Assembly: GCA_025800215.1 (NCBI GenBank)
Contig: JAOXSC010000221.1
Location: forward strand, 33,399-97,398
Source: Marinibacterium sp.
Lineage (GTDB): Bacteria; Pseudomonadota; Alphaproteobacteria; Rhodobacterales; Rhodobacteraceae
Length of the DNA stretch: 64,000 nucleotides
Reading direction: 5' to 3'
The notes beneath the pieces were generated by a model. That model ran no database searches. It saw only the letters and a list, made by a program, of their open reading frames with translations, and had not been told where the DNA came from. Both the position numbers and the translations under genes were made by a program. Below are positions 1-64,000 of the stretch, piece after piece (position 1 is the first letter of the stretch; each line of letters opens with the position of its first letter).

Positions 1-1
1 G

Positions 2-811
2 AGCCAGTTCGGAAGCTTTGTGGCCAATAGGGCCATCGACGGGATCATCGCCGGTGAACTGCCCCTTGCCCCGACCAATCAGGACAATGTCGCGGTCACG
101 CAGAACGGGCCCGACGAATGGCTGTCGCTTGTGCTGAATGCCGATGGCACGCCCGAGCTGGTCGATACCGTGACCCTGCACAACCGCTTTACCGAAGGCC
201 CGGCTGTCAACGAGCGCCTGAATGGCGCGGTGGTCGAGCTGCGCCACGATGACAAGGTGGTCTGGACATCGCAGCCGATCGACGGCGCAAGCGGTGGCAG
301 CATCCACCAGCTCAGCACCGGCGGCGTTCTGGGCGACGAGGTGCGCATCACCCATTCGGACGAGTTCCTGCAGCTGTCCGAGGTCGAAGTCTTCGGCACC
401 CCGGGTGTCGAGCAGATCACGGTGGATGCGATCCGTGCATCAAGCAACGGGTTCAGCGCGCCGACAGGGCGGGCCATCGACGGCATCATCGGTGGCAACA
501 ACTTCAACCACACCCTGAATGGGCCGGATGAATGGCTGTTGCTGGATCTCAACGCCGATGGCAGCGCGGATGAACTGGCCTTTGTCACCATCCACAACCG
601 CGCGGACGCCGTGGGCGAGCGGCTGGAAGGCGCGGTGCTTGAAGCCTGGAACGATGGCGAAGTGATCTGGACGTCCGACCCCATCACCGGGGCGGTGACC
701 GGCAGCGTGCATCAGTTTGCGCTGGATGGGATCCTGGCGGATCAGGTCCGTCTTACCCTGAGTGACAACTTCCTGCATGTCTCGGAAATCGAGGTGTTCG
801 GCTTCGTATAA
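2..811 (+). CDS. C-terminal part of a protein with two discoidin/F5-8C-like repeats (5' end outside window)
   Basis: The reading frame is open from base 2, so the gene starts before the window; the GTG at 20 is only an internal codon. Two similar blocks of about 125 residues follow each other. Each begins with RAIDGIIxG, contains GPDEWL, then a TLHNR or TIHNR strand and a GAV-E-VWTS-PI segment, and ends SEVEVFG or SEIEVFG. That ending is typical of the galactose-binding beta-sandwich of discoidin/F5-8C and fucolectin proteins, which bind carbohydrate on surface or secreted proteins. The upstream part, and any catalytic domain, cannot be seen. A strong terminator follows. The family call rests on the repeat pattern only. 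Confidence 0.6.
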   Translation, partial: SQFGSFVANRAIDGIIAGELPLAPTNQDNVAVTQNGPDEWLSLVLNADGTPELVDTVTLHNRFTEGPAVNERLNGAVVELRHDDKVVWTSQPIDGASGGSIHQLSTGGVLGDEVRITHSDEFLQLSEVEVFGTPGVEQITVDAIRASSNGFSAPTGRAIDGIIGGNNFNHTLNGPDEWLLLDLNADGSADELAFVTIHNRADAVGERLEGAVLEAWNDGEVIWTSDPITGAVTGSVHQFALDGILADQVRLTLSDNFLHVSEIEVFGFV

Positions 812-896
812 CAAGGGGCAGGCACACGGGCGCGGGATGCGATGTGCGTCGCGCGCCCACTGTGTTGCGGGTGACCCGTCCGATCCCGCAAAACTG

Positions 897-931
897 GCCG
901 CCGCTTCCTGGGAAGCGGTGGCTTTCTTTTT
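897..931 (+). terminator. Rho-independent terminator after the discoidin-like gene
   Basis: A 12-bp stem (GCCGCCGCTTCC pairing with GGAAGCGGTGGC, one G-T pair) with a 2-base loop is followed by TTTCTTTTT. It lies 86 bp after the stop codon. Confidence 0.8.
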
Positions 932-995
932 CTTCACAAACGCCTTACGTCCGCAGAAAAAACCTCCCAGATCCAGAATGTGCCAGAGCTTCCGG

Positions 996-1102
996 GCTAT
1001 ACACGACATGCTGCTCGAAGCTGTTGAAAGCCGGTTTGGCACCCACCGTGCGCCGGAACAGGTAGAAGTTCTGTCAGACAATGGCAGCGCCTACACTGCG
1101 AA
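996..1102 (+). pseudogene. IS3-family transposase (OrfB) fragment
   Basis: About 36 codons resemble the integrase core of IS3-family OrfB proteins: DMLLEAVESRFG, then APEQVEVLSDNGSAYTA, which carries the second catalytic Asp in SDNGS. Nothing before or after continues the protein. The match stops exactly where the terminal repeat of the next IS begins, and the DNA beyond that IS does not resume it. This is a dead remnant. Confidence 0.7.
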
Positions 1103-2052
1103 GGGACTCTGTTGCATAAATCTTGTGAACCCAGCGTGATAGCTGGGGTACATGAGCAAACCCACACCCCCGACCTACAAGACCAGGAATTGGCCGGTGT
1201 AGAATGAAGCGCTCAAGCGCCAGGGCTCGCTGACGATCTGGTTTGACGCCGAGATGACCTGGGATGCCGCGCCGACAGGCAAGCGTGGCCGACAGCAGAC
1301 CTACAGCGATGCCGCTATCCAGACGTGCCTTTCGAGGAGGGTTTTGTTCGGCATGGCGCTTCGGCAGACGACAGGCTTTGTCGAAAGCCTGTTGCGGCTG
1401 GTCGATCTCGACCGGGCGGTGCCCGACTTCAGCACCCTGTCCCGCCGCCAGAAAGCCCTGGTCGTCAACATCCCCTACCGTGGACCGAAGGGCCCGCTGC
1501 ATCTGCTCATCGACCGCATCGCGATCAAGGTGAAGGGCGAAGGTAAATGGCATGCCGTAAGCATGGTGGTCCCAAGCGGCGCGTCTGGCGCAAGATCCAC
1601 TTGCGGATTGATGAAGAAACGCCAGAGGTTCGGGCTGTGGAGGTCACCGGGAGCCACATCGGTGATGTGCCGGTCTTGACCGACCTGCTCGGCCAGATCC
1701 CGGAGGATGAGCAGATCGGCAGCGTCGCGGCAGACGGTGCCTATGATGCGCGCAAGTGCCACGATGCAATCGCTGACCGCGGCGCGCACGCTGTCATCCC
1801 GCCCCGCAAGAACGCCAAACCGTGGAAGACCGTCACCGCCGAAGCCGCATCGAAACAAAGATGCACTGTATGAAACTGCTGGGGCAGCGTCTCATGGCTC
1901 AGAACTTCGACCGACAGGTCGCGGAGCTTCAGGTCCGTATCGCCGTTCTGAACAGCTGCACCGCGCTCGGCACCCCTGTCACAGAGCCCGTGGAATAAGT
2001 CCGGCCGGGGAAAGGGGAACTCCGGCCATCAACCAGTTTGTGCAACAGTGCC
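1103..2052 (+). mobile_element. Degenerate IS5-family (IS903-type) insertion sequence
   Basis: The left end GGGACTCTGTTGCATAAATC (from 1103) and the right end, read inward as GGCACTGTTGCACAAACT (ending 2052), form an imperfect inverted repeat of the GGCTTTGTTG-AAATC kind known from IS903-like elements. The size, about 950 bp, fits the group. The 9-bp flanks differ (CACTGCGAA on the left, GCTTTGCAG on the right), so no target duplication survives. The transposase inside is broken in several places, so the element cannot move by itself. Confidence 0.75.
1152..1998 (+). pseudogene. IS5-family transposase, inactivated
   Basis: Starting at ATG 1152 (MSKPTPPTYKTRNWPV) the frame hits TAG at codon 17, where relatives have a Tyr codon. 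It then continues as NEALKRQGSLTIWFDAEMTW. A frameshift near 1548 moves the match to another frame (RKHGGPKRRVWRKIHL, then ADGAYD with a catalytic Asp). A deletion of roughly 40 codons near 1850 joins VTAEAAS to the C-terminal ETKMHCMKLLGQ. The protein end, VTEPVE plus stop, is at 1998. There are at least three independent lesions, so the relic is old. Confidence 0.8.
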
Positions 2053-2086
2053 GCTTTGCAGGCCCGGTGACATTTCTGAATGGTGT

Positions 2087-3010
2087 TTATATTCGGTTCA
2101 CAATTGCGCTGTCCCATGACGGGCTCTGCCAGATTTCAGCAATCAGGAAATCCATGAAGACCCGCACCTTGGGCGACAGGACGTTGGATTTGGGATAAAT
2201 GAACCAAAGCTCGTTGCCTTCGGCATCTTCGTACTCCGGCAGCACCCGCACCAACCGCCCTTCGACAAGATCGTTCTGGACGCTCCAGGACGCGTTCATG
2301 GCAATTCCGGCCCCAGCCACGGTCGCAAGCTTCATGCTCATGCCGTCATCCATGATCAGCGGGCTTCGGGCCGCGCCCGGATCAAAGCTGGCGACATCCC
2401 CTTGCGCCGTTCTGAGCGGTCGCGCGCGCCGGTGCCGGAACCCGATCAGCGTGTGACGGGCCAGATCGGCTGGTGTTTCGGGTGTGCCATGGACCTCGAG
2501 ATAGGCGGGTGCGGCGCACAGGATTCGTTTGTCATCCGCAAGTTTGCGCCCCTTGAGGCTGCTGTCAGCCACCGGCGCATCACGCAGCGCCAAATCATAG
2601 CTGCCTTCGATCAGATCGAAGGGAATGTCCGACAGCCGCAGATCAAGGGCCACGCCAGGCTGCTGTTGCTGGAACTTGGCCAGAAGCGGCACGATGTAGA
2701 GCTGTGCAAACGTGCTGGGCGCGGTAAAGCGCAGCGTGCCGCTGGCCTGCGCAGCACCCTGCCCCAACGCGGCAAGCGCCGCTGACTCCTGCGCGAGAAT
2801 TTCGCGCGCATAGGGCAGAAATTCCGCGCCTTCCACCGACAGCGACACCTTGCGCGTCGACCGATGCAGCAATTCGGTTCCCAGCTCTCGCTCAAGCTTG
2901 GCCAGACGCGCGCTGGAGACGGCGGGCACCAGCCCCAGTTCGCGGCCCGCGGCGGAGATGTTCAGCTTGGACGCGGCCAGAACGAAAAGCCGCAGGGCTT
3001 GGGTGTCCAT
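2087..3010 (-). CDS. LysR-family transcriptional regulator
   Basis: 307 residues, the normal LysR length. The N-terminal winged helix-turn-helix (about residues 1-60) reads MDTQALRLFVLAASKLNISAA, with ELGLVPAVSSARLAKLE as the recognition segment. An effector-binding domain follows. The gene is divergent from the nitroreductase at 3121, the classic arrangement for a LysR regulator and its target, and the 110 bp between them carry a dyad at 3083-3098. Its stop lies 35 bp from the right end of the decayed IS, but the C-terminus has normal length. The effector is unknown. Confidence 0.88.
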   Translation of the reverse strand: MDTQALRLFVLAASKLNISAAGRELGLVPAVSSARLAKLERELGTELLHRSTRKVSLSVEGAEFLPYAREILAQESAALAALGQGAAQASGTLRFTAPSTFAQLYIVPLLAKFQQQQPGVALDLRLSDIPFDLIEGSYDLALRDAPVADSSLKGRKLADDKRILCAAPAYLEVHGTPETPADLARHTLIGFRHRRARPLRTAQGDVASFDPGAARSPLIMDDGMSMKLATVAGAGIAMNASWSVQNDLVEGRLVRVLPEYEDAEGNELWFIYPKSNVLSPKVRVFMDFLIAEIWQSPSWDSAIVNRI

Positions 3011-3082
3011 CGTCTTATTATTCGTGATTTGCGAAAACTAAAACCATAATTGCGTCGGTTTCTTCGGATTTTGCAAGTGATA

Positions 3083-3098
3083 TTTCGCTACGACGAAA
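3083..3098. promoter_or_regulatory. Candidate LysR operator dyad
   Basis: TTTCG-CTACGA-CGAAA is a 5+6+5 inverted repeat, 23 bp before the nitroreductase start in the divergent intergenic region. The T-N-A geometry suits a LysR-type site. This is inference from position and symmetry only. Confidence 0.35.
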
Positions 3099-3120
3099 CG
3101 CAGATCAACCGGAGCTTCCT

Positions 3121-3816
3121 ATGTCCGAACAGACCGATGTCCAGTCGCAGATCCTTGATGCCTTCAATTTCCGGCACGCAACCAAGATCTTTGATCCCAC
3201 CAAAACGCTCAGCGAGAGCGAATTTGCCACCATTCTTGAGGCGGGTCGCCTGTCGCCGACCTCGTTCGGGCACGAACCTTTCAAGATCCTCGTGATCCAG
3301 TCGCCCGAGATGCGCGCCCATTTTCGGGACTTCGCCTGGGGCGCAAATGGCATGATGAACGGATCGGCAGGCCAGCTGGGCACGGCCAGCCATTTCGGCA
3401 TCATCCTGGCCAGCACCGCCGAGATGATGACCGCAGGATCCGACTATCTTCAGCGGCACTATCGCGATGTCAAACAGCTCCCCGATGAGGTCATCGAGAT
3501 CTTCAATAATGCCTATGGCAAATTTCAGTCCACCGATCACCGCGTCACGTCCGAGCGCGAAATTCAGGACTGGTCCGGCAAGCAGGCCTATATCGTGCTG
3601 GCCAACATGCTCACGACGGCCGCGCTGATGGGCATCGATTCCTGCCCCATCGAAGGCTTTGACATGGACCAGACCACCAGGGCACTGGCCGAGCATTTCG
3701 ACATTGATACCGGCAAATGGAAGCCCGCCGTCATGTTTGCCTTTGGCCATCGCGCCAGCGATCCCGAATTCCCCAAGACCCGCCGCGCCCTGTCCGAAAC
3801 GGTGCAGTGGTTCTGA
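3121..3816 (+). CDS. Nitroreductase-family NAD(P)H-dependent FMN oxidoreductase
   Basis: 231 residues, close to the NfsB/YdjA-like length. The N-terminal NFRHATKIFDPTKTLS and ILEAGRLSPTSFGHEPFKILV match the FMN-binding start of the nitroreductase fold, in which a short Arg/Ser motif contacts the FMN phosphate. The C-terminal part holds the ANMLTTAALMGIDSCPIEGF helix typical of the family. Such enzymes reduce nitro compounds, quinones or enones with NAD(P)H in the cytoplasm. The gene is alone in its transcription unit, divergent from the LysR gene 2087-3010, and ends in a hairpin. The natural substrate is unknown. Confidence 0.88.
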   Translation: MSEQTDVQSQILDAFNFRHATKIFDPTKTLSESEFATILEAGRLSPTSFGHEPFKILVIQSPEMRAHFRDFAWGANGMMNGSAGQLGTASHFGIILASTAEMMTAGSDYLQRHYRDVKQLPDEVIEIFNNAYGKFQSTDHRVTSEREIQDWSGKQAYIVLANMLTTAALMGIDSCPIEGFDMDQTTRALAEHFDIDTGKWKPAVMFAFGHRASDPEFPKTRRALSETVQWF

Positions 3817-3862
3817 CACGATACCCGCCACCCGTTCAGACGGTGGCGCCCGCGATTGCGAT

Positions 3863-3888
3863 GGGCCGGAAAGATCCCTTTCCGGCCC
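3863..3888 (+). terminator. Perfect hairpin after the nitroreductase gene
   Basis: GGGCCGGAAAG and its exact complement CTTTCCGGCCC are separated by ATCC. There is no following T-run, so it may be a weak or Rho-aided terminator. Confidence 0.55.
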
Positions 3889-4029
3889 AGGCATCTAAAT
3901 GATAGATATAATGTTCAAGACCGTGCAGCTGCCGTGGCACACACGATTTCCGAACTGCACCCCCAGACGATAAGTTTCTTTTCAAGCAGTGCCTTACACA
4001 CAAACCTTGCGCACGCACCCGATGGAACG

Positions 4030-4057
4030 TTGACAAAACCGAAACAAGGGCGATGAT
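4030..4057 (+). promoter_or_regulatory. Putative promoter of the first TRAP operon
   Basis: TTGACA (4030-4035) and GATGAT (4052-4057) are spaced by 16 bp. The -10 overlaps the operator at 4056-4074, as expected for repression. Confidence 0.5.
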
Positions 4058-4074
4058 GATACGCATCATGCAGA
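4056..4074. promoter_or_regulatory. Operator A: ATGATA-N6-ATGCAGA
   Basis: One of four related sites in the window (others at 20035, 20095 and 24234). It contains the perfect inverted repeat ATGAT-ACGC-ATCAT. It lies at the -10 of the TRAP promoter. The likely ligand protein is the TetR regulator at 24432; this is inference. Confidence 0.6.
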
Positions 4075-4115
4075 ACGGTTGGAGGGCCGGCATGAACGAC
4101 AAGGGGAGGAAAGTC

Positions 4116-5156
4116 GTGAAAAAGATTATCGCAACAGCCGCGACCGTGCTGGCGCTCGGTCCGATGGCGGCGGCCGCACAACAGACGCTTATCTTTGGCG
4201 AAGCTGCTCCGAACCGCGGCGCGCGGTCCGAGACACTGACATGGGTGATCAACGAAATTACCGACAAAACCGGCATGCCGGTTCAGGAGCAATGGGCCGG
4301 GGCGCTGTTCAATGCCGCGGGCGCCCTGGACGGCATTGGCAGCCGGGTCGCCGATTTCGGCACCGTCATCGCCGCCTATAACCCGACCGAGCTGACCGGC
4401 TATAACATCGCCGATCTGCCGCTTGGCTATACCGATCCCTGGGTGCTGATGCAGGCGACCGACGACCTGATGCGCTCGACCCCCGAAATCCAGCAGCAGA
4501 TGGCCGATCTGGGGCTGGTCTATGTGGGCGGCAGCACCACCACCGCGCTGGATCTGGGCTGCAAGGACAAGACCATCACGACACTGGCCGATTTTGACGG
4601 GGTGTCCGTCCGGGTGGCGGGCACCTATGGGCGCGCGCTCAGCGATGTCTATGGCGTGATCCCGGTGCGTGACAGCATCTACAACGCATATCAGGGTCTG
4701 GATACCGGCCTTTACGATTGTTCAATGGGCTATGCCTATGTCACCAACGCGCTGCGCTGGTATGAGCAATTCACATCCTACACCAAGCTGGGCTGGGGCC
4801 AGTTCGGCGGGGTCGGGCTGGTGATGAACCTCGACACCTGGGAAAGCCTCAGCCCCGAAGATCAGGCCGCCATCACCGAAATCGGCAAGCAGATGACCAA
4901 CCATTTCGGTGAGGCCATCCAGGCCGAAACCCAAGCCGCCTTTGCGCAGATGGAAGAAAACGGGATCGAGATCCTCGAGATCACCGATGCCGAGCGTGAA
5001 CAGCTTCTGGCCTCGAGCGAGCCCTATATCGCCGAATGGGTCGAACGCGCCAACAAGAGCGGGCTGGATGGAGAAGCCCTTCTGGTCACCTTCCGCGGCC
5101 TGCTGGACAAGTACGAACAGGAACGCATCGAACAGGGTTACCCCTGGGAGCGCTAA
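4116..5156 (+). CDS. TRAP transporter substrate-binding protein (DctP family)
   Basis: 346 residues. I choose the GTG start because AGGGGAGG lies 6 bp before it and the protein then opens with a clean signal peptide (KKIIATAATVLALGPMAAAAQ, cleavage near AAA-QQ). An ATG in frame at 4092 is the alternative. The mature protein has the DctP fold. DGVSVRVAGTYGRAL holds the conserved Arg that grips the carboxylate of the ligand, so the substrate is probably an organic acid. It feeds the QM permease encoded next. A 180-bp gap with a hairpin separates it from dctQ, commonly a device for making more binding protein than permease. Confidence 0.9.
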   Translation: MKKIIATAATVLALGPMAAAAQQTLIFGEAAPNRGARSETLTWVINEITDKTGMPVQEQWAGALFNAAGALDGIGSRVADFGTVIAAYNPTELTGYNIADLPLGYTDPWVLMQATDDLMRSTPEIQQQMADLGLVYVGGSTTTALDLGCKDKTITTLADFDGVSVRVAGTYGRALSDVYGVIPVRDSIYNAYQGLDTGLYDCSMGYAYVTNALRWYEQFTSYTKLGWGQFGGVGLVMNLDTWESLSPEDQAAITEIGKQMTNHFGEAIQAETQAAFAQMEENGIEILEITDAEREQLLASSEPYIAEWVERANKSGLDGEALLVTFRGLLDKYEQERIEQGYPWER

Positions 5157-5180
5157 GCGCACCCCCTGCCCGGCACCCAA

Positions 5181-5200
5181 CACCCCGGTAACACGGGGTG
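5181..5200 (+). promoter_or_regulatory. Intercistronic hairpin between TRAP P and Q genes
   Basis: CACCCCG-GTAACA-CGGGGTG forms a 7-bp stem, flanked by further GC-rich complementary segments (GCCCGGC, GCCGGGC). No U-tract follows. It may stabilise the upstream mRNA or attenuate transcription, as often proposed for TRAP P/QM stoichiometry. Confidence 0.4.
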
Positions 5201-5336
5201 ACAAGGGGGCCGGGCGGGGACGGTTTTGCCACATCCCTCGGGATGCAACCGGTCGCGCGCCTGGTCGCGCGGCGCTTGCCCGGCGGCCTCTTCATGGCCA
5301 CCGGTTGTCCATCAACATCATCAGGAAACCAATCGC

Positions 5337-5873
5337 ATGCTCAGGCAGTTCGAAGATTTCCTTCACAAGTTTTCCGCCTTTCTCATCTTCTTTGTCGGAG
5401 CGCTGATTTTCGGCAATGTGGTGGCGCGGGCGCTGTTTCGCACCCAGATCCCCGACACCATCATCATCGTCCCCGAACTGATGGTGGCGATGATCCTGTT
5501 CCCTCTGGCCGCCGTGACGCGGGACCGGTCGCATATCGTGGTCGAACTGGTGTCGCGCAAGATGCCCCGGCAGGCTCAGGGCTGGCTGGTGGTCTTCGGA
5601 TCGCTGATCGGCCTGATCGCCATCGGTATCCTGCTTTATGCCGGGATCCATGATCTGGAAAAGGTTATATCGCGCCAGTCCCAGTTCGCGGGCGACCTTG
5701 AGCTGCCCAAATGGCCCGGCGTGGCCGCCTATGTGGCGGGGCTCGCCTTTTGCGCGGTGCGGCTGGTGCTGATGCTGCTGCAGGACGGGCTGGCCTGCCT
5801 GCGCGGCGACGTGGATGACCTGATCGCCCCCCATGACACTGCCGACGACATCGAAGACAAGGAGCAAGTCTGA
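5337..5873 (+). CDS. TRAP transporter small permease (DctQ family)
   Basis: 178 residues starting at ATG 5337 (MLRQFEDFLHKF); the longer upstream frame is not protein-like. Four hydrophobic segments are visible (FLIFFVGALIFGNVV; IIIVPELMVAMILFPL; GWLVVFGSLIGLIAIG; a last one near VAAYVAGLAFCAVRLVLML), the standard DctQ topology in the inner membrane. The stop codon overlaps the start of the large permease by one base (TGATG), so the two are translationally coupled. Confidence 0.88.
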   Translation: MLRQFEDFLHKFSAFLIFFVGALIFGNVVARALFRTQIPDTIIIVPELMVAMILFPLAAVTRDRSHIVVELVSRKMPRQAQGWLVVFGSLIGLIAIGILLYAGIHDLEKVISRQSQFAGDLELPKWPGVAAYVAGLAFCAVRLVLMLLQDGLACLRGDVDDLIAPHDTADDIEDKEQV

Positions 5874-7210
5874 TGAGTGCAATCATTATTGGCGCCTGGT
5901 CCTTCTGTTCGGCGGTGGGGCTGCTGATCCTGCGCACCCCGATCGCCTTTGCGCTGTCGCTGGTGGCGTCGATCTCGATGTTCCTGATGTTCGCATCGCG
6001 CACCGGCACGCTGGATTTCGACCGGGCCTGGACGCCCGCGACGTCGCTGATTTTTTCGTCGACCTTCGAGATCCTGCACAAATACGAACTGTCGATGATC
6101 CCTCTCTTTGTGGCGCTTGGCCATATCAGCTATCACGCGCAGATCACCACCAAGATCTACCATGCCGCCCGGATCTGGATGAACCGCATCCCCGGAGGCG
6201 TGGCCATGGCGTCGATCCTGGGCTGCGGCGGATTTTCGGCGGTGACGGGATCGTCCATTGCCTGTGCATCCACCATGGGCCGGATCTGCTGCCCCGAAAT
6301 GCTGCGCATCGGGTATGATCCGCGTCTGGCCACGTCATCGGTGGCGGTGGGCGGCACGCTGGGGTCTCTGATCCCGCCATCGGTTCTGTTCATCCTGTAT
6401 GGGATCTTCACCGAAACCTCGATCAGTCAGCTGTTCCTGGCCGGAGTGCTGCCCGGTCTGCTGTCGCTGGCGGGGTTCCTGCTGGTGGTCTATATCTGGG
6501 TCCGCCGCAAACCCGAAGTCGCCCCGATGATGGAAGACACCGTCACACGGGCCGAGCGGTTCCGCGCCCTGCTGCAGATCTGGCCGGCGCTGCTGCTGTT
6601 CCTGATCATCATCGGCGGGATCTATGGCGGGATCTTCACCCCGACCGAAGCCGCCGCCGTCAGCCTTGCAGCGACCATCGCCATCGGGCTGGCACAGCGT
6701 CTGCTGACCTTTGAAAACATCTGGTCGTCGCTCAAGGAAACCGCCTATCAGACCACCACGCTGTTCATTCTGGCGGCCGCCGCCAAGATGTTCGTGGGCT
6801 TCATCGCCCTGACCGGTGTGGCCGGGCAGGTGTCGGACGCGGCCCAGGCGGCGAACCTGTCGCCGGCCATGCTGCTGCTGCTGATCGCGGTGATCTATCT
6901 GGTTCTGGGGATGTTCATGGATCCCATCGGGATCATGATCCTGACCCTGCCGATCTTCATCCCGCTGGTCGAAGGGTTCAACATGGATCTGATCTGGTTC
7001 GGCGTGGTGGTGATCAAGCTTCTGGAAATCAGCCTGATCACGCCACCGGTGGGGCTGAATGCCTTTGTCATCGCATCGGTCACCAGCTCATCGGTGAAAC
7101 TGGACGAGATCTTTGCAGGGATCGCCCGCTTCCTGACCATCGACATCCTGGTGCTGATCCTGATCATCGCCTTCCCGGTGATTTCGCTGCTGATCCCCAA
7201 TTCGATGTAG
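5873..7210 (+). CDS. TRAP transporter large permease (DctM family)
   Basis: 445 residues, about twelve hydrophobic segments. Characteristic DctM motifs are present: GGVAMASILGCGGFSAVTGSSIA, then GGTLGSLIPPSVLFILYG in the first half and ITPPVGLNAFVIASV in the second. Such proteins form the Na+-driven translocation channel. It completes the P-Q-M set and is followed, after 95 bp with a GC hairpin (7242-7273), by an alcohol dehydrogenase in the same direction. The operon thus couples uptake with oxidation. Confidence 0.92.
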   Translation: MSAIIIGAWSFCSAVGLLILRTPIAFALSLVASISMFLMFASRTGTLDFDRAWTPATSLIFSSTFEILHKYELSMIPLFVALGHISYHAQITTKIYHAARIWMNRIPGGVAMASILGCGGFSAVTGSSIACASTMGRICCPEMLRIGYDPRLATSSVAVGGTLGSLIPPSVLFILYGIFTETSISQLFLAGVLPGLLSLAGFLLVVYIWVRRKPEVAPMMEDTVTRAERFRALLQIWPALLLFLIIIGGIYGGIFTPTEAAAVSLAATIAIGLAQRLLTFENIWSSLKETAYQTTTLFILAAAAKMFVGFIALTGVAGQVSDAAQAANLSPAMLLLLIAVIYLVLGMFMDPIGIMILTLPIFIPLVEGFNMDLIWFGVVVIKLLEISLITPPVGLNAFVIASVTSSSVKLDEIFAGIARFLTIDILVLILIIAFPVISLLIPNSM

Positions 7211-7241
7211 CACCGCGCAGGATCGGCTGATCACAGCCTCT

Positions 7242-7273
7242 GGTGTCGCCGCCCGCCCGGCGGCGGCGCCACC
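7242..7273 (+). promoter_or_regulatory. GC-rich intercistronic hairpin
   Basis: GGTGTCGCCGCC pairs with GGCGGCGGCGCCACC (one bulge) between the TRAP large permease and the dehydrogenase. There is no U-tract. Possible mRNA stabiliser or partial terminator. Confidence 0.35.
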
Positions 7274-7305
7274 ACCGCAACCCCCACACGCCCCCGGAGG
7301 TCATC

Positions 7306-8376
7306 ATGAAGAACGCATGCTACTGCGTCACCGAACACCGTGCGCCGCTGCAACGGATCATCCAGGACACACCTGAGCTGACCGGCGATCAGGTGCTGCT
7401 ACGTGTGACGGCGTCGGGGGTCTGTCACAGCGACCTGCATTTCTGGGAAGGCCGCTATGACATCGGAGACGGTCAGGACATGAGCCTGTCTGATCGCGGT
7501 GTCACACTGCCCCTGACCATGGGCCATGAAATCGCGGGCGAGGTGGTGGCGCTTGGGCCCGATGCCAGCGGCATCGACATCGGCGCGCCCTATCTGGTCT
7601 ACCCGTGGCTCGGCTGCGGCGACTGCGCGGTCTGCGACCGGGACGAAGAAAACCTCTGCCCCAATCAGGCACGGTCGCTGGGGATCTTTACCCCCGGCGG
7701 ATATGCCGAATATGTGGTGGTGCCACGGGCGAAATACTGTCTGCCTCTGGGCGATCTGGACCCTGCCCGCGCCGCACCGCTGGCCTGTTCAGGGGTCACG
7801 ACCTATAGCGCGCTTGGCAAATTCAGAGACGCCATCCGCACCGATCCGGTGGTGATCATGGGCGCCGGGGGGCTGGGCCATATGGCGCTGCGCATGGTGC
7901 GGGCGCTGTCGGGCAAGGGCGCGGTCTTTGTCGATCTTGACCCGGCCAAGCGTCAGGCGGTGCTGGATGCGGGCGCCCTGGCCGCCATTGACGGGGCCGC
8001 CCCGGATGCGGCCGATCAGATCCGCGCGGCCACCGGCGGTGGCGCGCGGCTGGTGCTGGATCTGGTGGGCGCCGAAAGCACGATCACCCTTGGGCTTGCT
8101 GCCGGTCTCAAAGGGGTGCGGGTCGTGGTGGTGGGCATGTTCGGCGGCCAGATCAAGCTGCCCACGGTCTATTTCCCGATGCGCGCGATGACGCTGGAAG
8201 GATCCTATGTGGGCAACCTCAAGGAATTGCGCGCCCTGCTGGACCTTGTGCGCAGCGGCGCGCTGGACATTGCCCCGGTCACCCGCCGGCCCCTGCACGA
8301 TGCCAATGCCGCGCTGATGGATCTGCGCGATGGCAAGGTCGTCGGGCGCGTGGTGCTGACGCCCGATCCCGCCTGA
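7306..8376 (+). CDS. Zinc-dependent alcohol dehydrogenase (MDR superfamily)
   Basis: 356 residues from ATG 7306, preceded by CGGAGG at 7 bp. The catalytic zinc ligands are seen in GVCHSDLHFW (Cys, Asp) and MGHEIAGEV (His, Glu). The structural zinc loop carries four Cys in GCGDCAVCDRDEENLC. The nucleotide-binding fold has VVIMGAGGLGHMAL, and VDLDPAKR ends with the Asp that favours NAD+. It oxidises an alcohol to an aldehyde or ketone in the cytoplasm, and probably acts on the compound imported by the preceding TRAP system. The substrate is not predictable. Confidence 0.9.
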   Translation: MKNACYCVTEHRAPLQRIIQDTPELTGDQVLLRVTASGVCHSDLHFWEGRYDIGDGQDMSLSDRGVTLPLTMGHEIAGEVVALGPDASGIDIGAPYLVYPWLGCGDCAVCDRDEENLCPNQARSLGIFTPGGYAEYVVVPRAKYCLPLGDLDPARAAPLACSGVTTYSALGKFRDAIRTDPVVIMGAGGLGHMALRMVRALSGKGAVFVDLDPAKRQAVLDAGALAAIDGAAPDAADQIRAATGGGARLVLDLVGAESTITLGLAAGLKGVRVVVVGMFGGQIKLPTVYFPMRAMTLEGSYVGNLKELRALLDLVRSGALDIAPVTRRPLHDANAALMDLRDGKVVGRVVLTPDPA

Positions 8377-8431
8377 CAACCATGCGCCGCCCGACCCCAT
8401 TCACCATCTGAACCACAGCGGAGGATCCCAG

Positions 8432-9403
8432 ATGAAGACCGCAATCACAGAAATGTTCGGCATCGACTATCCGATTGTCCAGGGGGGCATGCACTATGTG
8501 GGCTTTGCCGAAATGGCCGCCGCGGTGTCGAATGCCGGGGGCCTGGGCTTTATCACCGGGCTGACCCAGGGCACGCCCGAAAAGCTGGCCAATGAAATCG
8601 CGCGCTGCCGCGACATGACCGACAAACCCTTTGGCGTGAACATCACCTTTCTGCCGACCTTTGCCAAGGTGGACTATCCCGGCATCGTCCACACCGTGAT
8701 TGAGGGCGGCGTCACCGTGGTGGAAACCGCCGGCAACAACCCCAAAGAGATCATGCCCTACCTCAAGGATGCCGGGATCAAGGTGATCCACAAATGCACC
8801 TCCGTGCGTCATGCGCTGAAAGCGCAAGAGATCGGCTGCGACGTGGTGTCGGTGGACGGGTTCGAATGCGGCGGCCATCCGGGCGAAGACGATGTGCCCA
8901 ACATGATCCTGCTGCCGCGCGCGGCCGCCGAGCTTGACATCCCCTTTATCGCATCGGGCGGGATGGCCAATGGCAGATCACTGGTGGCCGCCCTTGCGCT
9001 TGGGGCACAGGGGATCAACATGGGCACCCGCTTTGTCGCCACGCGCGACGCGCCGGTGCATGACAACGTCAAGAACGGCATCGTCGCGGCAACCGAACTG
9101 GACACCCGCATCATCCTGCGCCCGTTCCGCAACACCGAACGCGTGCTGACCAACGCCGCCGTCGAACGGGTGGTGCAAAAGGAAAAGGAACTGGGCGACA
9201 GCATCACCTTTGACGACATCAAACCCGAAGTCGCCGGGGTCTATCCCAAGGTCATGGTGGAGGGCGACATGGATGCCGGTGCGTGGTCCTGTGGCATGGT
9301 CGTGGGGCTGATTGACGACATTCCCACCTGCGAAGAGCTGATCACCCGCACCATCGCCGAGGCGCGCGACATCATCGCCAACCGCCTCGCCCCGCTGGCC
9401 TGA
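8432..9403 (+). CDS. Nitronate monooxygenase-like FMN enzyme
   Basis: 323 residues, TIM-barrel of the NMO/2-nitropropane dioxygenase family. YPIVQGGMHYVG at the start, the phosphate-binding IASGGMANGRSLVAALALGAQGINMGTRF, and the FECGGHPGEDD loop are family hallmarks. Members oxidise alkyl nitronates, but relatives include FMN enoyl-ACP reductases and uncharacterised oxidoreductases, so the exact reaction is open. It has a GGAGGATCC ribosome-binding region. It is the last gene of the TRAP/dehydrogenase operon, ending just before a bidirectional terminator. Confidence 0.85.
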   Translation: MKTAITEMFGIDYPIVQGGMHYVGFAEMAAAVSNAGGLGFITGLTQGTPEKLANEIARCRDMTDKPFGVNITFLPTFAKVDYPGIVHTVIEGGVTVVETAGNNPKEIMPYLKDAGIKVIHKCTSVRHALKAQEIGCDVVSVDGFECGGHPGEDDVPNMILLPRAAAELDIPFIASGGMANGRSLVAALALGAQGINMGTRFVATRDAPVHDNVKNGIVAATELDTRIILRPFRNTERVLTNAAVERVVQKEKELGDSITFDDIKPEVAGVYPKVMVEGDMDAGAWSCGMVVGLIDDIPTCEELITRTIAEARDIIANRLAPLA

Positions 9404-9409
9404 CCGAAA

Positions 9410-9441
9410 AACCGCCCCCGCCGATCGGGCCGGGGGCGGTT
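9410..9441. terminator. Bidirectional terminator between convergent genes
   Basis: AACCGCCCCCG (9410-9420) pairs with CGGGGGCGGTT (9431-9441). It is flanked by AAAA on the left and TCT on the right, so it can serve both the rightward operon and the leftward dioxygenase gene. Confidence 0.75.
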
Positions 9442-9456
9442 CTGACCAAAGGCCGC

Positions 9457-10308
9457 TCAGGCCGCTGACACGTGATAGCGCGGGTCGTCCTCGATGGTCA
9501 GCCGGTGCAGCAGCCGGTCATAGCCTTCGAACCCGCCGGTGGCCTTGTGCAGCACCGCGCGGTTGTCCCATTGCACCAGCATATCGGGCGCCCATTTGTG
9601 GGCATAGACAAATTCAGGGCGCTGCACCCAGGCGTTGACCTCGGCGATGATCTCGGCGGCGGCGTCTTCGCTCAGCCCGATCACATCAAGCAGATAGGAT
9701 CCCGCAAACAGCCCTTCGGCGCCGGATTCAGGGTGCTGGCGCAGGATGTCATGGGTCACTTCGGCATCTGCGTCGTCGGATGTGGCCACCTGCATCGAGC
9801 CTTTGTAATCGGCGTATTTGCCACCGGTCCGCGAATACGCTTTGCGCGCAGAATGAATGCCGACCAGATCGCGCACCCGCGCGCGCAGCTCGTCCGGCAT
9901 GGCGGCGGCGGCCATCTGTTCATTGCAAAACAGCGTATCGCCGCCCTGCGGCGGGATCGTGATCCCATAAAGGAAGGTGCCCGATGGCGGCACCTCTTTA
10001 AAGCTCCAGTCGGCATGCCAGACATCGGCAAAGATCGCGCCCGTTTCATCGGCACGGCGCTGGATGGCGGCGATGCGCTTCTGCCCCGGCAGCGGCTTGA
10101 TATAGGGGTCATCGGCGATCGGGCCGAACTGTTCGACAAAGGCTTCGAACTGCGGCGGCTCAAGGCTCTGATCGGGATAGATCAGCACGTGATGTTCCAG
10201 CCAGGCGCGGCGCAGCCGGGTCAGGCTGTCGGCATCCAGCGGCTGGGTCAGGTCGATGCCTGTGACAACCGCGCCGCAGGGGGCGCCGGTGGGCTCGATA
10301 TGGATCAT
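9457..10308 (-). CDS. TauD/TfdA-family Fe(II)/2-oxoglutarate dioxygenase
   Basis: 283 residues from ATG 10308, preceded by GAGGGAGAGAG; the 43-residue upstream extension is not family-like. The first iron ligands are in VWHADWSF (HxD), and the distal His and the oxoglutarate-binding Arg in RAVLHKATGGFEGYDRLLHR. The enzymes hydroxylate sulfonates, phenoxy acids, carnitine-like amines or other small acids while decarboxylating 2-oxoglutarate. It is transcribed alone, divergent from the TetR gene at 10458, with a palindrome over its -35 region. The co-substrate is unknown. Confidence 0.88.
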   Translation of the reverse strand: MIHIEPTGAPCGAVVTGIDLTQPLDADSLTRLRRAWLEHHVLIYPDQSLEPPQFEAFVEQFGPIADDPYIKPLPGQKRIAAIQRRADETGAIFADVWHADWSFKEVPPSGTFLYGITIPPQGGDTLFCNEQMAAAAMPDELRARVRDLVGIHSARKAYSRTGGKYADYKGSMQVATSDDADAEVTHDILRQHPESGAEGLFAGSYLLDVIGLSEDAAAEIIAEVNAWVQRPEFVYAHKWAPDMLVQWDNRAVLHKATGGFEGYDRLLHRLTIEDDPRYHVSAA

Positions 10309-10361
10309 CTGTCTCTCTCCCTCTTCGACAGGCCCGGACGGGCTGATGACTGTCTGGCGGA

Positions 10362-10390
10362 TGTTTAGCTCAATATTAGTTGTTGGCCAA
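10362..10390 (-). promoter_or_regulatory. Putative promoter of the TauD-like gene
   Basis: On the minus strand TTGGCC (10385-10390), a 17-bp spacer and TAAACA (10362-10367). The -35 sits at the centre of the 20-bp palindrome, suggesting repression by the divergent TetR protein. Confidence 0.45.
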
Positions 10391-10396
10391 CAACTA
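10377..10396. promoter_or_regulatory. 20-bp perfect palindrome, probable TetR operator
   Basis: TAGTTGTTGG is followed directly by its exact reverse complement CCAACAACTA. It lies between the divergent dioxygenase (start 10308) and TetR (start 10458) genes, the expected place for the TetR protein to control both. Confidence 0.7.
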
Positions 10397-10457
10397 TTTT
10401 CATTGCAGCCCGGATCTGCTACACATCCACAACCCAAGACCGACCGGAGCCCGCCCC

Positions 10458-11231
10458 GTGACCGACCAGCCCCCCCGCACCCAAAAGGACCGCCGCAGCC
10501 AAAGCGACGCCCGCATCATCGCCGCCGCGATCGACCTTTACGCCGCCCAGGGCTATCTGAAGACGACGCTGAACCAGATCGGGACGGCGGCGGGCTGCAC
10601 CGGGGCGCTGATCAGCACGCGCTATGGGTCCAAGACGGGGCTCTTGCGGGCAGTGCTGGCCAATATCACCAGCCGTTTTGCCAGCGACCCGGTCTATATC
10701 CGCCAAGTCGAAGCGATGTTCACCGACCCGCGCCCGACATCTGCCGACCCCCACCCGACAGCTGCAGATCACGCCCCGCCTGACACCAGCCTGTCCGACA
10801 GCGCCGCCGAAGATCACGCCAGCCGCAGCGGGTTTGGCGGCAAACCGGCCCGCAACGATTCCGCCCGGCAGCTGCTGCGCGCGTTCATCCGGCTCTATCT
10901 AGAAGACGTGGGGCGCACCCAAAGCCGCATGAAGGCGCTGCATGTGATCATGGGCGAAGCGCTTGGCGCCGTGCCGGAAGTTCAGGACGACATCATCAAG
11001 GTCAACACCCTGTTTCGCCTGCGCATCATCAAGCTGATTGAGGCCGGGATGGACGCGGGCGAATACCCGCCCCATATCGACACGCAGAATGCCGCCATTG
11101 CGGTTGTGGGCCTGCTGCGCGGGGTGACCATGCAGGCGCTGTTCGAACCCGATGTGGTGCGCATCTGCGATCAGATCCCCCGCATCCAGGATGCCGTCGC
11201 CGCCCTGCTGAAGCCGCCTGCCCCGGCTTAG
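10458..11231 (+). CDS. TetR-family transcriptional regulator
   Basis: 257 residues from GTG 10458; no ATG gives a family-like N-terminus. The helix-turn-helix is at about residues 15-62: ARIIAAAIDLYAAQGYLKTTLNQIGTAAG, then a recognition helix ending YGSKTGLL. Between helix 4 and the ligand domain is an unusual Pro/Asp/Ser-rich stretch (about residues 92-132, with DPRPTSADPHPTAADH) that most TetR proteins lack. The C-terminal ligand domain follows. It probably represses itself and the TauD-like gene through the palindrome at 10377. Confidence 0.85.
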   Translation: MTDQPPRTQKDRRSQSDARIIAAAIDLYAAQGYLKTTLNQIGTAAGCTGALISTRYGSKTGLLRAVLANITSRFASDPVYIRQVEAMFTDPRPTSADPHPTAADHAPPDTSLSDSAAEDHASRSGFGGKPARNDSARQLLRAFIRLYLEDVGRTQSRMKALHVIMGEALGAVPEVQDDIIKVNTLFRLRIIKLIEAGMDAGEYPPHIDTQNAAIAVVGLLRGVTMQALFEPDVVRICDQIPRIQDAVAALLKPPAPA

Positions 11232-11266
11232 GATCCGGGCCAGAACGCAGGGGTCAGAACGGGGGC

Positions 11267-11692
11267 TCAGGATCCCCCCAGGTGCAGCGTCACCGGCAGT
11301 GGCCGCAGCAGGGCCAGCACCGCATCCGGGATCGCGGCCCCTTGCAGGTGCAGTTCGATCCCACCACCCCTGGTCACCCGCGCGGAAGGCTCGGCGGGGC
11401 AGCCCGCCTGCGCAAGGATCTCGGACACCACATGCTGCGCCGCCCGCGCCCGCAGCTCGGGCTTAAAGATCTTGCCCACATGGGTCATCGGCATATCATC
11501 CAGAACCTCGACCCGGCGGGGGCGTGCTGGCCCTTCGTCCAAGCGCGCCCGCACGTGATCAAGCAATGCGCCCGGATCGGCGGTCGCACCGTCACGCAGG
11601 GTGACAAAAACCACCGGCAATTCGCCCGCATAGGCGCCGGGCGCGCCCACGGCAGCGGCATGAACCACATCGGGATGCGCCGTCAGCTCAGC
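11267..11692 (-). pseudogene. Acyl-CoA synthetase remnant (C-terminal AMP-ligase domain only)
   Basis: The last 141 codons of this frame match the small C-terminal domain of acyl-CoA synthetases: AHPDVVHAAAVGAPGAYAGELPVVFV, then MTHVGKIFKPEL with the catalytic Lys in GKIFK. The large ATP-binding domain is absent. Upstream of residue AEL the same frame is only the shadow of the membrane protein at 11683-13074, and the two coding regions abut within 10 bp. This looks like a deletion that removed the first three quarters of the ligase and joined its tail to the transporter gene. It may no longer be translated. Confidence 0.75.
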
Positions 11693-13074
11693 CAGGCAAA
11701 GCTTGCCGTCATCACCCCATAGACGGCCAGCGCGCAGATCACGTAGGGCAGGTTCCAGCGGATCAGGATCTCGCGCACGGGCACCCCCAGATCGCGCGAT
11801 ACGCTCATGGCTCCGTAGGACACCGGCGACACCAGCCAGGAATGGCCCACCAGAAAGGCCGCCGACAGGATCAGAAGCGCATGATGCACCTGTGCGGTCT
11901 GCGGCTGGATAAAGAGATCGACAATCAGCGTGGCCGTGATCAGCGGGCTGATCCCCAGCACCGACAGCCCGAGCGCGGCGATGACACAGCCAAACAACAC
12001 CAGTTCGGGCGCGACGGGCAGCGCCACCAGCACATCCCCAAGATGCAGCTGCCGAAAGATCGGCACCGCCAGCGTCGATACGAACCCGATGATCAGAAAC
12101 ACGCTCAGCTCGCGCGTGCTGGCCTGGAACCGCGCGCTCAGGGCGCGCAGAAAGCCAGACACCTCGCCCGGCGACAGGGGCGAGCGCCCGATGGACAGCG
12201 ACTGGGCGGCAAAGAACACCACGCCCACAACCGGAAAGGCCAGCAGCAGCCCCAGCAGGCGCGGCCCCTGCAGGATTTCGCCCACGGCCCATGCGATGGC
12301 AGGCACCAGCGCCATGATCGCCAGCAATGCCAGCAGCGGCTTTGGTTCGGGGCGGGTCGAAAACCCGGCAAGGCCGACGGTGCCGGGGTTCTGGATCCGG
12401 TCCACCCATCGGCCGATCAGCACCAGCGTCACGCTCAGCCCCGCGCCAAACGGCAGATAGTCATGCCAGGCCATGTCCGGGAACATGCCGCTCAGGACCA
12501 CGATCACCAGCGACACCGGCGACCACAGCGGCACCATCGACACCCCGCGTTGAATGGCCGACGCGCTGCGCCGCCGGATCGTCTGGCGCGCCTGGGGCGA
12601 CAGCGGCACCGCGCTGTCATCCAACGTCCGCCGCACCATGGTCAGAAACAGAGGGATGACACTGATGCTCAGCAACAGGCCCATCAGGTTCACCCCGACA
12701 CTGATCGCATAATAGCGCCGTCCGGGTGGCTGGCGGACAAAGACACGGCCCACCCGTTCCACCAGATCAGAGCGGTCAACCGCAGGCGACAGAACCTGCA
12801 GCGACAGCATGAATGCCCCCAGTGACAGGCCGCTGGTCACCGCCTGCACCATCAGCTTCGGGCTCAGAACCCCAAGGCCCTGCGCCAGGACCACACAGCC
12901 GATCGCCATGACCATCAGCCCCCTGAGGCTGGCATCAGGGTTGCGCAGCCGCGATGCCAGCACGACCAGCGCCGCAGCCCCGCCCAGAGCCAGCGCCCAG
13001 GGCCAGCCCCCCCAGGACACCGCGACACCGCAGAGGAATACCGTCCAGAAGGCCGCCGTCATGACATGCGGCAT
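11683..13074 (-). CDS. Polytopic membrane transporter of unknown substrate
   Basis: 463 residues with about twelve hydrophobic segments, for example VFLCGVAVSWGGWPWALALGG, GLLLSISVIPLFLTMV and LVLFGCVIAALGLSVLGISPL. The WSPVSLVIVVLS segment and the repeated-half look recall ion-transporter-superfamily carriers, but I cannot place it in a named family. The ATG at 13074 follows the SDR gene by 13 bp, so it belongs to the beta-oxidation operon and may import or export the pathway substrate. Its 3' end abuts a truncated acyl-CoA synthetase, so the last residues (ASFAWLS) may have been changed by the same deletion. Confidence 0.6.
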   Translation of the reverse strand: MPHVMTAAFWTVFLCGVAVSWGGWPWALALGGAAALVVLASRLRNPDASLRGLMVMAIGCVVLAQGLGVLSPKLMVQAVTSGLSLGAFMLSLQVLSPAVDRSDLVERVGRVFVRQPPGRRYYAISVGVNLMGLLLSISVIPLFLTMVRRTLDDSAVPLSPQARQTIRRRSASAIQRGVSMVPLWSPVSLVIVVLSGMFPDMAWHDYLPFGAGLSVTLVLIGRWVDRIQNPGTVGLAGFSTRPEPKPLLALLAIMALVPAIAWAVGEILQGPRLLGLLLAFPVVGVVFFAAQSLSIGRSPLSPGEVSGFLRALSARFQASTRELSVFLIIGFVSTLAVPIFRQLHLGDVLVALPVAPELVLFGCVIAALGLSVLGISPLITATLIVDLFIQPQTAQVHHALLILSAAFLVGHSWLVSPVSYGAMSVSRDLGVPVREILIRWNLPYVICALAVYGVMTASFAWLS

Positions 13075-13087
13075 CACGCGCGCGCCA

Positions 13088-13816
13088 TCACCAGGGTTCG
13101 GTCGCGGGGCGGATCTGGGTTTCGAACATCCAGGCGTCGCGCGGCTGTTTCCACAGCTGCAGATAGGTCTGCGCCACCGAATTGGGATCCATCAGAACCC
13201 GATCATCGGGGTTGCCGCCACGCGCGGCGATCCGTTCGCGCACCCAGGCGGTGTCGACACCGGAATCGATCACCAGATGCGCCACGTGGATCCCCTGCGG
13301 CATCAACTCGCGCGCGGCCGATTCCGCCACCGCCCGGATGCCGAATTTGGCGCTGGCAAAGGCGGCAAACCCCGCATTCCCCCGCAGCCCCGCCGTCGCC
13401 CCGGTGAAAAAGATCTTGCCGGTGCCGCGCGGCAGCATCGCGCGGGCCGCTTCGCGCCCGGTCAGGAACCCCGCATAGCAGGCCATTTCCCAGACCTTGC
13501 GGAACACCCGTTCGGTGGTGTCGACAAAGGGGAAATTCACGTTGGCGCCGATATTGAAGATACAGACTTCGATCGGGCCGACGGCTTCGGCGTCCTTGAT
13601 AAACGCAATGACTTCGTCTTCCTTGCGGGCATCAAGCGATTTGCCGATCATCCGGCCCCCTGCGGCGGTGATCTCGTCCACCAGCGGCTGCAGCTTGTCG
13701 CCATTACGGCGCCCTGCGATCACGGTAAAGCCTTCGGCCGCAAAGGCCCGGCAGATCGCCGCGCCAATGAAATCCCCGGCCCCGACCACAACGACGGTTT
13801 GTGCACGTTCTTGCAT
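13088..13816 (-). CDS. SDR-family protein with Phe in place of the catalytic Tyr (SDR_c10-like)
   Basis: 242 residues. The cofactor motif reads VVVVGAGDFIGAAICRAFA, a variant of TGxxxGxG. The NNAG motif appears as NIGA. At the YxxxK position the protein has F153-ASA-K157, and Ala or Thr occupies the Ser position. The classical subgroup c10 of short-chain dehydrogenases is described as having Phe for this Tyr with the Lys kept. Such proteins bind NAD(P), but the reaction is uncertain. The gene lies between the isomerase and the transporter in the leftward operon. Confidence 0.75.
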   Translation of the reverse strand: MQERAQTVVVVGAGDFIGAAICRAFAAEGFTVIAGRRNGDKLQPLVDEITAAGGRMIGKSLDARKEDEVIAFIKDAEAVGPIEVCIFNIGANVNFPFVDTTERVFRKVWEMACYAGFLTGREAARAMLPRGTGKIFFTGATAGLRGNAGFAAFASAKFGIRAVAESAARELMPQGIHVAHLVIDSGVDTAWVRERIAARGGNPDDRVLMDPNSVAQTYLQLWKQPRDAWMFETQIRPATEPW

Positions 13817-13851
13817 GTCCTGTCCTTTTTGCGATTGCGATCCGCAACGGA

Positions 13852-14466
13852 TCAGGCGGCCAGCCCCGCCAGGTGTTCTTCAAGCTGGTTCAGGCGATCT
13901 TTTCCGAAATAGATCTCGCCATCATAGTGAAAGGTCGGAGAGCCGAAATCGCCCGCCGCAACGGCTGCGCTGGTGTTGGCCACCAGCGCGTCCTTGACGC
14001 TCTGATCCGAGGTCATGCCCAGGATCTGCGCAGCATCCAGCCCGCCCGCGGTCAGCCAGTCGGTCAGCACCGCGTCATCGCCCAGGTTCTGTTCGTCCCG
14101 CCACATGCCCTGAAAGACCCGGTCGGCATAGGTGTCGAACACCCCAAGCCGCTGCGCGGCCACCGCTCCGCGCATCAGTTTCAGCGTGATGATCGGAAAG
14201 AACGGGTTAAAGCGGAACTGATCGGCGATGCCATGGCGTTCGGTAAAGCGCAGCAGGTCGCGGCGTTCATATTTGACCTTGTTGTCGATGCCCGCGTTGC
14301 GTTCGCCGGGCGCCATGTTGCCGGTGGCGCGGAACACCCCGCCCACCAGCACCGGCACATAGTCGAACCGCGCCCCCTGCCGCGCCGCGATGCCCGGCAC
14401 AAGAAGATGGGACAGATAGGAATTCGGACTGCCGAAATCGAAATGAAACTTGACGATCTTTTCCAC
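13852..14466 (-). CDS. 2-hydroxychromene-2-carboxylate isomerase-like protein (DsbA-fold, kappa-GST type)
   Basis: 204 residues. The opening FHFDFGSPNSYLSHLLVPGIA carries the catalytic Ser of this family (SPNSY), which replaces the CxxC of DsbA. The C-terminal FGSPTFHYDGEIYFGKDRLNQLEEHL is the usual ending with the cis-Pro (SPTF). Relatives isomerise hydroxychromene carboxylates in naphthalene breakdown using glutathione, or act as kappa-class glutathione transferases. Here it stands among beta-oxidation genes, which suggests a glutathione-dependent isomerisation of a ring or enone intermediate. That is inference. Confidence 0.82.
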   Translation of the reverse strand: MEKIVKFHFDFGSPNSYLSHLLVPGIAARQGARFDYVPVLVGGVFRATGNMAPGERNAGIDNKVKYERRDLLRFTERHGIADQFRFNPFFPIITLKLMRGAVAAQRLGVFDTYADRVFQGMWRDEQNLGDDAVLTDWLTAGGLDAAQILGMTSDQSVKDALVANTSAAVAAGDFGSPTFHYDGEIYFGKDRLNQLEEHLAGLAA

Positions 14467-14490
14467 GGGTTGGCTCCTGTTCTGGTCCGG

Positions 14491-16590
14491 TCAATTGCGG
14501 GGTGCTGTGCGGGTCAGCCCGGCGATGGGCAGGCGGCGTTCGGCACAGTCCTTCAGCAGCGGCGCGGGGGCATAATCGTCACCGAATTGGGACTGCCAGG
14601 CGCGCAGCCGATCCAGAATCACCGGCGCGCCGATCTGATCGGCATAGTGCATCGGCCCGCCGCGATAGACCGGCCAGCCATATCCGTTGAGCCAGACCGT
14701 ATCTATGTCGGACGCGCGCTCCGCGATGCCTTCGCCCATGATGTGCAGACCTTCGTTGATCATCATGAACAGCGGGCGCTGCAGGATCTCATCATCGGAA
14801 ATCGCACGCGCGACATGGCCGTGACGGGCACGGAACGTGTCGATGATTGCTAGCGTCTGATCCGACGGGCTGGGGCGGCGGTTTTCGTCATAGTCGTAGT
14901 ATCCCGCCCCCGCCTTATGCCCATGACGGCCTGCTTCATTGAGCATTTCGCGAATGGTGCGGCTGGCGGTGGTGTCGCGATCCCACCGCAGATCAAGCCC
15001 TGCCAGATCCCCCATGGCAAAGGGGCCCATCGGAAACCCGAAGTCATAAAGCACCCGGTCCACGTCATAGGGGCTTGCACCTTCAAGGATCAGGCGATTG
15101 GCCTCGCGCTGGCGCAGTTCCAGCATGCGGTTTCCGACAAAGCCGTGACAGACCCCGACCAGAACCGGCACCTTCGCGATGGTCTTGGCCAGCGCCATGC
15201 AGGTGGCGATCACATCCGGCGCGGTGGCGCTGCCGCGCACGATCTCGAGCAGCCTCATCACATTGGCAGGCGAAAAGAAATGCAGCCCGATCACATCGCC
15301 CGGACGCCCCGTTTCGACGGCGATCTCGTTGATGTCCAGATAGGATGTGTTCGACGCCAGGATCGCGCCGGGTTTGCAGATGCCGTCCAGCTCGCGAAAG
15401 ATCGCCTTCTTGACGTCCATCACCTCGAACGCGGCCTCGATCACCAGATCACAATCGGCCAGTGCGCGATTGCCGATGGCGCCCGTGATCAGGCCCATGC
15501 GGGTGTCGACATCGGCCTCGGACAGGCCCCCACGCCGCGCGGTGCGCTCATAGTTGCGCCGGATCGTGGCCAGCCCGCGATCCAGCGCATCCTGAGCGCG
15601 CTCGACCATGATCACCGGGATCCCGGCATTGGCAAAATTCATCGCGATGCCCCCGCCCATGGTGCCAGCACCGATCACACCGACACGGGCGATCGGGCGC
15701 CGGGGCGTGCCGGCGGCAAGATCGGGCACGCGCGCGGCCTGACGTTCGGCAAAGAACGCATAGCGCATCGCCTTGGACTGCGGCCCGTCGCACAGCTCGA
15801 CAAAAAGCGCGCGCTCGCGTTGCAGCGCGGCGTCAAAGGGCAGATCCAGCGCGGCTTCCAACGCGGCCCGGATATGGCCCGGCGCCACCCGCCCGCGCAG
15901 CTTGCGCGCATGGGTGCGTGCAAACGTGTCAAAGATCGACCGATCCGCCCGTGCCGGGGCCAGCGCGGCATCTTCGTCGCGCAACCGGCGCAGGGGCCGT
16001 GCATCGGCCACCAGCCTGCGGGCAAACGCGATGGCCCCGCTGCGCAGCGCCTCGTCCTCGAACACCGCGTCCAGAATGCCCAGATCCAGTGCTTCGGGCG
16101 CGGGCACGCGCGTGCCGAAGGTGATCAGCTCGAGCGCCTTTTGCATGCCGACGATCCGGGGCAGACGCTGGGTGCCGCCGGCACCGGGCAGCAGGCCCAC
16201 ATGGACCTCGGGCAGCCCCACCTGCGCCGATGTGGCGGCGACGCGGTAATGGCAGGCCAGCGCAACTTCGAACCCGCCGCCCAATGCGGTGCCGTGGATC
16301 GCGGCCACCACCGGTTTGTCGGCCCCTTCGATGGCCGACAGAACATGGTCCAGCGTGGGATCCTGCGGCGGCTTGCCGAATTCGGTCAGATCCGCCCCCG
16401 CGATAAAGGTGCGCCCGGCGCAGATCAGCACCACGGCGTGCACGTGATCGGCCTGCCCGGCGGCGGCCAGCGCATCGGCAAGGCCCGCACGCACCGCCAC
16501 CGACAGCGCATTCACAGGCGGAGCGTTCAGGGTGATGATGCCGATCCCGTATTCGACGGTGAAATCGACAACCGCATTGATGCTGGTCAT
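14491..16590 (-). CDS. Bifunctional enoyl-CoA hydratase / 3-hydroxyacyl-CoA dehydrogenase (FadB/FadJ-like)
   Basis: 699 residues. The N-terminal crotonase domain (about 1-190) has the oxyanion-hole [20 protein letters not shown] and the catalytic Glu in [25 protein letters not shown]-binding domain follows at about 300-480 ([21 protein letters not shown]), then the C-terminal dehydrogenase domains with [12 protein letters not shown] and the FVGNRML segment. It hydrates enoyl-CoA and oxidises the 3-hydroxyacyl-CoA. No thiolase gene is next to it, so the last cleavage step must come from elsewhere or be a thioesterase or retro-Claisen step. Gene order and direction place it in the operon starting at 19972. 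Confidence 0.92.
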
Positions 16591-16613
16591 GGGTGTGATC
16601 CTGTCCTGACCCG

Positions 16614-17384
16614 TCAGATCGCCGTCAGGCCGCCATCAATCGCCAGCGTGGTGCCGGTGATCATACTGCCCGCGTCCGAACAATACAGCAGCGTTGCGCC
16701 CTTGAGGTCTTCGCTGCCGCCGATCCGCCCCAGCGGGTTGCGCGCGGCCACCGCGTCGCGCCCCAGCTGATCCAGCGTGCCCTTGGTCATCTTGCTTTCG
16801 AACATGCCGGGCGCGAGCGCGTTCACGGTGATGCCGTGTTCGCCCCATTCATGCGCCAGCGCCCGCGTCAGGTTCACCACCGCCGCCTTTGAGGTGTTAT
16901 AGGCCACGATCCCCTTGTTCCCCTTCAGCCCGGCAATCGACGCCAGGTTCAGGATCCGCCCGCCGCCATTGGGGATCATCGTATCGCGCGCGATCAGCTG
17001 GCTGAGCCGGAAGACCGAGCGCACATTCAGCTCCATCAGCTTGTCCCAGGCCTCCATCGTGTGATCGACCGCAGCACTGCCCCAGGTCGCCCCGGCATTG
17101 TTGACCAGGATGTCGACCCGGCCCAGGATCTCGATGGCGCGGGCGGCCAGGGCGACGATGTCGTCATCCTTGCGATTGTCGGCCACCACGTAGTCGACGG
17201 TGATGCCGCGCGCCTCAAGATGGGCCTTGGCGTCCTGCAGATCCGCCTCTTTGCGCGACGAGATCACCAGCCGGGCGCCATTGTCGCCCAAGGCTTCGGC
17301 CATCTGCAAGCCCAGCCCGCGTGAACCGCCGGTGATCAGCGCGGTCTTCCCGCTGAGGTCGAATAGGTCGCTTGCCTTGGTCAT
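16614..17384 (-). CDS. SDR-family oxidoreductase (FabG-like 3-hydroxyacyl dehydrogenase/reductase)
   Basis: 256 residues. All classical SDR elements are present: TGGSRGLGLQMAEALG for the cofactor, VNNAGATWG, LASIAGLKG for the Ser, and YNTSK for the Tyr-Lys pair. The Asn is within MELNVRSVF. IDGGLTAI closes the protein. In a beta-oxidation operon it probably interconverts a 3-hydroxy and 3-oxo acyl thioester, or oxidises a ring alcohol. It lies 23 bp before the FadB-like gene and 37 bp after the acyl-CoA dehydrogenase. Confidence 0.9.
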   Translation of the reverse strand: MTKASDLFDLSGKTALITGGSRGLGLQMAEALGDNGARLVISSRKEADLQDAKAHLEARGITVDYVVADNRKDDDIVALAARAIEILGRVDILVNNAGATWGSAAVDHTMEAWDKLMELNVRSVFRLSQLIARDTMIPNGGGRILNLASIAGLKGNKGIVAYNTSKAAVVNLTRALAHEWGEHGITVNALAPGMFESKMTKGTLDQLGRDAVAARNPLGRIGGSEDLKGATLLYCSDAGSMITGTTLAIDGGLTAI

Positions 17385-17421
17385 TGTCCTGTCCTTTCGG
17401 GTGTTGTCGGGATGCGGCGGA

Positions 17422-19185
17422 TCACACCGCCTGTGCAGGCAGATCCATCAGCCCCTGTGCGGTCAGCGCCACAACGGCGCCAAGATATTCCGTCTTGGGA
17501 AGCTCGCGTTCGAACCAGTAGCGCGCGAGGATCCGTTTGCGCTGCACCAGCGCCGGATCCAGATCGCCCTGCGCGCCCAAGGCCGCGCGCGCCGATTTCA
17601 GCCACATCAGCGCCAGCACCGTGTGCCCCGTCATGGTCAGGAAATCCGCCGCAGCCCCGGCCAGGTCATAGCCCTGCCCGGCCATCAGCCCCGTGCCCGC
17701 CTGTTCAAGCAGATCGGCCGCACGGGCAAGGGCGGCAACCTGCGGGCCCAGCCCCAAACAGCGCGCACCGGCGCGGGCTTCGGCGCGGATCTCGGCCAGC
17801 AGGCTGGCAAAGGCCGCGCCCTGCCCCAGCCGCAGCTTGCGCGTCACCAGATCATGGGCCTGCACGCCGTTGGCGCCTTCATAAAGCTGCAGGATGCGGG
17901 CATCGCGCACCAGCTGTTCGATCCCCGTTTCGGTGATGAACCCATGCCCGCCCCAGACCTGCATCGCCGCACCAAGCGCATCCGATCCACGGTCCGACAG
18001 ATAGGCCTTGATCACCGGGGTCAGCAGAGCCCCCACCAGCGGCCCATGCGCCACCCCCGGCTCCTGATCCTGCAGCAGCCGCCCCGCCCATGCCACCAGC
18101 GCGCGCCCGCCTTCGGCAAAGGCGCTCATCCCCAGCAGCACGCGGCGGATGTCGGGGTGGCAGATGATCGGGTCCGCACCACCCGCCCCCCGGTCCGCCG
18201 GATCCAGCGCCTGCCCCGCCAGCCGGTCGCGGGCATAGTCGGCGGCGTTCTGCACCGCGCGCTCGGTCAGCGCGACCGCCTGCAGGCCGGTGCCCAGACG
18301 GGCGGTATTCATCATGTCGAACATGCCGCTCATGTTTGCGGCCCGCGATGCCGCGCCGCTGTCTGCGGTGGCGCGCGACGCGCCCAGCCGATAGCCGGTG
18401 GCCCCGTCGAACCGCAGCGTGCAGGTGGCGCTGCCCCGGATGCCCATCTTGGTTTCGATGCCGCCGGTCGACATGGCGTTTTCGGCCCCCATCTGTCCGG
18501 TCTCGGGGTCGATCTGCCACCGGGGCACCAGAAACAGGGCCACGGTCGAAATGTCATCGTGATAGGCGCCCGCATCATCCGGCAGCTTGGCCAGGACCAG
18601 ATGCATGATGTTGTCAGTCAGATCCTGATCGCCACCGGTGATGAAGATCTTGGTGCCGGTGATGGCGAAACTGCCATCGGGCCGGGGCTCTGCACGGGTT
18701 GTCATCCGGCGCAGGTCGGTGCCGCAATGAGGCTCGGTCAGGCACATGGTCCCGCACCAGTCGCCCGATGCCATGCGCGGCACCACATGGGTCTGCATCC
18801 AGCCCGCCCCGGTGCGCCGGATCACCGTGCGCGCCCCGCTGGTCAGCGTCACATAGAGCCCAAGCGCCATGTTCGACGCGGCGAGAAATTCCTTGATCGC
18901 CAGATGCGTGACGCCCGGCAGCCCGGTTTCATCCTGCGTGCTCTGCCAGCCCGCCGCACACAGCGCCGCATAGGCGGGGTGAAACAGGTCGGGCACCCGC
19001 ACACGGCCGTTTTCGAACCGGCAGCCCGCCGCATCGCCGGCTGCATTGGTGGGCGCGATGTCCTGTTCGAAGAACCGCGCCGCCGCAGTCAGCGCGGCCA
19101 GGCTGTCATCAACATCATCGACCGCAAAGACATGGCGCAGCAGGAACGCATAATCCGCCACCGGCGCCCGGTAGCTCAGGCTCAT
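17422..19185 (-). CDS. Acyl-CoA dehydrogenase (about 590-residue class with C-terminal extension)
   Basis: 587 residues from ATG 19185, four bases after the stop of the preceding crotonase gene; a longer frame to 19227 would overlap that gene. The FAD-binding part shows MCLTEPHCGTDL and ITGTKIFITGGDQDLTDNI. LYEGANGVQAHDL is the YEG motif that carries the catalytic Glu in this class. The length and the extra C-terminal helical domain match the group that includes DmdC-type and other specialised dehydrogenases. It introduces the alpha,beta double bond into an acyl-CoA and passes electrons to ETF. Confidence 0.9.
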   Translation of the reverse strand: MSLSYRAPVADYAFLLRHVFAVDDVDDSLAALTAAARFFEQDIAPTNAAGDAAGCRFENGRVRVPDLFHPAYAALCAAGWQSTQDETGLPGVTHLAIKEFLAASNMALGLYVTLTSGARTVIRRTGAGWMQTHVVPRMASGDWCGTMCLTEPHCGTDLRRMTTRAEPRPDGSFAITGTKIFITGGDQDLTDNIMHLVLAKLPDDAGAYHDDISTVALFLVPRWQIDPETGQMGAENAMSTGGIETKMGIRGSATCTLRFDGATGYRLGASRATADSGAASRAANMSGMFDMMNTARLGTGLQAVALTERAVQNAADYARDRLAGQALDPADRGAGGADPIICHPDIRRVLLGMSAFAEGGRALVAWAGRLLQDQEPGVAHGPLVGALLTPVIKAYLSDRGSDALGAAMQVWGGHGFITETGIEQLVRDARILQLYEGANGVQAHDLVTRKLRLGQGAAFASLLAEIRAEARAGARCLGLGPQVAALARAADLLEQAGTGLMAGQGYDLAGAAADFLTMTGHTVLALMWLKSARAALGAQGDLDPALVQRKRILARYWFERELPKTEYLGAVVALTAQGLMDLPAQAV

Positions 19186-19189
19186 CGCG

Positions 19190-19972
19190 TCAGCGCCCGG
19201 TAAAGACCGCGGCGCGGCGCTCGACAAAGGACGCGATGCCTTCGCGCATATCTTCGCTGCTCATGACCTTTTCGCGGATCTCGGGGATGACGTCGATGGC
19301 CGCCTGTTCGCCCTGTTCAATGAATTTGCGGCCCGCAACCTTCATCGCCTGAACACCCAGAGGCGCGTTCTGGCAGATCAGCTGCGCGATCTCCATCGCG
19401 CGGTCGGTTTCCGCGCCCGTGTCGACAACCTCTTGCACGAGGCCGATGCGATACGCCTCGTCCGGGCCGAATTCGTCGCAGAGCATCAGGTGATACATCG
19501 CATTGCCCCAGCCCGCGCGCGTCACATAGCGGAAATGCGCCCCCCCGAGCGGCGCGATGCCGCGTTTCGATTCCAGCTGGCAGAAGCGCGTGCCGCGACC
19601 CGCCACCACGATGTCACCGGCCAGCATGATTTCAATGCCGATGGTAAAGCAGATCCCCTTGACCGCCGTGATGATCGGTTTGCTGCCCTGTTTGCGAAGG
19701 CCAAACGGATCCTGATGCTCGTCGGGGATCTGATGCGGCGTCGCCTTGGGTCCGAAGAATTTGGGCATGTCCAGACCGGCGGTGAAATCGGGCCCTTCGG
19801 CGCAGATCACCCCGGCCCAGAGATCGGGATTGTCTTCAAGTTCGGTCAGGGCGGCGGCCAGCTCTTCCATCATCTGCGGATGAAAGGCGTTCTTCTTGGT
19901 CGGGTTGTCGATGGTGATCCGAAGCACCCGCCCCACGATGTCACGGCGGATGACGCCTGGTGTCTCATTCAT
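19190..19972 (-). CDS. Enoyl-CoA hydratase/isomerase (crotonase family)
   Basis: 260 residues from ATG 19972, with GGGGAGG upstream. Crotonase-fold signatures: RITIDNPTKKNAFHPQM, the oxyanion-hole GICFTIGIEIMLAGDIVVA, and LESKRGIAPLGGAHFRYV near the active-site Glu. PDFTAGLDMPKFF is the usual first oxyanion strand. It is the first gene of the leftward beta-oxidation operon, divergent from a second crotonase gene at 20142, with two operator copies between them. The exact substrate is unknown; crotonases can hydrate, isomerise, hydrolyse or cleave ring CoA thioesters. Confidence 0.88.
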   Translation of the reverse strand: MNETPGVIRRDIVGRVLRITIDNPTKKNAFHPQMMEELAAALTELEDNPDLWAGVICAEGPDFTAGLDMPKFFGPKATPHQIPDEHQDPFGLRKQGSKPIITAVKGICFTIGIEIMLAGDIVVAGRGTRFCQLESKRGIAPLGGAHFRYVTRAGWGNAMYHLMLCDEFGPDEAYRIGLVQEVVDTGAETDRAMEIAQLICQNAPLGVQAMKVAGRKFIEQGEQAAIDVIPEIREKVMSSEDMREGIASFVERRAAVFTGR

Positions 19973-20027
19973 ATGCCCGGCCTCCCCAACCGTTCCGCTG
20001 TCGCGGATTTGAATGACGTTCCTCATG

Positions 20028-20055
20028 CATCAGAATGACATACATCATGCTGATG
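20028..20055. promoter_or_regulatory. Operator C in the divergent crotonase intergenic region
   Basis: A 28-bp imperfect palindrome bounded by CATCAG and CTGATG. Its core at 20035-20053 is ATGACA-N6-ATGCTGA, a variant of the sites at 4056 and 24234. It sits 56-83 bp upstream of the leftward crotonase start. Confidence 0.55.
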
Positions 20056-20092
20056 TCAAGCCACCTGCCACTGAACCTTGCCCGGAGCGCGC

Positions 20093-20120
20093 GTTTTGCA
20101 TTACCGTTATCATGCAAAAC
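20093..20120. promoter_or_regulatory. Operator C2: GTTTTGCAT-N10-ATGCAAAAC
   Basis: A 9-bp exact inverted repeat with a 10-bp spacer, 21 bp before the rightward crotonase start. It contains TTTGCAT-N6-TATCAT, the same spaced motif as sites A and B read on the other strand. Confidence 0.6.
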
Positions 20121-20141
20121 CGTTGCCAGCAGGGCCCCGTC

Positions 20142-20894
20142 ATGACCGTTCAGATCACCCACCACGACACCATCTGCCTGATCACGCTTGACCGCCCGGA
20201 CCGAATGAACGCGGTGAACGCTGCGCTCAGGCGCGATCTGATCGCCGCGCTGTCGGACGCCAATTCAGACCCCGGCATCGGCGCCATCGTCCTGACCGGG
20301 GCGGGCGACCGCGCCTTTTCGGCCGGTCAGGATCTGCAGGAAACCCGTGCCATGGCGCAGGCCGACATCCCCGGCTGGCTTGATCACCAGCGGGCGATGT
20401 ATCAGGCGGTGCGCGATCTCGACAAAGCCTGCGTGGTGGCGATCAACGGCGTCGCGGCGGGGGCGGGGTTTCAGATCGCGCTCTGCGCCGATCTGAGGGT
20501 CACCCATGGGGCGGCACGTCTGGGGCAGCCCGAAATCCGGGCCGGTCTGGCCAGCATCGTCGGCACCTATCTGATGAGCCTGCATCTGCCGCTTGCCGCC
20601 AACACCCAGCTGTCGCTGACCGGAGAGCTGATCGACGGGCACAGCGCCCATCGCCTGGGGCTGATCAATCATCTGGTGGATCGCGATCAGGTGCTGGGCA
20701 CCGCCATGGATCAGGCGCGCAAGCTTGCCGCGCTGCCGCCCACGGCGATGCGGGTGTCCAAGGCGCGCCTGCGCGACATGACACAACCCGGATTTGACGC
20801 CGCCTGCGATGCCGCCGTCGCCCTGCAGCTTGCCTGCTATGCCAGCGGCGAACCCCAGGCCGCGCAAGAGGCGTTCCTGGCGCGCGCCCGCTAG
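20142..20894 (+). CDS. Enoyl-CoA hydratase/isomerase (PaaG-like)
   Basis: 250 residues; ATG 20142 is chosen because MTVQITHHDTICLITLDRPDR is the normal crotonase start. AGAGDRAFSAGQDL and INGVAAGAGFQIALCADLRVT form the oxyanion hole. LGQPEIRAGLASIVGTYLM carries the Glu. The FSAGQDL variant is common in PaaG-type isomerases of aromatic CoA degradation. It ends in a 3-base overlap with the thioesterase gene on the other strand (CTAG shared by both stops). It is controlled by operators C and C2. Confidence 0.87.
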   Translation: MTVQITHHDTICLITLDRPDRMNAVNAALRRDLIAALSDANSDPGIGAIVLTGAGDRAFSAGQDLQETRAMAQADIPGWLDHQRAMYQAVRDLDKACVVAINGVAAGAGFQIALCADLRVTHGAARLGQPEIRAGLASIVGTYLMSLHLPLAANTQLSLTGELIDGHSAHRLGLINHLVDRDQVLGTAMDQARKLAALPPTAMRVSKARLRDMTQPGFDAACDAAVALQLACYASGEPQAAQEAFLARAR

Positions 20895-21766
20895 GCTTTG
20901 CGCGGCCGCATCAGCGATTCCTGTGCGGTGCTGGCCACCAGCGCGCCGTCGCGGTCAAAGATCATCCCCCGCGCAAAGCTGCGCCCGCGCCCCGTCCACG
21001 GCCCGTCCATGGCATAGAAATGCCAGTCCTGCAGCCGCGTGGGGGCATGAAACCAGATCGAATGATCAAGGCTGGCACCCTGCACCCGGTTCTGGGCCCA
21101 GCTCATCCCATGGGGGCGCAACCCGACCCCCATCAGCCCGATATCCGACGCATAGGCCAGATAGCGCTGCTGGCGCGCTGCGCTGTCATCGGGGTCACCC
21201 CCCTGCGCGGGCGGCATGCGGAACCAGAACCCGTTGCGATCATCGGCGGGCTGGGGGTCTTGGTCGTCCATCGGGGTGACCTCGCGGATCTCGAACTGGG
21301 CGCGGTGAAAGGCCTTGTTCATCGCCTCGACCGAGCGTTCGGCCCCGGCGTCCCCGTGGGCTTCGGGCGTCAGTGCCTCGGGGGCGGGCACATCGGGCAT
21401 GGGGTGCTGATGGTCCCAGCCATCGTCATCGCCATGAAACGACGCCGTCAGGCTCAGGATCCCGCGCCCATCCTGCAGCGCCAGCACCCGCCGCGTGCTG
21501 AAGGATCCGCCATCGCGGGCCCGCTCGACCTGAAAGATCAGCGGCTGGTCGGGCCGCCCGGCCCGCAGGAAATAGCTGTGGGCCGAATGGCAGAGCCGAT
21601 CACCAGGCAAGGTCGCCCCCGCCGCCGCCAGACATTGCGCGATCACCTGCCCGCCATACAGGCGCGACGGGCCTTGCCCCGGCGCCATCGGCGGCGCCCG
21701 GAACAGATCGGCATCCAGCCGCTCGGGCTGCAGCAGCGCAGCCAGCCCGCGCGCACCGTCAGACAT
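20891..21766 (-). CDS. tesB: Acyl-CoA thioesterase II (TesB-like)
   Basis: 291 residues, the usual TesB length. LYGGQVIAQCLAAA in the first hot-dog half and ASLDHSIWFHAP in the second are TesB signatures; the latter Asp is catalytic. HSAHSYFLRAGRPDQPLIFQVERARDGGSFSTRRV is the family core. It hydrolyses acyl-CoA to free acid and CoA, perhaps relieving CoA shortage or releasing a dead-end product. It is the third gene of the ligase operon, overlapping the MaoC-type gene by 8 bp. Confidence 0.92.
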   Translation of the reverse strand: MSDGARGLAALLQPERLDADLFRAPPMAPGQGPSRLYGGQVIAQCLAAAGATLPGDRLCHSAHSYFLRAGRPDQPLIFQVERARDGGSFSTRRVLALQDGRGILSLTASFHGDDDGWDHQHPMPDVPAPEALTPEAHGDAGAERSVEAMNKAFHRAQFEIREVTPMDDQDPQPADDRNGFWFRMPPAQGGDPDDSAARQQRYLAYASDIGLMGVGLRPHGMSWAQNRVQGASLDHSIWFHAPTRLQDWHFYAMDGPWTGRGRSFARGMIFDRDGALVASTAQESLMRPRKA

Positions 21767-22217
21767 AGGACAGGCCCAGCCATTCGGCGATCAGCGCCGG
21801 GGTATCGTTTCCGTCGATCTCGACCGTCACATCCGTGCGCGTCTGAACCTGACCGGGCGCGCGCTGCGTCACCTCCAGCAGACGGAACCGCCCCCGGATC
21901 CGCGCCCCTGCCGGGACCGGCGCCAGAAAGCGGATCTTGTCAAAGCCATAGTTCACCGCCATCTTGCGCCCCTCGATCCCCGGCACCGCATCCCGCGCCA
22001 GCGGTACCAGCAGCGACAGGGTCAGAAACCCATGCGCGATCGGGCCGCCAAACGGGGTCTCGGCCGCGCGCGCCGGATCCACATGGATGAACTGGTGGTC
22101 ATCGGTGGCATCAGCAAAGGCGTTGATGCGGGGCTGATCGACCACGACCCAGCCCGACACGCCCAGATCCTGACCCACACGCGCGCGAAAGTCGCTTAGG
22201 CTGATGTCATTGCTCAT
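21759..22217 (-). CDS. MaoC-family (R)-specific enoyl-CoA hydratase-like protein
   Basis: 152 residues, single hot-dog domain. INAFADATDDHQFIHVDPARA holds the catalytic Asp-His pair, and TPFGGPIAHGFLTLSL the second conserved motif. It probably hydrates an enoyl-CoA made in the same pathway, with stereochemistry opposite to the crotonases. It overlaps the ligase gene by 4 bp (ATGA) and the thioesterase gene by 8 bp, so the three are one tightly coupled operon. Confidence 0.9.
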   Translation of the reverse strand: MSNDISLSDFRARVGQDLGVSGWVVVDQPRINAFADATDDHQFIHVDPARAAETPFGGPIAHGFLTLSLLVPLARDAVPGIEGRKMAVNYGFDKIRFLAPVPAGARIRGRFRLLEVTQRAPGQVQTRTDVTVEIDGNDTPALIAEWLGLSYV

Positions 22218-24121
22218 GTGTTCCCCCCGATCAGCAGGTCCCCGCCCGAGCCGTCATAAAGCCGCCCCACGATCCCCGCGCGCAGCGCCAAGACCCGACG
22301 TTGATTGATGTAGCCTTTGTCATTGATTTCATTGCCGGCCAGATCGGGCGGATCGGCCAGCACGCCGATGGCCCGGATCTGGCGGCTCGATCCGTGATTG
22401 TCGCGGTTCCACCGTGCCAGAGCCGCGCCAAGGGCGGCGCGGTCTTCGGGCGCGGGGTCGATCAGGCCATCATCGCGGGCCACCGCGCGGGCCCGCGCGC
22501 TATCGGTCAGCCAGACAAGGGCGGCGATATGGGCCCGGCCTTCGCCTGCGATCACCGCATCGCGCACCAGCCCGCCACATTCCAGATTGAACCCCACCCG
22601 CACCGCGCCGACCTGCACGAAGGTGCCGCTATCAAGCTTGAAATCCTCGCTCACCCGCCCGGCATAGCGCAGATCCTCGGCGATCCGGTCGGGATCATCA
22701 AAGCGCATTGCATCACCAGTGCAAAAGAAGCCTTCTTCGTCGAAAACCCGCGCCGTCAGCTCGGGCTGATCGACATAGCCGGGAAAGACATTTGGGCCCT
22801 TGATGCGCAGCTCATAACGGTCATCGCCAAGCGGCAGCATCTTGGCCTCGACCCCCGGCATGGGCATGCCGACCCGCCCCACCCCGTCATAGGGCCAGTG
22901 CACCGACAGGGCCGACGGGGCAAGCTCGGTCATCGCAAAGCCGCCCGTCAGCGGGATGCGATAGCCGCGATGGGCCACCGCAAGGGCCTGCAGCCGGTCA
23001 TAGGTTTCACCGGGAAACCCCGCACCGCCATAATGCAGATAGGTAAGCCCCGAAAAGAACGCCTGCGCCAGATCGGGATCGTCTTCCATCGCATCGACCA
23101 GCATCCCATAGGCCAGCGGCACGTTGGAATAATTGGTCGGGCGCACCTCGCGGATCGCATCCAGGCTGCGCTGGAAATCGGCGCCCGCCACCGGCCGACC
23201 GCTGTCGATATAAAGGGTCGAAGCCGTGCGCAGCGTGTCATGCAGGATGTGATTGCCCCCGAAGGTGTGATGCCAGGGCAGCCAGCACAGCTTGCGCCGA
23301 TGCGCCTGCGGCACATGCATGGCCACCGCCTGCGACATGGCCAGATTGGCACACATCATCCGGTGGGTGTTGATCACCCCCTTGGGCGACCCGGTCGAGC
23401 CCGAGGTGAACAGCAGCTTGCCCACCGTATCGGGCGTGACCGCCGCATGGGCGCGCATGACCGCATCGGTCACCGGCGTCTCCAGCAAGGCGGTCACATT
23501 CAGATCGCCGGGACGCGGGCGTTCGGACACCACGGTGCAGCCACTCAGATCCAGCCGGTCCAGAGCACCCGACAGCGCCTGCGCGTCATCCACAAAAAAG
23601 AGCCGCGCGCGCGACTGAGCAAAGGTGCTTTCAAGGCGGGCGAAGGCCTCGGAAAAGCGGGCATAGCTGGGCGAGATCGGCGCCACCGTGATCCCCGCCA
23701 TCATCGCGCCAAAGGTCATCTGCGCATGCGGGATACTGTTGCGCGACAGGATCGCGATACAGTCGCCCTGAGCCAGCCCCCGGTCCAGCAGCGCCTGTGC
23801 AATCGCAGCACTGGTGCGTTCCAGATCGCGAAAGCTGGGGCCAGCCCAACCGTCGGGGCCACGTTCGGCCAGGGCCAGACGGTCGGGATGAGCTTTGGCG
23901 GCGGCAAACAGGTGGTCGATCACGCTGCTGGGGTAGTCGGGCAGATCGACACGCTGACGCAGATAGATCGCCGCGCCGACCCGGCGCAGTTCGGGGCATG
24001 GGGCGCGATAAGATAGCGGGCCAAAGACCGGATCATGATGGGTAACGAAACCTTCGGGCGGATCTGTCAGGTCCGGCGCCCCTGCCCCGATCTGTGCCCC
24101 CGTTTGATGCGCTTCTGTCAT
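22214..24121 (-). CDS. Acyl/aryl-CoA synthetase, feruloyl-CoA synthase-like
   Basis: 635 residues, full-length AMP-forming ligase. The P-loop-like LLFTSGSTGSPKGVINTH, FAMTELAPSA and CTGDAMRFDDPDR are the adenylate motifs. DFKLDSGTFVQVGAVRVGFN in place of the usual DxIxxxGxxVxP hinge is characteristic of the feruloyl-CoA synthase branch. The C-terminal DKGYINQRRVL supplies the catalytic Lys. It activates a carboxylic acid, plausibly a phenylpropanoid or other aryl-alkenoic acid, to CoA. It heads the ligase-MaoC-TesB operon and is divergent from the TetR gene at 24432. Confidence 0.85.
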   Translation of the reverse strand: MTEAHQTGAQIGAGAPDLTDPPEGFVTHHDPVFGPLSYRAPCPELRRVGAAIYLRQRVDLPDYPSSVIDHLFAAAKAHPDRLALAERGPDGWAGPSFRDLERTSAAIAQALLDRGLAQGDCIAILSRNSIPHAQMTFGAMMAGITVAPISPSYARFSEAFARLESTFAQSRARLFFVDDAQALSGALDRLDLSGCTVVSERPRPGDLNVTALLETPVTDAVMRAHAAVTPDTVGKLLFTSGSTGSPKGVINTHRMMCANLAMSQAVAMHVPQAHRRKLCWLPWHHTFGGNHILHDTLRTASTLYIDSGRPVAGADFQRSLDAIREVRPTNYSNVPLAYGMLVDAMEDDPDLAQAFFSGLTYLHYGGAGFPGETYDRLQALAVAHRGYRIPLTGGFAMTELAPSALSVHWPYDGVGRVGMPMPGVEAKMLPLGDDRYELRIKGPNVFPGYVDQPELTARVFDEEGFFCTGDAMRFDDPDRIAEDLRYAGRVSEDFKLDSGTFVQVGAVRVGFNLECGGLVRDAVIAGEGRAHIAALVWLTDSARARAVARDDGLIDPAPEDRAALGAALARWNRDNHGSSRQIRAIGVLADPPDLAGNEINDKGYINQRRVLALRAGIVGRLYDGSGGDLLIGGNT

Positions 24122-24233
24122 GGGTGTGTGACCTCCTGGATGGTCCGGGCTGCATGGGCCGGGGCCACCCGCCAGCGGGGATGGCTGACATCCCTGCGCG
24201 GTCCGAGTCCTCCCCTCCTCAGGTCAATTGTGT

Positions 24234-24252
24234 ATGATACCCATCATGCAAA
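24234..24252. promoter_or_regulatory. Operator B: ATGATA-N6-ATGCAAA
   Basis: It contains the perfect repeat ATGAT-ACCC-ATCAT and lies between the divergent ligase and TetR genes. On the minus strand TTGACT precedes it at promoter-like spacing, so binding would block the ligase promoter. It is the best local link between this motif and the TetR protein. Confidence 0.65.
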
Positions 24253-24431
24253 GTCAATGCTTTGACAGGGTCAGGCCCCGCCGATGGCGGGTATCTGGAC
24301 CTTGGGATTTGAAATCTGTATTATCGACCCAATATAGAATTCGGCTTTTTGACCCTGCGCCAACCGCCGGCGCGGTTGCCAGATCCCGGCGGGATGTGGC
24401 AGGGGGTCTGACACAAGGTATAGGGGCGCGT

Positions 24432-25004
24432 ATGGGATATTCGCAGGCTCAGAAGGAAAAACACCGGGATCAGATCCTGTCAAACGCGGGCGAGCAGCTG
24501 CGGCAGGGCGGGTTTTCCGCGATCAACGTGGTGTCGCTGATGAAATCGGTCGGGCTGACCCATGGCGGGTTTTACGGCCATTTCGACAACAAGGAAGACC
24601 TGCTGGATCAGGCGCTGGAACGCGCCCTTTCCGAAGGTCGGCTGACCGCCAAACTGGCCGCCTCCAACAAAAAACGCAGTTTTGCGCGCTATGTGGGCAG
24701 CTATGTCAGCACCAAGCACCGCGATCTTCCGGGCACCGGTTGCGCGATCCCCGCACTGGTGTCGGACGTGTCGCGCCGCCCCGAAGCCTCGCGCGAAATC
24801 ATGCAGGCCCATATCGACGATTTCATCGACACGGTGGCCGATTACCTGGACGATGACCGCGAAAAGGCCAATGTCGCGGTCGCGGCCATGGTCGGTGCCC
24901 TGGCACTGTCGCGGGTGATGACCGACGACAGCAAGGCCGCGGCCTTGCTGAAGGCGACCAAGGCACATCTGCTGACCTTCGAAGACGACATCGACGACGC
25001 CTGA
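24432..25004 (+). CDS. TetR/AcrR-family transcriptional regulator
   Basis: 190 residues from ATG 24432. The N-terminal helix-turn-helix runs RDQILSNAGEQLRQGGFSAINVVSLMKSVGLTHGGFYGHFDNKEDLL; the GGFYGHF recognition helix is typical of AcrR-like repressors. The C-terminal ligand pocket includes the GTGCAIPALVSDVSR segment conserved in this subgroup. The start is 310 bp from the divergent ligase gene; the gap holds operator B and an AT-rich stretch near 24315-24345 likely to contain its own promoter. It is the candidate repressor of the whole ATGAYA-N6-ATGCWRA regulon, with an acyl-CoA as possible inducer (inference). Confidence 0.87.
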   Translation: MGYSQAQKEKHRDQILSNAGEQLRQGGFSAINVVSLMKSVGLTHGGFYGHFDNKEDLLDQALERALSEGRLTAKLAASNKKRSFARYVGSYVSTKHRDLPGTGCAIPALVSDVSRRPEASREIMQAHIDDFIDTVADYLDDDREKANVAVAAMVGALALSRVMTDDSKAAALLKATKAHLLTFEDDIDDA

Positions 25005-25026
25005 CCCGCGCGGCATCTGCACGACC

Positions 25027-26952
25027 TTACCCGACCTCGGGCGCCGCGTGCGGCGTGACGATGTCGAACATATAGTCGAACTGATCCAGCATCCCGAACA
25101 GCGCAGAGATCGCCGCGCTGTCGCCGTCGATGACCATCGCGCCTTCGGCCAGAAGATCATCAAGCGACCGCGCCCCCAGCACCAGATTGGCCAGCACCGG
25201 CCGCGCCAGCGACACCACCGCGATGCCATCGTCCCCGTCGGTGTCGCGATAGGTCAGGGTCTGGTTGCGCAGGCTCAGCGCGATGCGTTGCCCGGTATCG
25301 GTGATCTGCCAGATCGTGCGGCTGGCCGCATCACCGGCCCGCTCGGGGTTCAGGCGCAGCGCCAGATAGTCGAACAGGGTGCGGGTGCCGATCGCCTCCA
25401 TCATGTCGGGGCCCAGACGCGGGCGAGGCCCGGCCTTGTTCACCCCGTGGCGCAGCTCTTGCGCGGCAAAAAGATAGGCATTGCGCCAGGTGGCCGATTC
25501 CGTCTGATAGCCCATCTGCTCCATCGCATCCGCCGCCAGCGCTCGTGCCGCCTGATTGTCGGGCTCGGCCAGCACCAGCTGGCCCGCGACCTGCGCCACC
25601 CAGCGAAAATCACCTGCGTCAAAATCGGCGCGCGCCTTGATCAGCAGCGCATCCGCCCCGCCCATGTAGCGCACGGCGCGCCGCGCCTCTTCGATGGGGG
25701 GATGCGGATCCAGGTTCACCGGATTGGCATCATACCAGCCCAGATAGCGCTGATAGACCGCCTTGGCGTTGTGCCGGATGGTGCCGTAATATTCCCGCAG
25801 CGCCCAATCCTGCGCCAGCCCCGGCGGATGGGTGATCTGTTCGGCGATCTCGGCTGGTTTGAACCCGTGGTTCATCAGCCGCAGGGTCTGATCATGGATG
25901 TGTTTGTAAAGATCGCGCTGGTTCTGCAGATAGACCACGATGTCATCCTGCCCCCAGATCGGCCAGTGATGCTGACCGATCAGAATGTCAGAGCGCCGCC
26001 CATACATCTCAAGCGCATCGTCGATATAGCCCGACCACAGCCGTGGATCGCGCACCACCGTTCCGCGCAGAGGCAGGAAGTTGTGCAGGTTGTGAACCGA
26101 ATTTTCCGCCAGATTGAGGATGCGGAACTGCGGCAGATACATGTGCATTTCGGCGGGAGCCTCGGACTCGGGCGCCATCTGGAACACCATCTCGACCCCG
26201 TCGATCACATGGGTTTCGGTGTCTTCCATGATCAGCTGCGTCGGCGCGATCAGGCTGAAGGTGCCGCGCGCCACGTTCTTGCCCAGCCCTGCATCCACCT
26301 GCCCGCGCGGGCCGCGCTGCAATGCGATGCCGAACTGGAACAGCGCCCGGCGCGATGACGCGTTGGACGAATGCACGCCTTCATCGCTCACCGCCTCCAT
26401 GAACCCGTCGGGGGCAATCACCGTGACCCGTCCCTGATCCACATCGTCCTGGCTGATGACACCCTTGACCCCGCCATAATGGTCGATATGAGAATGGCTG
26501 TAGATCATCGCCACCACCGGACGCTTCGGCCGGTGCCGGTAATACAGGTCCAGTGCTGCGGCAGCGGCTTCGCAGGCGGTCAGGGTGTCAAAGATGATCA
26601 GCCCGGTGTCGCCTTCGATGATCGTCATGTTGGCCAGATCCAGCCCGCGCACCTGATAGACCCGCTCCGCCACCTTATAAAGCCCGTGATGCATGTTCAG
26701 CCGCGCCTGCCGCCACAGGCTGGGGTTCACCGTGTCGGGTGCATCGTCATCGTCCAGAAACGCATAGGACGTCAGATCCCATGACGGCGCCCCGTCGGCC
26801 CCCATGATCACCCCGTCATCGAGCGTCCCGACAAAGCCACGCTGGGCGCGCTCGAAATCGCGCGTGTCGGTAAAATCAAGCCCGTCGGCAAAGGCCCTGT
26901 TGGCCTTGGCCGTCATCGGATGGGCGGGTTTGGGGGTGGTGGGATCTGACAT
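25027..26952 (-). CDS. Alkyl/aryl sulfatase, metallo-beta-lactamase type (SdsA1/BDS1-like)
   Basis: 641 residues from ATG 26952 (MSDPTTPKPAHPM); ATG 26982 is also possible. MIYSHSHIDHYGGVKGVI carries the HxHxDH zinc motif. IGQHHWPIWG and the YLGWYDANPVNLDPHPP segment are typical of this sulfatase class. The last 120 residues are an SCP2-like sterol-carrier domain (IALSLRNQTLTYR). The family hydrolyses primary or secondary alkyl sulfate esters such as SDS to alcohol and sulfate. No signal peptide is seen, unlike secreted relatives. It is the last gene of the seven-gene leftward operon, where the released alcohol could be oxidised by the GMC and aldehyde dehydrogenases. Confidence 0.9.
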   Translation of the reverse strand: MSDPTTPKPAHPMTAKANRAFADGLDFTDTRDFERAQRGFVGTLDDGVIMGADGAPSWDLTSYAFLDDDDAPDTVNPSLWRQARLNMHHGLYKVAERVYQVRGLDLANMTIIEGDTGLIIFDTLTACEAAAAALDLYYRHRPKRPVVAMIYSHSHIDHYGGVKGVISQDDVDQGRVTVIAPDGFMEAVSDEGVHSSNASSRRALFQFGIALQRGPRGQVDAGLGKNVARGTFSLIAPTQLIMEDTETHVIDGVEMVFQMAPESEAPAEMHMYLPQFRILNLAENSVHNLHNFLPLRGTVVRDPRLWSGYIDDALEMYGRRSDILIGQHHWPIWGQDDIVVYLQNQRDLYKHIHDQTLRLMNHGFKPAEIAEQITHPPGLAQDWALREYYGTIRHNAKAVYQRYLGWYDANPVNLDPHPPIEEARRAVRYMGGADALLIKARADFDAGDFRWVAQVAGQLVLAEPDNQAARALAADAMEQMGYQTESATWRNAYLFAAQELRHGVNKAGPRPRLGPDMMEAIGTRTLFDYLALRLNPERAGDAASRTIWQITDTGQRIALSLRNQTLTYRDTDGDDGIAVVSLARPVLANLVLGARSLDDLLAEGAMVIDGDSAAISALFGMLDQFDYMFDIVTPHAAPEVG

Positions 26953-27004
26953 CTGGGTCTCGCTCTGTCTGGGGGTCGTCATCAGGATGGGCGGTGGCGC
27001 GCGC

Positions 27005-28435
27005 CTACCAACCCGCGACGGCTTTGACTTCAAGGAAATCTTCGATCCCATAAGCGCCGCCTTCGCGGGCATTGCCCGACTGCTTCATGCCGCCAAAGGG
27101 CATTCCGGGCGCGCGATTGGCCCCGTTCATATCCACCATACCCGAACGCAACCGCCGCGCCACCCTGCGGCGTTTGTCCGTGTCTGATGTCTGGACATAG
27201 TTGGTCAGCCCGTAAACCGTGTCATTGGCCATGGCGATGGCGTCGGATTCGTCTTCGAAGCTGGAAATGGTCAGCACCGGGCCAAAGATCTCTTCGCGAT
27301 AGATCGCCATGTCGGGGGTGACATCGGCAAACACCGTGGGCCGCACATAGTACCCAGCGTTGAACCCATCGGCCCGCCCCGGCCCGCCGGCCACCAGCCG
27401 GGCACCATCGTCGATGCCACGCTGGATCATGGTCTGGATGGCGTTGAACTGGCGTTCGTTGACCACCGGTCCGATATGGCCGCCTTCGGCGCTGGCCGGG
27501 CCCACATCGACCGCCTGTGCCACCTTGGCCGCGATTTGCACCGCTTCGTCATAAAAGCCCTTTTCGACGATCATCCGCGACGGCGCGTTGCACATCTGAC
27601 CGGTCAGCAGCATCATCCGCTTGACCCCGCGCTCGACCGCTTCGGCATCGGCATCTGCAAAGACCAGGTTGGCGCCCTTGCCGCCCAGCTCAAGATGCAC
27701 GGTCTTGAGCGTGCCGGCCGCGTTCTGCATGATCTGCCGCCCCGCGCGGGTGGATCCGGTAAAGCTGATCACATCCACATCCGGATGCCCCGACAGGCAG
27801 TTGCCCACCACGGCCCCGGTGCCATTGATCAGGTTGAACACGCCGGGCGGGGCGCCCGCCTCGTCCATCATCTCGGCAAACAGAAGCGCCGAAAGCGGGC
27901 TTTCTTCGGACGGTTTGAGCACCATCGTGCAGCCTGCCGCAATCGCCGCCCCGACCTTGAGCGTGACCTGGTTCATCGGCAGGTTCCACGGCGTGATCAG
28001 CGCGGCCACGCCTGCGGCCTCCTTGATGATGTAATTGTCGGGGTGATCGGGGTGATGGACCTGCTCAAAGGCAAACGCGCGCGCCGCGTCGATGAAGCCT
28101 TCGATATGGCGGGTGCCAATGCCCACCTGCAACATGTTGGACATGGTGATGGGCGTGCCCATTTCGGCCGACATGGCCTGGCCCATTTCAGCGGCGCGGC
28201 GCTGATAGATCTCGAGCAGCCGTTCCAGAAACGCGACGCGCTCGGCCGGGTCGCAATACATCCAGCCGGGCAGGGCCGCGCGCGCGGCCTGCACGGCCTG
28301 ATCGGTTTCGGCCTCGTTGCTCAGGTGGATCCGGGCGATCACCTCTTCGGTGGATGGGTCGATCACCGGATGCAGGTTCGGCTCTTCGGGCGTCACCCAG
28401 GCTCCGTTTACATAGTAGCGGTTTTCCGTCTGCAT
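27005..28435 (-). CDS. Aldehyde dehydrogenase (NAD(P)+)
   Basis: 476 residues. Conserved stations: TPWNLPMNQVTLKVGAA, FTGSTRAGRQIMQ (nucleotide loop), LELGGKGANLVFADAD (general-base Glu) and TGQMCNAPSRM (catalytic Cys). It oxidises an aldehyde to the acid in the cytoplasm. It lies 24 bp after the GMC oxidoreductase gene, so alcohol to aldehyde to acid could proceed with adjacent gene products. The substrate is not predictable. Confidence 0.92.
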   Translation of the reverse strand: MQTENRYYVNGAWVTPEEPNLHPVIDPSTEEVIARIHLSNEAETDQAVQAARAALPGWMYCDPAERVAFLERLLEIYQRRAAEMGQAMSAEMGTPITMSNMLQVGIGTRHIEGFIDAARAFAFEQVHHPDHPDNYIIKEAAGVAALITPWNLPMNQVTLKVGAAIAAGCTMVLKPSEESPLSALLFAEMMDEAGAPPGVFNLINGTGAVVGNCLSGHPDVDVISFTGSTRAGRQIMQNAAGTLKTVHLELGGKGANLVFADADAEAVERGVKRMMLLTGQMCNAPSRMIVEKGFYDEAVQIAAKVAQAVDVGPASAEGGHIGPVVNERQFNAIQTMIQRGIDDGARLVAGGPGRADGFNAGYYVRPTVFADVTPDMAIYREEIFGPVLTISSFEDESDAIAMANDTVYGLTNYVQTSDTDKRRRVARRLRSGMVDMNGANRAPGMPFGGMKQSGNAREGGAYGIEDFLEVKAVAGW

Positions 28436-28459
28436 ATCTGGTCTCCGGCGTTTGAACTG

Positions 28460-30073
28460 TCAGGATCTGGCATCGGCCAGCATCATGCGGCTGGCTTTTT
28501 CGGCAATCATCATGGTGGGGCCATTGGTGTTGCCCGACACAAGTTCAGGCATGATCGAGCAATCGGCCACCCGCAGCCCGGCAATGCCGCGCAGCTTCAG
28601 CTCGGGCGTCACCACCGCATCAGGGCCCGGCCCCATGCGGCAGGTGCCCGACGGGTGATAGATCGACACCGCCGTGTCACGCGCCCAGCCCAGCAAATCC
28701 GCGGCGTCATCGCTGACACCGGGGCCGGGCCGCACTTCGCGCGCGATCCGCGCGCGCAGCGGCGCCATCGACGCGATGCGCCGGCCGATGCGGATCCCGT
28801 CCACGACCGTGGCGCAATCGGTGTCGGTGGCCAGGTAATTGGCCTCGATCACCGGGTGGGCGGATGGGTCGGCGCTGGCCAGACGGATCCGGCCCCGGCT
28901 TTCGGGGCGCAGCTGGCAGAAATTCATCGTGAAGGCCGGAATGGTCTCGGGCGCGCCGGCATCCACCGACAGCGGCTGGATCAGATACTGGATGTCGGGG
29001 GTTTCCAGCTCGGGGCGGGTGCGCAAGAACCCCACCGCCATGGCAGCAGGCATCGACATCGGGCCGCGACGGCCCAGGGCAAATTCCGCCGCGATCCCGG
29101 CCTTGCCGATGAGGGAATGCACCCGGTTGTTCACCGTGGGGCTGGTGCTTTCGAACACCAGCTTGTGCTGCAGATGATCCTGCAGCCCCTGCCCCACGCC
29201 CGGCAGATCGTGCTGCACCGCAATCCCGTGATCGGCCAGGTGATCGGCCGGGCCGATCCCCGACAGCATCAGCATCTGCGCCGACCCGATGGTGCCACCC
29301 GCCAGCACGGTTTCGCGCCGCGCCGTCACCGCGACCTGCCCCCCCGCCGCATCACGATAGATCAGCCCGGTGCAGCGCTGCCCGTCCAGCGTGACCCGTT
29401 CGACCAGCGCGCGGGTGATCACCCGCAGGTTCGGGCGCCGCCGCACCGGGTGCAGAAACGCCGAGGCCGCGCTTTCGCGCCAGCCGTTGCGCGTGGTGAT
29501 CCGGAAATAGGATGTGCCTTCCTGATCGGGGCCGTTGTAATCGGGGTTGCGGGCAAACCCGGCGGCTTCGGCCGCGCTCAGCCAGTCGTCACAGATCGGA
29601 TGGGTCATGCGCAGGTCCGAAATCCCCAGCTCGCCCTGTCGGCCAAGGCTGGGATCATCGGTGCTGCGCGCGTCCTCGAACGCTTCGAACAGGGGCCGCA
29701 CATCGTCCCAGCCCCAGCCCGGATTGCCAAGCTGCCGCCACCGGTCATAGTCGCGCGCCTGCCCGCGCACATACAACAACCCATTGAGCGATGACGACCC
29801 CCCCAGCATCTTGCCGCGCGGCCAGCCGATGGCGCGACCATTGAGGCCGGGATCCGGCGCGGTCTGATAGCCCCAGTTCACATCCGGGTTTCCGATCAGC
29901 CGGAAATACCCCACCGGGATGCGCACCCAGGGGTTGCTGTCGCGCCCGCCTGCCTCGATCAGAACAACCCGGTTGCGCGGATCCGCGCTCAGCCGGTTGG
30001 CCAGAACACAGCCCGCCGATCCCGCGCCCGCGATCACATAATCGGCGTCGATCTGTTGCATCCTAGCGCTCAT
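28460..30073 (-). CDS. GMC-family FAD oxidoreductase (choline/alcohol dehydrogenase-like)
   Basis: 537 residues. The N-terminus has VIAGAGSAGCVLANRLSADPRNRVVLIEAGG (dinucleotide fold, Glu for ribose) and GGSSSLNGLLYVRGQ (GMC signature 1). The C-terminal YHPSGTCRMGPGPDAVV and TNGPTMMIAEKA carry the catalytic His and Asn. It oxidises a primary or secondary alcohol and passes electrons to a quinone or other acceptor. The start overlaps the fumarylacetoacetase stop (ATGA), showing coupling in the operon. Confidence 0.92.
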   Translation of the reverse strand: MSARMQQIDADYVIAGAGSAGCVLANRLSADPRNRVVLIEAGGRDSNPWVRIPVGYFRLIGNPDVNWGYQTAPDPGLNGRAIGWPRGKMLGGSSSLNGLLYVRGQARDYDRWRQLGNPGWGWDDVRPLFEAFEDARSTDDPSLGRQGELGISDLRMTHPICDDWLSAAEAAGFARNPDYNGPDQEGTSYFRITTRNGWRESAASAFLHPVRRRPNLRVITRALVERVTLDGQRCTGLIYRDAAGGQVAVTARRETVLAGGTIGSAQMLMLSGIGPADHLADHGIAVQHDLPGVGQGLQDHLQHKLVFESTSPTVNNRVHSLIGKAGIAAEFALGRRGPMSMPAAMAVGFLRTRPELETPDIQYLIQPLSVDAGAPETIPAFTMNFCQLRPESRGRIRLASADPSAHPVIEANYLATDTDCATVVDGIRIGRRIASMAPLRARIAREVRPGPGVSDDAADLLGWARDTAVSIYHPSGTCRMGPGPDAVVTPELKLRGIAGLRVADCSIMPELVSGNTNGPTMMIAEKASRMMLADARS

Positions 30074-31332
30074 GTGGCGGGCCGGATCTGACCGGCGCAG
30101 GTGCCAAACCCCAGAGTGTAGTCGCCCGTGCAGCGCCCCTGAAACCCAAGCGTGTCGCCATCTTCGAGGAACTCGCGCAGCGCGCCATCCACCGCCAGCG
30201 GCGCGCGCCCGTCCTGCGTCAGTTCCAGCATGCAGCCCAGGCTGTCCGGCGTAAGGCCCGAAATCGTGCCCGAGCCCAGCAGGTCACCGCTGCGCATCGC
30301 GCAGCCGCAGGCCGTGTGATGGGCCATCTGCGCGGCTGCGGTGTAATAGAGATGCCGGCTGTTGGTGCGGCTGATCACCCGGCCCGCGCCGCCCTGCGTG
30401 GCCAGCCACACGTCGATCAGGATGTCATAGGCGTTGGGGCTGTCTTCGTGCAGATAGGGCAACAGCGGCGTCCGCCGCTCGGGAGGGTCCATGCGGAAGG
30501 GTTCAAGCGCTTCGGCCGTGACGATCCAGGGGCTGATCGTGGTGCCGAACGCCTTGGACTGAAACGGCCCCAGCGGCTGATATTCCCACAGCTGGATGTC
30601 ACGCGCCGACCAGTCATTGAGCAGCACAAAGCCAAAGATGGACGCCTGCGCCTGCGCCGTACTCAGCCGGGTGCCCATGGCAGATCCGGTACCGACAATG
30701 GCACCCAGTTCAACTTCGAAATCCAGCTTGGCCGATGGCGCAAACACCGGGGGCGCGTCCGGCGCAGGGCGGATCTGTCCGCAGGGCCGGGTGATCGGCG
30801 TGCCCGACACCACCACGGTTGATGCCCGCCCGTTATAGGCAATCGGCATGTGCAGCCAGTTGGGCACAAGCGCCGCCTTGTCGCCGCGGAAGATGCGCCC
30901 GACATTCATCGCGTGCTCATACGAGGCATAGAAATCGGTGAATTCGCTGACCCGAACCGGCAGGCGCATCTGCACCGCCCCCTGATCCATCAGCGGCGCG
31001 TCCGCGCGCAGGGTGTCATTGCCCGCAGCCAGCAGATCGCAAAGGGCACGCCGGGTGTCGGACCAGACCGGCTGGCCGAGGTCGAGAAACGGGTTCAGAA
31101 CGCCGCTGTCGAACACCGCCCTTTCGCCCCCCGGTCGCAGGGTGCCGCGCGCTTCAAGCACGGTCAGATCAAGGATCTGATCGCCAATCGCCACGCCGAT
31201 GTGATCGGCCCCGGACGGGTGCGCAAAGACCCCGTAGGGCAGGTTCTGGATCGGAAAATCGCTGCCTGCCACATTGGCGCTGTCGACCCAGCTGCGCAGG
31301 CCGGGGTCGTGTGTGGTGTTGAGATTGGTCAT
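30070..31332 (-). CDS. Fumarylacetoacetase-family hydrolase
   Basis: 420 residues with both the N-terminal beta-barrel (DFPIQNLPYGVFAHPS) and the C-terminal hydrolase fold, the full fumarylacetoacetase architecture. FTDFYASYEHAMNVGRIFR and LDFEVELGAIVG supply the metal-binding acids; LNDWSARDIQLWEYQPLGPFQSKAFGTTISPW is the catalytic core. The family cleaves the C-C bond of 4-fumarylacetoacetate in tyrosine and homogentisate breakdown. No homogentisate dioxygenase or maleylacetoacetate isomerase is beside it, so here it may cleave another beta-diketone. It sits between a crotonase and the GMC oxidoreductase gene in one operon. Confidence 0.88.
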   Translation of the reverse strand: MTNLNTTHDPGLRSWVDSANVAGSDFPIQNLPYGVFAHPSGADHIGVAIGDQILDLTVLEARGTLRPGGERAVFDSGVLNPFLDLGQPVWSDTRRALCDLLAAGNDTLRADAPLMDQGAVQMRLPVRVSEFTDFYASYEHAMNVGRIFRGDKAALVPNWLHMPIAYNGRASTVVVSGTPITRPCGQIRPAPDAPPVFAPSAKLDFEVELGAIVGTGSAMGTRLSTAQAQASIFGFVLLNDWSARDIQLWEYQPLGPFQSKAFGTTISPWIVTAEALEPFRMDPPERRTPLLPYLHEDSPNAYDILIDVWLATQGGAGRVISRTNSRHLYYTAAAQMAHHTACGCAMRSGDLLGSGTISGLTPDSLGCMLELTQDGRAPLAVDGALREFLEDGDTLGFQGRCTGDYTLGFGTCAGQIRPAT

Positions 31333-31385
31333 GAAGCGCCCTCCCCTGCGCGTCAGCCAGCCGATCTGGTTGGGATGCCCCCCGG

Positions 31386-32183
31386 TCAGGTGCCCTTGAA
31401 CTCATAAACCGGACGGTCGAGCCCCTTGTTGAACGCCTCGGTCGCCTTTTCGACGGCCATGGTCACGTCATCGGTCACCAGGATGTTGGGGATGTGCTCG
31501 AACATCTGCACATCCGCCGCAGGCACGCCACCGGCGGACCAGGCGTTCAGCATCATCTTGGTCGCCGCATGCGCCCGTGTGGCGCCGTTCGACAGGCTTT
31601 CGGCCACCGCATCCACCCGCGCGCGCAGCGCGTCATCGGCCACCACTTCGGCGATGATATTGAGCCTCAGCGCCTCGGGCGCGGGCAGGACTTCGGTCAG
31701 CATCACCAGCCGCGCCGCCACCGCACGCCCCGCCCGTTCGGCGATGCGCTGCGCGCCACCGGCCAGCGGAAAGACGGCAATCGTCGCTTCGGGGAACCGG
31801 AACCGCGCGCTTTCGGCGGCGATCACCAGATCCACATGCAGCGCCAGTTCGAACCCGAACCCCATCGCATCGCCATGGACCTCGGCGATGGTGGGCACGG
31901 GCAGGTTTTCCAGCGCGATCAACGCGCCATTGGACAGCTGCCAGCGTTCGCGGCGCTTCATATAGGTGTCGAATTCAGGCCATTCGCGGAAATCGCCCCC
32001 ACAGCAGAAATGATCCCCGGCCGAGCGGATCACCACCGCCCGCGCGGTCGATGCCGCCGCGGCCTTGACCGCTTCGCCCAGTTCAAAGGCAAACTGTCGG
32101 TTGCAGCGGTTCTGCGGCGGACGATTCAGGGTGATGATGCCGACATTGGCGTCTTGATGAAAGGTGATGAATTCGGGTGTCAT
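31386..32183 (-). CDS. Enoyl-CoA hydratase/isomerase (crotonase family)
   Basis: 265 residues. IITLNRPPQNRCNRQFAFELGEAV, then SAGDHFCCGGDFREWPEFD for the first oxyanion strand, EVHGDAMGFGFELALHVDLVIA for the second, and FPEATIAVFPLAGGAQRIAERAG with the Glu. Crotonases near fumarylacetoacetase-type hydrolases may act as C-C hydrolases or hydratases on ring-derived thioesters. It lies 53 bp upstream of the fumarylacetoacetase gene and 33 bp after the NTF2-like gene. Confidence 0.88.
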   Translation of the reverse strand: MTPEFITFHQDANVGIITLNRPPQNRCNRQFAFELGEAVKAAAASTARAVVIRSAGDHFCCGGDFREWPEFDTYMKRRERWQLSNGALIALENLPVPTIAEVHGDAMGFGFELALHVDLVIAAESARFRFPEATIAVFPLAGGAQRIAERAGRAVAARLVMLTEVLPAPEALRLNIIAEVVADDALRARVDAVAESLSNGATRAHAATKMMLNAWSAGGVPAADVQMFEHIPNILVTDDVTMAVEKATEAFNKGLDRPVYEFKGT

Positions 32184-32216
32184 GATGTGTCCTTTCGGGT
32201 CAATGCTGCGGCGCGA

Positions 32217-32675
32217 TCAGCGTGGCATGCGGCGGCGATGCCAGAGCGCGTCCAGCGTTTCGGCCTCGGTGCGGTCATTGCTCAGCCCGACAATGCGCCA
32301 GCCCTGTTCGAGCTTGCGCACGTCGAAATGGGTGGCGATGCGATGGATTTCGGTTTCGTCGGCGGCGCGGCGCGACCAGATCGCATCCAGACAACCCGAC
32401 ACTTCGTTATAAAGGGTCAGTTGCCAGTCCAGCGTCTTGGTGTGGCTGTACCCCCCCGCCTTGAGCGGCGCGTGCGTGGTGTTCAGCAGACCGGTCACCG
32501 CCTCCATATCCGTCAGCATGCCCTGCCCGAAGACCGACGCGGCAAACATCGGGACATTCCAATAGTCCAGAATGTCTTCGGCAGGCCGCTCGGACCGGCC
32601 GATGGCCACCCAGGTCTTGAAATAGCCGTCAAAGAACCAGCGCTCGAGCTCATCGGCGATCGCATCATAGCTCAT
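32217..32675 (-). CDS. NTF2-like/SnoaL-type protein
   Basis: 152 residues, a compact alpha+beta protein starting MSYDAIADELERWFFDGYFKTWVAIG, with KTLDWQLTLYNEV and IHRIATHFDVRKLEQGWRIVGLS strands. That pattern (three N-terminal helices, then curved sheet) fits the NTF2-like fold used by SnoaL cyclases, scytalone dehydratase, ketosteroid isomerase and ring-hydroxylase beta subunits. No catalytic motif is certain. It overlaps the hydrolase gene by 4 bp. Confidence 0.65.
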   Translation of the reverse strand: MSYDAIADELERWFFDGYFKTWVAIGRSERPAEDILDYWNVPMFAASVFGQGMLTDMEAVTGLLNTTHAPLKAGGYSHTKTLDWQLTLYNEVSGCLDAIWSRRAADETEIHRIATHFDVRKLEQGWRIVGLSNDRTEAETLDALWHRRRMPR

Positions 32676-33532
32676 GCCCGGTCCCCCAACACGCTCAGAA
32701 ACCCGGCCACGTGCTGTGCGGCCTCCTGCGGTTTTTCGGTATGCGGCCAGTGCCCCGCGCCTTGGATGTGGGCCATGCGCAGATCACCAAACCGCGTCCC
32801 GATCTCGTCGCGCAGATAGGTCTGGGTAAAGAACGTGTCATCCGATGACACCAGCAGCACCGGGGCGGTCACATCGGACGGGCCGGCGCCTGCGGGATGG
32901 CCCGTGGTCCAGGCCACGACCTGTTGCAGCGCCACATCCACCGGCGTGCGCAGACAGGTGGCCACCAGAACCGCCATGGCATCTTCGCTCGCCTCGGGGG
33001 CGAGGCGACGGCGGCCCTGATAGACCGATGCAGGATCCCGGTCGCGCGCACGCTTGTCAAAGATCGCGGCCATCTCGTCGCTGAGCGGATAGCCCGCCAG
33101 AGGTGCCGGGCAGAACAGGATCAGGCCCGCGCAGTCGGCCCCGAGGCCGCGCGCCACCAGTTCTGCGATCTGGCCGCCCATGCTCTGTCCCACGATCACC
33201 AGCTGCCCAACCGCGCGCAGATCAAGTTCTTCGACCAGATCCAGGATCGCGGCCGCGACCTGTTCGACAATCGGCGTGTCGCTTGCCTCATCGGCGCGCA
33301 GGGTGGTCTGATCGGCGGCCAACAGGCCCCACCCGTCCGCGCCGAGCGCATCGGCCAATGGCACCCAGCTGCCCGGACCGTCCATAAAACCATGGGCAAA
33401 GATCAGCACGCCTTTCGGGTCGGACGACGTCGGCTGGTACGCATAGCCCAGACCGGTTCTGGCCGTCTGCAGTGGCGCGAACGCCTCGGCCTGAGCGGGG
33501 GCCGCCGATGCGGCCCTGTCATTGCTGGTCAC
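32672..33532 (-). CDS. Alpha/beta hydrolase, first gene of the seven-gene operon
   Basis: 286 residues from GTG 33532, chosen because a GGGGGGAT ribosome-binding site lies just upstream; the longer frame to 33625 has only a TTG start inside the promoter region. ILIFAHGFMDGPGSW (oxyanion loop), VIVGQSMGGQIAEL (nucleophile elbow GQSMG), SSDDTFFTQTYL (acid) and GAGHWPHTEKP (His) give the full triad. It may cleave an ester or C-C bond. Transcription starts about 33640 (see promoter) and runs through to the sulfatase gene. Confidence 0.87.
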   Translation of the reverse strand: MTSNDRAASAAPAQAEAFAPLQTARTGLGYAYQPTSSDPKGVLIFAHGFMDGPGSWVPLADALGADGWGLLAADQTTLRADEASDTPIVEQVAAAILDLVEELDLRAVGQLVIVGQSMGGQIAELVARGLGADCAGLILFCPAPLAGYPLSDEMAAIFDKRARDRDPASVYQGRRRLAPEASEDAMAVLVATCLRTPVDVALQQVVAWTTGHPAGAGPSDVTAPVLLVSSDDTFFTQTYLRDEIGTRFGDLRMAHIQGAGHWPHTEKPQEAAQHVAGFLSVLGDRA

Positions 33533-33631
33533 GATGGATCCCCCCAAGTTGTCCCCCCCCAACGTTCCGCGCACGCCGGACCTGGGTCCGGCAGTGGCTC
33601 TGGGGTTCGCGGCCAGAGCGGTCAAAACCCC

Positions 33632-33669
33632 TTGAACTGGTTACGAGCCTATGAACCGGTTGAACTGGT
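33632..33669. repeat. Direct repeat TTGAACTGGT, candidate operator
   Basis: Exact 10-bp copies at 33632-33641 and 33660-33669 (28-bp period), with AACCGGTT between them (33654-33661). They bracket the -10 of the leftward operon and lie upstream of the CGNR regulator gene, suggesting that protein or another regulator controls both promoters. Confidence 0.5.
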
Positions 33670-33674
33670 GTCAA
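33646..33674 (-). promoter_or_regulatory. Promoter of the hydrolase-to-sulfatase operon
   Basis: Minus strand TTGACA (33669-33674), exactly 17 bp, then TAGGCT (33646-33651). It overlaps the direct repeats at 33632 and 33660. Confidence 0.6.
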
Positions 33675-33724
33675 CATCCTCTATGATGGGTCGGGTCATT
33701 TTTTGCACACGAACGGATCGCAGG

Positions 33725-34318
33725 ATGCGGATTACAGAAGATTATCAGGCGCTTGGCGGCCCGCCCTGCCTGGATTTCATCGCCACGCTCCGGTCGCGCA
33801 CGGGGGCGGCAACCGAATTGCTGGACTGTCCTGACGCGCTGGCAGTGTGGATCAGCCTGTCGCCCTATGGGGCACATGTGGCCGGGCTCGGGATTTCAGA
33901 GGATGATCTGGCGCGGGCCATCACCCTGCGCGAAGCGGCCTATCGCGTCATTCAGGCCGCGCGCCAGCAGACCGCCCCCGATGCGGGCGATCTTGAGGTG
34001 CTGAACCGCGCCGCGCGCCTGCCCGACCTGACCCCGCAGGCGCGCATCCCCGACAGCGGGGCCGCGCTGTCGCTCAGCTGGCGCGACGATGCCGGGGTGT
34101 CGGCGGTGCTGTCGTCCATCGCGCGCGACACGATTGCGCTGGTGACGGGGTCGGATGTGGGCCGGGTCAAACCCTGCGCCAATCACAAATGCGAAAGGCT
34201 GTTCTTTGACGGCTCGCAGGCCAAGCGCCGCCGCTGGTGCTCGATGGAGCGCTGTGGCAATCAGGCAAAGCTGTCGCAATACCGCAGCCGCCACAGGTCC
34301 AAGACCACAGGCGACTGA
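33725..34318 (+). CDS. CGNR zinc-finger protein, putative transcriptional regulator
   Basis: 197 residues from ATG 33725; upstream ATGs at 33683/33686 fall in the likely promoter. The N-terminal LGGPPCLDFIATLRSRTG begins the ABATE domain usual in this family. The C-terminal VKPCANHKCERLFFDGSQAKRRRWCSMERCGN has the four Cys of the CGNR zinc finger, thought to bind DNA. It is divergent from the seven-gene operon starting at 33532, a regulator-target arrangement, and upstream of the SDR gene at 34430. Function in regulation is inferred. Confidence 0.82.
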   Translation: MRITEDYQALGGPPCLDFIATLRSRTGAATELLDCPDALAVWISLSPYGAHVAGLGISEDDLARAITLREAAYRVIQAARQQTAPDAGDLEVLNRAARLPDLTPQARIPDSGAALSLSWRDDAGVSAVLSSIARDTIALVTGSDVGRVKPCANHKCERLFFDGSQAKRRRWCSMERCGNQAKLSQYRSRHRSKTTGD

Positions 34319-34331
34319 CCCCCACAGCCTG

Positions 34332-34360
34332 TTGACGCAACCGCAACCGCTGTCTAGCAT
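34332..34360 (+). promoter_or_regulatory. Promoter of the SDR gene
   Basis: TTGACG (34332-34337), 17-bp spacer, TAGCAT (34355-34360). The operator begins 7 bp further on, the same geometry as at the other three GTTGC sites. Confidence 0.6.
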
Positions 34361-34367
34361 CCATCAT

Positions 34368-34381
34368 GTTGCCACAGCAAC
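34368..34381. promoter_or_regulatory. Operator E: GTTGC-CACA-GCAAC
   Basis: A perfect 5+4+5 palindrome at the predicted transcription start of the SDR gene. The identical 14-mer recurs at 39967 and 41939, and a variant at 39819. Confidence 0.72.
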
Positions 34382-34429
34382 TTAATGGGCCAGGGGCACC
34401 CCCTCGCCCGCTTTGGGGAGGGGACAGGA

Positions 34430-35200
34430 TTGGATCTGGGACTTTCCGGCCGGGTGGCGTTGATCACCGGGGCCGGGCGCGGCATCGGCCGCGCCGAAGC
34501 CACCGCACTGGCCGCCGAAGGCGCCTTCATCGCGATCAACGACATCGACCCTGACAGCGCCGAACGCTGCGCACAGGACCTTGCCCAGACGGGGGCGCAA
34601 GCCATGGCCGTCGCCGGGGACGTCACCGACCCCGGCTGCGTGGACAGGATCATTGCGCGCTGCCACGACCGGTTCGGGCGGCTTGATGTGCTGGTCAACA
34701 ATGCCGGTCTGGGGGGGCGTTTTCTGGGGCGCAAAGTCACCGAAATGGCGTTTGACGACTGGGACCGGGTCATTCGCAGCCACATGTACGGCACATTCCT
34801 GTGCACCCGGGCCGCCGCACCCTTGATGCAGGATCAGGGGTTCGGTCGCATCATCAACACATCATCCATCCACTATACCGGCGGCGGGCGCACCGGCATT
34901 TCCAACTACAGCGCGGCCAAGGCCGGGATCGCGGGCTTTACCCGCACCGTCGCGAAAGAGCTTGGCCCACAGGGCATCACCGTCAACGCCATCGCGCCGG
35001 GGTTTGTCGCCACCGATCTGATCGCGGGCTTTTCCGACGACGCCATGCAGCGGATCCGCGACCAGAACCCCAAACGGCGCTGCTGCACCCCGGACGAGCT
35101 GGGCGCGCTGGTGGCGTTTCTGGCCTCGGCCCAGGCGGATTTCATCAACGGTGCCGTTGTCAGCATCGACGGTGGCCGCCGCGAATTTGTCTGGGATTGA
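34430..35200 (+). CDS. SDR-family oxidoreductase
   Basis: 256 residues from TTG 34430, preceded by GGGGAGGGGACAGG; the ATG at 34385 touches the operator and has no ribosome-binding site. All classical elements are seen: ITGAGRGIGRAEATALA, VNNAGLGGRF, NTSSIHYTGGG for the Ser, YSAAK for Tyr and Lys, and IDGGRREFVWD at the end. It interconverts an alcohol and a ketone with NAD(P). It is a single-gene unit under operator E, ending at a double hairpin, and is part of the Baeyer-Villiger regulon. Confidence 0.9.
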   Translation: MDLGLSGRVALITGAGRGIGRAEATALAAEGAFIAINDIDPDSAERCAQDLAQTGAQAMAVAGDVTDPGCVDRIIARCHDRFGRLDVLVNNAGLGGRFLGRKVTEMAFDDWDRVIRSHMYGTFLCTRAAAPLMQDQGFGRIINTSSIHYTGGGRTGISNYSAAKAGIAGFTRTVAKELGPQGITVNAIAPGFVATDLIAGFSDDAMQRIRDQNPKRRCCTPDELGALVAFLASAQADFINGAVVSIDGGRREFVWD

Positions 35201-35201
35201 T

Positions 35202-35252
35202 GGGGCCCCTCCGGCCCCGGCGTGACCGCATGGCGGCCAGCGCTTGGCCGCC
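35202..35252. terminator. Two consecutive hairpins between convergent SDR and MarR genes
   Basis: GGGGCC-CCTCC-GGCCCC (35202-35218) and GGCGGCCA-GCGCT-TGGCCGCC (35232-35252). There is no strong T-run on either side. Position between converging genes supports a termination role. Confidence 0.5.
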
Positions 35253-35254
35253 GG

Positions 35255-35779
35255 TCAGGATTCCGCTTCGCCCCGGCGATTGACCTGCGGCAGCGCCGCG
35301 TGCAGCCGATTGAGCATGTCGATCAGCTGATGCACCTCATCTTCGGACAGCGCGCTCAGAAGACGCCGCTCGCGTTCGAGCGCGGCGGGCAGGATGGCAT
35401 CATGCAAGGCCTCTCCACTCGGGCTCAGCGACAGGATCTGGCTGCGGCCGTCCGTCTTGTCGGGGGCCAGCGTGACCAGACCCTTGGCATGCATGTTCTT
35501 GACGCAGCGACTGACCGGCCCCTTGTCAAGACCGATCACCTCGACAATGCGGTTGGCCTTGATCCCCGGTTCGATCGCCAGCAGCGCAATGATGCGCCAT
35601 TCGGTGATCCCGATGTCAAAATGATCCCGGAATTCGGCCGATGCCCCGCGCCCCAGCTTGTTGGCGATCCAGTTCAGCAGCGACGGAACATGCGTGTCCA
35701 GATCCAGCGTCGCGCGGCCATTCACGATCCTGGGCGTGGCAGGCGGGTTCGGCACAGGCCGGTCTTCGGGTTCGCTCAT
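35255..35779 (-). CDS. MarR-family transcriptional regulator
   Basis: 174 residues from ATG 35779. The winged helix runs DIGITEWRIIALLAIEPGIKANRIVEVIGLDKGPVSRCVKNMHAKGLVTLAPDKTDGRSQILSLSP, a clear MarR domain with the conserved wing Asp-Arg (TDGRSQ). Helices at both ends form the dimer interface. It follows the TRAP/SDR genes in the same direction with a 96-bp gap, so it may be the last gene of the operon under operator H. MarR proteins bind short palindromes and release them on binding phenolic or similar ligands, making this the prime candidate for GTTGC-N4-GCAAC. Confidence 0.88.
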   Translation of the reverse strand: MSEPEDRPVPNPPATPRIVNGRATLDLDTHVPSLLNWIANKLGRGASAEFRDHFDIGITEWRIIALLAIEPGIKANRIVEVIGLDKGPVSRCVKNMHAKGLVTLAPDKTDGRSQILSLSPSGEALHDAILPAALERERRLLSALSEDEVHQLIDMLNRLHAALPQVNRRGEAES

Positions 35780-35875
35780 GTCATCCCGGCCTTGGACAAG
35801 GCCGTCCCTCTGGGTCACGCACCGCCCCTGAACGGCAGCTTCGGGCCCGAACCATAGGGGGCCGCGCCGGGTCGC

Positions 35876-36618
35876 TCAACCCGCCATGTACATGCCGCCA
35901 TTGGCATGCAGCGCCGCACCGGTGACAAAGCCCGCCTGCGGACCCGCCAGAAACAGCACCGCACGGGCAATTTCATCGGCGGTGCCAAGCCGACCCAACG
36001 GCGTGGCCGCGATCAGCGCCGTGCGCCGGTCATCCGCCATCGCCCCAAGCATCGCGGTGTCCACCAGACCCGGTGACACCGCGTTGACCCGAGTGCGCGG
36101 CGCCAGCTCGCGTGCAAGGCTGCGGGTCAGCGCAAGCACCCCCCTTTGGCCGCGGCATAGGCGCTGTGTCCGGGGCTGCCCTGATGACCCGAATGCGACG
36201 CGATGTTCACCACTGCACTGCCCTGTGACAGCAGATCCTGCAGCGCGTGAATTGTGTGAAACACCCCATCGAGGTTGACCGCCATGCAACGGCGCCAGCT
36301 GGCCGCGTCCAGCGCGCCCAGCGGGCGATGTTCGTATAGTCCCGCACCATTGATCAGCACATCCACCCGCCCATGCGCCGCGTCACATTGCGCCGCCAGC
36401 GCCAGCGCGTCGACCGGGTCGGCCACATCCTGACGCAGCAGCAGCGGATCCGGCCCGTCCGGCAGGGTCGCGGCCTGCGCGGCCAGGCGGTCGGTGTTCA
36501 CATCGCTCAGCACCAGCCGCGCACCGGCATCCGCCGCCAGCCGCGCGACTGCAAAGGGGATTTCACCCGCAGCCCCGGTGATCACGATCACCCGCCCATC
36601 AAGGTCCGTTTCAGTCAT
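35876..36618 (-). pseudogene. SDR-family oxidoreductase interrupted by a frameshift at a G6 run
   Basis: The first part, from ATG 36618 (GGAGG upstream), reads DGRVIVITGAAGEIPFAVAR, VLINGAGLYEHRP and NIASHSGHQGSPGHSAYAAAKGG, then goes out of frame (CLR, stop). The second part, in another frame, continues exactly as expected: VLALTRSLARELAPRTRVNAVSPGLVDTAMLG to TGAALHANGGMYMAG. One extra G in the run at 36139-36144 would restore a normal SDR of about 248 residues with Ser-Tyr-Lys intact. This is a recent mutation, a phase-variable tract or a sequencing error. It follows the TRAP large permease gene. Confidence 0.85.
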
Positions 36619-36629
36619 CGCCGCCTCCG

Positions 36630-37955
36630 TCACCAGCTTGGCCCGCTCAGCCGTTCGGGCAGCCAGGTGGCGATTTCAGGAAACAGCATCACCAGCACCA
36701 GCACCACAAGCTGCGCTCCGATAAAGGGCAGAACCCCCCGGTACATGTGCCCAAGCCGGATCTCGGGCGGGGCAATCGCGCGCAGATAGAAGATCGACGG
36801 CGCCATGGGCGGGGTCAAATAGCTGGTCTGCAGCACGATCAGGAACGCGATGCAGAACCAGATCGGATCGAACCCATAACCCGTCACAATGGGCATCGAG
36901 ATCGGGATCAGGATGAGCACCACCGAAATCAGATCCAGCAGGAAGCCCGCGACAAAGGCCACGAACAGGATTGCCGCGATCGCGCCCCAGCCCGAAATGC
37001 CAAATTCGGTCAGCAGCGTGCGCACCCCATTCAGCCCTCCGCTGGCAAAGAACACGCCCGCGAACATGTTGCCGCCCAGAACGATCAGCAGGATCATCGC
37101 GGTGATCGCGGCCGTCTGCTTGAGCGCGGCCCAGACCACACGCGGATTGAACCGGCGATACATGATCGACATGACCACGGTCCCGGCCACACCGCAGGCG
37201 GCGGCTTCGGTCGGGGTGGCGATGCCCATCAGGATCGTGCCCAGCACCAGAAAGATCAGGATCACCGGCGGCAGCAGAGCGACCCCCGTCACCTGCAGCT
37301 TGCGCCAAAGCGGCATGGGCGGGCCATCATCGGCCACAACCGGGGCCAGGTCGCGGTTCCACATGCAGATCCCGATCACGTAAAGCGCAAAGAGCAGCGC
37401 CATGATCAGCCCCGGCAACAGCAGCCCCGCAAAGAGGCTGCCGACCGAGATATTGGCCACCGGGCCCAGCACCACCACCGTGATGGATGGCGGGATGACC
37501 GTCCCCAGCGACCCGCTGGCGCAGACGGTGCCGGAAATCAGGCTCTTGTCGTATTTGTGCTTGAGCATGATCGGCACCACCAGCAGCCCGATCACCGTTT
37601 CGGTCGCGCCGACCACACCGCTGGCCGCGGCAAAGATTGCACCGATGCCGATGGCCCCGACGCCCAGACCACCGGGCAGCTTGCGGGTCCAGATATGGAC
37701 CGCGTCGAACAGGCGCTCGGCGATGCCCGACCGTTCAAGCAGCGATCCCATCAGGATGAACAGCGGCACCGCAGCCAGCACCGAATGGGTGGTCACGTCG
37801 TCGATCTTGGAGATGATCTGATACACCACCCCATCGCCGAACTGCATCAGGCCAAAGCCCACCGCCACAAGGATCATCGACAGCGCGATCGGAAACCCCA
37901 GAAGGATCAGCACCATCAGGGCGGGGAACATCATGAAACCGACATAGGCGCTCAT
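36630..37955 (-). CDS. TRAP transporter large permease (DctM family), second system
   Basis: 441 residues from ATG 37955, which overlaps the small-permease stop (ATGA). About twelve hydrophobic segments. DctM motifs: GGLGVGAIGIGAIFAAASGVVGATETVIG, GSLGTVIPPSITVVVLG and LQTSYLTPPMAPSIFYLR. It forms the channel unit of the second TRAP system. The SDR relic starts 12 bp after its stop codon. Confidence 0.92.
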   Translation of the reverse strand: MSAYVGFMMFPALMVLILLGFPIALSMILVAVGFGLMQFGDGVVYQIISKIDDVTTHSVLAAVPLFILMGSLLERSGIAERLFDAVHIWTRKLPGGLGVGAIGIGAIFAAASGVVGATETVIGLLVVPIMLKHKYDKSLISGTVCASGSLGTVIPPSITVVVLGPVANISVGSLFAGLLLPGLIMALLFALYVIGICMWNRDLAPVVADDGPPMPLWRKLQVTGVALLPPVILIFLVLGTILMGIATPTEAAACGVAGTVVMSIMYRRFNPRVVWAALKQTAAITAMILLIVLGGNMFAGVFFASGGLNGVRTLLTEFGISGWGAIAAILFVAFVAGFLLDLISVVLILIPISMPIVTGYGFDPIWFCIAFLIVLQTSYLTPPMAPSIFYLRAIAPPEIRLGHMYRGVLPFIGAQLVVLVLVMLFPEIATWLPERLSGPSW

Positions 37956-38464
37956 GACGCGCCCCCATAGGCCAGACCGGTGCGCAGCGACACCAGCGCC
38001 TTGAGCCATTCCGCCAGCACCTGCAGCGCCAGCAGGGCAAAGCCCAGACACCACACCGCCTTGAAGGGCCAGATCACCGGGTTCCAGGCCGACACCCCGG
38101 CCACCTCGCCCCGGTGAAAGGCCTCGACCGCGGCCAGACCCACATACCACGACATCCAGACCAGCACCGGCAGCAGCGCGCCATAGCACAGCACGTTGAT
38201 CAGCGCCTGCAGCCGGACCGGAAGGCGGGGCAGGATGAGGTCGACATTGACATGCTGCTTGATCTTCAGCGCAAAGCTCATCGCCATCAGGAACACCGAC
38301 CCCATCAGCATATAGGTCAGGTCATAGGCCCAGGCCGTCGGCGCGCGCAGCACATAGCGCGCGATCACCTCGTAAAGCAGCACCAGCACCAGTGGCACCA
38401 CCAACAGCGCCGAGATCCGGCCCGAGACATCCGCCGGGCGTTCAAGCAAATCTATCAGGGACAT
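37952..38464 (-). CDS. TRAP transporter small permease (DctQ family), second system
   Basis: 170 residues. Four hydrophobic stretches: ISALLVVPLVLVLLYEVIARYVL, DLTYMLMGSVFLMAMSFAL, ALINVLCYGALLPVLVWMSWYV and PFKAVWCLGFALLALQVL. KIKQHVNVDLILPRLP lies between the second and third, the usual DctQ pattern. It overlaps the large-permease gene and is separated from the binding-protein gene by 161 bp containing a GC-rich hairpin. Confidence 0.88.
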   Translation of the reverse strand: MSLIDLLERPADVSGRISALLVVPLVLVLLYEVIARYVLRAPTAWAYDLTYMLMGSVFLMAMSFALKIKQHVNVDLILPRLPVRLQALINVLCYGALLPVLVWMSWYVGLAAVEAFHRGEVAGVSAWNPVIWPFKAVWCLGFALLALQVLAEWLKALVSLRTGLAYGGAS

Positions 38465-38520
38465 GTAAGCTTCCTTGCCCGAAGGCAGATCATGAGTTCA
38501 GGATGTGGGATGCGACAGGC

Positions 38521-38547
38521 CGGGCCGCTTGCGGCAGCACCGGCCCG
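38521..38547 (-). promoter_or_regulatory. Intercistronic hairpin in the second TRAP operon
   Basis: CGGGCCG (38521-38527) pairs with CGGCCCG (38541-38547). It lies between the binding-protein gene and the small-permease gene, the same position as the hairpin at 5181-5200 in the first TRAP operon. Confidence 0.4.
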
Positions 38548-38625
38548 CCGGGGGGGATGTCGGGGTACCAGCGGCCCCGCGCGCGCGGACCAGCCAATGC
38601 GCACGGGGCGGGACCGGGGGCCGCG

Positions 38626-39693
38626 TTACTGCCCCAGGCTGCCGATCTGGAACCGGTATTCAGGCCAGACCGCCAGCTTGGCCTTGAAGGCCCGCTGCGA
38701 GTCGAGCGCGCGCTTGAACCATTCGTTTTCGGCCGCGATCTCGTCTTCCCATTCGTGGGTGACCTGCTTGATCCGCTCAAGCACGGCATCATCCACGCGC
38801 ACGATCTCGTTCGGGCCCTCGGCAAAATCCTGGAACGCACTCAGATCCGACGCCGATGCCAGCACCCAGGTTTCGAACAATGTCTGCTTGGCCGCCATGC
38901 GGATGCGATCGCGATCAAGCTCGCTCAGCGCGTCCCAGGCATCGGGGTTGAACATGCATTCGAATGACCCGCCGGACAGATCAAGCCCCGGCGTGATGAT
39001 GTATTGTGCCACGTCCTGGAACCCGGTCGCCCGGTTGATCTCCGGGCTGCCCCATTCGACCGCATCAATCACGTTGCGCTCAAGCGCCTCGTAGACTTCG
39101 GCCCCCGGAATGACCATCGTGGCCGCGCCCAGGCGCGATGCGATTTCCGCAAACGCCCCGGATGTGCGCAGCTTGAGCCCCTGGAAATCCTCAAGCGTCT
39201 GAATGCGCTTGTGCGAATGAAACCCGGTGCTGGTGCCGCCAATCGTGCAGGGCAGCGACACGACGCCGAAATTCTCGCGCCGGAACTCTTCCCAGATCTC
39301 GAGCCCGCCCCCGGCATAGTACCAGAGGATCAGCTCTTCGGGGGTCATGCCAAAGGGGTGACCGGCAAACAGCACCGTGGTTTCGTCCAGGCCCCAGTCA
39401 TAGCCCGGCCAGTTGTGGCCGGCCTCGGCCACGCCCTTGCTGACCCCTTCGGTCACCTTGAGCTGGCTGTAAAGCGTGCCGCCCGGATAGGGCGTGATCA
39501 CCACGCGCCCGTCGGTCAGGGCCTCGACATTGTCGACAAACAGCTGGACGTCGCGCTCCAGCCACGGGCCGCCACCATAAGGCGTCGCCATCTTCCAGTC
39601 ATGCTCTGCCGCGCTGACGCTGGCGGTTGCGGCAAACAATCCAAGGGCGGCCGCGCCCGCAGCAACTGCGGCGCGTTTGATTGAAATCGTCAT
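38626..39693 (-). CDS. TRAP transporter substrate-binding protein (DctP family), second system
   Basis: 355 residues from ATG 39693 with a strong GGGAGGAG site. The signal peptide IKRAAVAAGAAALGLFAATASVSAAEHDW is clear, with cleavage near SAA-EH. The mature part has DFQGLKLRTSGAFAEIASRLGA, containing the conserved ligand-binding Arg, and AVEWGSPEINRATGFQDVAQYI, typical of the DctP subgroup for larger organic or keto acids. It has its own promoter with operator H, so uptake is co-regulated with the monooxygenase module. Confidence 0.92.
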   Translation of the reverse strand: MTISIKRAAVAAGAAALGLFAATASVSAAEHDWKMATPYGGGPWLERDVQLFVDNVEALTDGRVVITPYPGGTLYSQLKVTEGVSKGVAEAGHNWPGYDWGLDETTVLFAGHPFGMTPEELILWYYAGGGLEIWEEFRRENFGVVSLPCTIGGTSTGFHSHKRIQTLEDFQGLKLRTSGAFAEIASRLGAATMVIPGAEVYEALERNVIDAVEWGSPEINRATGFQDVAQYIITPGLDLSGGSFECMFNPDAWDALSELDRDRIRMAAKQTLFETWVLASASDLSAFQDFAEGPNEIVRVDDAVLERIKQVTHEWEDEIAAENEWFKRALDSQRAFKAKLAVWPEYRFQIGSLGQ

Positions 39694-39818
39694 AAACTCC
39701 TCCCAACAGAGTATTCTGTGTGACGTGCGGACCGGGCGGCAAACACCCTTTGCAACCGGGCTGACCCGGATCACAAAGGCTCCTCCTGCTTGCGGAACGG
39801 CCCCTTGCTGCACTTCTG

Positions 39819-39832
39819 GTTGCCGTAGCAAC
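39819..39832. promoter_or_regulatory. Operator H: GTTGC-CGTA-GCAAC
   Basis: Palindrome of the same arms as operators E, F and G with a different 4-bp centre. It begins 7 bp after the -10 of the leftward TRAP promoter. Confidence 0.7.
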
Positions 39833-39839
39833 TACTGTA

Positions 39840-39868
39840 TCGTTAGCCACGCCCCCCCGATGCGTCAA
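39840..39868 (-). promoter_or_regulatory. Promoter of the second TRAP operon
   Basis: Minus strand TTGACG (39863-39868), 17 bp, TAACGA (39840-39845), then 7 bp to operator H. Confidence 0.6.
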
Positions 39869-39932
39869 GGAATTTAAATACATCCCAAAGACCGGTTTTT
39901 GCGGGGGCCGGACATGCGACAGCACAAATGAA

Positions 39933-39961
39933 TTGCCCGCGCGCCGCCCCCCGCGTTATGC
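39933..39961 (+). promoter_or_regulatory. Promoter of the alcohol dehydrogenase/hydrolase pair
   Basis: TTGCCC (39933-39938), 17 bp, TTATGC (39956-39961), then 5 bp to operator F. The -35 is weaker than at the sister promoters. Confidence 0.5.
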
Positions 39962-39966
39962 ATCTG

Positions 39967-39980
39967 GTTGCCACAGCAAC
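39967..39980. promoter_or_regulatory. Operator F: GTTGC-CACA-GCAAC
   Basis: 14-mer identical to operators E and G, 40 bp before the dehydrogenase start. Confidence 0.72.
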
Positions 39981-40020
39981 ATACTGAAGGGGCACGGCAT
40001 CGCCCCAAAAGCGAGGATCC

Positions 40021-41133
40021 ATGACAGATGATTTCAGGGCCGCCGTCCTGCACAACACGCATGAACCGCTGGTGATCGAGCCGGTTCAGCTCGCTCCGCT
40101 GGGGCCGCGCGACGTCAAGGTTCGAATCAGGGCGACCGGGCTGTGCCACACCGATCTGGAAGTGATCGAAGGATCCCTGCGCCTGCCGCTGCCCATCGTT
40201 CTGGGGCACGAAGCCGCCGGGATCGTCGAAGCGATCGGCCCCGACGCGCAGGGGGTTGCGGTGGGCGATCACGTGATCCTGTCGTGGAACCCCAAATGCG
40301 GCGACTGCTTTTATTGCGACCACGATCTGCCGATCCTCTGCGACACCTACCAGAAAAACACGCCCGCCGCCTTTGCCTTTGACCGCCAGCCCAAGGCCCG
40401 TCTGCGCCATGGCGGGGATCTGCACCAGTTGATGTATCTGGGCACCTTCGGGGACTACTGCGTGGTGCAGGACCAGCAGGCCATTCCGATCCCGCGCGAC
40501 ATGCCCTTTGACGCCGCAGCGCTGATCGGCTGCGGCGTGATGACGGGCGTGGGCGCTGCGCTGAACGTCGCGCAGGTGCGGCCGGGCAGCTCGGCCATGG
40601 TGATCGGCTGCGGGGCGGTGGGGCTGGCGGCCATCCAGGGCGTGGCGCTTGGGGGGGCACAGGACATCATTGCCGTCGACCTCAATGACCAGCGGCTGAA
40701 GGCCGCGCAGCAGATGGGCGCCACCCGGCTGGTCAACCCCCGGACCGACGCCGCCGATGCGGTGGCACGGGCCCTGACCGGCGGGCGCGGCGTTGACGTG
40801 GTGCTGGAATCGGCCGGCAACGAAGCCGCGTTCCGCCTAAGCATGGAAGCGGTGCGCCCCGGCGGTCAGGTGATCTGGCTGGGCAAGACGGATGTGGATC
40901 AGGATGTGGCCTTTCGCTGGGGATCGCTGATGCAGGAAAAGCGCATTCGCCGGTCCAGCTATGGCGGCGCCCGCCCGCGCCGGGATTTTCCGTTCCTGTG
41001 CCGGGCCTATCTGGACGGGCGGCTGAATCTGGATGGGCTGATCACCCAGCGGATCACGCTGGATCAGATCAATGACGGGTTCGACGCGCTGCGCCGTGGC
41101 GACGCGATTCGCAGCGTCATCCTGTTCGACTGA
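40021..41133 (+). CDS. Zinc-dependent alcohol dehydrogenase (class III-like MDR)
   Basis: 370 residues. GLCHTDLEVIEG (catalytic Cys), VLGHEAAGIVEAIG (His, Glu) and the structural zinc loop NPKCGDCFYCDHDLPILCDTY are present. GCGVMTGVGAALNVAQVRPGSS holds the third catalytic-zinc Cys. VIGCGAVGLAAIQGV is the coenzyme fold and VDLN the NAD-selecting Asp. It likely oxidises a cyclic or secondary alcohol to the ketone used by the monooxygenase (inference from co-regulation). The stop overlaps the hydrolase start by one base (TGATG). Confidence 0.9.
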   Translation: MTDDFRAAVLHNTHEPLVIEPVQLAPLGPRDVKVRIRATGLCHTDLEVIEGSLRLPLPIVLGHEAAGIVEAIGPDAQGVAVGDHVILSWNPKCGDCFYCDHDLPILCDTYQKNTPAAFAFDRQPKARLRHGGDLHQLMYLGTFGDYCVVQDQQAIPIPRDMPFDAAALIGCGVMTGVGAALNVAQVRPGSSAMVIGCGAVGLAAIQGVALGGAQDIIAVDLNDQRLKAAQQMGATRLVNPRTDAADAVARALTGGRGVDVVLESAGNEAAFRLSMEAVRPGGQVIWLGKTDVDQDVAFRWGSLMQEKRIRRSSYGGARPRRDFPFLCRAYLDGRLNLDGLITQRITLDQINDGFDALRRGDAIRSVILFD

Positions 41134-41906
41134 TGCGGATCGACACCGCCGACGGCCCGCTTGACTGTCCTGCAGCCGGCACCGGTGCCGCGTCCCGGCC
41201 GACGCTGGTTCTGCTGCACGGGATCCAGGGGACGGCATCGGTCTGGTCCGATGTGATGGCGGACCTTGCCACCGATCACCGCGTGATCGCGCCCAACCTG
41301 CGCGGACGCGCGGGGTCGCTGCGCCCCGCCACCACCGACGCCTATCAGATCGCAGGTTTCACCCGCGATCTGCACGCGGTGCTGGCCGCGATCCCCGGCC
41401 CCGTGGCTCTGGTGGGTTGGAGCATGGGCTGTTTCGTCGCCTTCGACTATCTGCAGACCCACGGCCCCGCGCGGCTGAGCGCGCTGGCGCTGATTTCGGG
41501 CAGCCCATGCCTGACCGCCACCGCCCCGCCCGCGCGCTGGTTTGTCGGCACGACCCAGGATGACCTGATGGCCGAAGCCGCCGCCCGCGCCCACCGGCTG
41601 GCGCTGCGCGACACCGCAAGTGATCTGGCCGTGGCGGGGACCTGGCTTGGGCTGCAGGGCGTCGACTATGGCCCCTTGCTGCCACGGATCACCCTGCCCA
41701 CGCTGGTCCTGCATGGCGAGCGAGATCCCGAATGCCCGCTGCCCCATGCCATGTTGATGGCCCGGCAGATCCCGGCGGCAGAGGTCGAGATCTGGCCGGG
41801 CTGCGGCCATGTCCCCATGGCACATGACCCCGCCCGCCTGGCCCGCAGCCTGCGCCGCTTTCTGACCACCGCCGGGGGGTACGCACCGCCCCCCACGGCA
41901 TCTTGA
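41133..41906 (+). CDS. Alpha/beta hydrolase (lactonase/esterase candidate)
   Basis: 257 residues. LVLLHGIQGTASVW is the oxyanion loop and VALVGWSMGCFVAFDYL the nucleophile elbow (GWSMG). LVLHGERDPECPLPHAM provides the Asp and WPGCGHVPMAHDP the His. It is translationally coupled to the alcohol dehydrogenase and stands upstream of the Baeyer-Villiger monooxygenase, the context of ester or lactone hydrolases that open the product of ketone oxidation. Confidence 0.85.
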   Translation: MRIDTADGPLDCPAAGTGAASRPTLVLLHGIQGTASVWSDVMADLATDHRVIAPNLRGRAGSLRPATTDAYQIAGFTRDLHAVLAAIPGPVALVGWSMGCFVAFDYLQTHGPARLSALALISGSPCLTATAPPARWFVGTTQDDLMAEAAARAHRLALRDTASDLAVAGTWLGLQGVDYGPLLPRITLPTLVLHGERDPECPLPHAMLMARQIPAAEVEIWPGCGHVPMAHDPARLARSLRRFLTTAGGYAPPPTAS

Positions 41907-41931
41907 CGGGCTGTCGCAAAGGCGGCATAAC
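41903..41931 (+). promoter_or_regulatory. Promoter of the Baeyer-Villiger monooxygenase gene
   Basis: TTGACG (41903-41908), 17 bp, CATAAC (41926-41931), then 7 bp to operator G. The -35 overlaps the end of the hydrolase gene. Confidence 0.55.
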
Positions 41932-41938
41932 CCATATA

Positions 41939-41952
41939 GTTGCCACAGCAAC
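41939..41952. promoter_or_regulatory. Operator G: GTTGC-CACA-GCAAC
   Basis: 14-mer identical to operators E and F, placed at the predicted start of transcription. The mRNA leader to ATG 42081 would be about 140 bases. Confidence 0.72.
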
Positions 41953-42080
41953 ATGTTAGGGCAGATGACGGGAGCATCGCCCGCAACGTTCTGGGAGGAG
42001 CGTTTCCAAATCGACCGCAGGCCGGGCCGCACCACGCGCGCCCCCTGCCCGGATCACGGCCCAGGCCAAGGAGACAGGAC

Positions 42081-43580
42081 ATGAAAGACGCATCATCACA
42101 GGGATCGCTTGACCACATCACCCAGCCGCTGGATGTGCTGATCGTGGGCGCAGGCATTTCGGGCATCGCCGCGGCCAGTTACCTGCGCATGCACCGCCCC
42201 GATGACCGTTTTGCCATTGTCGATCTCATGGACAGTTTCGGCGGCACCTGGAAAACCCACACCTATCCCGGCATCCGATCCGACAGTGATCTTTATACCT
42301 TTGGCTACAGCTTCAAACCCTGGACCGGCAAACCCATCGCCACCGGGGCCGAGATCCTGGACTATCTGGGTGAAACCATCGCTGAAAACGGGCTGGCCGA
42401 GCACATCCACTATGGCTGGCGCGTCCTGTCCGCCAGCTGGAGCACCCCGGACGCGCTCTGGACCTTGACCCTGCAGGATGTCGCATCAGGCCGCGAACAG
42501 CGGCTGAGCACCCGGTTCCTCTGGATGTGCCAAGGCTATTACGATCACAAGCAGGGCTATACCCCCGACTGGGACGGGATCGACGATTTTCAGGGCGAGA
42601 TCATCCACCCCCAGACCTGGCCCGCCGATTTCGACGGGACAGGCAAGCACATGACCGTGATCGGATCGGGGGCCACGGCCGCCACGCTGGTGCCCAATGT
42701 GGCCGACATGGTCGATCACGTCACCATGCTGCAACGCTCGCCCACCTATTTCCTGGCGCTTCCCAATGTCGAAGACACCGCCGATTTCCTGCGCAAGCTG
42801 GACGTGCCCGAAGCGTGGGTCCATGACATCGCCCGGCGCAACATCCTCTACAATCTCGAAGCCTTCCGCAAACGCTGTGTCGAAGACCCCGACACCGTCA
42901 AGGCCGAGCTGATCGGTGATCTGCGCCGGCTGGTGGGCGATGACTATGATCTCGACACCCATTTCACGCCCTCCTACCCGCCCGGCCGCCAGCGCATCGC
43001 GCGGATTTCGGATGGCGACATGTTCCGCGTCGTTGCCGATGGGCAAGCGTCGGTGGTGACCGACCGGATTGACCGCTTTGTTCCCGAAGGGATCAAGCTG
43101 CAATCGGGCGAGGTCCTGAAGACCGATGTGGTGGTCACCGCCACCGGGTTCGAGCTTTGCGCCTTTGGCGATGTGGCGTTCGACATCGACGGGGCGCCGC
43201 TGGATTTCCACGACACGGTCGGATACCGGTCGATGATGTTCACCGGCGTGCCGAACATGGTCTGGATCATGGGCTATTTCCGGGCCTCGTGGACGCTGCG
43301 GGCCGAACTGATCGCCAGCTTCGTCATGCGGCTGCTCGATCACATGGAGCAGACGAACAAACGCTCGGTCGAGCCGCAACTGCGCCCGCAGGATCAGGAC
43401 ATGCCGATCCTCGACTGGGCGGACGAAGCCGACTTCAACCCCGGATACCTGCTGCGCGGCCAGCACAAGCTGCCCAAGCGCGGCACCACCAGCGACTGGA
43501 AACTGCAGCAGGATTACTGGGTCGAAAAGCCCGAATTCGACGCCATCGACTTGACCGACCCGGTGTTCCGCTACGGCTGA
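42081..43580 (+). CDS. Flavin-dependent Baeyer-Villiger-type monooxygenase
   Basis: 499 residues from ATG 42081, preceded by AAGGAG; the longer frame to 41940 overlaps the operator. Two Rossmann motifs are present: IVGAGISGIAAASYL (FAD, residues 22-36) and VIGSGATAATLVP (NADPH, about 194-206). Between them is FQGEIIHPQTWP (170-181), an exact match to the type I Baeyer-Villiger fingerprint FxGxxxHxxxWP. DSFGGTWKTHTYPGIRSDSD is the usual FAD loop. Such enzymes insert oxygen next to a ketone to give an ester or lactone, or oxidise heteroatoms. It is its own transcription unit under operator G. Confidence 0.92.
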   Translation: MKDASSQGSLDHITQPLDVLIVGAGISGIAAASYLRMHRPDDRFAIVDLMDSFGGTWKTHTYPGIRSDSDLYTFGYSFKPWTGKPIATGAEILDYLGETIAENGLAEHIHYGWRVLSASWSTPDALWTLTLQDVASGREQRLSTRFLWMCQGYYDHKQGYTPDWDGIDDFQGEIIHPQTWPADFDGTGKHMTVIGSGATAATLVPNVADMVDHVTMLQRSPTYFLALPNVEDTADFLRKLDVPEAWVHDIARRNILYNLEAFRKRCVEDPDTVKAELIGDLRRLVGDDYDLDTHFTPSYPPGRQRIARISDGDMFRVVADGQASVVTDRIDRFVPEGIKLQSGEVLKTDVVVTATGFELCAFGDVAFDIDGAPLDFHDTVGYRSMMFTGVPNMVWIMGYFRASWTLRAELIASFVMRLLDHMEQTNKRSVEPQLRPQDQDMPILDWADEADFNPGYLLRGQHKLPKRGTTSDWKLQQDYWVEKPEFDAIDLTDPVFRYG

Positions 43581-43591
43581 GGGCGCGCCGA

Positions 43592-45199
43592 TCAGAAGGT
43601 TTCAAACCGGATCTGACCGGGCAGCACCCCGGCAGCCTCGAGCCCTGCGCGCAGATCGGCCACAAAGCCCGCTGGCCCGCACAGCATGTAAAGCGCATCC
43701 GGCCCCGCCCGCAGATCCAGCAGGGTCTGCGCCGTCACCCGGCCCGCCTGATCATAGTCCCGGCCGGCCCGGTCGCGGGCATCAGGCTGGCTGTAATGGA
43801 TCCGGCAGGTGACATGGGGGCTGCGGCGGACGATCCCGTCAATCTCGGCGCCGAAGGCGTGATCCCGCCCGTTGCGCGCACCCTGCACGAACCACACAGG
43901 CCGCGCGCCGCCGCCCCGCGCGATGTCCTGCAGCAGCGCCACCATCGGCGTCACACCCACCCCGGCACTGGCCAGCACCACCGGGCGGGTGCCATCGGTC
44001 AGCACAAAATCCCCCGCCGGGCTGCGGGCGGTGATTTCGTCACCCGGCCCGAACCCGTCATGCAGCGCGCGTGACGCCAGCCCCTGCGCCTCGCGCTTGA
44101 TGCTCAGCCGATAGCGCGTGCCATCGGGGGCCGCCGACAGGGAATAGCTCCGCTCGACCTGCCCCCGATCCCCAAGATCCAGCGTCACAGGCAGGTGCTG
44201 CCCGGCCCGAAAGGGCACCAGCGCCTTGCCGTCTGCCGGGGCAAGGTAGAACGAGGTGATGTCGAGCGTCTCGGGCTTCTTGCGGGTGATGACCAGGCGC
44301 TGCGACGCCGCATCCCCCCTGCCCCAACGCAGCCCGACGGCTGCGGGCCGGTCGAGCACCGCCTCGACCGTCACGTCGATCAGACGCTGCGCACCCGGAT
44401 CATCACCAGGCCCCGGTGTCCAGTCGATCCGCGCCCGCCCTGTCACATGCAGCAGCCCGCCGGTGGCGAAATCGACAAACAGCAGCCCGATGCGCCCGCT
44501 CCCCAGGATATTGCCGATGCTGTTGAAGAAATTGTTCCCCGCGTAATCGGGAATGCGCAGATGCGTGGCATCGACCACCTGCACAAAGCCCGGCGCGCCG
44601 CCGCGATGGGACGCGTCATAGCCGTTGGATGGCGCATCCCCGCCGTCATGATGACCGGTCCCGATGAACATCGTGTCGGCCGCGCGGATCCGGTCGATCT
44701 GTCCCGGATCGAGCCGGTCCGACGGGCGCACCGGACCGGGTTGACTGTCAGAGACCCGTCGCCAGTGACGGTCATGGATGTATTGCGGGCAATTGCCAAA
44801 CGACTGACGTACCGCGATGGCAAGCCCGTCACCCACACGCGCGCTGCGCCCGCTCAGCCGGTTGCGGCGGCGGGTGGCGAGCTCGATCCCCAGTACGCCC
44901 ACATCCGTGCCTTCCTCCAACGCCCCGGCCAGCGGATCGCGCGGATCCGGCCGCGCGCCCAGCACCAGCGACATCCGGTCGGGCGAGGTCACAAAGCCCT
45001 CGGGCCCGTCCATCAGCGTGACCCAGGGGCGCCCCTGCGCATCCGCCGCCGCGAGGATCAGAAACGGCTGATTGGCGAAAAAGTCACGATGCTGATCGGG
45101 CATGAAGGGCCGGATAAAGCCCGCAACCCGCGCCGCGACATCGCCCACCCCGGCACGGGTCTGGGCGTCGATCTCGCCGGAATGAAAGGGGGTGGTCAT
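43592..45199 (-). CDS. PNPOx-like/ferredoxin-reductase fusion oxidoreductase without 2Fe-2S domain
   Basis: 535 residues from ATG 45199 (AGGAGG upstream). The first 300 or so residues form a pyridoxamine-phosphate-oxidase-like split barrel (RPWVTLMDGPEGFV, GNCPQYIHDRHWRRV, DYAGNNFFNSIGNILGSGRIGLLFVDF). Then comes a ferredoxin-NADP reductase unit: ERSYSLSAAP for FAD, VLASAGVGVTPMVALLQ for NAD(P), and YMLCGPAGFVADL. Related fusions usually continue with a plant-type ferredoxin domain; this one stops at IRFETF, where the linker would begin. It may need a separate ferredoxin or act as a flavin/NAD(P)H oxidase. It is the last gene of a leftward three-gene operon. Confidence 0.87.
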   Translation of the reverse strand: MTTPFHSGEIDAQTRAGVGDVAARVAGFIRPFMPDQHRDFFANQPFLILAAADAQGRPWVTLMDGPEGFVTSPDRMSLVLGARPDPRDPLAGALEEGTDVGVLGIELATRRRNRLSGRSARVGDGLAIAVRQSFGNCPQYIHDRHWRRVSDSQPGPVRPSDRLDPGQIDRIRAADTMFIGTGHHDGGDAPSNGYDASHRGGAPGFVQVVDATHLRIPDYAGNNFFNSIGNILGSGRIGLLFVDFATGGLLHVTGRARIDWTPGPGDDPGAQRLIDVTVEAVLDRPAAVGLRWGRGDAASQRLVITRKKPETLDITSFYLAPADGKALVPFRAGQHLPVTLDLGDRGQVERSYSLSAAPDGTRYRLSIKREAQGLASRALHDGFGPGDEITARSPAGDFVLTDGTRPVVLASAGVGVTPMVALLQDIARGGGARPVWFVQGARNGRDHAFGAEIDGIVRRSPHVTCRIHYSQPDARDRAGRDYDQAGRVTAQTLLDLRAGPDALYMLCGPAGFVADLRAGLEAAGVLPGQIRFETF

Positions 45200-45289
45200 C
45201 GGGCATGCCTCCTGCAGGGCCCGGCGCCAGACAGGCGGGCGCCGGGATCACATGTGGGGATCAAAGGTCGGGATCAGGTCAGGTGGGTG

Positions 45290-45937
45290 TCAGCCCGCCT
45301 CGGGGACGGGCGAACGCTGCATGCCCACAAAGCGCGGCTGCGCTTCGATATGGGCCAGCCAGGCGCGCACATTGGGATAGGGATCAAGGCTCACCCCGCC
45401 TTCGGGCGCATGCGCGATATAGCTGTAGCCCGCCACATCCGCGACCGTCAGACGGTCGCCCACCAGGGTGGATCGCCCGTCCAGCACATGGTCCATGACC
45501 GCCAGCAGCGCCCCGGCCTTGTCCTTGACCACGGCATGATCGACAGGCGCGCCAAAGAGGACCGCCAGCCGCGCCATGGCCGGACCGCCCGCGATCGGAC
45601 CAGCGGCCACCGACAGCCAGGCCTGGATCTCGGCCTGCTCTTGCGGGCTCTGGCCGGTCCAGTGGGCGGTGTCGCCATAGCGCGCGGCCAGATAGATCAG
45701 GATGGCATTGGAATCCCAGATGATCGTGCCGTTGTCGTCGATCACCGGCACCTGACCAAAGGGGTTCATCTGCAGGAACTCGGGCGCCTTATGCGCCCCG
45801 CCCAGCAGATCGACGTCAATCAGATCATGTGGCAGATCCAGCAGCGCCAGCATCAGCTCGGCCCGGTGGCTGTGCCCCGACAGGGGATGGCGATACAGCT
45901 TGATGGGCGCCGCGTCGGCGGGAAAAGCGGTGGTCAT
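45290..45937 (-). CDS. Glutathione S-transferase-family protein
   Basis: 215 residues. The thioredoxin-like N-terminal domain is IKLYRHPLSGHSHRAELMLALLDLPHD, with GQVPVIDDNGTIIWDSNAILIYLAARYG carrying the cis-Pro and the glutathione-binding Asp-Ser. An all-helical C-terminal domain follows. The catalytic residue is probably Ser in PLSGHSHR. It may conjugate or detoxify an electrophile. Middle gene of the leftward operon, between the NTF2-like and the PNPOx/reductase genes. Confidence 0.9.
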   Translation of the reverse strand: MTTAFPADAAPIKLYRHPLSGHSHRAELMLALLDLPHDLIDVDLLGGAHKAPEFLQMNPFGQVPVIDDNGTIIWDSNAILIYLAARYGDTAHWTGQSPQEQAEIQAWLSVAAGPIAGGPAMARLAVLFGAPVDHAVVKDKAGALLAVMDHVLDGRSTLVGDRLTVADVAGYSYIAHAPEGGVSLDPYPNVRAWLAHIEAQPRFVGMQRSPVPEAG

Positions 45938-45983
45938 GGGGTCGGTCTCCGTTCAGAATTCAGGTCAGGGATCAGGGTTGGGG

Positions 45984-46460
45984 TCAAAATCCGAAATCGC
46001 TCAGGCCGGGGTGGTCATCCGGCCTGCGGCCCAGAGGCCAGCGGAATTTGCGTTCGGCTTCGGTGATGGGGTGTTCGTTGATGCTGGCATGGCGCACGGC
46101 CATGAACCCGTTATCGTCAAACTCCCAGTTCTCGTTGCCATAGGCGCGAAACCAGCTGCCGCTGTCGTCGCGATATTCATAGGCATAGCGCACCGCGATG
46201 CGGTGGCTGTCATGCGCCCAGAGCTCTTTGATCAGCCGGTAATCAAGCTCGCGCGCCCATTTGCGGGTCAGGAAGGCCTCGATCTCGGCGCGGCCACGGG
46301 GGAATTCGGCGCGGCTGCGCCAGACGCTGTCGGGCGTATAGGCCAGCGCCACCTTGGCCGGGTCGCGGCTGTTCCAGCCATCTTCGGCCAGGCGGATCTT
46401 GGCAATTGCGCTGTCGCGGGTAAAGGGCGGCACCGGTGGGCGGGGGGGTTCGGCGGTCAC
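45984..46460 (-). CDS. NTF2-like protein (DUF1348-type)
   Basis: 158 residues from GTG 46460, with AAGGAC upstream; the longer frame has a Pro/Cys-rich stretch not seen in the family. [51 protein letters not shown] and [34 protein letters not shown] match the conserved DUF1348 core. The biochemical role of this group is not established. It is the first gene of the operon divergent from the LysR gene 46729. Confidence 0.82.
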
Positions 46461-46687
46461 GAAACAGTCCTTTCGGGGCGGGGGGCGGCAGGGATCCGGG
46501 ACAGCACACACGCCACCCCGATCCGCAGACACCAGCGCAAAGCGTCAAAGCGGCGGGCTCTTGCGATCAGAACCGATTGGGGCGCGGGGCGGGTCATGAT
46601 GTCCTCCTGAACTTGGGGCCAGATCGGCCCCGTGACCCAGAGATACAAAAACACGCCACGCAAAATAATACACCCATTCCAAAAGAC

Positions 46688-46714
46688 ATTGCTTCGTGAA
46701 ATGATAGCAATCAT
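46688..46714. promoter_or_regulatory. Dyads in the LysR/NTF2 divergent region
   Basis: ATTGC (46688-46692) and GCAAT (46707-46711) form an inverted repeat with a 14-bp spacer; overlapping it is ATGAT-AGCA-ATCAT (46701-46714). The outer pair is the more LysR-like. It lies 15-41 bp before the LysR start, so autoregulation is plausible. Confidence 0.4.
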
Positions 46715-46728
46715 CGAAAGGGGGCCCG

Positions 46729-47628
46729 ATGGACCGGATCCAGACGCTCGAAGTGTTCATCGCCGTGGCCGAGGCCGAAAGCTTCACCGCCGGCGCCCGC
46801 GCAATGGGGCTCAGCGGGCCATCGGCCACGCGCGGGATCAACGCGCTTGAAGCGCGGCTTGGCACACGGCTTTTCACCCGCACCACGCGCCGGGTGCGCC
46901 TGACGGATGTGGGCGAGGCCTATCTTGAAGACGCGCGGCTCATCCTCGCGCAGCTTCAGGCCGCCGATGACGCCGCCGCCGGTGCGGCCACCAACCCGGT
47001 GGGCCAGCTGCGCATCACCTGTTCCAACGAATTCGGTCGCATCTATGTGGCGCCGATCCTCACCGATTTTCTGGACACCTACCCGGATGTGAGCGCCGAT
47101 GTGCTGATGGTCGACCGCATCGTCAACATGGTCGAAGAAGGGTTCGACATCGCCGTGCGCATCGGCCCGCTGCCCGCCTCGGGCCTGTCGGCGGTGCGGG
47201 TGGGCAGCGTGCGCCGCGTGATCTGCGGCGCGCCGGGCTATTTCGACCGCCACCCGGCCCCGCAGACACCCGAAGACCTGCCGCAGCATCAGATCGTGTC
47301 CGCCGCCCCGGTCAGCCCGGTGGCCGACTGGCGCTTTGGCGCCGATCTGGAGCGCTCGGTCCGGGTCCGGCCCCGGCTGGTGGTCAGCAGCGTCGCCGCC
47401 GCCATCGCGGTGGCGCGCCGGGGCTGGGGGCTGTGCCGGGTGCTGTCCTATCAGATCGGCCCGGATCTTGAGGCCGGAACGCTGCAGACCGTGCTCGACC
47501 CGTTCGAACCCGCGCCCCTGCCCATCCATCTGGTCCATGTGGAAGGCCGCCGCGCCACCGCCAAGGTGCGCAGCTTTGTAGATTTTGCCCAACACCGGCT
47601 GCGCGCGGTGCCGGTGCTGGGCGGATAA
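46729..47628 (+). CDS. LysR-family transcriptional regulator
   Basis: 299 residues. The N-terminal DNA-binding part is MDRIQTLEVFIAVAEAESFTAGARAMGLSGPSATRGINALEARLGTRLFTRTTRRVRLTDVGEAY, a textbook LysR domain. The effector domain follows (GQLRITCSNEFGRIYVAPIL). It belongs to the CrgA-like subgroup by its TTRRVRLTDVG segment. It is divergent from the NTF2/GST/reductase operon and upstream of the TPP enzyme gene, either of which could be its target. Confidence 0.9.
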   Translation: MDRIQTLEVFIAVAEAESFTAGARAMGLSGPSATRGINALEARLGTRLFTRTTRRVRLTDVGEAYLEDARLILAQLQAADDAAAGAATNPVGQLRITCSNEFGRIYVAPILTDFLDTYPDVSADVLMVDRIVNMVEEGFDIAVRIGPLPASGLSAVRVGSVRRVICGAPGYFDRHPAPQTPEDLPQHQIVSAAPVSPVADWRFGADLERSVRVRPRLVVSSVAAAIAVARRGWGLCRVLSYQIGPDLEAGTLQTVLDPFEPAPLPIHLVHVEGRRATAKVRSFVDFAQHRLRAVPVLGG

Positions 47629-47655
47629 GGCGTCGCCCCTGCCAGCGGCCCACGC

Positions 47656-47684
47656 TTGGCACAATAGCCGCAACGGGGTAATGA
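47656..47684 (+). promoter_or_regulatory. Putative promoter of the TPP-enzyme gene
   Basis: TTGGCA (47656-47661), 17-bp spacer, TAATGA (47679-47684); the gene starts at 47719 after GGGGGGAA. This suggests the gene can be transcribed apart from the upstream LysR gene. Confidence 0.45.
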
Positions 47685-47718
47685 ACATCATCACGACCAT
47701 GCAAAGGGGGGAACCGGC

Positions 47719-49269
47719 ATGAACGGCGCAGAGGCTCTGGTGGAAACCATGCTGGCATCGGGGGTGGATGTCTGTTTCGCCAATCCCGGCACATCGGAAA
47801 TGCATTTTGTCGCCGCTCTCGACACCCACCCGGACATGCGCTGCATCCTATGCCTGTTCGAAGGCGGCGTCACCGGGGCCGCCGATGGCTATGCGCGCAT
47901 GTCGGGGAATGTGGCGGGCACGCTGCTGCATCTGGGGCCGGGCTTTGCCAATGCCTGGTCGAACCTGCACAACGCCCGCAAGGGCGGGTCGGGCATCGTC
48001 AATATCGTGGGCGATCACGCGGGCTATCACCTCAAGCATGATGCGCCGCTGCAATCGGATCTGGATGGGGTGGCCGGATCGGTGTCGCATTGGGTCGGGC
48101 GCGCCACCGACAGCTCGATGGTGGCCGGGCTCGGCGCCGATGCGATCCGGGCGGCACGCTCCGGTCAGATCGCCACCGTGATCCTGCAGGCCGATGCCGC
48201 CTGGTCCGACAGCGGATCCGGGCCCACCCGCGCCACCGATCCCGCCCCCAGACCCCGACCCGACGCGCCCCGCATCGCGGCAGCAGCCCGCGCGCTTGGC
48301 CAGCCCGGCGCGGCGCTGCTGGTCAGTGGCCCGGCGCTTTATGGTGACGGGGCCGAACTGGCGGGCCGCATCGCCGCGCGCACCGGGTGCCGGTTGATCG
48401 CGCCCTTCTTTGCCCCGCGTATCGCCATGGGGGCTGGCGCGGTGCGCTTTGAACAGATGTTCTATCCGGCCGATCTGAATGCCCAGTTCCTTGCCGATCT
48501 GACACGCATCGTGCTGGTGGGGGAAAACCCGCCGGTGAACTTCTTTGCCTATCCCGGCCTGCCCTCGACCCCCGATCCGGCGGGCTGCGCCATCGACCGG
48601 CTGTGCTTCAGCGACTGGGACGTGCCCGGTACGCTGGCCGCTCTGGCCGAAGCCGCCGGGGTCGATGGCACCGAAGACATCGCCCGCATCGCCCGCACCG
48701 ACCCTGTCACGCCCGAGACAGCAACCGGGGCGCTCAGCCCCGAAGGCATCGGCCGCGCGCTGGCCCTCGCCCTGCCCGAAGGGGCCATCGTGGTGAACGA
48801 AGCGGTCACCGCCGGGGCGGGCATCTGGCCTGCGGTCAATCAGGCCGCCGCCCATGATCGGATCAACAACACCGGCGGCTCGATCGGGCAATGCTTGCCC
48901 AACGCGCTTGGCGCCGCCGTGGCCTGCCCTGACCGTCCGGTCTTTGCGGTGTCGGGCGACGGGTCGGCGATGTACCAGCTGCAATGCCTGTGGACGGCGG
49001 CGCGCGAACGGTTGGACATCACAGTGGTGATCATCGCCAATCGCGGCTATCAGATCCTGCATCACGAGCTTGCCGCGCAGGGGGCCCCGGCACCGGGGCG
49101 CAACGCCCGCGCCATGTTCGACATCGAAGATCCCCTGCTCGACTGGGTCGCGCTGGCCGCAGGCCATGGCGTGCCCGGCCAGAAGGTCACCACCGAAGAA
49201 GGCCTTGCCGACGCGCTCGCCACAGCCGCCCGGACCCAAGGCCCCTTCCTGATCGAAGCCACGCTTTAG
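47719..49269 (+). CDS. Thiamine-diphosphate enzyme (acetolactate synthase large-subunit/benzoylformate decarboxylase-like)
   Basis: 516 residues. The N-terminal PYR domain has NPGTSEMHFVAALD and CLFEGGVTGAADGYARM, whose Glu activates thiamine diphosphate. The C-terminal PP domain has FAVSGDGSAMYQLQCLWTAARERLDITVVIIANRGYQILHHE, the GDG...N metal and diphosphate motif. The GSIGQCLPNALGAAVACPDRP linker is normal. It decarboxylates or ligates a 2-oxo acid; length and lack of a small-subunit gene argue against a biosynthetic acetolactate synthase. It converges with the hydrolase gene at 49266 with a 4-base overlap. Confidence 0.87.
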   Translation: MNGAEALVETMLASGVDVCFANPGTSEMHFVAALDTHPDMRCILCLFEGGVTGAADGYARMSGNVAGTLLHLGPGFANAWSNLHNARKGGSGIVNIVGDHAGYHLKHDAPLQSDLDGVAGSVSHWVGRATDSSMVAGLGADAIRAARSGQIATVILQADAAWSDSGSGPTRATDPAPRPRPDAPRIAAAARALGQPGAALLVSGPALYGDGAELAGRIAARTGCRLIAPFFAPRIAMGAGAVRFEQMFYPADLNAQFLADLTRIVLVGENPPVNFFAYPGLPSTPDPAGCAIDRLCFSDWDVPGTLAALAEAAGVDGTEDIARIARTDPVTPETATGALSPEGIGRALALALPEGAIVVNEAVTAGAGIWPAVNQAAAHDRINNTGGSIGQCLPNALGAAVACPDRPVFAVSGDGSAMYQLQCLWTAARERLDITVVIIANRGYQILHHELAAQGAPAPGRNARAMFDIEDPLLDWVALAAGHGVPGQKVTTEEGLADALATAARTQGPFLIEATL

Positions 49270-49976
49270 GCGCGCAGAAAATCCCCGAGCACGGCGTTGA
49301 ACAGCGCCGGCTTTTCCAGATGCACCGCATGGGCGCAGCCCGGCACCACCGCCAGCCGCGCCCCTGTGATGCCGGACCAGAGCCTCTCGGTCTGCGCCCA
49401 GGGATAGGTCCGGTCGCCATCCCCCCAGAGCACCAGGGTCTCGGCCCCGATCGCGCCAAGCCCGCCGGTGCTCGACCAGCCCTGCATCGCATCCAGCCCC
49501 GCCTGAATGGCCGCGTCGGACGCGGTTTCGGCAATGCGCGCACAGGCGGGATAGGCCGGATCATCCGCGCCCGCAGCAAACCAGGTCGCCGCGATGCGTC
49601 GCGCGGTGGCCTTTGCGCCATCGCTGCGGGCGCGCTGTTTGCTGGTCTCGATGCTTTCGAACCGGCCCGGCAGCACCCCGACCGCCCCCGTTGAATAGAG
49701 GATCAACCGCCGCACCCGCCCGGCGTCACGCCGGGCGATGTCCTGCGCGATCATGCCCCCCATGGAATGGCCCAGCAGGTCATAGCGCGTGATCCCGCGC
49801 CGGTGCAGATCCGCGATGACCCAATCGGCAAAGCCCGCGATGCTGTCGATCACCGGCAGATCGCGATGCCCGCCAAAGCCCGGCAGATCGGGGGCAATGA
49901 CCGGCCCCAGATCGCGCTGGCCGTCCCATTGCGCGCCCCCGCCCATGAAGCCATGGACCAGAACCAGAGGCGTCAC
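49266..49976 (-). CDS. Alpha/beta hydrolase in the betaine-transport operon
   Basis: 236 residues. LVLVHGFMGGGAQW, LLGHSMGGMIAQDIA (GHSMG elbow), LVLWGDGDRTYPW and VPGCAHAVHLEKP give the complete triad. The fold looks like small ester or C-C hydrolases of the MenH/BioH kind. It overlaps the permease gene by 4 bp (ATGA), so it is translated with the ABC transporter. It might hydrolyse an imported ester of a betaine-like compound (inference). Confidence 0.85.
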   Translation of the reverse strand: MTPLVLVHGFMGGGAQWDGQRDLGPVIAPDLPGFGGHRDLPVIDSIAGFADWVIADLHRRGITRYDLLGHSMGGMIAQDIARRDAGRVRRLILYSTGAVGVLPGRFESIETSKQRARSDGAKATARRIAATWFAAGADDPAYPACARIAETASDAAIQAGLDAMQGWSSTGGLGAIGAETLVLWGDGDRTYPWAQTERLWSGITGARLAVVPGCAHAVHLEKPALFNAVLGDFLRA

Positions 49977-51514
49977 TTGCGCTGGCCCTGCACGATCCGG
50001 TCCAGGATCATGGCGCAGAACAGGATGGCAAACCCCGCAAGGATCCCCTGCCCCACATTGGCATATTGCAGCGCCTCAAGCACATCTTCGCCCAGACCCT
50101 TGGCCCCGATCAGGGACGCCACCACCACCATCGCCAGCGACAGCATGATGGTCTGGTTGATCCCCGCCCGGATCGACGGGCTGGCCAGCGGCAGATCCAC
50201 CCGCGTCAGCAGATACCATTTGTTGGCGCCAAAGCTGACGGCGGCCTCGCGCACGCTTTCGGGCACCCCGCGCAGGCCCAGTACCGTCAGCCGCACCACC
50301 GGCGTGCCGCCAAAGATCATCGTCGTGACCACCGCCGCCGGCTTGCCGGTGCCGAAAAACGCGATTACCGGGATCATGAAGACAAAGGCCGGCATCGTCT
50401 GCATGAAATCCATGATCGGCTGGATCACCGCATAAAAGCGCGGGCGCCGGGCCGCGAACATGCCCAGCGGGATGCCGATGACAATCGACAGACACGCCGC
50501 CGTCCCCAGCAGCGCCAGCGTCGTCATCGCCTTTTCCCAGAACCCCAGCAGGCCCATATAGGCCAGAAACGCGCCCGAATAGATCGCCATGCGCACCCCC
50601 GCCGTCAGCCAGGTCAGCAGGATGATCAGCGCCGCAATCACGATCCAGGGCGTGCCGACAAAGACCAGCTCGAGCGCATCCAGCACCAGCCGGATCCCAT
50701 AGGTGATCCCGTCAAACAAAGCCTCTCCGTTCAGCACCGCCCAGTTGAAGAACGCCTCGACCCCGTCGATGCTGATCAGCCGCAGCGCGGGATCGGTGGG
50801 AAAATCGCTGAGCAACGCAAAGCGGTCGGGAAAGCTGTAATGCACCATGGCCACCGAAATGATGGCCACCATGAACACCGCGCTGAACACGATCTGCGAC
50901 AGCGGCATGCCCGACCGGATCGACCGGTCCGACAGCCAGTCGGAAAACCGCGCCTCAAGCGCCCAGTTGGCCGTCACCGCCTGTGCCAGCTTGGCCACGA
51001 TCAGGATCACAAGCCCGCTCAGGGCGATGCTGGGGCCCTGGGCGGCCAGCGCTTCGGCTTCGGCGCGAAAGCCGTCGATGCTCGCCTCGAGCCCGTCCAC
51101 CGCGCGCTGGAACGCATCCACCCGGTCCGACCCGTTTTCGATGGCCGCCGCCAGCTGCTGGCGGCGCAGCTCCAGCGTGCCTTCGATCGACGCGATCCGC
51201 TCCATCGCGGCCGCGCCCAGATCCCCGAAGAGGCCCCGCGCGATCTGCACAAAGCCGATGGCTTCGATGATCAGAAATGACAGCGCCCACGACCACAGCC
51301 CCCGCGCGCCGAACCAGATCGGCCCGAACAGCCCCGCCATCAGGTTGAAGGTCGGCGTGAACCGCGCCGACGCCCCCACCCTGTCGAAATTGCGGATGTA
51401 GTAATCGGGGTGCGTGCGCACAAAGGCGCGGATATTGGCGCGCCTCTCTTCGGCATAGGCGCGGGCGGCGGCGCTTTCGGTGTCGTCTAGCGGATTGACA
51501 GTCTGGTCGGTCAT
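49973..51514 (-). CDS. proW: Glycine betaine/proline-type ABC transporter permease (ProW-like)
   Basis: 513 residues, longer than enteric ProW because of a 200-residue N-terminal part with its own hydrophobic segments and a Gln/Ala/Glu-rich helix (MERIASIEGTLELRRQQLAAAIE). The C-terminal permease has the EAA-type coupling loop VRLTVLGLRGVPESVREAAVSFGANKWYLLTRVDLPLASPSI and IGAKGLGEDVLEAL, both standard for the OpuA/ProU class. It builds the inner-membrane channel for quaternary amines. It overlaps the ATPase gene by 4 bp. Confidence 0.9.
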   Translation of the reverse strand: MTDQTVNPLDDTESAAARAYAEERRANIRAFVRTHPDYYIRNFDRVGASARFTPTFNLMAGLFGPIWFGARGLWSWALSFLIIEAIGFVQIARGLFGDLGAAAMERIASIEGTLELRRQQLAAAIENGSDRVDAFQRAVDGLEASIDGFRAEAEALAAQGPSIALSGLVILIVAKLAQAVTANWALEARFSDWLSDRSIRSGMPLSQIVFSAVFMVAIISVAMVHYSFPDRFALLSDFPTDPALRLISIDGVEAFFNWAVLNGEALFDGITYGIRLVLDALELVFVGTPWIVIAALIILLTWLTAGVRMAIYSGAFLAYMGLLGFWEKAMTTLALLGTAACLSIVIGIPLGMFAARRPRFYAVIQPIMDFMQTMPAFVFMIPVIAFFGTGKPAAVVTTMIFGGTPVVRLTVLGLRGVPESVREAAVSFGANKWYLLTRVDLPLASPSIRAGINQTIMLSLAMVVVASLIGAKGLGEDVLEALQYANVGQGILAGFAILFCAMILDRIVQGQRK

Positions 51515-52572
51515 GACACCTCGGTCCCTTCAATGACGGTGCGCAACAGGTCGGCACGGGTGATCACGCCCACATCCGTCCCGCCATCCTGCACCAGGAT
51601 CGGGCGGTCATCATCAATGGCCATGGTGATCAGGGTGCTGAGCGTTTCGGCCTCGTCCACCCGCAGCGTATCGGCCGGCAGCGCCCCCTGCCCTGCCACA
51701 TAGTCGGCAATCGGGCGCATCACCGCATGGGCATGCACCACCTTGAGCCGCGAAATCCCGGCGACAAAATCGGCCACGTAATCATCGGCAGGGTGCATCA
51801 CGATGTCTTCGGCGGTGCCGATCTGTACCATCCGACCGTCGCGCATGATGGCGATGCGGTCGCCGATGCGCACCGCTTCGTCCAGATCATGGGTGATGAA
51901 CACGGTGGTCTTTTTCAGGATCTTGGACAGGCGGATGAATTCATCCTGCAACTGCCGGCGGATCAGCGGATCCAGCGCCGAAAACGGCTCATCCATCAAC
52001 AGGACATCCGGGTTCGCCGCCAGCGCCCGCGCCAGCCCCACCCGCTGCTGCATGCCGCCCGACAGCTCATGGGCGAATTTCGATCCCCAGGCCCCCAGTT
52101 CGACAATATCCAGAATGGCGGCGGCCTGGCGCATGCGCTCGTTCTTGGCCACCTGCCGGATCTCAAGGGGCAGCGCCACATTGTCCAGAACCGACCGGTG
52201 CGGCATCAGCGCGAAATTCTGGAACACCATGCCGATCTTGCGGTTGCGAAAGGTCTGCAACGGCTTGGGCCCAAGCGCCATCACATCGGTGCCTTCGATT
52301 TCGATGCGGCCCGCCGTGGGTTCAAGCAGCCGGTTGAAATGGCGCACCAGCGTGGATTTGCCGCTGCCCGACAGGCCCATGATGCAAAAGATCTCGCCCC
52401 GGTTCACCGACAGGCTGACATCGGCCACCCCCACCACGGCGTTGAATTCGGCCAGAACCTCGGCCTTGGTCAGGCCCCGGTCATGGATCGCGCGCAGCGC
52501 ATCCTGGGGCCGGTCGCCAAAGATCTTCCAGACGTTCGATATTTCAATCACAGCATCCGCTGTCATGGTCAT
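51511..52572 (-). CDS. proV: Glycine betaine/proline-type ABC transporter ATP-binding protein (ProV-like)
   Basis: 353 residues. Walker A GLSGSGKSTLVRHFN, signature LSGGMQQRVGLARALA, Walker B VLLMDEPFSALDP and the switch His in VFITHDLDEA. The family-specific N-terminal FGDRPQDALRAIHDRGLTKAEVL, and C-terminal CBS-like segments (about 280-350), point to the ProV/OpuAA class, in which CBS domains sense ionic strength. It energises uptake of osmoprotectants or quaternary amines. Confidence 0.93.
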   Translation of the reverse strand: MTMTADAVIEISNVWKIFGDRPQDALRAIHDRGLTKAEVLAEFNAVVGVADVSLSVNRGEIFCIMGLSGSGKSTLVRHFNRLLEPTAGRIEIEGTDVMALGPKPLQTFRNRKIGMVFQNFALMPHRSVLDNVALPLEIRQVAKNERMRQAAAILDIVELGAWGSKFAHELSGGMQQRVGLARALAANPDVLLMDEPFSALDPLIRRQLQDEFIRLSKILKKTTVFITHDLDEAVRIGDRIAIMRDGRMVQIGTAEDIVMHPADDYVADFVAGISRLKVVHAHAVMRPIADYVAGQGALPADTLRVDEAETLSTLITMAIDDDRPILVQDGGTDVGVITRADLLRTVIEGTEVS

Positions 52573-52663
52573 GCTTTCCAGTATTCAGGCCAGATCGGGG
52601 AACGGGCACGCAGGCCGCGTCGGGCGGCCCCGGTCACGGGGGGCCGCCCGGCAATGCGGGCGA

Positions 52664-53623
52664 TCAGAGCCCCAGCATCGTGTCCACACGGTCGGAATTG
52701 GCCGCCACCCAATCCTTGGCCGCATCCGCCGGATCCTTGCCATTGGCGCTGATCTCGAAGGCCAGCGCGCTCACGTCATCCGCCGTCAGCGAGAAATTGG
52801 CGAAGAACTCGGCAATCGCGGGCGACCGGTCGACCAGCGAATTGGACCACGCGATCTGCACCTCTTTCAGCGCGTCCTTGGTGGCGACGCTGGATTTGTT
52901 GAACCAGTCGGGATCATCCGAAGGCTGCACCATCACGTATTTTTCGGGATCAAAGGTCGGCTCGGTCAGCATGTCCACGTCGAACATGAACCACACCGCG
53001 TGGGGCTTGTAGCAATAGAACGCATAGCCTTCGCCCTTGGCGATCGAATCCTTGATGCGCGCGGTCTTGACGCTTTCTTCGGCACGGATGGGTTCGATGA
53101 AATCCATCAGCCCATAGTCGCGCACCTTGACCTCGTTCACATTGGCCGATGCCCAGCCCGGAGCGCCGATCCACATCTCGCCCAGACCATTGCCATCGCT
53201 GTCCATCAGCGCCGCCACATCGGGGCGCCCCAGATCGGCAATGTCGGTGATGTTGTTGGCGGTGCCGAAATCGCGGGTCACGCAGAAGCCCTGATTGCCC
53301 TCATAGGGGTTCGACGACAGGGTGACGGTGCCGGCCTCGTCCACGTATTTCTTGGTAAAGCTTTCCTGATTGGGCAGCCAAACATCGGGATGCACGTCAA
53401 TGTCGCCCTTGCCCTGATCCATCGCCTGAAAGATCGTGGCGTTGTTGCCCGGCACATATTCCACCGTGCCGCCGATGCGCGATGTCACGACCTCGCCCAG
53501 GACATGGGCGATGGCCTGCGCCCCGGTCCAGGACGGCACACCGATCTTGACCTCTTCGGCGAAGGCGGGCGCGCAGATCGCCGCAAACAGGGCCGCGCTG
53601 ATACATGTCTTTGCTGGTTTCAT
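52664..53623 (-). CDS. proX: Glycine betaine-type ABC transporter substrate-binding protein (ProX-like)
   Basis: 319 residues from ATG 53623 with GGAGACC upstream. Signal peptide MKPAKTCISAALFAAICAPAFA, then EEVKIGVPSWTGAQAIAHVLGEVV. Trp residues in PSWTGA, VWLPNQE and GAPGWASAN suit an aromatic cage for quaternary ammonium ligands, as known for ProX/OpuAC. It is the first gene of the operon proX-proV-proW-hydrolase, divergent from the LysR gene 53943. Confidence 0.9.
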   Translation of the reverse strand: MKPAKTCISAALFAAICAPAFAEEVKIGVPSWTGAQAIAHVLGEVVTSRIGGTVEYVPGNNATIFQAMDQGKGDIDVHPDVWLPNQESFTKKYVDEAGTVTLSSNPYEGNQGFCVTRDFGTANNITDIADLGRPDVAALMDSDGNGLGEMWIGAPGWASANVNEVKVRDYGLMDFIEPIRAEESVKTARIKDSIAKGEGYAFYCYKPHAVWFMFDVDMLTEPTFDPEKYVMVQPSDDPDWFNKSSVATKDALKEVQIAWSNSLVDRSPAIAEFFANFSLTADDVSALAFEISANGKDPADAAKDWVAANSDRVDTMLGL

Positions 53624-53942
53624 TGGGATGGTCTCCTTGCTGGTCTTTGATGTTCGTTTTGGGGGCCGTGTGGCCGACCCCGAAGCCTCTGGTTGGTCCC
53701 CGGTTGCCAATCCGGCCGGTCCGGGCGCGCGATCAGATCAAGGCCACGCGGCGTGGCGGATCAGAAACGCGACAGCGACGCCGCCGAAGTGGTGTTCCCC
53801 GTGTCTTATTCGTGTCTTTGCCGTCTCTTCGTCATCTCTTCGTCGCGGCGTCAGGCAAAGCATGTCCAAGGTGCACGGATGAAAAACAGTGCTTTTTCCT
53901 TGGGCTGCTCATACATATACTTTGCCTAAAAAGGCACAGACC
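53624..53942. other. 319-bp divergent intergenic region, proX / LysR
   Basis: No protein-like frame is seen. The right third is AT-richer and contains TATACT (53914-53919) and a small dyad GCCT-AAAA-AGGC near 53925-53936 just before the LysR start, probably promoter and autoregulatory sequence. The left part holds the proX leader with TCTCC complementary to the ribosome-binding site. Confidence 0.4.
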
Positions 53943-54833
53943 ATGGATATGAGCTGGTTCGAGGACGTGCTTGTCCTGCTTGAAGAACGCAACATGACCC
54001 GCGCCGCCGCGCGCCGGAACATCACGCAGCCTGCGTTTTCACGGCGCATCCGCAGTTTCGAAGACTGGCTTGGCGTGCGCGTTCTGGACCGTCAGGCCAA
54101 CCGCATCGACATCAGCCCTGCACTGGCCCAGAACGAATCCGAGATCCGCGCGTTGATGTCCCGCCTGCGCGAGCTGCGCACAAAAATCGCGCAGTTCGAC
54201 CCCAAAGGATCGACCATCGCCGTCGCAGCGCAGCACGCGGCCATTCAGTCCACCTTTCCCGACATGTCGCTGCGCGCGCGAAGCGCCTTTCCCGGCCTGC
54301 GCTTTCGCCTGCGCGCGGCCAATCTGGGCGATTGCGTCGCCATGTTCGTGCGCGGCGACACCAGCCTGCTGCTCTGCTACGAAGCCAAAGGCACCCCAGC
54401 CATGCCCTTTGGCGCGGATGTGCAGCGCGGGGTCTGGGGTCAGGATGCGCTGATCCCTGTGGCGGGCGGCGCCCTGCGCGACACCCTGCGCGACGGTGCG
54501 GACATTCCCGACGACACCCCCGCCCTGACCTATCCCGACGCGAGCTTTTTCGGCACCCTTCTGGGCGCCCGCAAACGTCGGTTCGGCACATCCGGTCAAA
54601 GCACCAGCCCGATCTGCCAGACCGCCTTTTCCGGCGGCATCCGCGACATGGCCCTGCGCGGGCTTGGCGTGGGATGGGTCCCGCTCAGCATGGCGCGGGA
54701 CGACATCGAAAGCGGCGCGCTGATCTCGCTGGCCGACGCGCTTGGGCGCGAAACGCTCGACGTGGTGATCTATGGCGACCGCAAGATCCCCGCCGCGACC
54801 GAGCTTGTGGCGCTATGGTCGCGGCCGGATTGA
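53943..54833 (+). CDS. LysR-family transcriptional regulator
   Basis: 296 residues from ATG 53943. DMSWFEDVLVLLEERNMTRAAARRNITQPAFSRRIRSFEDWLGVRVLDRQANRIDISPAL is the winged helix. The effector domain follows, including LRAANLGDCVAMFVRGDTSLLLCYE. It is divergent from the proXVW operon and likely controls it. The gene converges with parB; between them lies AACAAT-N9-ATTGTT (54848-54868), a possible weak terminator. Confidence 0.88.
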   Translation: MDMSWFEDVLVLLEERNMTRAAARRNITQPAFSRRIRSFEDWLGVRVLDRQANRIDISPALAQNESEIRALMSRLRELRTKIAQFDPKGSTIAVAAQHAAIQSTFPDMSLRARSAFPGLRFRLRAANLGDCVAMFVRGDTSLLLCYEAKGTPAMPFGADVQRGVWGQDALIPVAGGALRDTLRDGADIPDDTPALTYPDASFFGTLLGARKRRFGTSGQSTSPICQTAFSGGIRDMALRGLGVGWVPLSMARDDIESGALISLADALGRETLDVVIYGDRKIPAATELVALWSRPD

Positions 54834-54898
54834 AGCATCAGGGCATCAACAATCGTTAACGCATTGTTATTGCTGTGTTTCATGCCCGTTTTGGCCTG

Positions 54899-55990
54899 TT
54901 ATTGCTGATCCAGAGCGGCAAAAAACGCCGCCACGGCGCGTTCCAGCGCCACCCGGTCCATGGCCGAGAAATCCGCGTCATGGCGCAGCTCCAACCGTCC
55001 CTGCGAGGCGCTGCATTTGGCCACCCCATCGGGCAGCGGCACCTGAAACGTGGTCTTGGCCTTGCGCGCCTTGGCCGGTTTGCGGCCCGCGGTCTTACCC
55101 GTGGGTAAGGTGTCGGCCGCCGCGTTGGCAAAGCCGCGCAGGATCTCGACCTCTTGCGCGCTGTCGCGGCCGGGTGCTGCGCGCAGCGCCTGCGTGACGT
55201 CGGCCACCAGCGACGGCTCGGCCTCGATCCGGCGTTTCAGGTCAACGCCCACATTGCGCGGGATCGCCTCGGGGTGTTCGAGCACCTTTTCCAGTTGAAC
55301 CAGCAATTCGGCAAAGGCTCGGATATAGCTGCGCTTCACATAGCTTGCCGATTTGAACAGCAGCGACACCGCTTCGGCGGCATCCGAACAGTCATTGGCC
55401 GGGTCATCGGCATAGCGCCGCGCCAGCGTCGCCATTTCGGAAAACGAGATATTCTTGCGGATCAGGTTTTCGTCCACCATCCGACGATAGGCGTCGATGG
55501 CAGGCGCGCCGCCCGGTTCGATGCCCGCCGGGATCGTGTCATAGTCGCCCCCTGCCCCGCTGTCGCGCAGCGCCTGAAACGCCAGCCAGCGGCGCATGCC
55601 CTGGATCAGTTCGAACTTGCCATCTTCGCGCAGCTCGACCCGGATCGGGTTCGACAGACCGATATCCTGAATCGACTGTTTGAGCTCTTCGAGCTCGTCA
55701 TCATCCTGCGGGCGACGGTCGCGGATCAGCTTGTCAGTGACCACGTCGTCCAGCGCGATGCGGTCAACGATCAGCCCTTCGCGCTTGAGCCGCACGAATT
55801 CGGCTGCCAGCCGATCGTTTTCATTGCGGATCTCGGCCTCGGCCGCCTTGCGATCGCGCAGCGCGTCGGCGTTTTCGGAAATGGCGGACGCCATCGGCCC
55901 GCGCCGCCCCGACAGCACCCGGTCGGGAACTTTGCCGACCGGCACGTCTTCGGGAATGTTGATGTCGAATACTCTGCGTTTGCGACTCAT
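54899..55990 (-). CDS. parB: ParB/RepB-type plasmid partition protein
   Basis: 363 residues. PVGKVPDRVLSGRRGPMASAISEN is the ParA-contacting N-terminal region of RepB-like proteins. Then DDELEELKQSIQDIGLSNPIRVELREDGKFELIQGMRRWLAFQAL is the ParB nuclease-like core with the conserved GxRR motif. MVDENLIRKNISFSEMATLARRYA begins the DNA-binding helices. It loads on parS sites and works with ParA to segregate the replicon. One of three TTACCCGTGGGTAA sites lies inside this gene at 55095. It overlaps the parA stop by 4 bp. Confidence 0.92.
   Translation of the reverse strand: MSRKRRVFDINIPEDVPVGKVPDRVLSGRRGPMASAISENADALRDRKAAEAEIRNENDRLAAEFVRLKREGLIVDRIALDDVVTDKLIRDRRPQDDDELEELKQSIQDIGLSNPIRVELREDGKFELIQGMRRWLAFQALRDSGAGGDYDTIPAGIEPGGAPAIDAYRRMVDENLIRKNISFSEMATLARRYADDPANDCSDAAEAVSLLFKSASYVKRSYIRAFAELLVQLEKVLEHPEAIPRNVGVDLKRRIEAEPSLVADVTQALRAAPGRDSAQEVEILRGFANAAADTLPTGKTAGRKPAKARKAKTTFQVPLPDGVAKCSASQGRLELRHDADFSAMDRVALERAVAAFFAALDQQ
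55095..55108. other. Candidate parS site 1 (TTACCCGTGGGTAA) within parB
   Basis: 14-bp near-perfect palindrome, identical to the copy at 56297 and one base from the copy at 57390. Arms TTACCC/GGGTAA are exact. Confidence 0.7.
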
Positions 55991-57294
55991 TGCTCAGCCT
56001 CCATTTTGGTCCAGGCGTCGACCAGCACCGCCCGGAATTCTTCATAGGCCTGATCAAATGTAGATCTGGCGCGGCGCCAGGTCTCTCTGGTCATATCCCG
56101 GTAATCCATTTCATAGACGGAATTGAGGAACCGCCCCGACTGTTCGACCGCGCGGGTCATTTCGATGGCGCTGTCGGCCACATGGCCATCGAACACCTTG
56201 CGGAACGCATCATACATGGCGCGGTGCAGATCATTGCCCGGCTCGAACCGGGTCAGCAGAAAGCGGATGTCATAAAACGCCTTGGGCAGCGCCATGTTAC
56301 CCGTGGGTAAGGTCGTGTCGAACCCATAAGCCAGATCTTCGAGCGCCTCGGACAGCTGGCCGATAAATGATGTGGTGGAATCGTATTCCCAGTATCCCGG
56401 GCCCGACGGGATATAGAGCACGTCTGCCGCAAACACCGCGTTCATCGACTGATAGCCGATGGCGGGCGGACAATCGAACAGGATGATATCATAGCTGTCA
56501 TCCGGGATCTGATCGAGATACCGCGACACCGCCGCAAAGAACGACCAGTCGGGGTTCAGGTGCCGATACTGGGCGGATGCAAATTCCACAAAGGCTGCAT
56601 TGGCGCAGGACGGGATCGCGTCGATGGTGGGCCAGGATGTGGGACGGATGAAATCGCCCACGCGCAGCGCATCAAGGCCAAGCCCGGTGATCGCGTCCGG
56701 CAGATGGCGTTGGGGCAGGGCGGCCCCGGTTTCCGCGCCCACGGGCCCGTCATTCATCCGTTCGGTTTCGCGGATCAGGTCGCGCGCCATGATGCCCCAG
56801 ACGGTGTGCTCTTCGGACACATCCGTCAGCCCCATGGAATGGCTCAGCGTGGCCTGCGGGTCGAAATCGACGATCAGCACCCGATAGCCATCCAGCGCAG
56901 CCGCATGGGCAAAGTGCAGGGCGACGGTGGATTTTCCGGCACCCCCCTTGAAGTTCGCAATGGCGCAGCGTATAGCCCGCTGCCCGGACGGTCGGTACGG
57001 CAGCAGCGACTTCTTGTTGATCTTCAGCCGCCGACGCAATTCGTTGATCTCGTCCAGCGAAAACCAGCGCTGCCGGCCATCGGGCTCGACCTCGCCCGCG
57101 GGCAGGGACGGGTCCGCCGCCAGCTTGCCGCGAAAGGTCGACTGGTTGACGCGAAAGATCAGCTCTGACACCTCCCACGAGGAAAAGCGGCGCAGCGTCT
57201 TTTCCATCTCGGGTGAAAAGGTCTGCTGCCGGATCCACCCCTGCAGCTTGAGCGAATTGCTCCGAAGGTTGCTCAGGTCTTCGTGCGTGTACAT
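55987..57294 (-). CDS. parA: ParA/RepA-type plasmid partition ATPase
   Basis: 435 residues. A 110-residue N-terminal DNA-binding part (STFRGKLAADPSLP, RQRWFSLDEINELRRRLK), typical of RepABC-type RepA and type Ia ParA proteins that autorepress, is followed by the deviant Walker A motif FKGGAGKSTVALHFA, VDFDPQATLSHSMG and IILFDCPPAIGYQS. It moves ParB-parS complexes and probably represses its own operon. No repC is present: replication is left to the separate initiator at 57793. The second parS candidate is inside the gene at 56297 and the third about 95 bp upstream of it. Confidence 0.93.
   Translation of the reverse strand: MYTHEDLSNLRSNSLKLQGWIRQQTFSPEMEKTLRRFSSWEVSELIFRVNQSTFRGKLAADPSLPAGEVEPDGRQRWFSLDEINELRRRLKINKKSLLPYRPSGQRAIRCAIANFKGGAGKSTVALHFAHAAALDGYRVLIVDFDPQATLSHSMGLTDVSEEHTVWGIMARDLIRETERMNDGPVGAETGAALPQRHLPDAITGLGLDALRVGDFIRPTSWPTIDAIPSCANAAFVEFASAQYRHLNPDWSFFAAVSRYLDQIPDDSYDIILFDCPPAIGYQSMNAVFAADVLYIPSGPGYWEYDSTTSFIGQLSEALEDLAYGFDTTLPTGNMALPKAFYDIRFLLTRFEPGNDLHRAMYDAFRKVFDGHVADSAIEMTRAVEQSGRFLNSVYEMDYRDMTRETWRRARSTFDQAYEEFRAVLVDAWTKMEAEQ
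56297..56310. other. Candidate parS site 2 (TTACCCGTGGGTAA) within parA
   Basis: Identical 14-mer to site 1; extended on the left by G to GTTACCCGTGGGTAA. Confidence 0.7.
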
Positions 57295-57388
57295 GCCTCA
57301 CTCCTTGAATTGGACGCTTTTCGCGCCGCTTTCTTCATTTACGCCGGATTTGCGTTTCATGCAAAGGGTAATATCATCTGTTTCATGA

Positions 57389-57404
57389 ATTACCCGCGGG
57401 TAAC
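57389..57404. other. Candidate parS site 3 (ATTACCCGCGGGTAAC) upstream of parA
   Basis: A 14-bp perfect palindrome TTACCCGCGGGTAA, which fits the alphaproteobacterial plasmid parS pattern GTT-N4-GC-N4-AAC except for A at the first position. It could also be the ParA autoregulatory operator. Confidence 0.7.
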
Positions 57405-57660
57405 ATCCTGTTGGAAACAGGGGGTTTTGCCAGGGTCGGGCAGGGCAGGGCGATTCGGGTCAACCCAGCCCCGGCGCGCTGCAAAACCGGCCCGTTTGCT
57501 CGGACCGCACCCCCGATTTAGGGGGACAGGCTGCCCCCACATACCAGCGTTAGGGGGACATCCGAGGCCTATAAGGGGACATACAGGGCGTCCCCCATCA
57601 CCATAGATTCACCAGTTTTCTTTTCTTTGATTGGGTTTGGGGACAGGCCCCGTCAAACCC
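57405..57660. other. Probable replication origin region with iteron-like repeats
   Basis: TTAGGGGGACA occurs at 57518-57528 and 57550-57560, with variants ATAAGGGGACA at 57571-57581 and TTTGGGGACAGG at 57636-57647, and an inverted TGGGGGAC at 57590-57597. An AT-rich run (57612-57633, CAGTTTTCTTTTCTTTGATTG) lies beside them. There is no coding frame between parA and the initiator, and such repeats are where plasmid initiators bind. Confidence 0.6.
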
Positions 57661-57675
57661 GACGCCCCCAAAGGC

Positions 57676-57705
57676 TTGACAGAATCGCCGCGCTGGACGT
57701 TAATT
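57676..57705 (+). promoter_or_regulatory. Putative promoter of the replication initiator
   Basis: TTGACA (57676-57681), 18 bp, TTAATT (57700-57705). It lies between the iterons and the initiator start. Confidence 0.55.
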
Positions 57706-57792
57706 GGGCCCAAGTTCGGAATAGCGTTCCAACGCAGAGCAAACCGGGCACCAAAGCGGGCACAGCCCGCATCAAGACGAGCGGTAATTCTC

Positions 57793-58506
57793 ATGCTGGC
57801 CAAGACAGCCGTCGGACGCAACGCGTCGACGATGAAATATGATATTCTGTCTGCGCTGAGCGCGCAGGCGCTGGCCGCCGACAAGCACCGCCAACGGCTG
57901 GCGCTGCGCCTCATGGTGCTGATCACCACCCGCTACAACTGGCGCAGCGATGAGCTGTCGATGGGGCGCGCCGAGATCGCGCGCCTGTGGTCGGTGGATG
58001 AACGCACGGTCAAACGCGAGCTCGCCAAGCTGCGCAGCATGGGATGGGTCGCGGTCAAACGCGCGGGCGTGCGGGGCAGGGTGACCGTCTACGAGATCGA
58101 CTTCAAACAGATCCTGATCGACACGCGTCCGGGCTGGGAGCGGATCGGCCCCGATTTCATCGAGCGCATCGACGCGCATCAGGGGATCACGCCGCCATTG
58201 ACGGACGACCCCAAAGTCGTCCCGCTGCCGCGCCCGGCGATCCCGCGCGGCGAAGGCGCCTCGGGCGATCTGTGGGATCAGGTGCTGGCCGCGCTCGGGG
58301 CTCGCGATCCGGCGACGGCGCAGGCCTGGTACGCGCAGCTGATCAGCGCGGGACTGGACGGCGACACCGCGGTTCTGCTGGCGCCATCCGGCTTTGTCGC
58401 TTCTTATGTGACGACCCATTTCAGCGCGCGTCTGCTCAGCACCTTCAACCGCTTTGATCGCGCGATTCGGGCGGTGCGGATCGACGTGGCCCAGGCCCCG
58501 GATTGA
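57793..58506 (+). CDS. DnaA-like plasmid replication initiator
   Basis: 237 residues from ATG 57793 (ATG 57832 is an alternative; ribosome-binding signal weak). The N-terminal half is a winged helix (LALRLMVLITTRYNWRSDELSMGRAEIARLWSVDERTVKRELAKLRSMGWVAVK). The C-terminal part, DLWDQVLAALGARDPATAQAWYAQLISAGLDGDTAVLLAPSGFVASYVTTHFSARLLSTF, resembles domain I of DnaA. This two-part make-up is that of the DnaA-like initiators known from Rhodobacteraceae plasmids, which occur beside parAB exactly as here. It would bind the upstream iterons and recruit helicase. Confidence 0.78.
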   Translation: MLAKTAVGRNASTMKYDILSALSAQALAADKHRQRLALRLMVLITTRYNWRSDELSMGRAEIARLWSVDERTVKRELAKLRSMGWVAVKRAGVRGRVTVYEIDFKQILIDTRPGWERIGPDFIERIDAHQGITPPLTDDPKVVPLPRPAIPRGEGASGDLWDQVLAALGARDPATAQAWYAQLISAGLDGDTAVLLAPSGFVASYVTTHFSARLLSTFNRFDRAIRAVRIDVAQAPD

Positions 58507-58552
58507 TCGGACGTATCGGTTGGCATATATTGCCAATGAAAGGAGGCCCAGC

Positions 58553-58810
58553 ATGGTCACGCGCAATGTGGTTCTGACAGACACGCAGGATGAGTTGGTT
58601 CAGGCGCTGGTCGCATCGGGCCGCTATCAGAACGTGAGCGAAGCCATGCGCGCCGGATTGCGCCTGCTTGAACAGCAAGAGGCCGCGCTGAGCGAGATCC
58701 GCGCCGGGCTGGCAGAAGGATTGCGTCAGGCTGAGACCGGCGATCTGGCCGACGGCAGCGGCGAAGACGCGGTGCGCCAGGCCTTTGCACGGGCGCGCAG
58801 GCCTGCATGA
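58553..58810 (+). CDS. parD: ParD-family antitoxin
   Basis: 85 residues from ATG 58553 with AGGAGG at a good distance. The N-terminal MVTRNVVLTDTQDELVQALVASGRYQNVSEAMRAGLRLLEQQE is the ribbon-helix-helix DNA-binding part of ParD/CopG antitoxins. The C-terminal acidic tail wraps the toxin. The stop overlaps the toxin start (ATGA). It probably represses the pair together with ParE. Confidence 0.92.
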   Translation: MVTRNVVLTDTQDELVQALVASGRYQNVSEAMRAGLRLLEQQEAALSEIRAGLAEGLRQAETGDLADGSGEDAVRQAFARARRPA

Positions 58811-59151
58811 GCCGGTCCTTCCGGCTGACCCGCCGGGCGCAGGACAGCCTGACCGACATCGCCCGCTGGACCATCGACCGCTTTGGCCCGCGACAGGCCG
58901 AGATCTACGAGGCCGAACTGCTCGATCGCTGCCGCGCCATCGTGGCGGGCACGGCCCACAGCCGCAGCTGTGCGGCCCTGGTCGATGGGGAGTCCGATTT
59001 GCGCTATGTCCGCGCGGGCGAACATTTTCTGGTGTTCCTTGATCGCCCGGACGCGGTGATCGTGGTCGATGTGCTGCATGCGCGCAGTGATCTGCCGCGC
59101 CATCTTGCGGCCCTGTCGGCTCTGACAGGGTTGGAGGGGCAGGGGGGCTAA
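58807..59151 (+). CDS. parE: ParE-family toxin
   Basis: 114 residues. FRLTRRAQDSLTDIARWTIDRFGPRQAEIYEAELLDRCRAIVAGTAHSRSC and LRYVRAGEHFLVFLDRPDAVIVVDVLHARSDLPRHL are the RelE/ParE fold with the conserved C-terminal His-Arg segment. ParE toxins poison gyrase and kill plasmid-free cells. The pair next to the replication genes stabilises the replicon. Its 3' end overlaps the recombinase gene on the other strand by 4 bp. Confidence 0.92.
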   Translation: MSRSFRLTRRAQDSLTDIARWTIDRFGPRQAEIYEAELLDRCRAIVAGTAHSRSCAALVDGESDLRYVRAGEHFLVFLDRPDAVIVVDVLHARSDLPRHLAALSALTGLEGQGG

Positions 59152-60218
59152 AGCCCTGCGGCCTTTGTCAGATTGACGCGGAAGCGGTCGCGCTGCCGTT
59201 GATAGCGGCGGGTCATTTCGGCCGAAGCATGGCCCAGATGTTTCTGCACATGGCGTTCATCCACCTCGGCGGCACTGGCCAGGCCTGCGCGCAGCGAATG
59301 GCCGGAAAACAGCGCCAGCCGTTCGGGCTCGGGCAGGTCGGCGCGGATGCCGCTTTTGAGAACGGTGGATTTGATCAGCCGCGCCACATGCTTGTCCGAC
59401 AGCCGCGCATCGAGCGCGCGCCGACCATCGCGGGACGTGCGCACGAACAGGGGACCAAAGTCGATCCGGGCAAAGTGCATCCAGTGTTCCAGCGCGTGCA
59501 CCGGGCAGCTCTGGTCCGAGGATCCGCGCCCGATCTCGACCTCGCGCCAGCCGGTCTTGGCGTCCAGCGTGAGCAGCGCGCCGTCGGGCAGGATCTCGAC
59601 CCAGCCGCGGCCGTCGACGGTGTCGTCGCGGCCCGCATCCAGCCCCACAATCTCGGACCGCCGCAGCCCGCCGGCATAGCCCAGCAGAAGGATCGCCCGG
59701 TCCCGCAGGCCGCGCAGGTCAAAGCCAAGGCTGGCCACCATGGCGATGATGTCGTCGGCGCCGATGGCCGCCTTTTGCACCGGTGGGCGCGCATGGGTGC
59801 GCTTGATGCCCGCCAGCACGCTGGCGATATGGCGGTCGCTGCGATCCAGCGCAAAGCCGCGCTGCGCATAGTTCCACGACAGCCCCGACATGCGCCGGTC
59901 GATGGTGCTGACCGACAGGGCAGGGGCCCCGGTCGCGGGCGCCGCCAGATCGGTCAGATAGAGCCCCACAAGCGCGGGGGAGGGCGGCAGCGGGTCGGCC
60001 CCCTTCTGCCGACACCACCGGGCGAAATGGCGCCAGTCGGCGGCATAGGCGCGGTTGGTGTTCCCGGCGGTCGAGGCGTCGGCATAGCCGCGCGCCCGTT
60101 CGGCCAGCCGATCAAGCCCCCCCGACCCCGCGACCTGCGCCGGCAGGGCAGGTGAGGGGGGCTGCGGATCCTGCGACCGGGCGTGCGGTGAGGCGGCTTT
60201 GGGGGGCTTTTGAGACAT
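59148..60218 (-). CDS. Tyrosine recombinase/integrase (XerC/D-like)
   Basis: 356 residues. The N-terminal SAM-like core-binding domain is ASTAGNTNRAYAADWRHFARWCRQKGADPLPPSP. The catalytic domain has GYAGGLRRSEIVGL (Arg I), FSGHSLRAGLASAAEV (HxxR), LGHASAEMTRRYQR (second His and the nucleophile Tyr). The Lys is likely in LDAKTG. Lying beside a plasmid origin, it more likely resolves multimers than integrates. A dif-like dyad 22 bp upstream of its start is a candidate target. Confidence 0.9.
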   Translation of the reverse strand: MSQKPPKAASPHARSQDPQPPSPALPAQVAGSGGLDRLAERARGYADASTAGNTNRAYAADWRHFARWCRQKGADPLPPSPALVGLYLTDLAAPATGAPALSVSTIDRRMSGLSWNYAQRGFALDRSDRHIASVLAGIKRTHARPPVQKAAIGADDIIAMVASLGFDLRGLRDRAILLLGYAGGLRRSEIVGLDAGRDDTVDGRGWVEILPDGALLTLDAKTGWREVEIGRGSSDQSCPVHALEHWMHFARIDFGPLFVRTSRDGRRALDARLSDKHVARLIKSTVLKSGIRADLPEPERLALFSGHSLRAGLASAAEVDERHVQKHLGHASAEMTRRYQRQRDRFRVNLTKAAGL

Positions 60219-60240
60219 GTTTTTGAGGCTAGCTCATTGG

Positions 60241-60267
60241 TGTCCGATAATGCAAGATTATTGGACA
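60241..60267. other. dif-like recombination dyad upstream of the recombinase gene
   Basis: Arms TGTCCGATAAT and ATTATTGGACA (11 bp each, one mismatch pair) are separated by GCAAG. Read as Xer sites, ...ATAA and TTAT... flank a 7-bp centre, close to the ATAA-N6-TTAT core of dif. It could instead be an operator for the recombinase gene. Confidence 0.5.
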
Positions 60268-60438
60268 TGATTTGATGCTGCAGGTGGCGGCGGTTGTGGC
60301 CTGGCACGGCTTCATAAGCGCCGCGCGTGAATCGGTGCTGCCACAGACACAATTGATACATTTCGCGACACGCAGCTGAATTCCTGCCATGGTGAGATGC
60401 AGCAATGTCCCTGCATGCTCCCAAAAAGGAGGACTGAT

Positions 60439-63054
60439 TTGGCAGATACGGCACCGCGCTCTGATACGGATCCCAATGCCGCTGTCGCCCTGTTCAAAGA
60501 TGCGTTGTCCGGCATCGGGTTCGGCATGGCGCTGTTGGACGAAGACATGAACTTCGTCTTCTTTAACCAGATGTTTTCGGATTTTGCCTTTGCAGGGATG
60601 GAACCGCCAGAGATTGGCGACAACGCGAGGCTGGTAAGCCTCGAACAGTTTCGGTCGGGGTATTACCAGATCCCGGATGGCTCGGATTTAGAGCAGTTGA
60701 GCGCGGCATTTCTGGATGCGATCGCCTCCTGTGCGCGGGCCATCACATTGACCCGGGCGGATGGTCAGCATTTTGAAGTGTCGTCCAAACGCACGCAATT
60801 GGGCGGTTACCTTCTGTCGATGTCCGATATCAGTGATCATGTGGATGCCCAGACCGCGCAAGACGCACGGAGGGATGTGATCTCGGACTTTGTGAATTCG
60901 CTGGAAGAGGGCGTTTCCTTCTGGGATGCCGACATGCGGTTCCTGATGTGCAACGATCAATATATGCGCGACATGGCCAGTCACAGGGACACACCTTTCC
61001 CGGTGGGAATGCGCGGAGAAGATGTGATCGCGGAAACCTATCGATCCGGCATTCTGACGATCTTGCCCGAAGGAGCGACAGAAGAGCAGATTGTCGACTA
61101 TTACATGGACTGGGCGCGCGATTGCGCCGGCTCGGAAGACATCTATATGGCGGACGGACGGTTCATCACGGCGACGGCCAAGAAGACCGATCTGGGCGGT
61201 GTGTTGATTACCACGCGCGATGTCACCGAAGCGCGCAACAGTGATGCCAGAGCGCGCGATATGCTGCGAGAGGCCGTCGAGGCGCTGGATGATGGCATTA
61301 TGCTGTTTGACAAGGATTTGCGGCTGGAGGTGTTCAACCGCCGCGCCCTCGACTTTTTCCAGAGCGAAACCCGGCCCTTTGCGACAGGAGATGCCTTTTT
61401 TGATATCTGGCTCGACCTCGCTCAGAACGGGCAATGGGTTGCGTCGGACGAGTCACGCCCGGAAGAACGGGCCAGGCAGGCCGTGACAAATGTGTGCAAC
61501 TGCGTCAAATACCGGGAAGTCAGGTTGTCCAACGGGCGTGAGTTTCTGGCCTCTTCCCACAAGACGGATCATGGCGGCTATCTTCTGGTCTACAGGGACA
61601 AAACCGAACACGCCCATATCGAGGGGCTGTTCACCGACGTGATCGAACATTTGCCTGTCGGGATCGCGGTTGAGGGCGCGGACAAGCAACTCAGCCATAT
61701 CAATGCGGCGTTTGCGCGGATTTACAACATTCCGGCCGAGGAATTGAAAGACATCCCGCGCGATACCCGTATCACACGGCTATATGACATGGTGGGCGCG
61801 GTAAACGGTGTGCCGAGCGATGGTGTTCCCCTCAGTGCCCACGCGTCGGCCATTCAGGATCACACCGAGAACTTCGTTCCTGTCGAAATGACATTCAAGG
61901 ACGGGCGCCACATCCTGTCTGAACGGGCAATGACCCGCAAGGGCGACACGATTCTGGTTCTGACAGACACCACGTCGGTGAAGGCCGCACAGGAAGAACG
62001 GCTGTCCTCTGTGAATGACGCCATCGAAGGCACGGCCGAAGCACTTGTCTTGTTTGATAAAGACGCCAGATACGTGCTGTCCAATCAGGCATGGCAGGAC
62101 ATGTTCTGGTTGGACCTGCCGTCACCACAGCCCGGTGAAACGCTGGCTTCGCTGTTCCGCCGTCTTCTTGAGGCGGACTACTACCTGCTGCCTGATGGCA
62201 TGACCCAGGACGAGTTCTATGATGCCGCGATGGCGGTGTTCCACAGCCACGGGAAGAGTTTCCCGATGGATACGACCAGTGGTCGCAATGTGCTGGCATC
62301 CTCCCATAAGACCCGGCTGGGTGGCTATCTCTTGTCGTTTCGCGATGTAACCGAAGAGCGCAGCAGCGAAATCAAGGCCCGTGACATGCTGCTGGATGCG
62401 TTTGAGGCAATTGATGAAGGGCTGGTGCTTTGCGACGAGAACATGAACTTTGTCTTTGGAAACAAAGCCTGGAAAAAAATGAACTTTGAAGGCGCGGAAC
62501 ACCTGATCCCCAAATCCGGTGACAGTGTGGTCGAAAACGTCGCCGCGCTGGTGGCTGCGGGGCACTACGACATGGGTGACATGTCGGGCGATGCGTACAT
62601 GCAGTGGATGATGGGGGAAATGGCGCAGCACGGCAAATTGGTGCACGTCAAACACAAGAACGGTCGCCACCTTCTGGGGTCATCACATCTGACGGCGTTT
62701 GGTGGTGCGATGCTGTTCATCCGCGACATCACAGAGCAGCAACAGCTGGAAGCGGAACTGGAACAGCAACGCGAGATCGCGCATCAGAACGAAAAGCTTT
62801 CGGCCCTGGGGGAATTGCTGGCCGGTGTTGCCCATGAACTGAACAATCCGCTTTCGGTTGTGTTCGGCTATTCCCAGATGCTGCAAGGGAAGATCGACGA
62901 TCCCGTCTTGTCCGAACGCGTTGACCTGATTTGCCAATCTTCGGAACGGGCGGCCAAGATCGTTCGCATTTTTCTGGCCATGGCGCGACAGCGTCCGACC
63001 ACAATGGAGCCGTGCCCGGTCAACGACGTGGTCGAAACGGGACTGTTGCATTAA
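60439..63054 (+). pseudogene. Multi-PAS sensor histidine kinase, truncated before its ATPase domain by an IS6 element
   Basis: 871 codons from TTG 60439 (AAGGAGG six bases upstream; an ATG at 60397 lacks this). Six PAS units of about 110-125 residues follow each other, each ending in a variant of LGGYLLSxRDVTE. Then comes a coiled coil and a HisKA domain with the phospho-acceptor His in LSALGELLAGVAHELNNPLSVVFGYSQML. Coding continues only to NDVVETG; the last codons (LLH, stop) come from the IS6 left end. The HATPase_c domain is missing, so the protein cannot autophosphorylate. It might still bind ligands or be a substrate in trans. Confidence 0.85.
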
Positions 63055-63859
63055 CCTAGCGTGTCAGCGAGATTTCTGGTTTTGAGGTTCGTCATGCCGC
63101 GCCAATGCCCGTTCAAACATCACCGGTTTCCACAGGAGATCATTCTATGTGCGGTGCGGTGGTATCTGCGGTATCCGCTGTCTTATCAGGATGTTGTAGA
63201 TCTGCTGGCCGAGCGTGATGTCGAGGTTGACCGTTCGACAGTGTTTCGCTGGGTGCAGAAATTCGGCCCCGAATTGACCAAGCGGACCGAGAAGTATCTA
63301 CGGAGGGCCAGCGTTGATTGGCATGTGGATGAGACCTACATCCGCGTCGGCGGAAAGTGGCGATACCTTTGGCGCGCGGTTGATGCGAACGGACAGATGA
63401 TCGACTTCCGCCTTACCGCGCGGCGGGATGCGAAGGCGGCAAGAGCCTTCCTGAACAAGGCCATCGAGCGCGTCCGCCTGCACCGCCCCGTGACAATCTG
63501 TACCGACAAAGCACAGGCCTACGCCCGTGTCATCCGCGAGATCAACCACCACTATGACCCTCATTTCGACAGCATTCGACACATCGACCGAAAGTGGCGT
63601 AACAATCGGATCGAAAGCGATCACGCTGCCTTGAAGCGGCTACTTGGATATCAGCAGAGCTTCCGCTCACTCCGAACGGCCAAAGCGACACTCAGCGGTA
63701 TTGAAACTATCCGGACCATCAAACGCGGCCACATCCATCACAAACAACCTGGCGTTCAAGGTGAGATCGCGTTCATCGACAGCCTCTTCGCCGCCATTAC
63801 ATGACTTAGAGCCAGACGATCAACCCCGCATGTCAGAATACAATTAATGCAACAGTCCC
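63039..63859 (+). mobile_element. IS6-family insertion sequence, 821 bp
   Basis: The ends are inverted copies: GGGACTGTTGCATTAACC (from 63039) and, read inward on the other strand, GGGACTGTTGCATTAATTG (ending 63859). The size and single transposase gene are those of IS6/IS26 elements. The 8-bp flanks (GTCGAAAC left, GTTCTTTG right) do not match, so there is no target duplication. That fits a replicative cointegrate or later deletion between two copies. It removed the 3' part of the kinase gene. Confidence 0.88.
63094..63804 (+). CDS. IS6-family transposase
   Basis: 236 residues from ATG 63094 (a GTG at 63061 is also in frame). The N-terminal FKHHRFPQEIILCAVRWYLRYPLSYQDVVDLLAERDVEVDRSTVFRWVQKF is the IS6 helix-turn-helix. 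The DDE triad is complete: VDWHVDETYIRVGGKWRYLWR, TDKAQAYARVI and RNNRIESDHAALKRLLGYQQSFRS. Full length and intact, so the element may still move. It is closest to the copies abundant in Rhodobacteraceae plasmids (judged from motifs, no search run). Confidence 0.92.
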   Translation: MPRQCPFKHHRFPQEIILCAVRWYLRYPLSYQDVVDLLAERDVEVDRSTVFRWVQKFGPELTKRTEKYLRRASVDWHVDETYIRVGGKWRYLWRAVDANGQMIDFRLTARRDAKAARAFLNKAIERVRLHRPVTICTDKAQAYARVIREINHHYDPHFDSIRHIDRKWRNNRIESDHAALKRLLGYQQSFRSLRTAKATLSGIETIRTIKRGHIHHKQPGVQGEIAFIDSLFAAIT

Positions 63860-63869
63860 GTTCTTTGAA

Positions 63870-64000
63870 ATGAATAGATGGATCAGCGCTTTCACCGCAA
63901 CGGTTTGTGCTGGCGTATCAGCCTTTGTCTATGAAGCGAATGTAAATCCGGGTCATGGCCCCGATAGCCCTTGGTATATGGCCGCGTTTGCAGGGTTTGC
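63870..64000 (+). CDS. Start of an unrecognised protein with an N-terminal hydrophobic segment (cut by window end)
   Basis: An open frame from ATG 63870, only 10 bp beyond the IS6 right end, reads MNRWISAFTATVCAGVSAFVYEANVNPG and on to the window edge. The hydrophobic start could be a signal peptide or membrane anchor. No ribosome-binding site is visible (GTTCTTTGAA precedes), so it may be a gene whose upstream part was replaced by the IS. Codon use is less GC-rich than in the neighbours. No function can be given. Confidence 0.35.
   Translation, partial: MNRWISAFTATVCAGVSAFVYEANVNPGHGPDSPWYMAAFAGF

Follow-up and report, generated by a model that had tools for sequence, protein, structure and literature searches.

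A GTTGC-N4-GCAAC palindrome as the predicted operator of a MarR-family regulator in a catabolic gene cluster of Marinibacterium sp.

Organisation of the locus

The DNA analysed here, a 64,000-nucleotide stretch of contig JAOXSC010000221.1 from Marinibacterium sp. (hereafter the window), contains a cluster of genes predicted to encode dehydrogenases, a TRAP transporter, a hydrolase, a Baeyer-Villiger-type monooxygenase (BVMO) and a MarR-family regulator (Table 1). TTG 34430 is considered the likelier start of the first SDR gene, since a purine-rich stretch lies ahead of it. Type I BVMOs carry the fingerprint FxGxxxHxxxW(P/D), and the tabulated version of this motif is accompanied in the predicted protein by dinucleotide-binding motifs, GAGISG at residue 23 and GSGATA at 195; comparison with the PDB returned matches to cyclohexanone monooxygenases across the first ~230 residues. 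The marR gene was found, as originally predicted, to share the strand of the TRAP and SDR genes and to lie downstream of them, behind one predicted operator, with no operator copy directly ahead of marR itself.

Table 1. Predicted genes, promoters and operators of the cluster, in window coordinates.
Feature	Position	Strand	Remarks
Promoter of SDR gene (predicted)	34332..34360	+	TTGACG-17-TAGCAT; sole one of four passing promoter scan
Operator O1 (predicted)	34368..34381	+	GTTGCCACAGCAAC; pattern search
SDR dehydrogenase	34430..35200	+	ORF opens at 34385
MarR-family regulator, predicted owner of operators	35255..35776	-	Domain search, relative comparison, structure model
Second SDR gene	35876..36633	-	Broken reading frame
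TRAP transporter DctM	36630..37955	-
TRAP transporter DctQ	37952..38464	-
TRAP transporter DctP	38626..39693	-
Operator O2 (predicted), leftward reading	39819..39832	-	GTTGCTACGGCAAC; pattern search
Leftward promoter (predicted)	39840..39868	-	TTGACG-17-TAACGA; weak -10; absent from scan
Promoter (predicted)	39933..39961	+	TTGCCC-17-TTATGC; weak -10; absent from scan
Operator O3 (predicted)	39967..39980	+	GTTGCCACAGCAAC; pattern search
Zinc alcohol dehydrogenase (ADH)	40021..41133	+
Alpha/beta hydrolase	41133..41906	+
Promoter (predicted)	41903..41931	+	TTGACG-17-CATAAC; absent from scan
Operator O4 (predicted)	41939..41952	+	GTTGCCACAGCAAC; pattern search
Baeyer-Villiger-type flavin monooxygenase	42081..43580	+	Fingerprint FQGEIIHPQTWP at residue 170

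All four palindromes claimed for the cluster proved to be exact copies of GTTGC-N4-GCAAC at the expected positions, with no exact copy elsewhere in the window; the remaining similar matches carry two mismatches each. At O1, O2 and O4 the operator follows the predicted -10 box by 7 bp, such that TTGACG starts exactly 36 bp before the palindrome, while at O3 the interval between -10 box and operator is 5 bp. A hexamer common to three of four random 60-mers from the window at one offset was encountered in only 2 of 20000 draws. The original prediction held the promoter layout to be identical at all four sites. Three sites do have TTGACG at 36 bp, but the claim is overstated because the -10 boxes are poor (4, 2, 1 and 4 matches to the six positions of TATAAT, in the order of Table 1) and a strict promoter scan accepts just one of the four, yielding two promoters in the region against 1.4 expected.

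Distribution of the palindrome

Within the 3.63-Mb assembly, which is 83% complete, all three copies of GTTGCCACAGCAAC are located in this cluster, as are four of the six copies of GTTGC-N4-GCAAC; the two stray copies (C1:28020 and C118:28487) lie within ORFs, and the pattern read backwards occurs three times. Outside the cluster the palindrome is thus rare in the genome. Dinucleotide shuffling of the window (300 shuffles) gave a mean of 0.13 copies and a maximum of three.

The surroundings of related marR genes were then compared, by ranking palindromes of every 5-mer half-site at spacings of 0-12. The main survey covered 80 loci whose MarR proteins are 47-56% identical to that of the window, mostly from Bradyrhizobium; the nearest relatives (60-81%, P0002-P0007) stand outside it. 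GTTGC-N4-GCAAC ranked first, being present at 73 of the 80 loci, and ranked first again in a set of 39 loci balanced by hand according to lineage, with 11 of 39 loci compared with a mean of 0.67 for other spacings. These enrichments support the prediction of a regulon with the MarR protein as candidate regulator. Within -5/+7 kb of marR no exact site was found in 25 of the 39 balanced loci, which include all six Burkholderiales-clade relatives (L016, L017, L039, L054, L081 and L129) and the best-scoring host-family relative, G221. Of the other host-family relatives, L008 revealed no site and L009 had TTGC-N4-GCAA only inside coding sequence.

The palindrome recurs near MarR relatives of distant lineages despite differing neighbour genes. 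In the host-family relative G259, an operator-like site (position 5270 of locus L143) is followed by genes for DctP, DctQ, DctM, a P450, a ferredoxin and MarR, an order that repeats the design of the window. In the same family, genome G378 has a near-site ahead of dctP and a site (L138 6856) ahead of a gene with a GCV_T domain (Pfam), G530 has two tandem pairs of sites, and an Acinetobacter plasmid carries sites on both sides of marR. In 70 of the 80 surveyed relatives the site occupies one recurrent place past the 3' end of marR, so a P450 transcript starting from there would cross marR in the antisense direction.

The loci of the presumed target gene behaved differently. No exact site was detected within 1.5 kb of 13 BVMO genes in 12 other genomes (the nearest 68% identical), and wider stretches at six of these loci, plus one 12-kb neighbouring stretch, contained neither an exact site nor a MarR relative. 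The nearest BVMO relative (G519, 68%) is preceded at ~210 bp by a different palindrome, GTTGGCGGGCCAAC, in a stretch devoid of MarR relatives. The target-gene loci therefore add no positive support for the regulon; since those lacking MarR also lack the exact site, the code goes with MarR as opposed to the BVMO.

The MarR protein and comparable systems

The regulator, of 173 aa, scores above the cut-offs of two winged-helix MarR domains (PF12802, 47.6 bits against 27; PF01047, 27.2 against 24.6), and its AlphaFold2 model (mean pLDDT 89.9) has MarR proteins as the top PDB matches of its fold. The closest solved structure is 3nrv, a MarR/EmrR family regulator of Acinetobacter sp. ADP1 (sequence E 3.7e-22; 33% identity by fold), the entries for which state no function or operator. 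None of the 12 named NCBIfam equivalog families listed (Saro_0803, BilQ, HpaR, MarR and others) matched above its curated cut-off, the best being Saro_0803 at 44.7 bits against 200. At E <= 1e-20 the protein matches 1056 others, which are not all of one group. As in the MarR family generally, the palindrome is present at target promoters and near the regulator's own gene, the latter via the TRAP promoter only.

Escherichia coli offers the most familiar comparison. The 52 bp ahead of marR in strain K-12 contain two copies of TTGC-N4-GCAA, which places the operator of the window among the classical MarR type, ordinary as opposed to new. The likeness consists of a MarR protein and this core. E. 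coli MarR controls marRAB, whereas the MarR of the window is predicted to serve a catabolic cluster, and one longer code (GTTGC/GCAAC) recurs at four promoters, unlike the E. coli core; the recognition helices also differ (DLGALTR in E. coli, DKGPVSR here). DKGPVSR is found too in three relatives that lack the site (L014, L042 and L073). An excerpt of PMC3920692 describes E. coli MarR binding at two sites, one between -35 and -10 and the other close to where translation begins.

According to the part of PMC6888825 consulted, DesR of Sphingobium sp. SYK-6 belongs to the MarR type and represses a regulon for aromatic O-demethylation; similar inverted repeats lie at several promoters of the regulon as well as at that of DesR's own gene. 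By that description it resembles the present system in family and in its repeats at several promoters, but the repeats given there, GTTTGTGTCACATAC and GTTTGTGTAACATAC, differ from GTTGC-N4-GCAAC. Similarly, for the MarR-like Saro_0803 of Novosphingobium the consulted part of PMC10046596 reports an inverted repeat located at the -10 box of a gene for an oxygenase; it reads GCAATA-N6-TATTGC as opposed to GTTGC-N4-GCAAC.

The P450-side MarR proteins of Bradyrhizobium, Rhodopseudomonas and Methylobacterium (47-56% identical) do have GTTGC-N4-GCAAC in common with the window. Their loci contain P450 and ferredoxin-reductase genes where the window has BVMO, ADH and TRAP genes, and their predicted operator lies past the 3' end of marR, unlike that of the window; the P450 is one that we take to resemble CYP199A. 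No characterisation of these regulators was found, and a literature search of open-licence papers, with some uninformative queries, returned no recognisable report of GTTGC-N4-GCAAC as an operator. The comparison would provide such a MarR group, in which no characterised member was found, with a DNA code from which regulons could be predicted in many genomes wherever oxygenase and transporter clusters lie alongside.

Predicted regulation and its alternatives

The four palindromes are probably operators of the MarR protein, with the SDR, TRAP-SDR-marR, ADH-hydrolase and BVMO transcripts likely being repressed together. Other explanations were weighed. That the palindromes are functionless products of chance or sequence bias is next to negligible: GC-only palindromes recur in the window as frequently or more so (GCGCG-N10-CGCGC, seven copies in 7 kb; N4 palindromes with CGCGC, GCGGC or GCGCG half-sites, four to five copies each), yet four GTTGC-N4-GCAAC sites in 7.6 kb have a Poisson estimate of 1e-11 if the background is set by the two strays, or 1e-9 if by all six copies, all four precede gene starts, and the same palindrome recurs independently beside MarR relatives. 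That recurrence, across distant lineages and differing neighbours, also counts against a regulator encoded outside the cluster, which the incompleteness of the assembly and the other regulators in the window (LysR types at 46729 and 53889, for example) would allow, but which is judged highly improbable.

The CGNR zinc-finger protein (33683-34318), named originally as second candidate, is encoded directly upstream of O1, has ABATE and CGNR domains, and has its own promoter-like site at 33660. Relatives occur in just 2 of 294 other host-family genomes (E <= 1e-15), however, and neither has an exact site within 1.5 kb, a weak test given so few; the single loose match near them is inside a tRNA gene, and the site-bearing relative loci were all found through MarR and none picked by CGNR. 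The CGNR protein is thus unsupported as reader of the palindrome and very unlikely to be so. Unlikely, too, is that MarR binds the palindromes and activates, or has mixed effects. Some MarR-family proteins are activators and the -10 boxes are weak, but three operators begin at the predicted start point, 36 bp past the start of TTGACG, where a bound protein would block polymerase rather than recruit it. Repression from this placement at +1 is a reasonable expectation, though one that depends on predicted start points and weak -10 boxes.

The MarR protein is thus best read as a local, autoregulated repressor of the catabolic cluster, a prediction drawn from the DNA. A dimer would place one recognition helix in each half-site and, covering the predicted start point right after the -10 box, would stop RNA polymerase, so that the four transcripts would stay off until an inducing compound arrives. 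A pathway substrate or intermediate, perhaps imported by the TRAP transporter, may free MarR from its operators; a cyclic or aromatic ketone would be a guess, from the presence of the BVMO. If the TRAP promoter reads through marR, which assumes co-transcription across the 100-bp gap after the second SDR gene, release would yield more repressor and reset the switch. As a mechanism this would be textbook MarR control, a familiar type of bacterial switch, and the protein a possible sensor, given its ligand.

Rather more doubtful, though conceivable, is that MarR and GTTGC-N4-GCAAC form a portable cassette, placed with its code unchanged on unrelated alpha- and gammaproteobacterial catabolic pathways, and that antisense wiring through the repressor gene would make derepression self-reinforcing in Bradyrhizobium and Methylobacterium. 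The pathways concerned are those of the BVMO and ADH here, and of P450, VanAB-like and GCV_T-domain genes elsewhere.

Palindromes, promoters and gene order in the window

All four GTTGC-N4-GCAAC palindromes of the original prediction, referred to here as predicted operators O1 to O4 (see table), are present and exact, the remaining matches in the window having two mismatches each. Six occurrences were found in the whole assembly (3.63 Mb, 228 contigs, 83% complete), four of them in the window cluster and two within open reading frames elsewhere; for the reversed control pattern the count is three. The claim of three copies of GTTGCCACAGCAAC holds genome-wide, every copy being in the window. 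Dinucleotide shuffles of the window (n = 300) gave a mean of 0.13 palindromes and a maximum of 3, and the Poisson estimate for four palindromes in 7.6 kb is 1e-9 to 1e-11. A separate repeat, GCGCG-N10-CGCGC, has seven copies in 7 kb, which probably reflect the base composition of GC-rich DNA.

Similar promoters had been proposed for the four sites. Reading of the sequence revealed that the operator begins exactly 36 bp from the start of TTGACG at three of the four. In these three, 17 bp separate TTGACG from a −10-like hexamer and 7 bp follow before the operator; the layout at O3 is TTGCCC-17-TTATGC-5. A hexamer common to three of four random window 60-mers at one offset arose in 2 of 20 000 draws. 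However, the −10 hexamers of the four predicted promoters are poor, and a promoter scan passed the first and failed the other three (2 hits found versus 1.4 expected). Hence the −35 box and its distance to the operator are convincing, and the remaining layout is plausible.

The frame break in the second SDR gene could be genuine or could stem from misassembly. The minus-strand genes to the left of the cluster carry no GTTGC-N4-GCAAC site. ParA- and ParB-like genes, their associated repeats and an adjoining possible replication protein indicate that the cluster is probably located on a plasmid; the integrase and transposase genes near the window end are in keeping with a mobile setting.

Coordinates of features in the window and in loci (L) around MarR relatives
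Location	Position	Feature
Window	34368 (+)	O1; SDR, likelier start TTG 34430
Window	39819 (−)	O2, leftward; dctP, dctQ, dctM, frame-broken SDR, marR
Window	39967 (+)	O3; zinc alcohol dehydrogenase (ADH), alpha/beta hydrolase
Window	41939 (+)	O4; flavin monooxygenase with Baeyer-Villiger fingerprint (BVMO)
Window	35876-36633	Second SDR; two overlapping frames, split near G run (about 36140)
Window	27005-33625 (−)	ALDH, GMC oxidoreductase, fumarylacetoacetase-like, enoyl-CoA hydratase, DUF6841, hydrolase
Window	13222-20231	GCGCG-N10-CGCGC repeats
Window	54899-58506	ParB-like and ParA-like genes; TTACCCGTGGGTAA within each (55095, 56297)
Window	57390	TTACCCGCGGGTAA, preceding ParA gene
Window	59148-60218	Phage-integrase-family gene
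Window	63061-63804	IS240-type transposase gene
L015; L026; L035; L063; L073; L084	2343; 156; 2271; 255; 6879; 8394	Second exact site
L093; L131; L130, L139, L144	2500, 6943; 9715; 	Looser AGTTG-N6-CAACT type near marR
L043; L045; L074; L127	11808/11828; 5709/5729; 11807/11827; 10556/10576	Tandem pair
L142	9641/9660, 10819/10842	Tandem pairs
L013; L043	8676-10640; 8519-11841	marR antisense between operator and P450 gene

Association of the palindrome with MarR relatives

The window MarR protein is a MarR-family member by domain score and modelled fold, passes none of the named NCBIfam equivalogs and has 1056 relatives at E ≤ 1e-20. An alignment of 40 relatives, scanned against one genome per species (84 980 species), yielded 303 confirmed stretches, the best 80 of which, mostly Bradyrhizobium, were analysed in loci of up to 20 kb by counting every 5-mer half-site with spacers of 0 to 12. 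GTTGC with spacer 4 ranked first, being present in 73 of these best 80 loci versus a median of 1 for other GTTGC spacings. Ten of the 80 depart from the usual arrangement of the other 70, described below: no exact site is present in seven of the ten, and in L017, L073 and L084 it lies at a distance of 1.6 to 8 kb. The Bradyrhizobium loci L073 and L084 have neither a P450 match nor an operator at the usual place beyond the marR 3′ end; their exact site lies elsewhere, in a different conserved setting. Six Bradyrhizobium loci have a second exact site 1.6 to 10 kb from marR, conserved in setting and immediately preceded by a TATAAT-like box.

Since the 80 loci are closely related, a balanced set of 39 was chosen by hand, comprising the window, 14 of the 80, five of six plasmid loci and 19 of the 30 distinct places that came up when 295 family, 390 order and 398 phylum genomes were searched. 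Eleven places were not taken: nine from a single genus, every one with the site, and two lacking it. GTTGC-N4-GCAAC was again first, in 11 of 39 loci within 3 kb of marR (−5/+7 kb for the window), the average over its other spacings being 0.67. Across −5/+7 kb the exact site occurs in 14 of the 39, in L073 only far from marR, and is absent from 25. Eight of these 25 contain the less strict GTTG-N6-CAAC within 3 kb, e.g. TTAGTTGCGGTGTCAACTAA in L131. Palindromes of the AGTTG-N6-CAACT type in more distant relatives possibly represent drift of the code. No sister of the window protein is firmly resolved in a tree of these 39 proteins; of its three nearest rows by path (L043, L014, L127), two have the site.

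Ranking first in both sets, the palindrome supports well the reading of a MarR-read regulon. The CGNR protein, the second candidate regulator, fared otherwise: a search of 294 other family genomes turned up relatives in 2, with the exact palindrome at neither locus. A single loose match there lies within a tRNA gene. Among 389 other genomes from the order, 12 encode BVMO relatives, at 13 loci; none of the 13 has an exact site within 1.5 kb, and wider stretches around six of these contain neither the exact site nor a MarR relative.

Proposed regulation and known systems

In the likeliest mechanism, each palindrome would be occupied by a MarR dimer that stops polymerase at the predicted start point or immediately beyond it. 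All four transcripts would then stay off, and with them uptake (TRAP), oxidation (ADH, SDR, BVMO) and ester cleavage (hydrolase), in a putative reaction order, until a pathway compound, the presumed ligand, releases MarR and switches the transcripts on. If marR is transcribed from the TRAP promoter, release would also produce more repressor, shutting the system once the compound is consumed.

This would be a new member of an ordinary kind, and easily tested. The operator is the E. coli MarR core TTGC-N4-GCAA plus one base each side. E. coli K-12 has two such cores in 52 bp before marR (0.03 expected in the 1-kb stretch; two reached in 0 of 200 shuffles), which we read as the two sites that MarR is reported to bind there, the first lying between −35 and −10 and the second close to the start of translation (PMC3920692). 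The repeats of DesR (PMC6888825) and Saro_0803 (PMC10046596), MarR regulators of demethylase and oxygenase genes, are unlike the window operator.

Predicted targets and arrangement in relatives

The most telling relatives are three from the same family. G259 has GTTGCTATAGCAAC at 5270 of L143, behind which come co-directional genes for DctP (5325), DctQ, DctM, a P450, a 2Fe-2S ferredoxin and, last, MarR. G378 has an exact site 65 bp ahead of a gene for a GCV_T domain, which folate-dependent aromatic O-demethylases such as LigM share, and a near-site, GTTGCAATGTCAAC, ahead of dctP. The marR gene of G530 has two pairs of sites flanking it, and a nearby fumarylacetoacetase-like protein is 52% identical to that of the window. 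On Acinetobacter plasmid pXBB1-8, by the record annotation, marR has sites on either side, separating it from a VanB-type reductase gene and from an aldehyde dehydrogenase gene. Across these relatives the predicted targets differ and MarR is constant.

What is more unusual is found in the relatives, not in the window: of the best 80 of 303 loci, 70 have the operator beyond the marR 3′ end, within 2.5 kb, with a divergent P450 gene on the opposite side and strand. As marR is antisense between the two, an operator-to-P450 transcript would run antisense through it, like a noncontiguous operon; no clear promoter could be discerned. In Methylobacterium L043 a ferredoxin-reductase-like gene lies between operator and marR. 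Some loci carry tandem operators 19-23 bp apart, a spacing of about two helical turns that suggests two dimers side by side.
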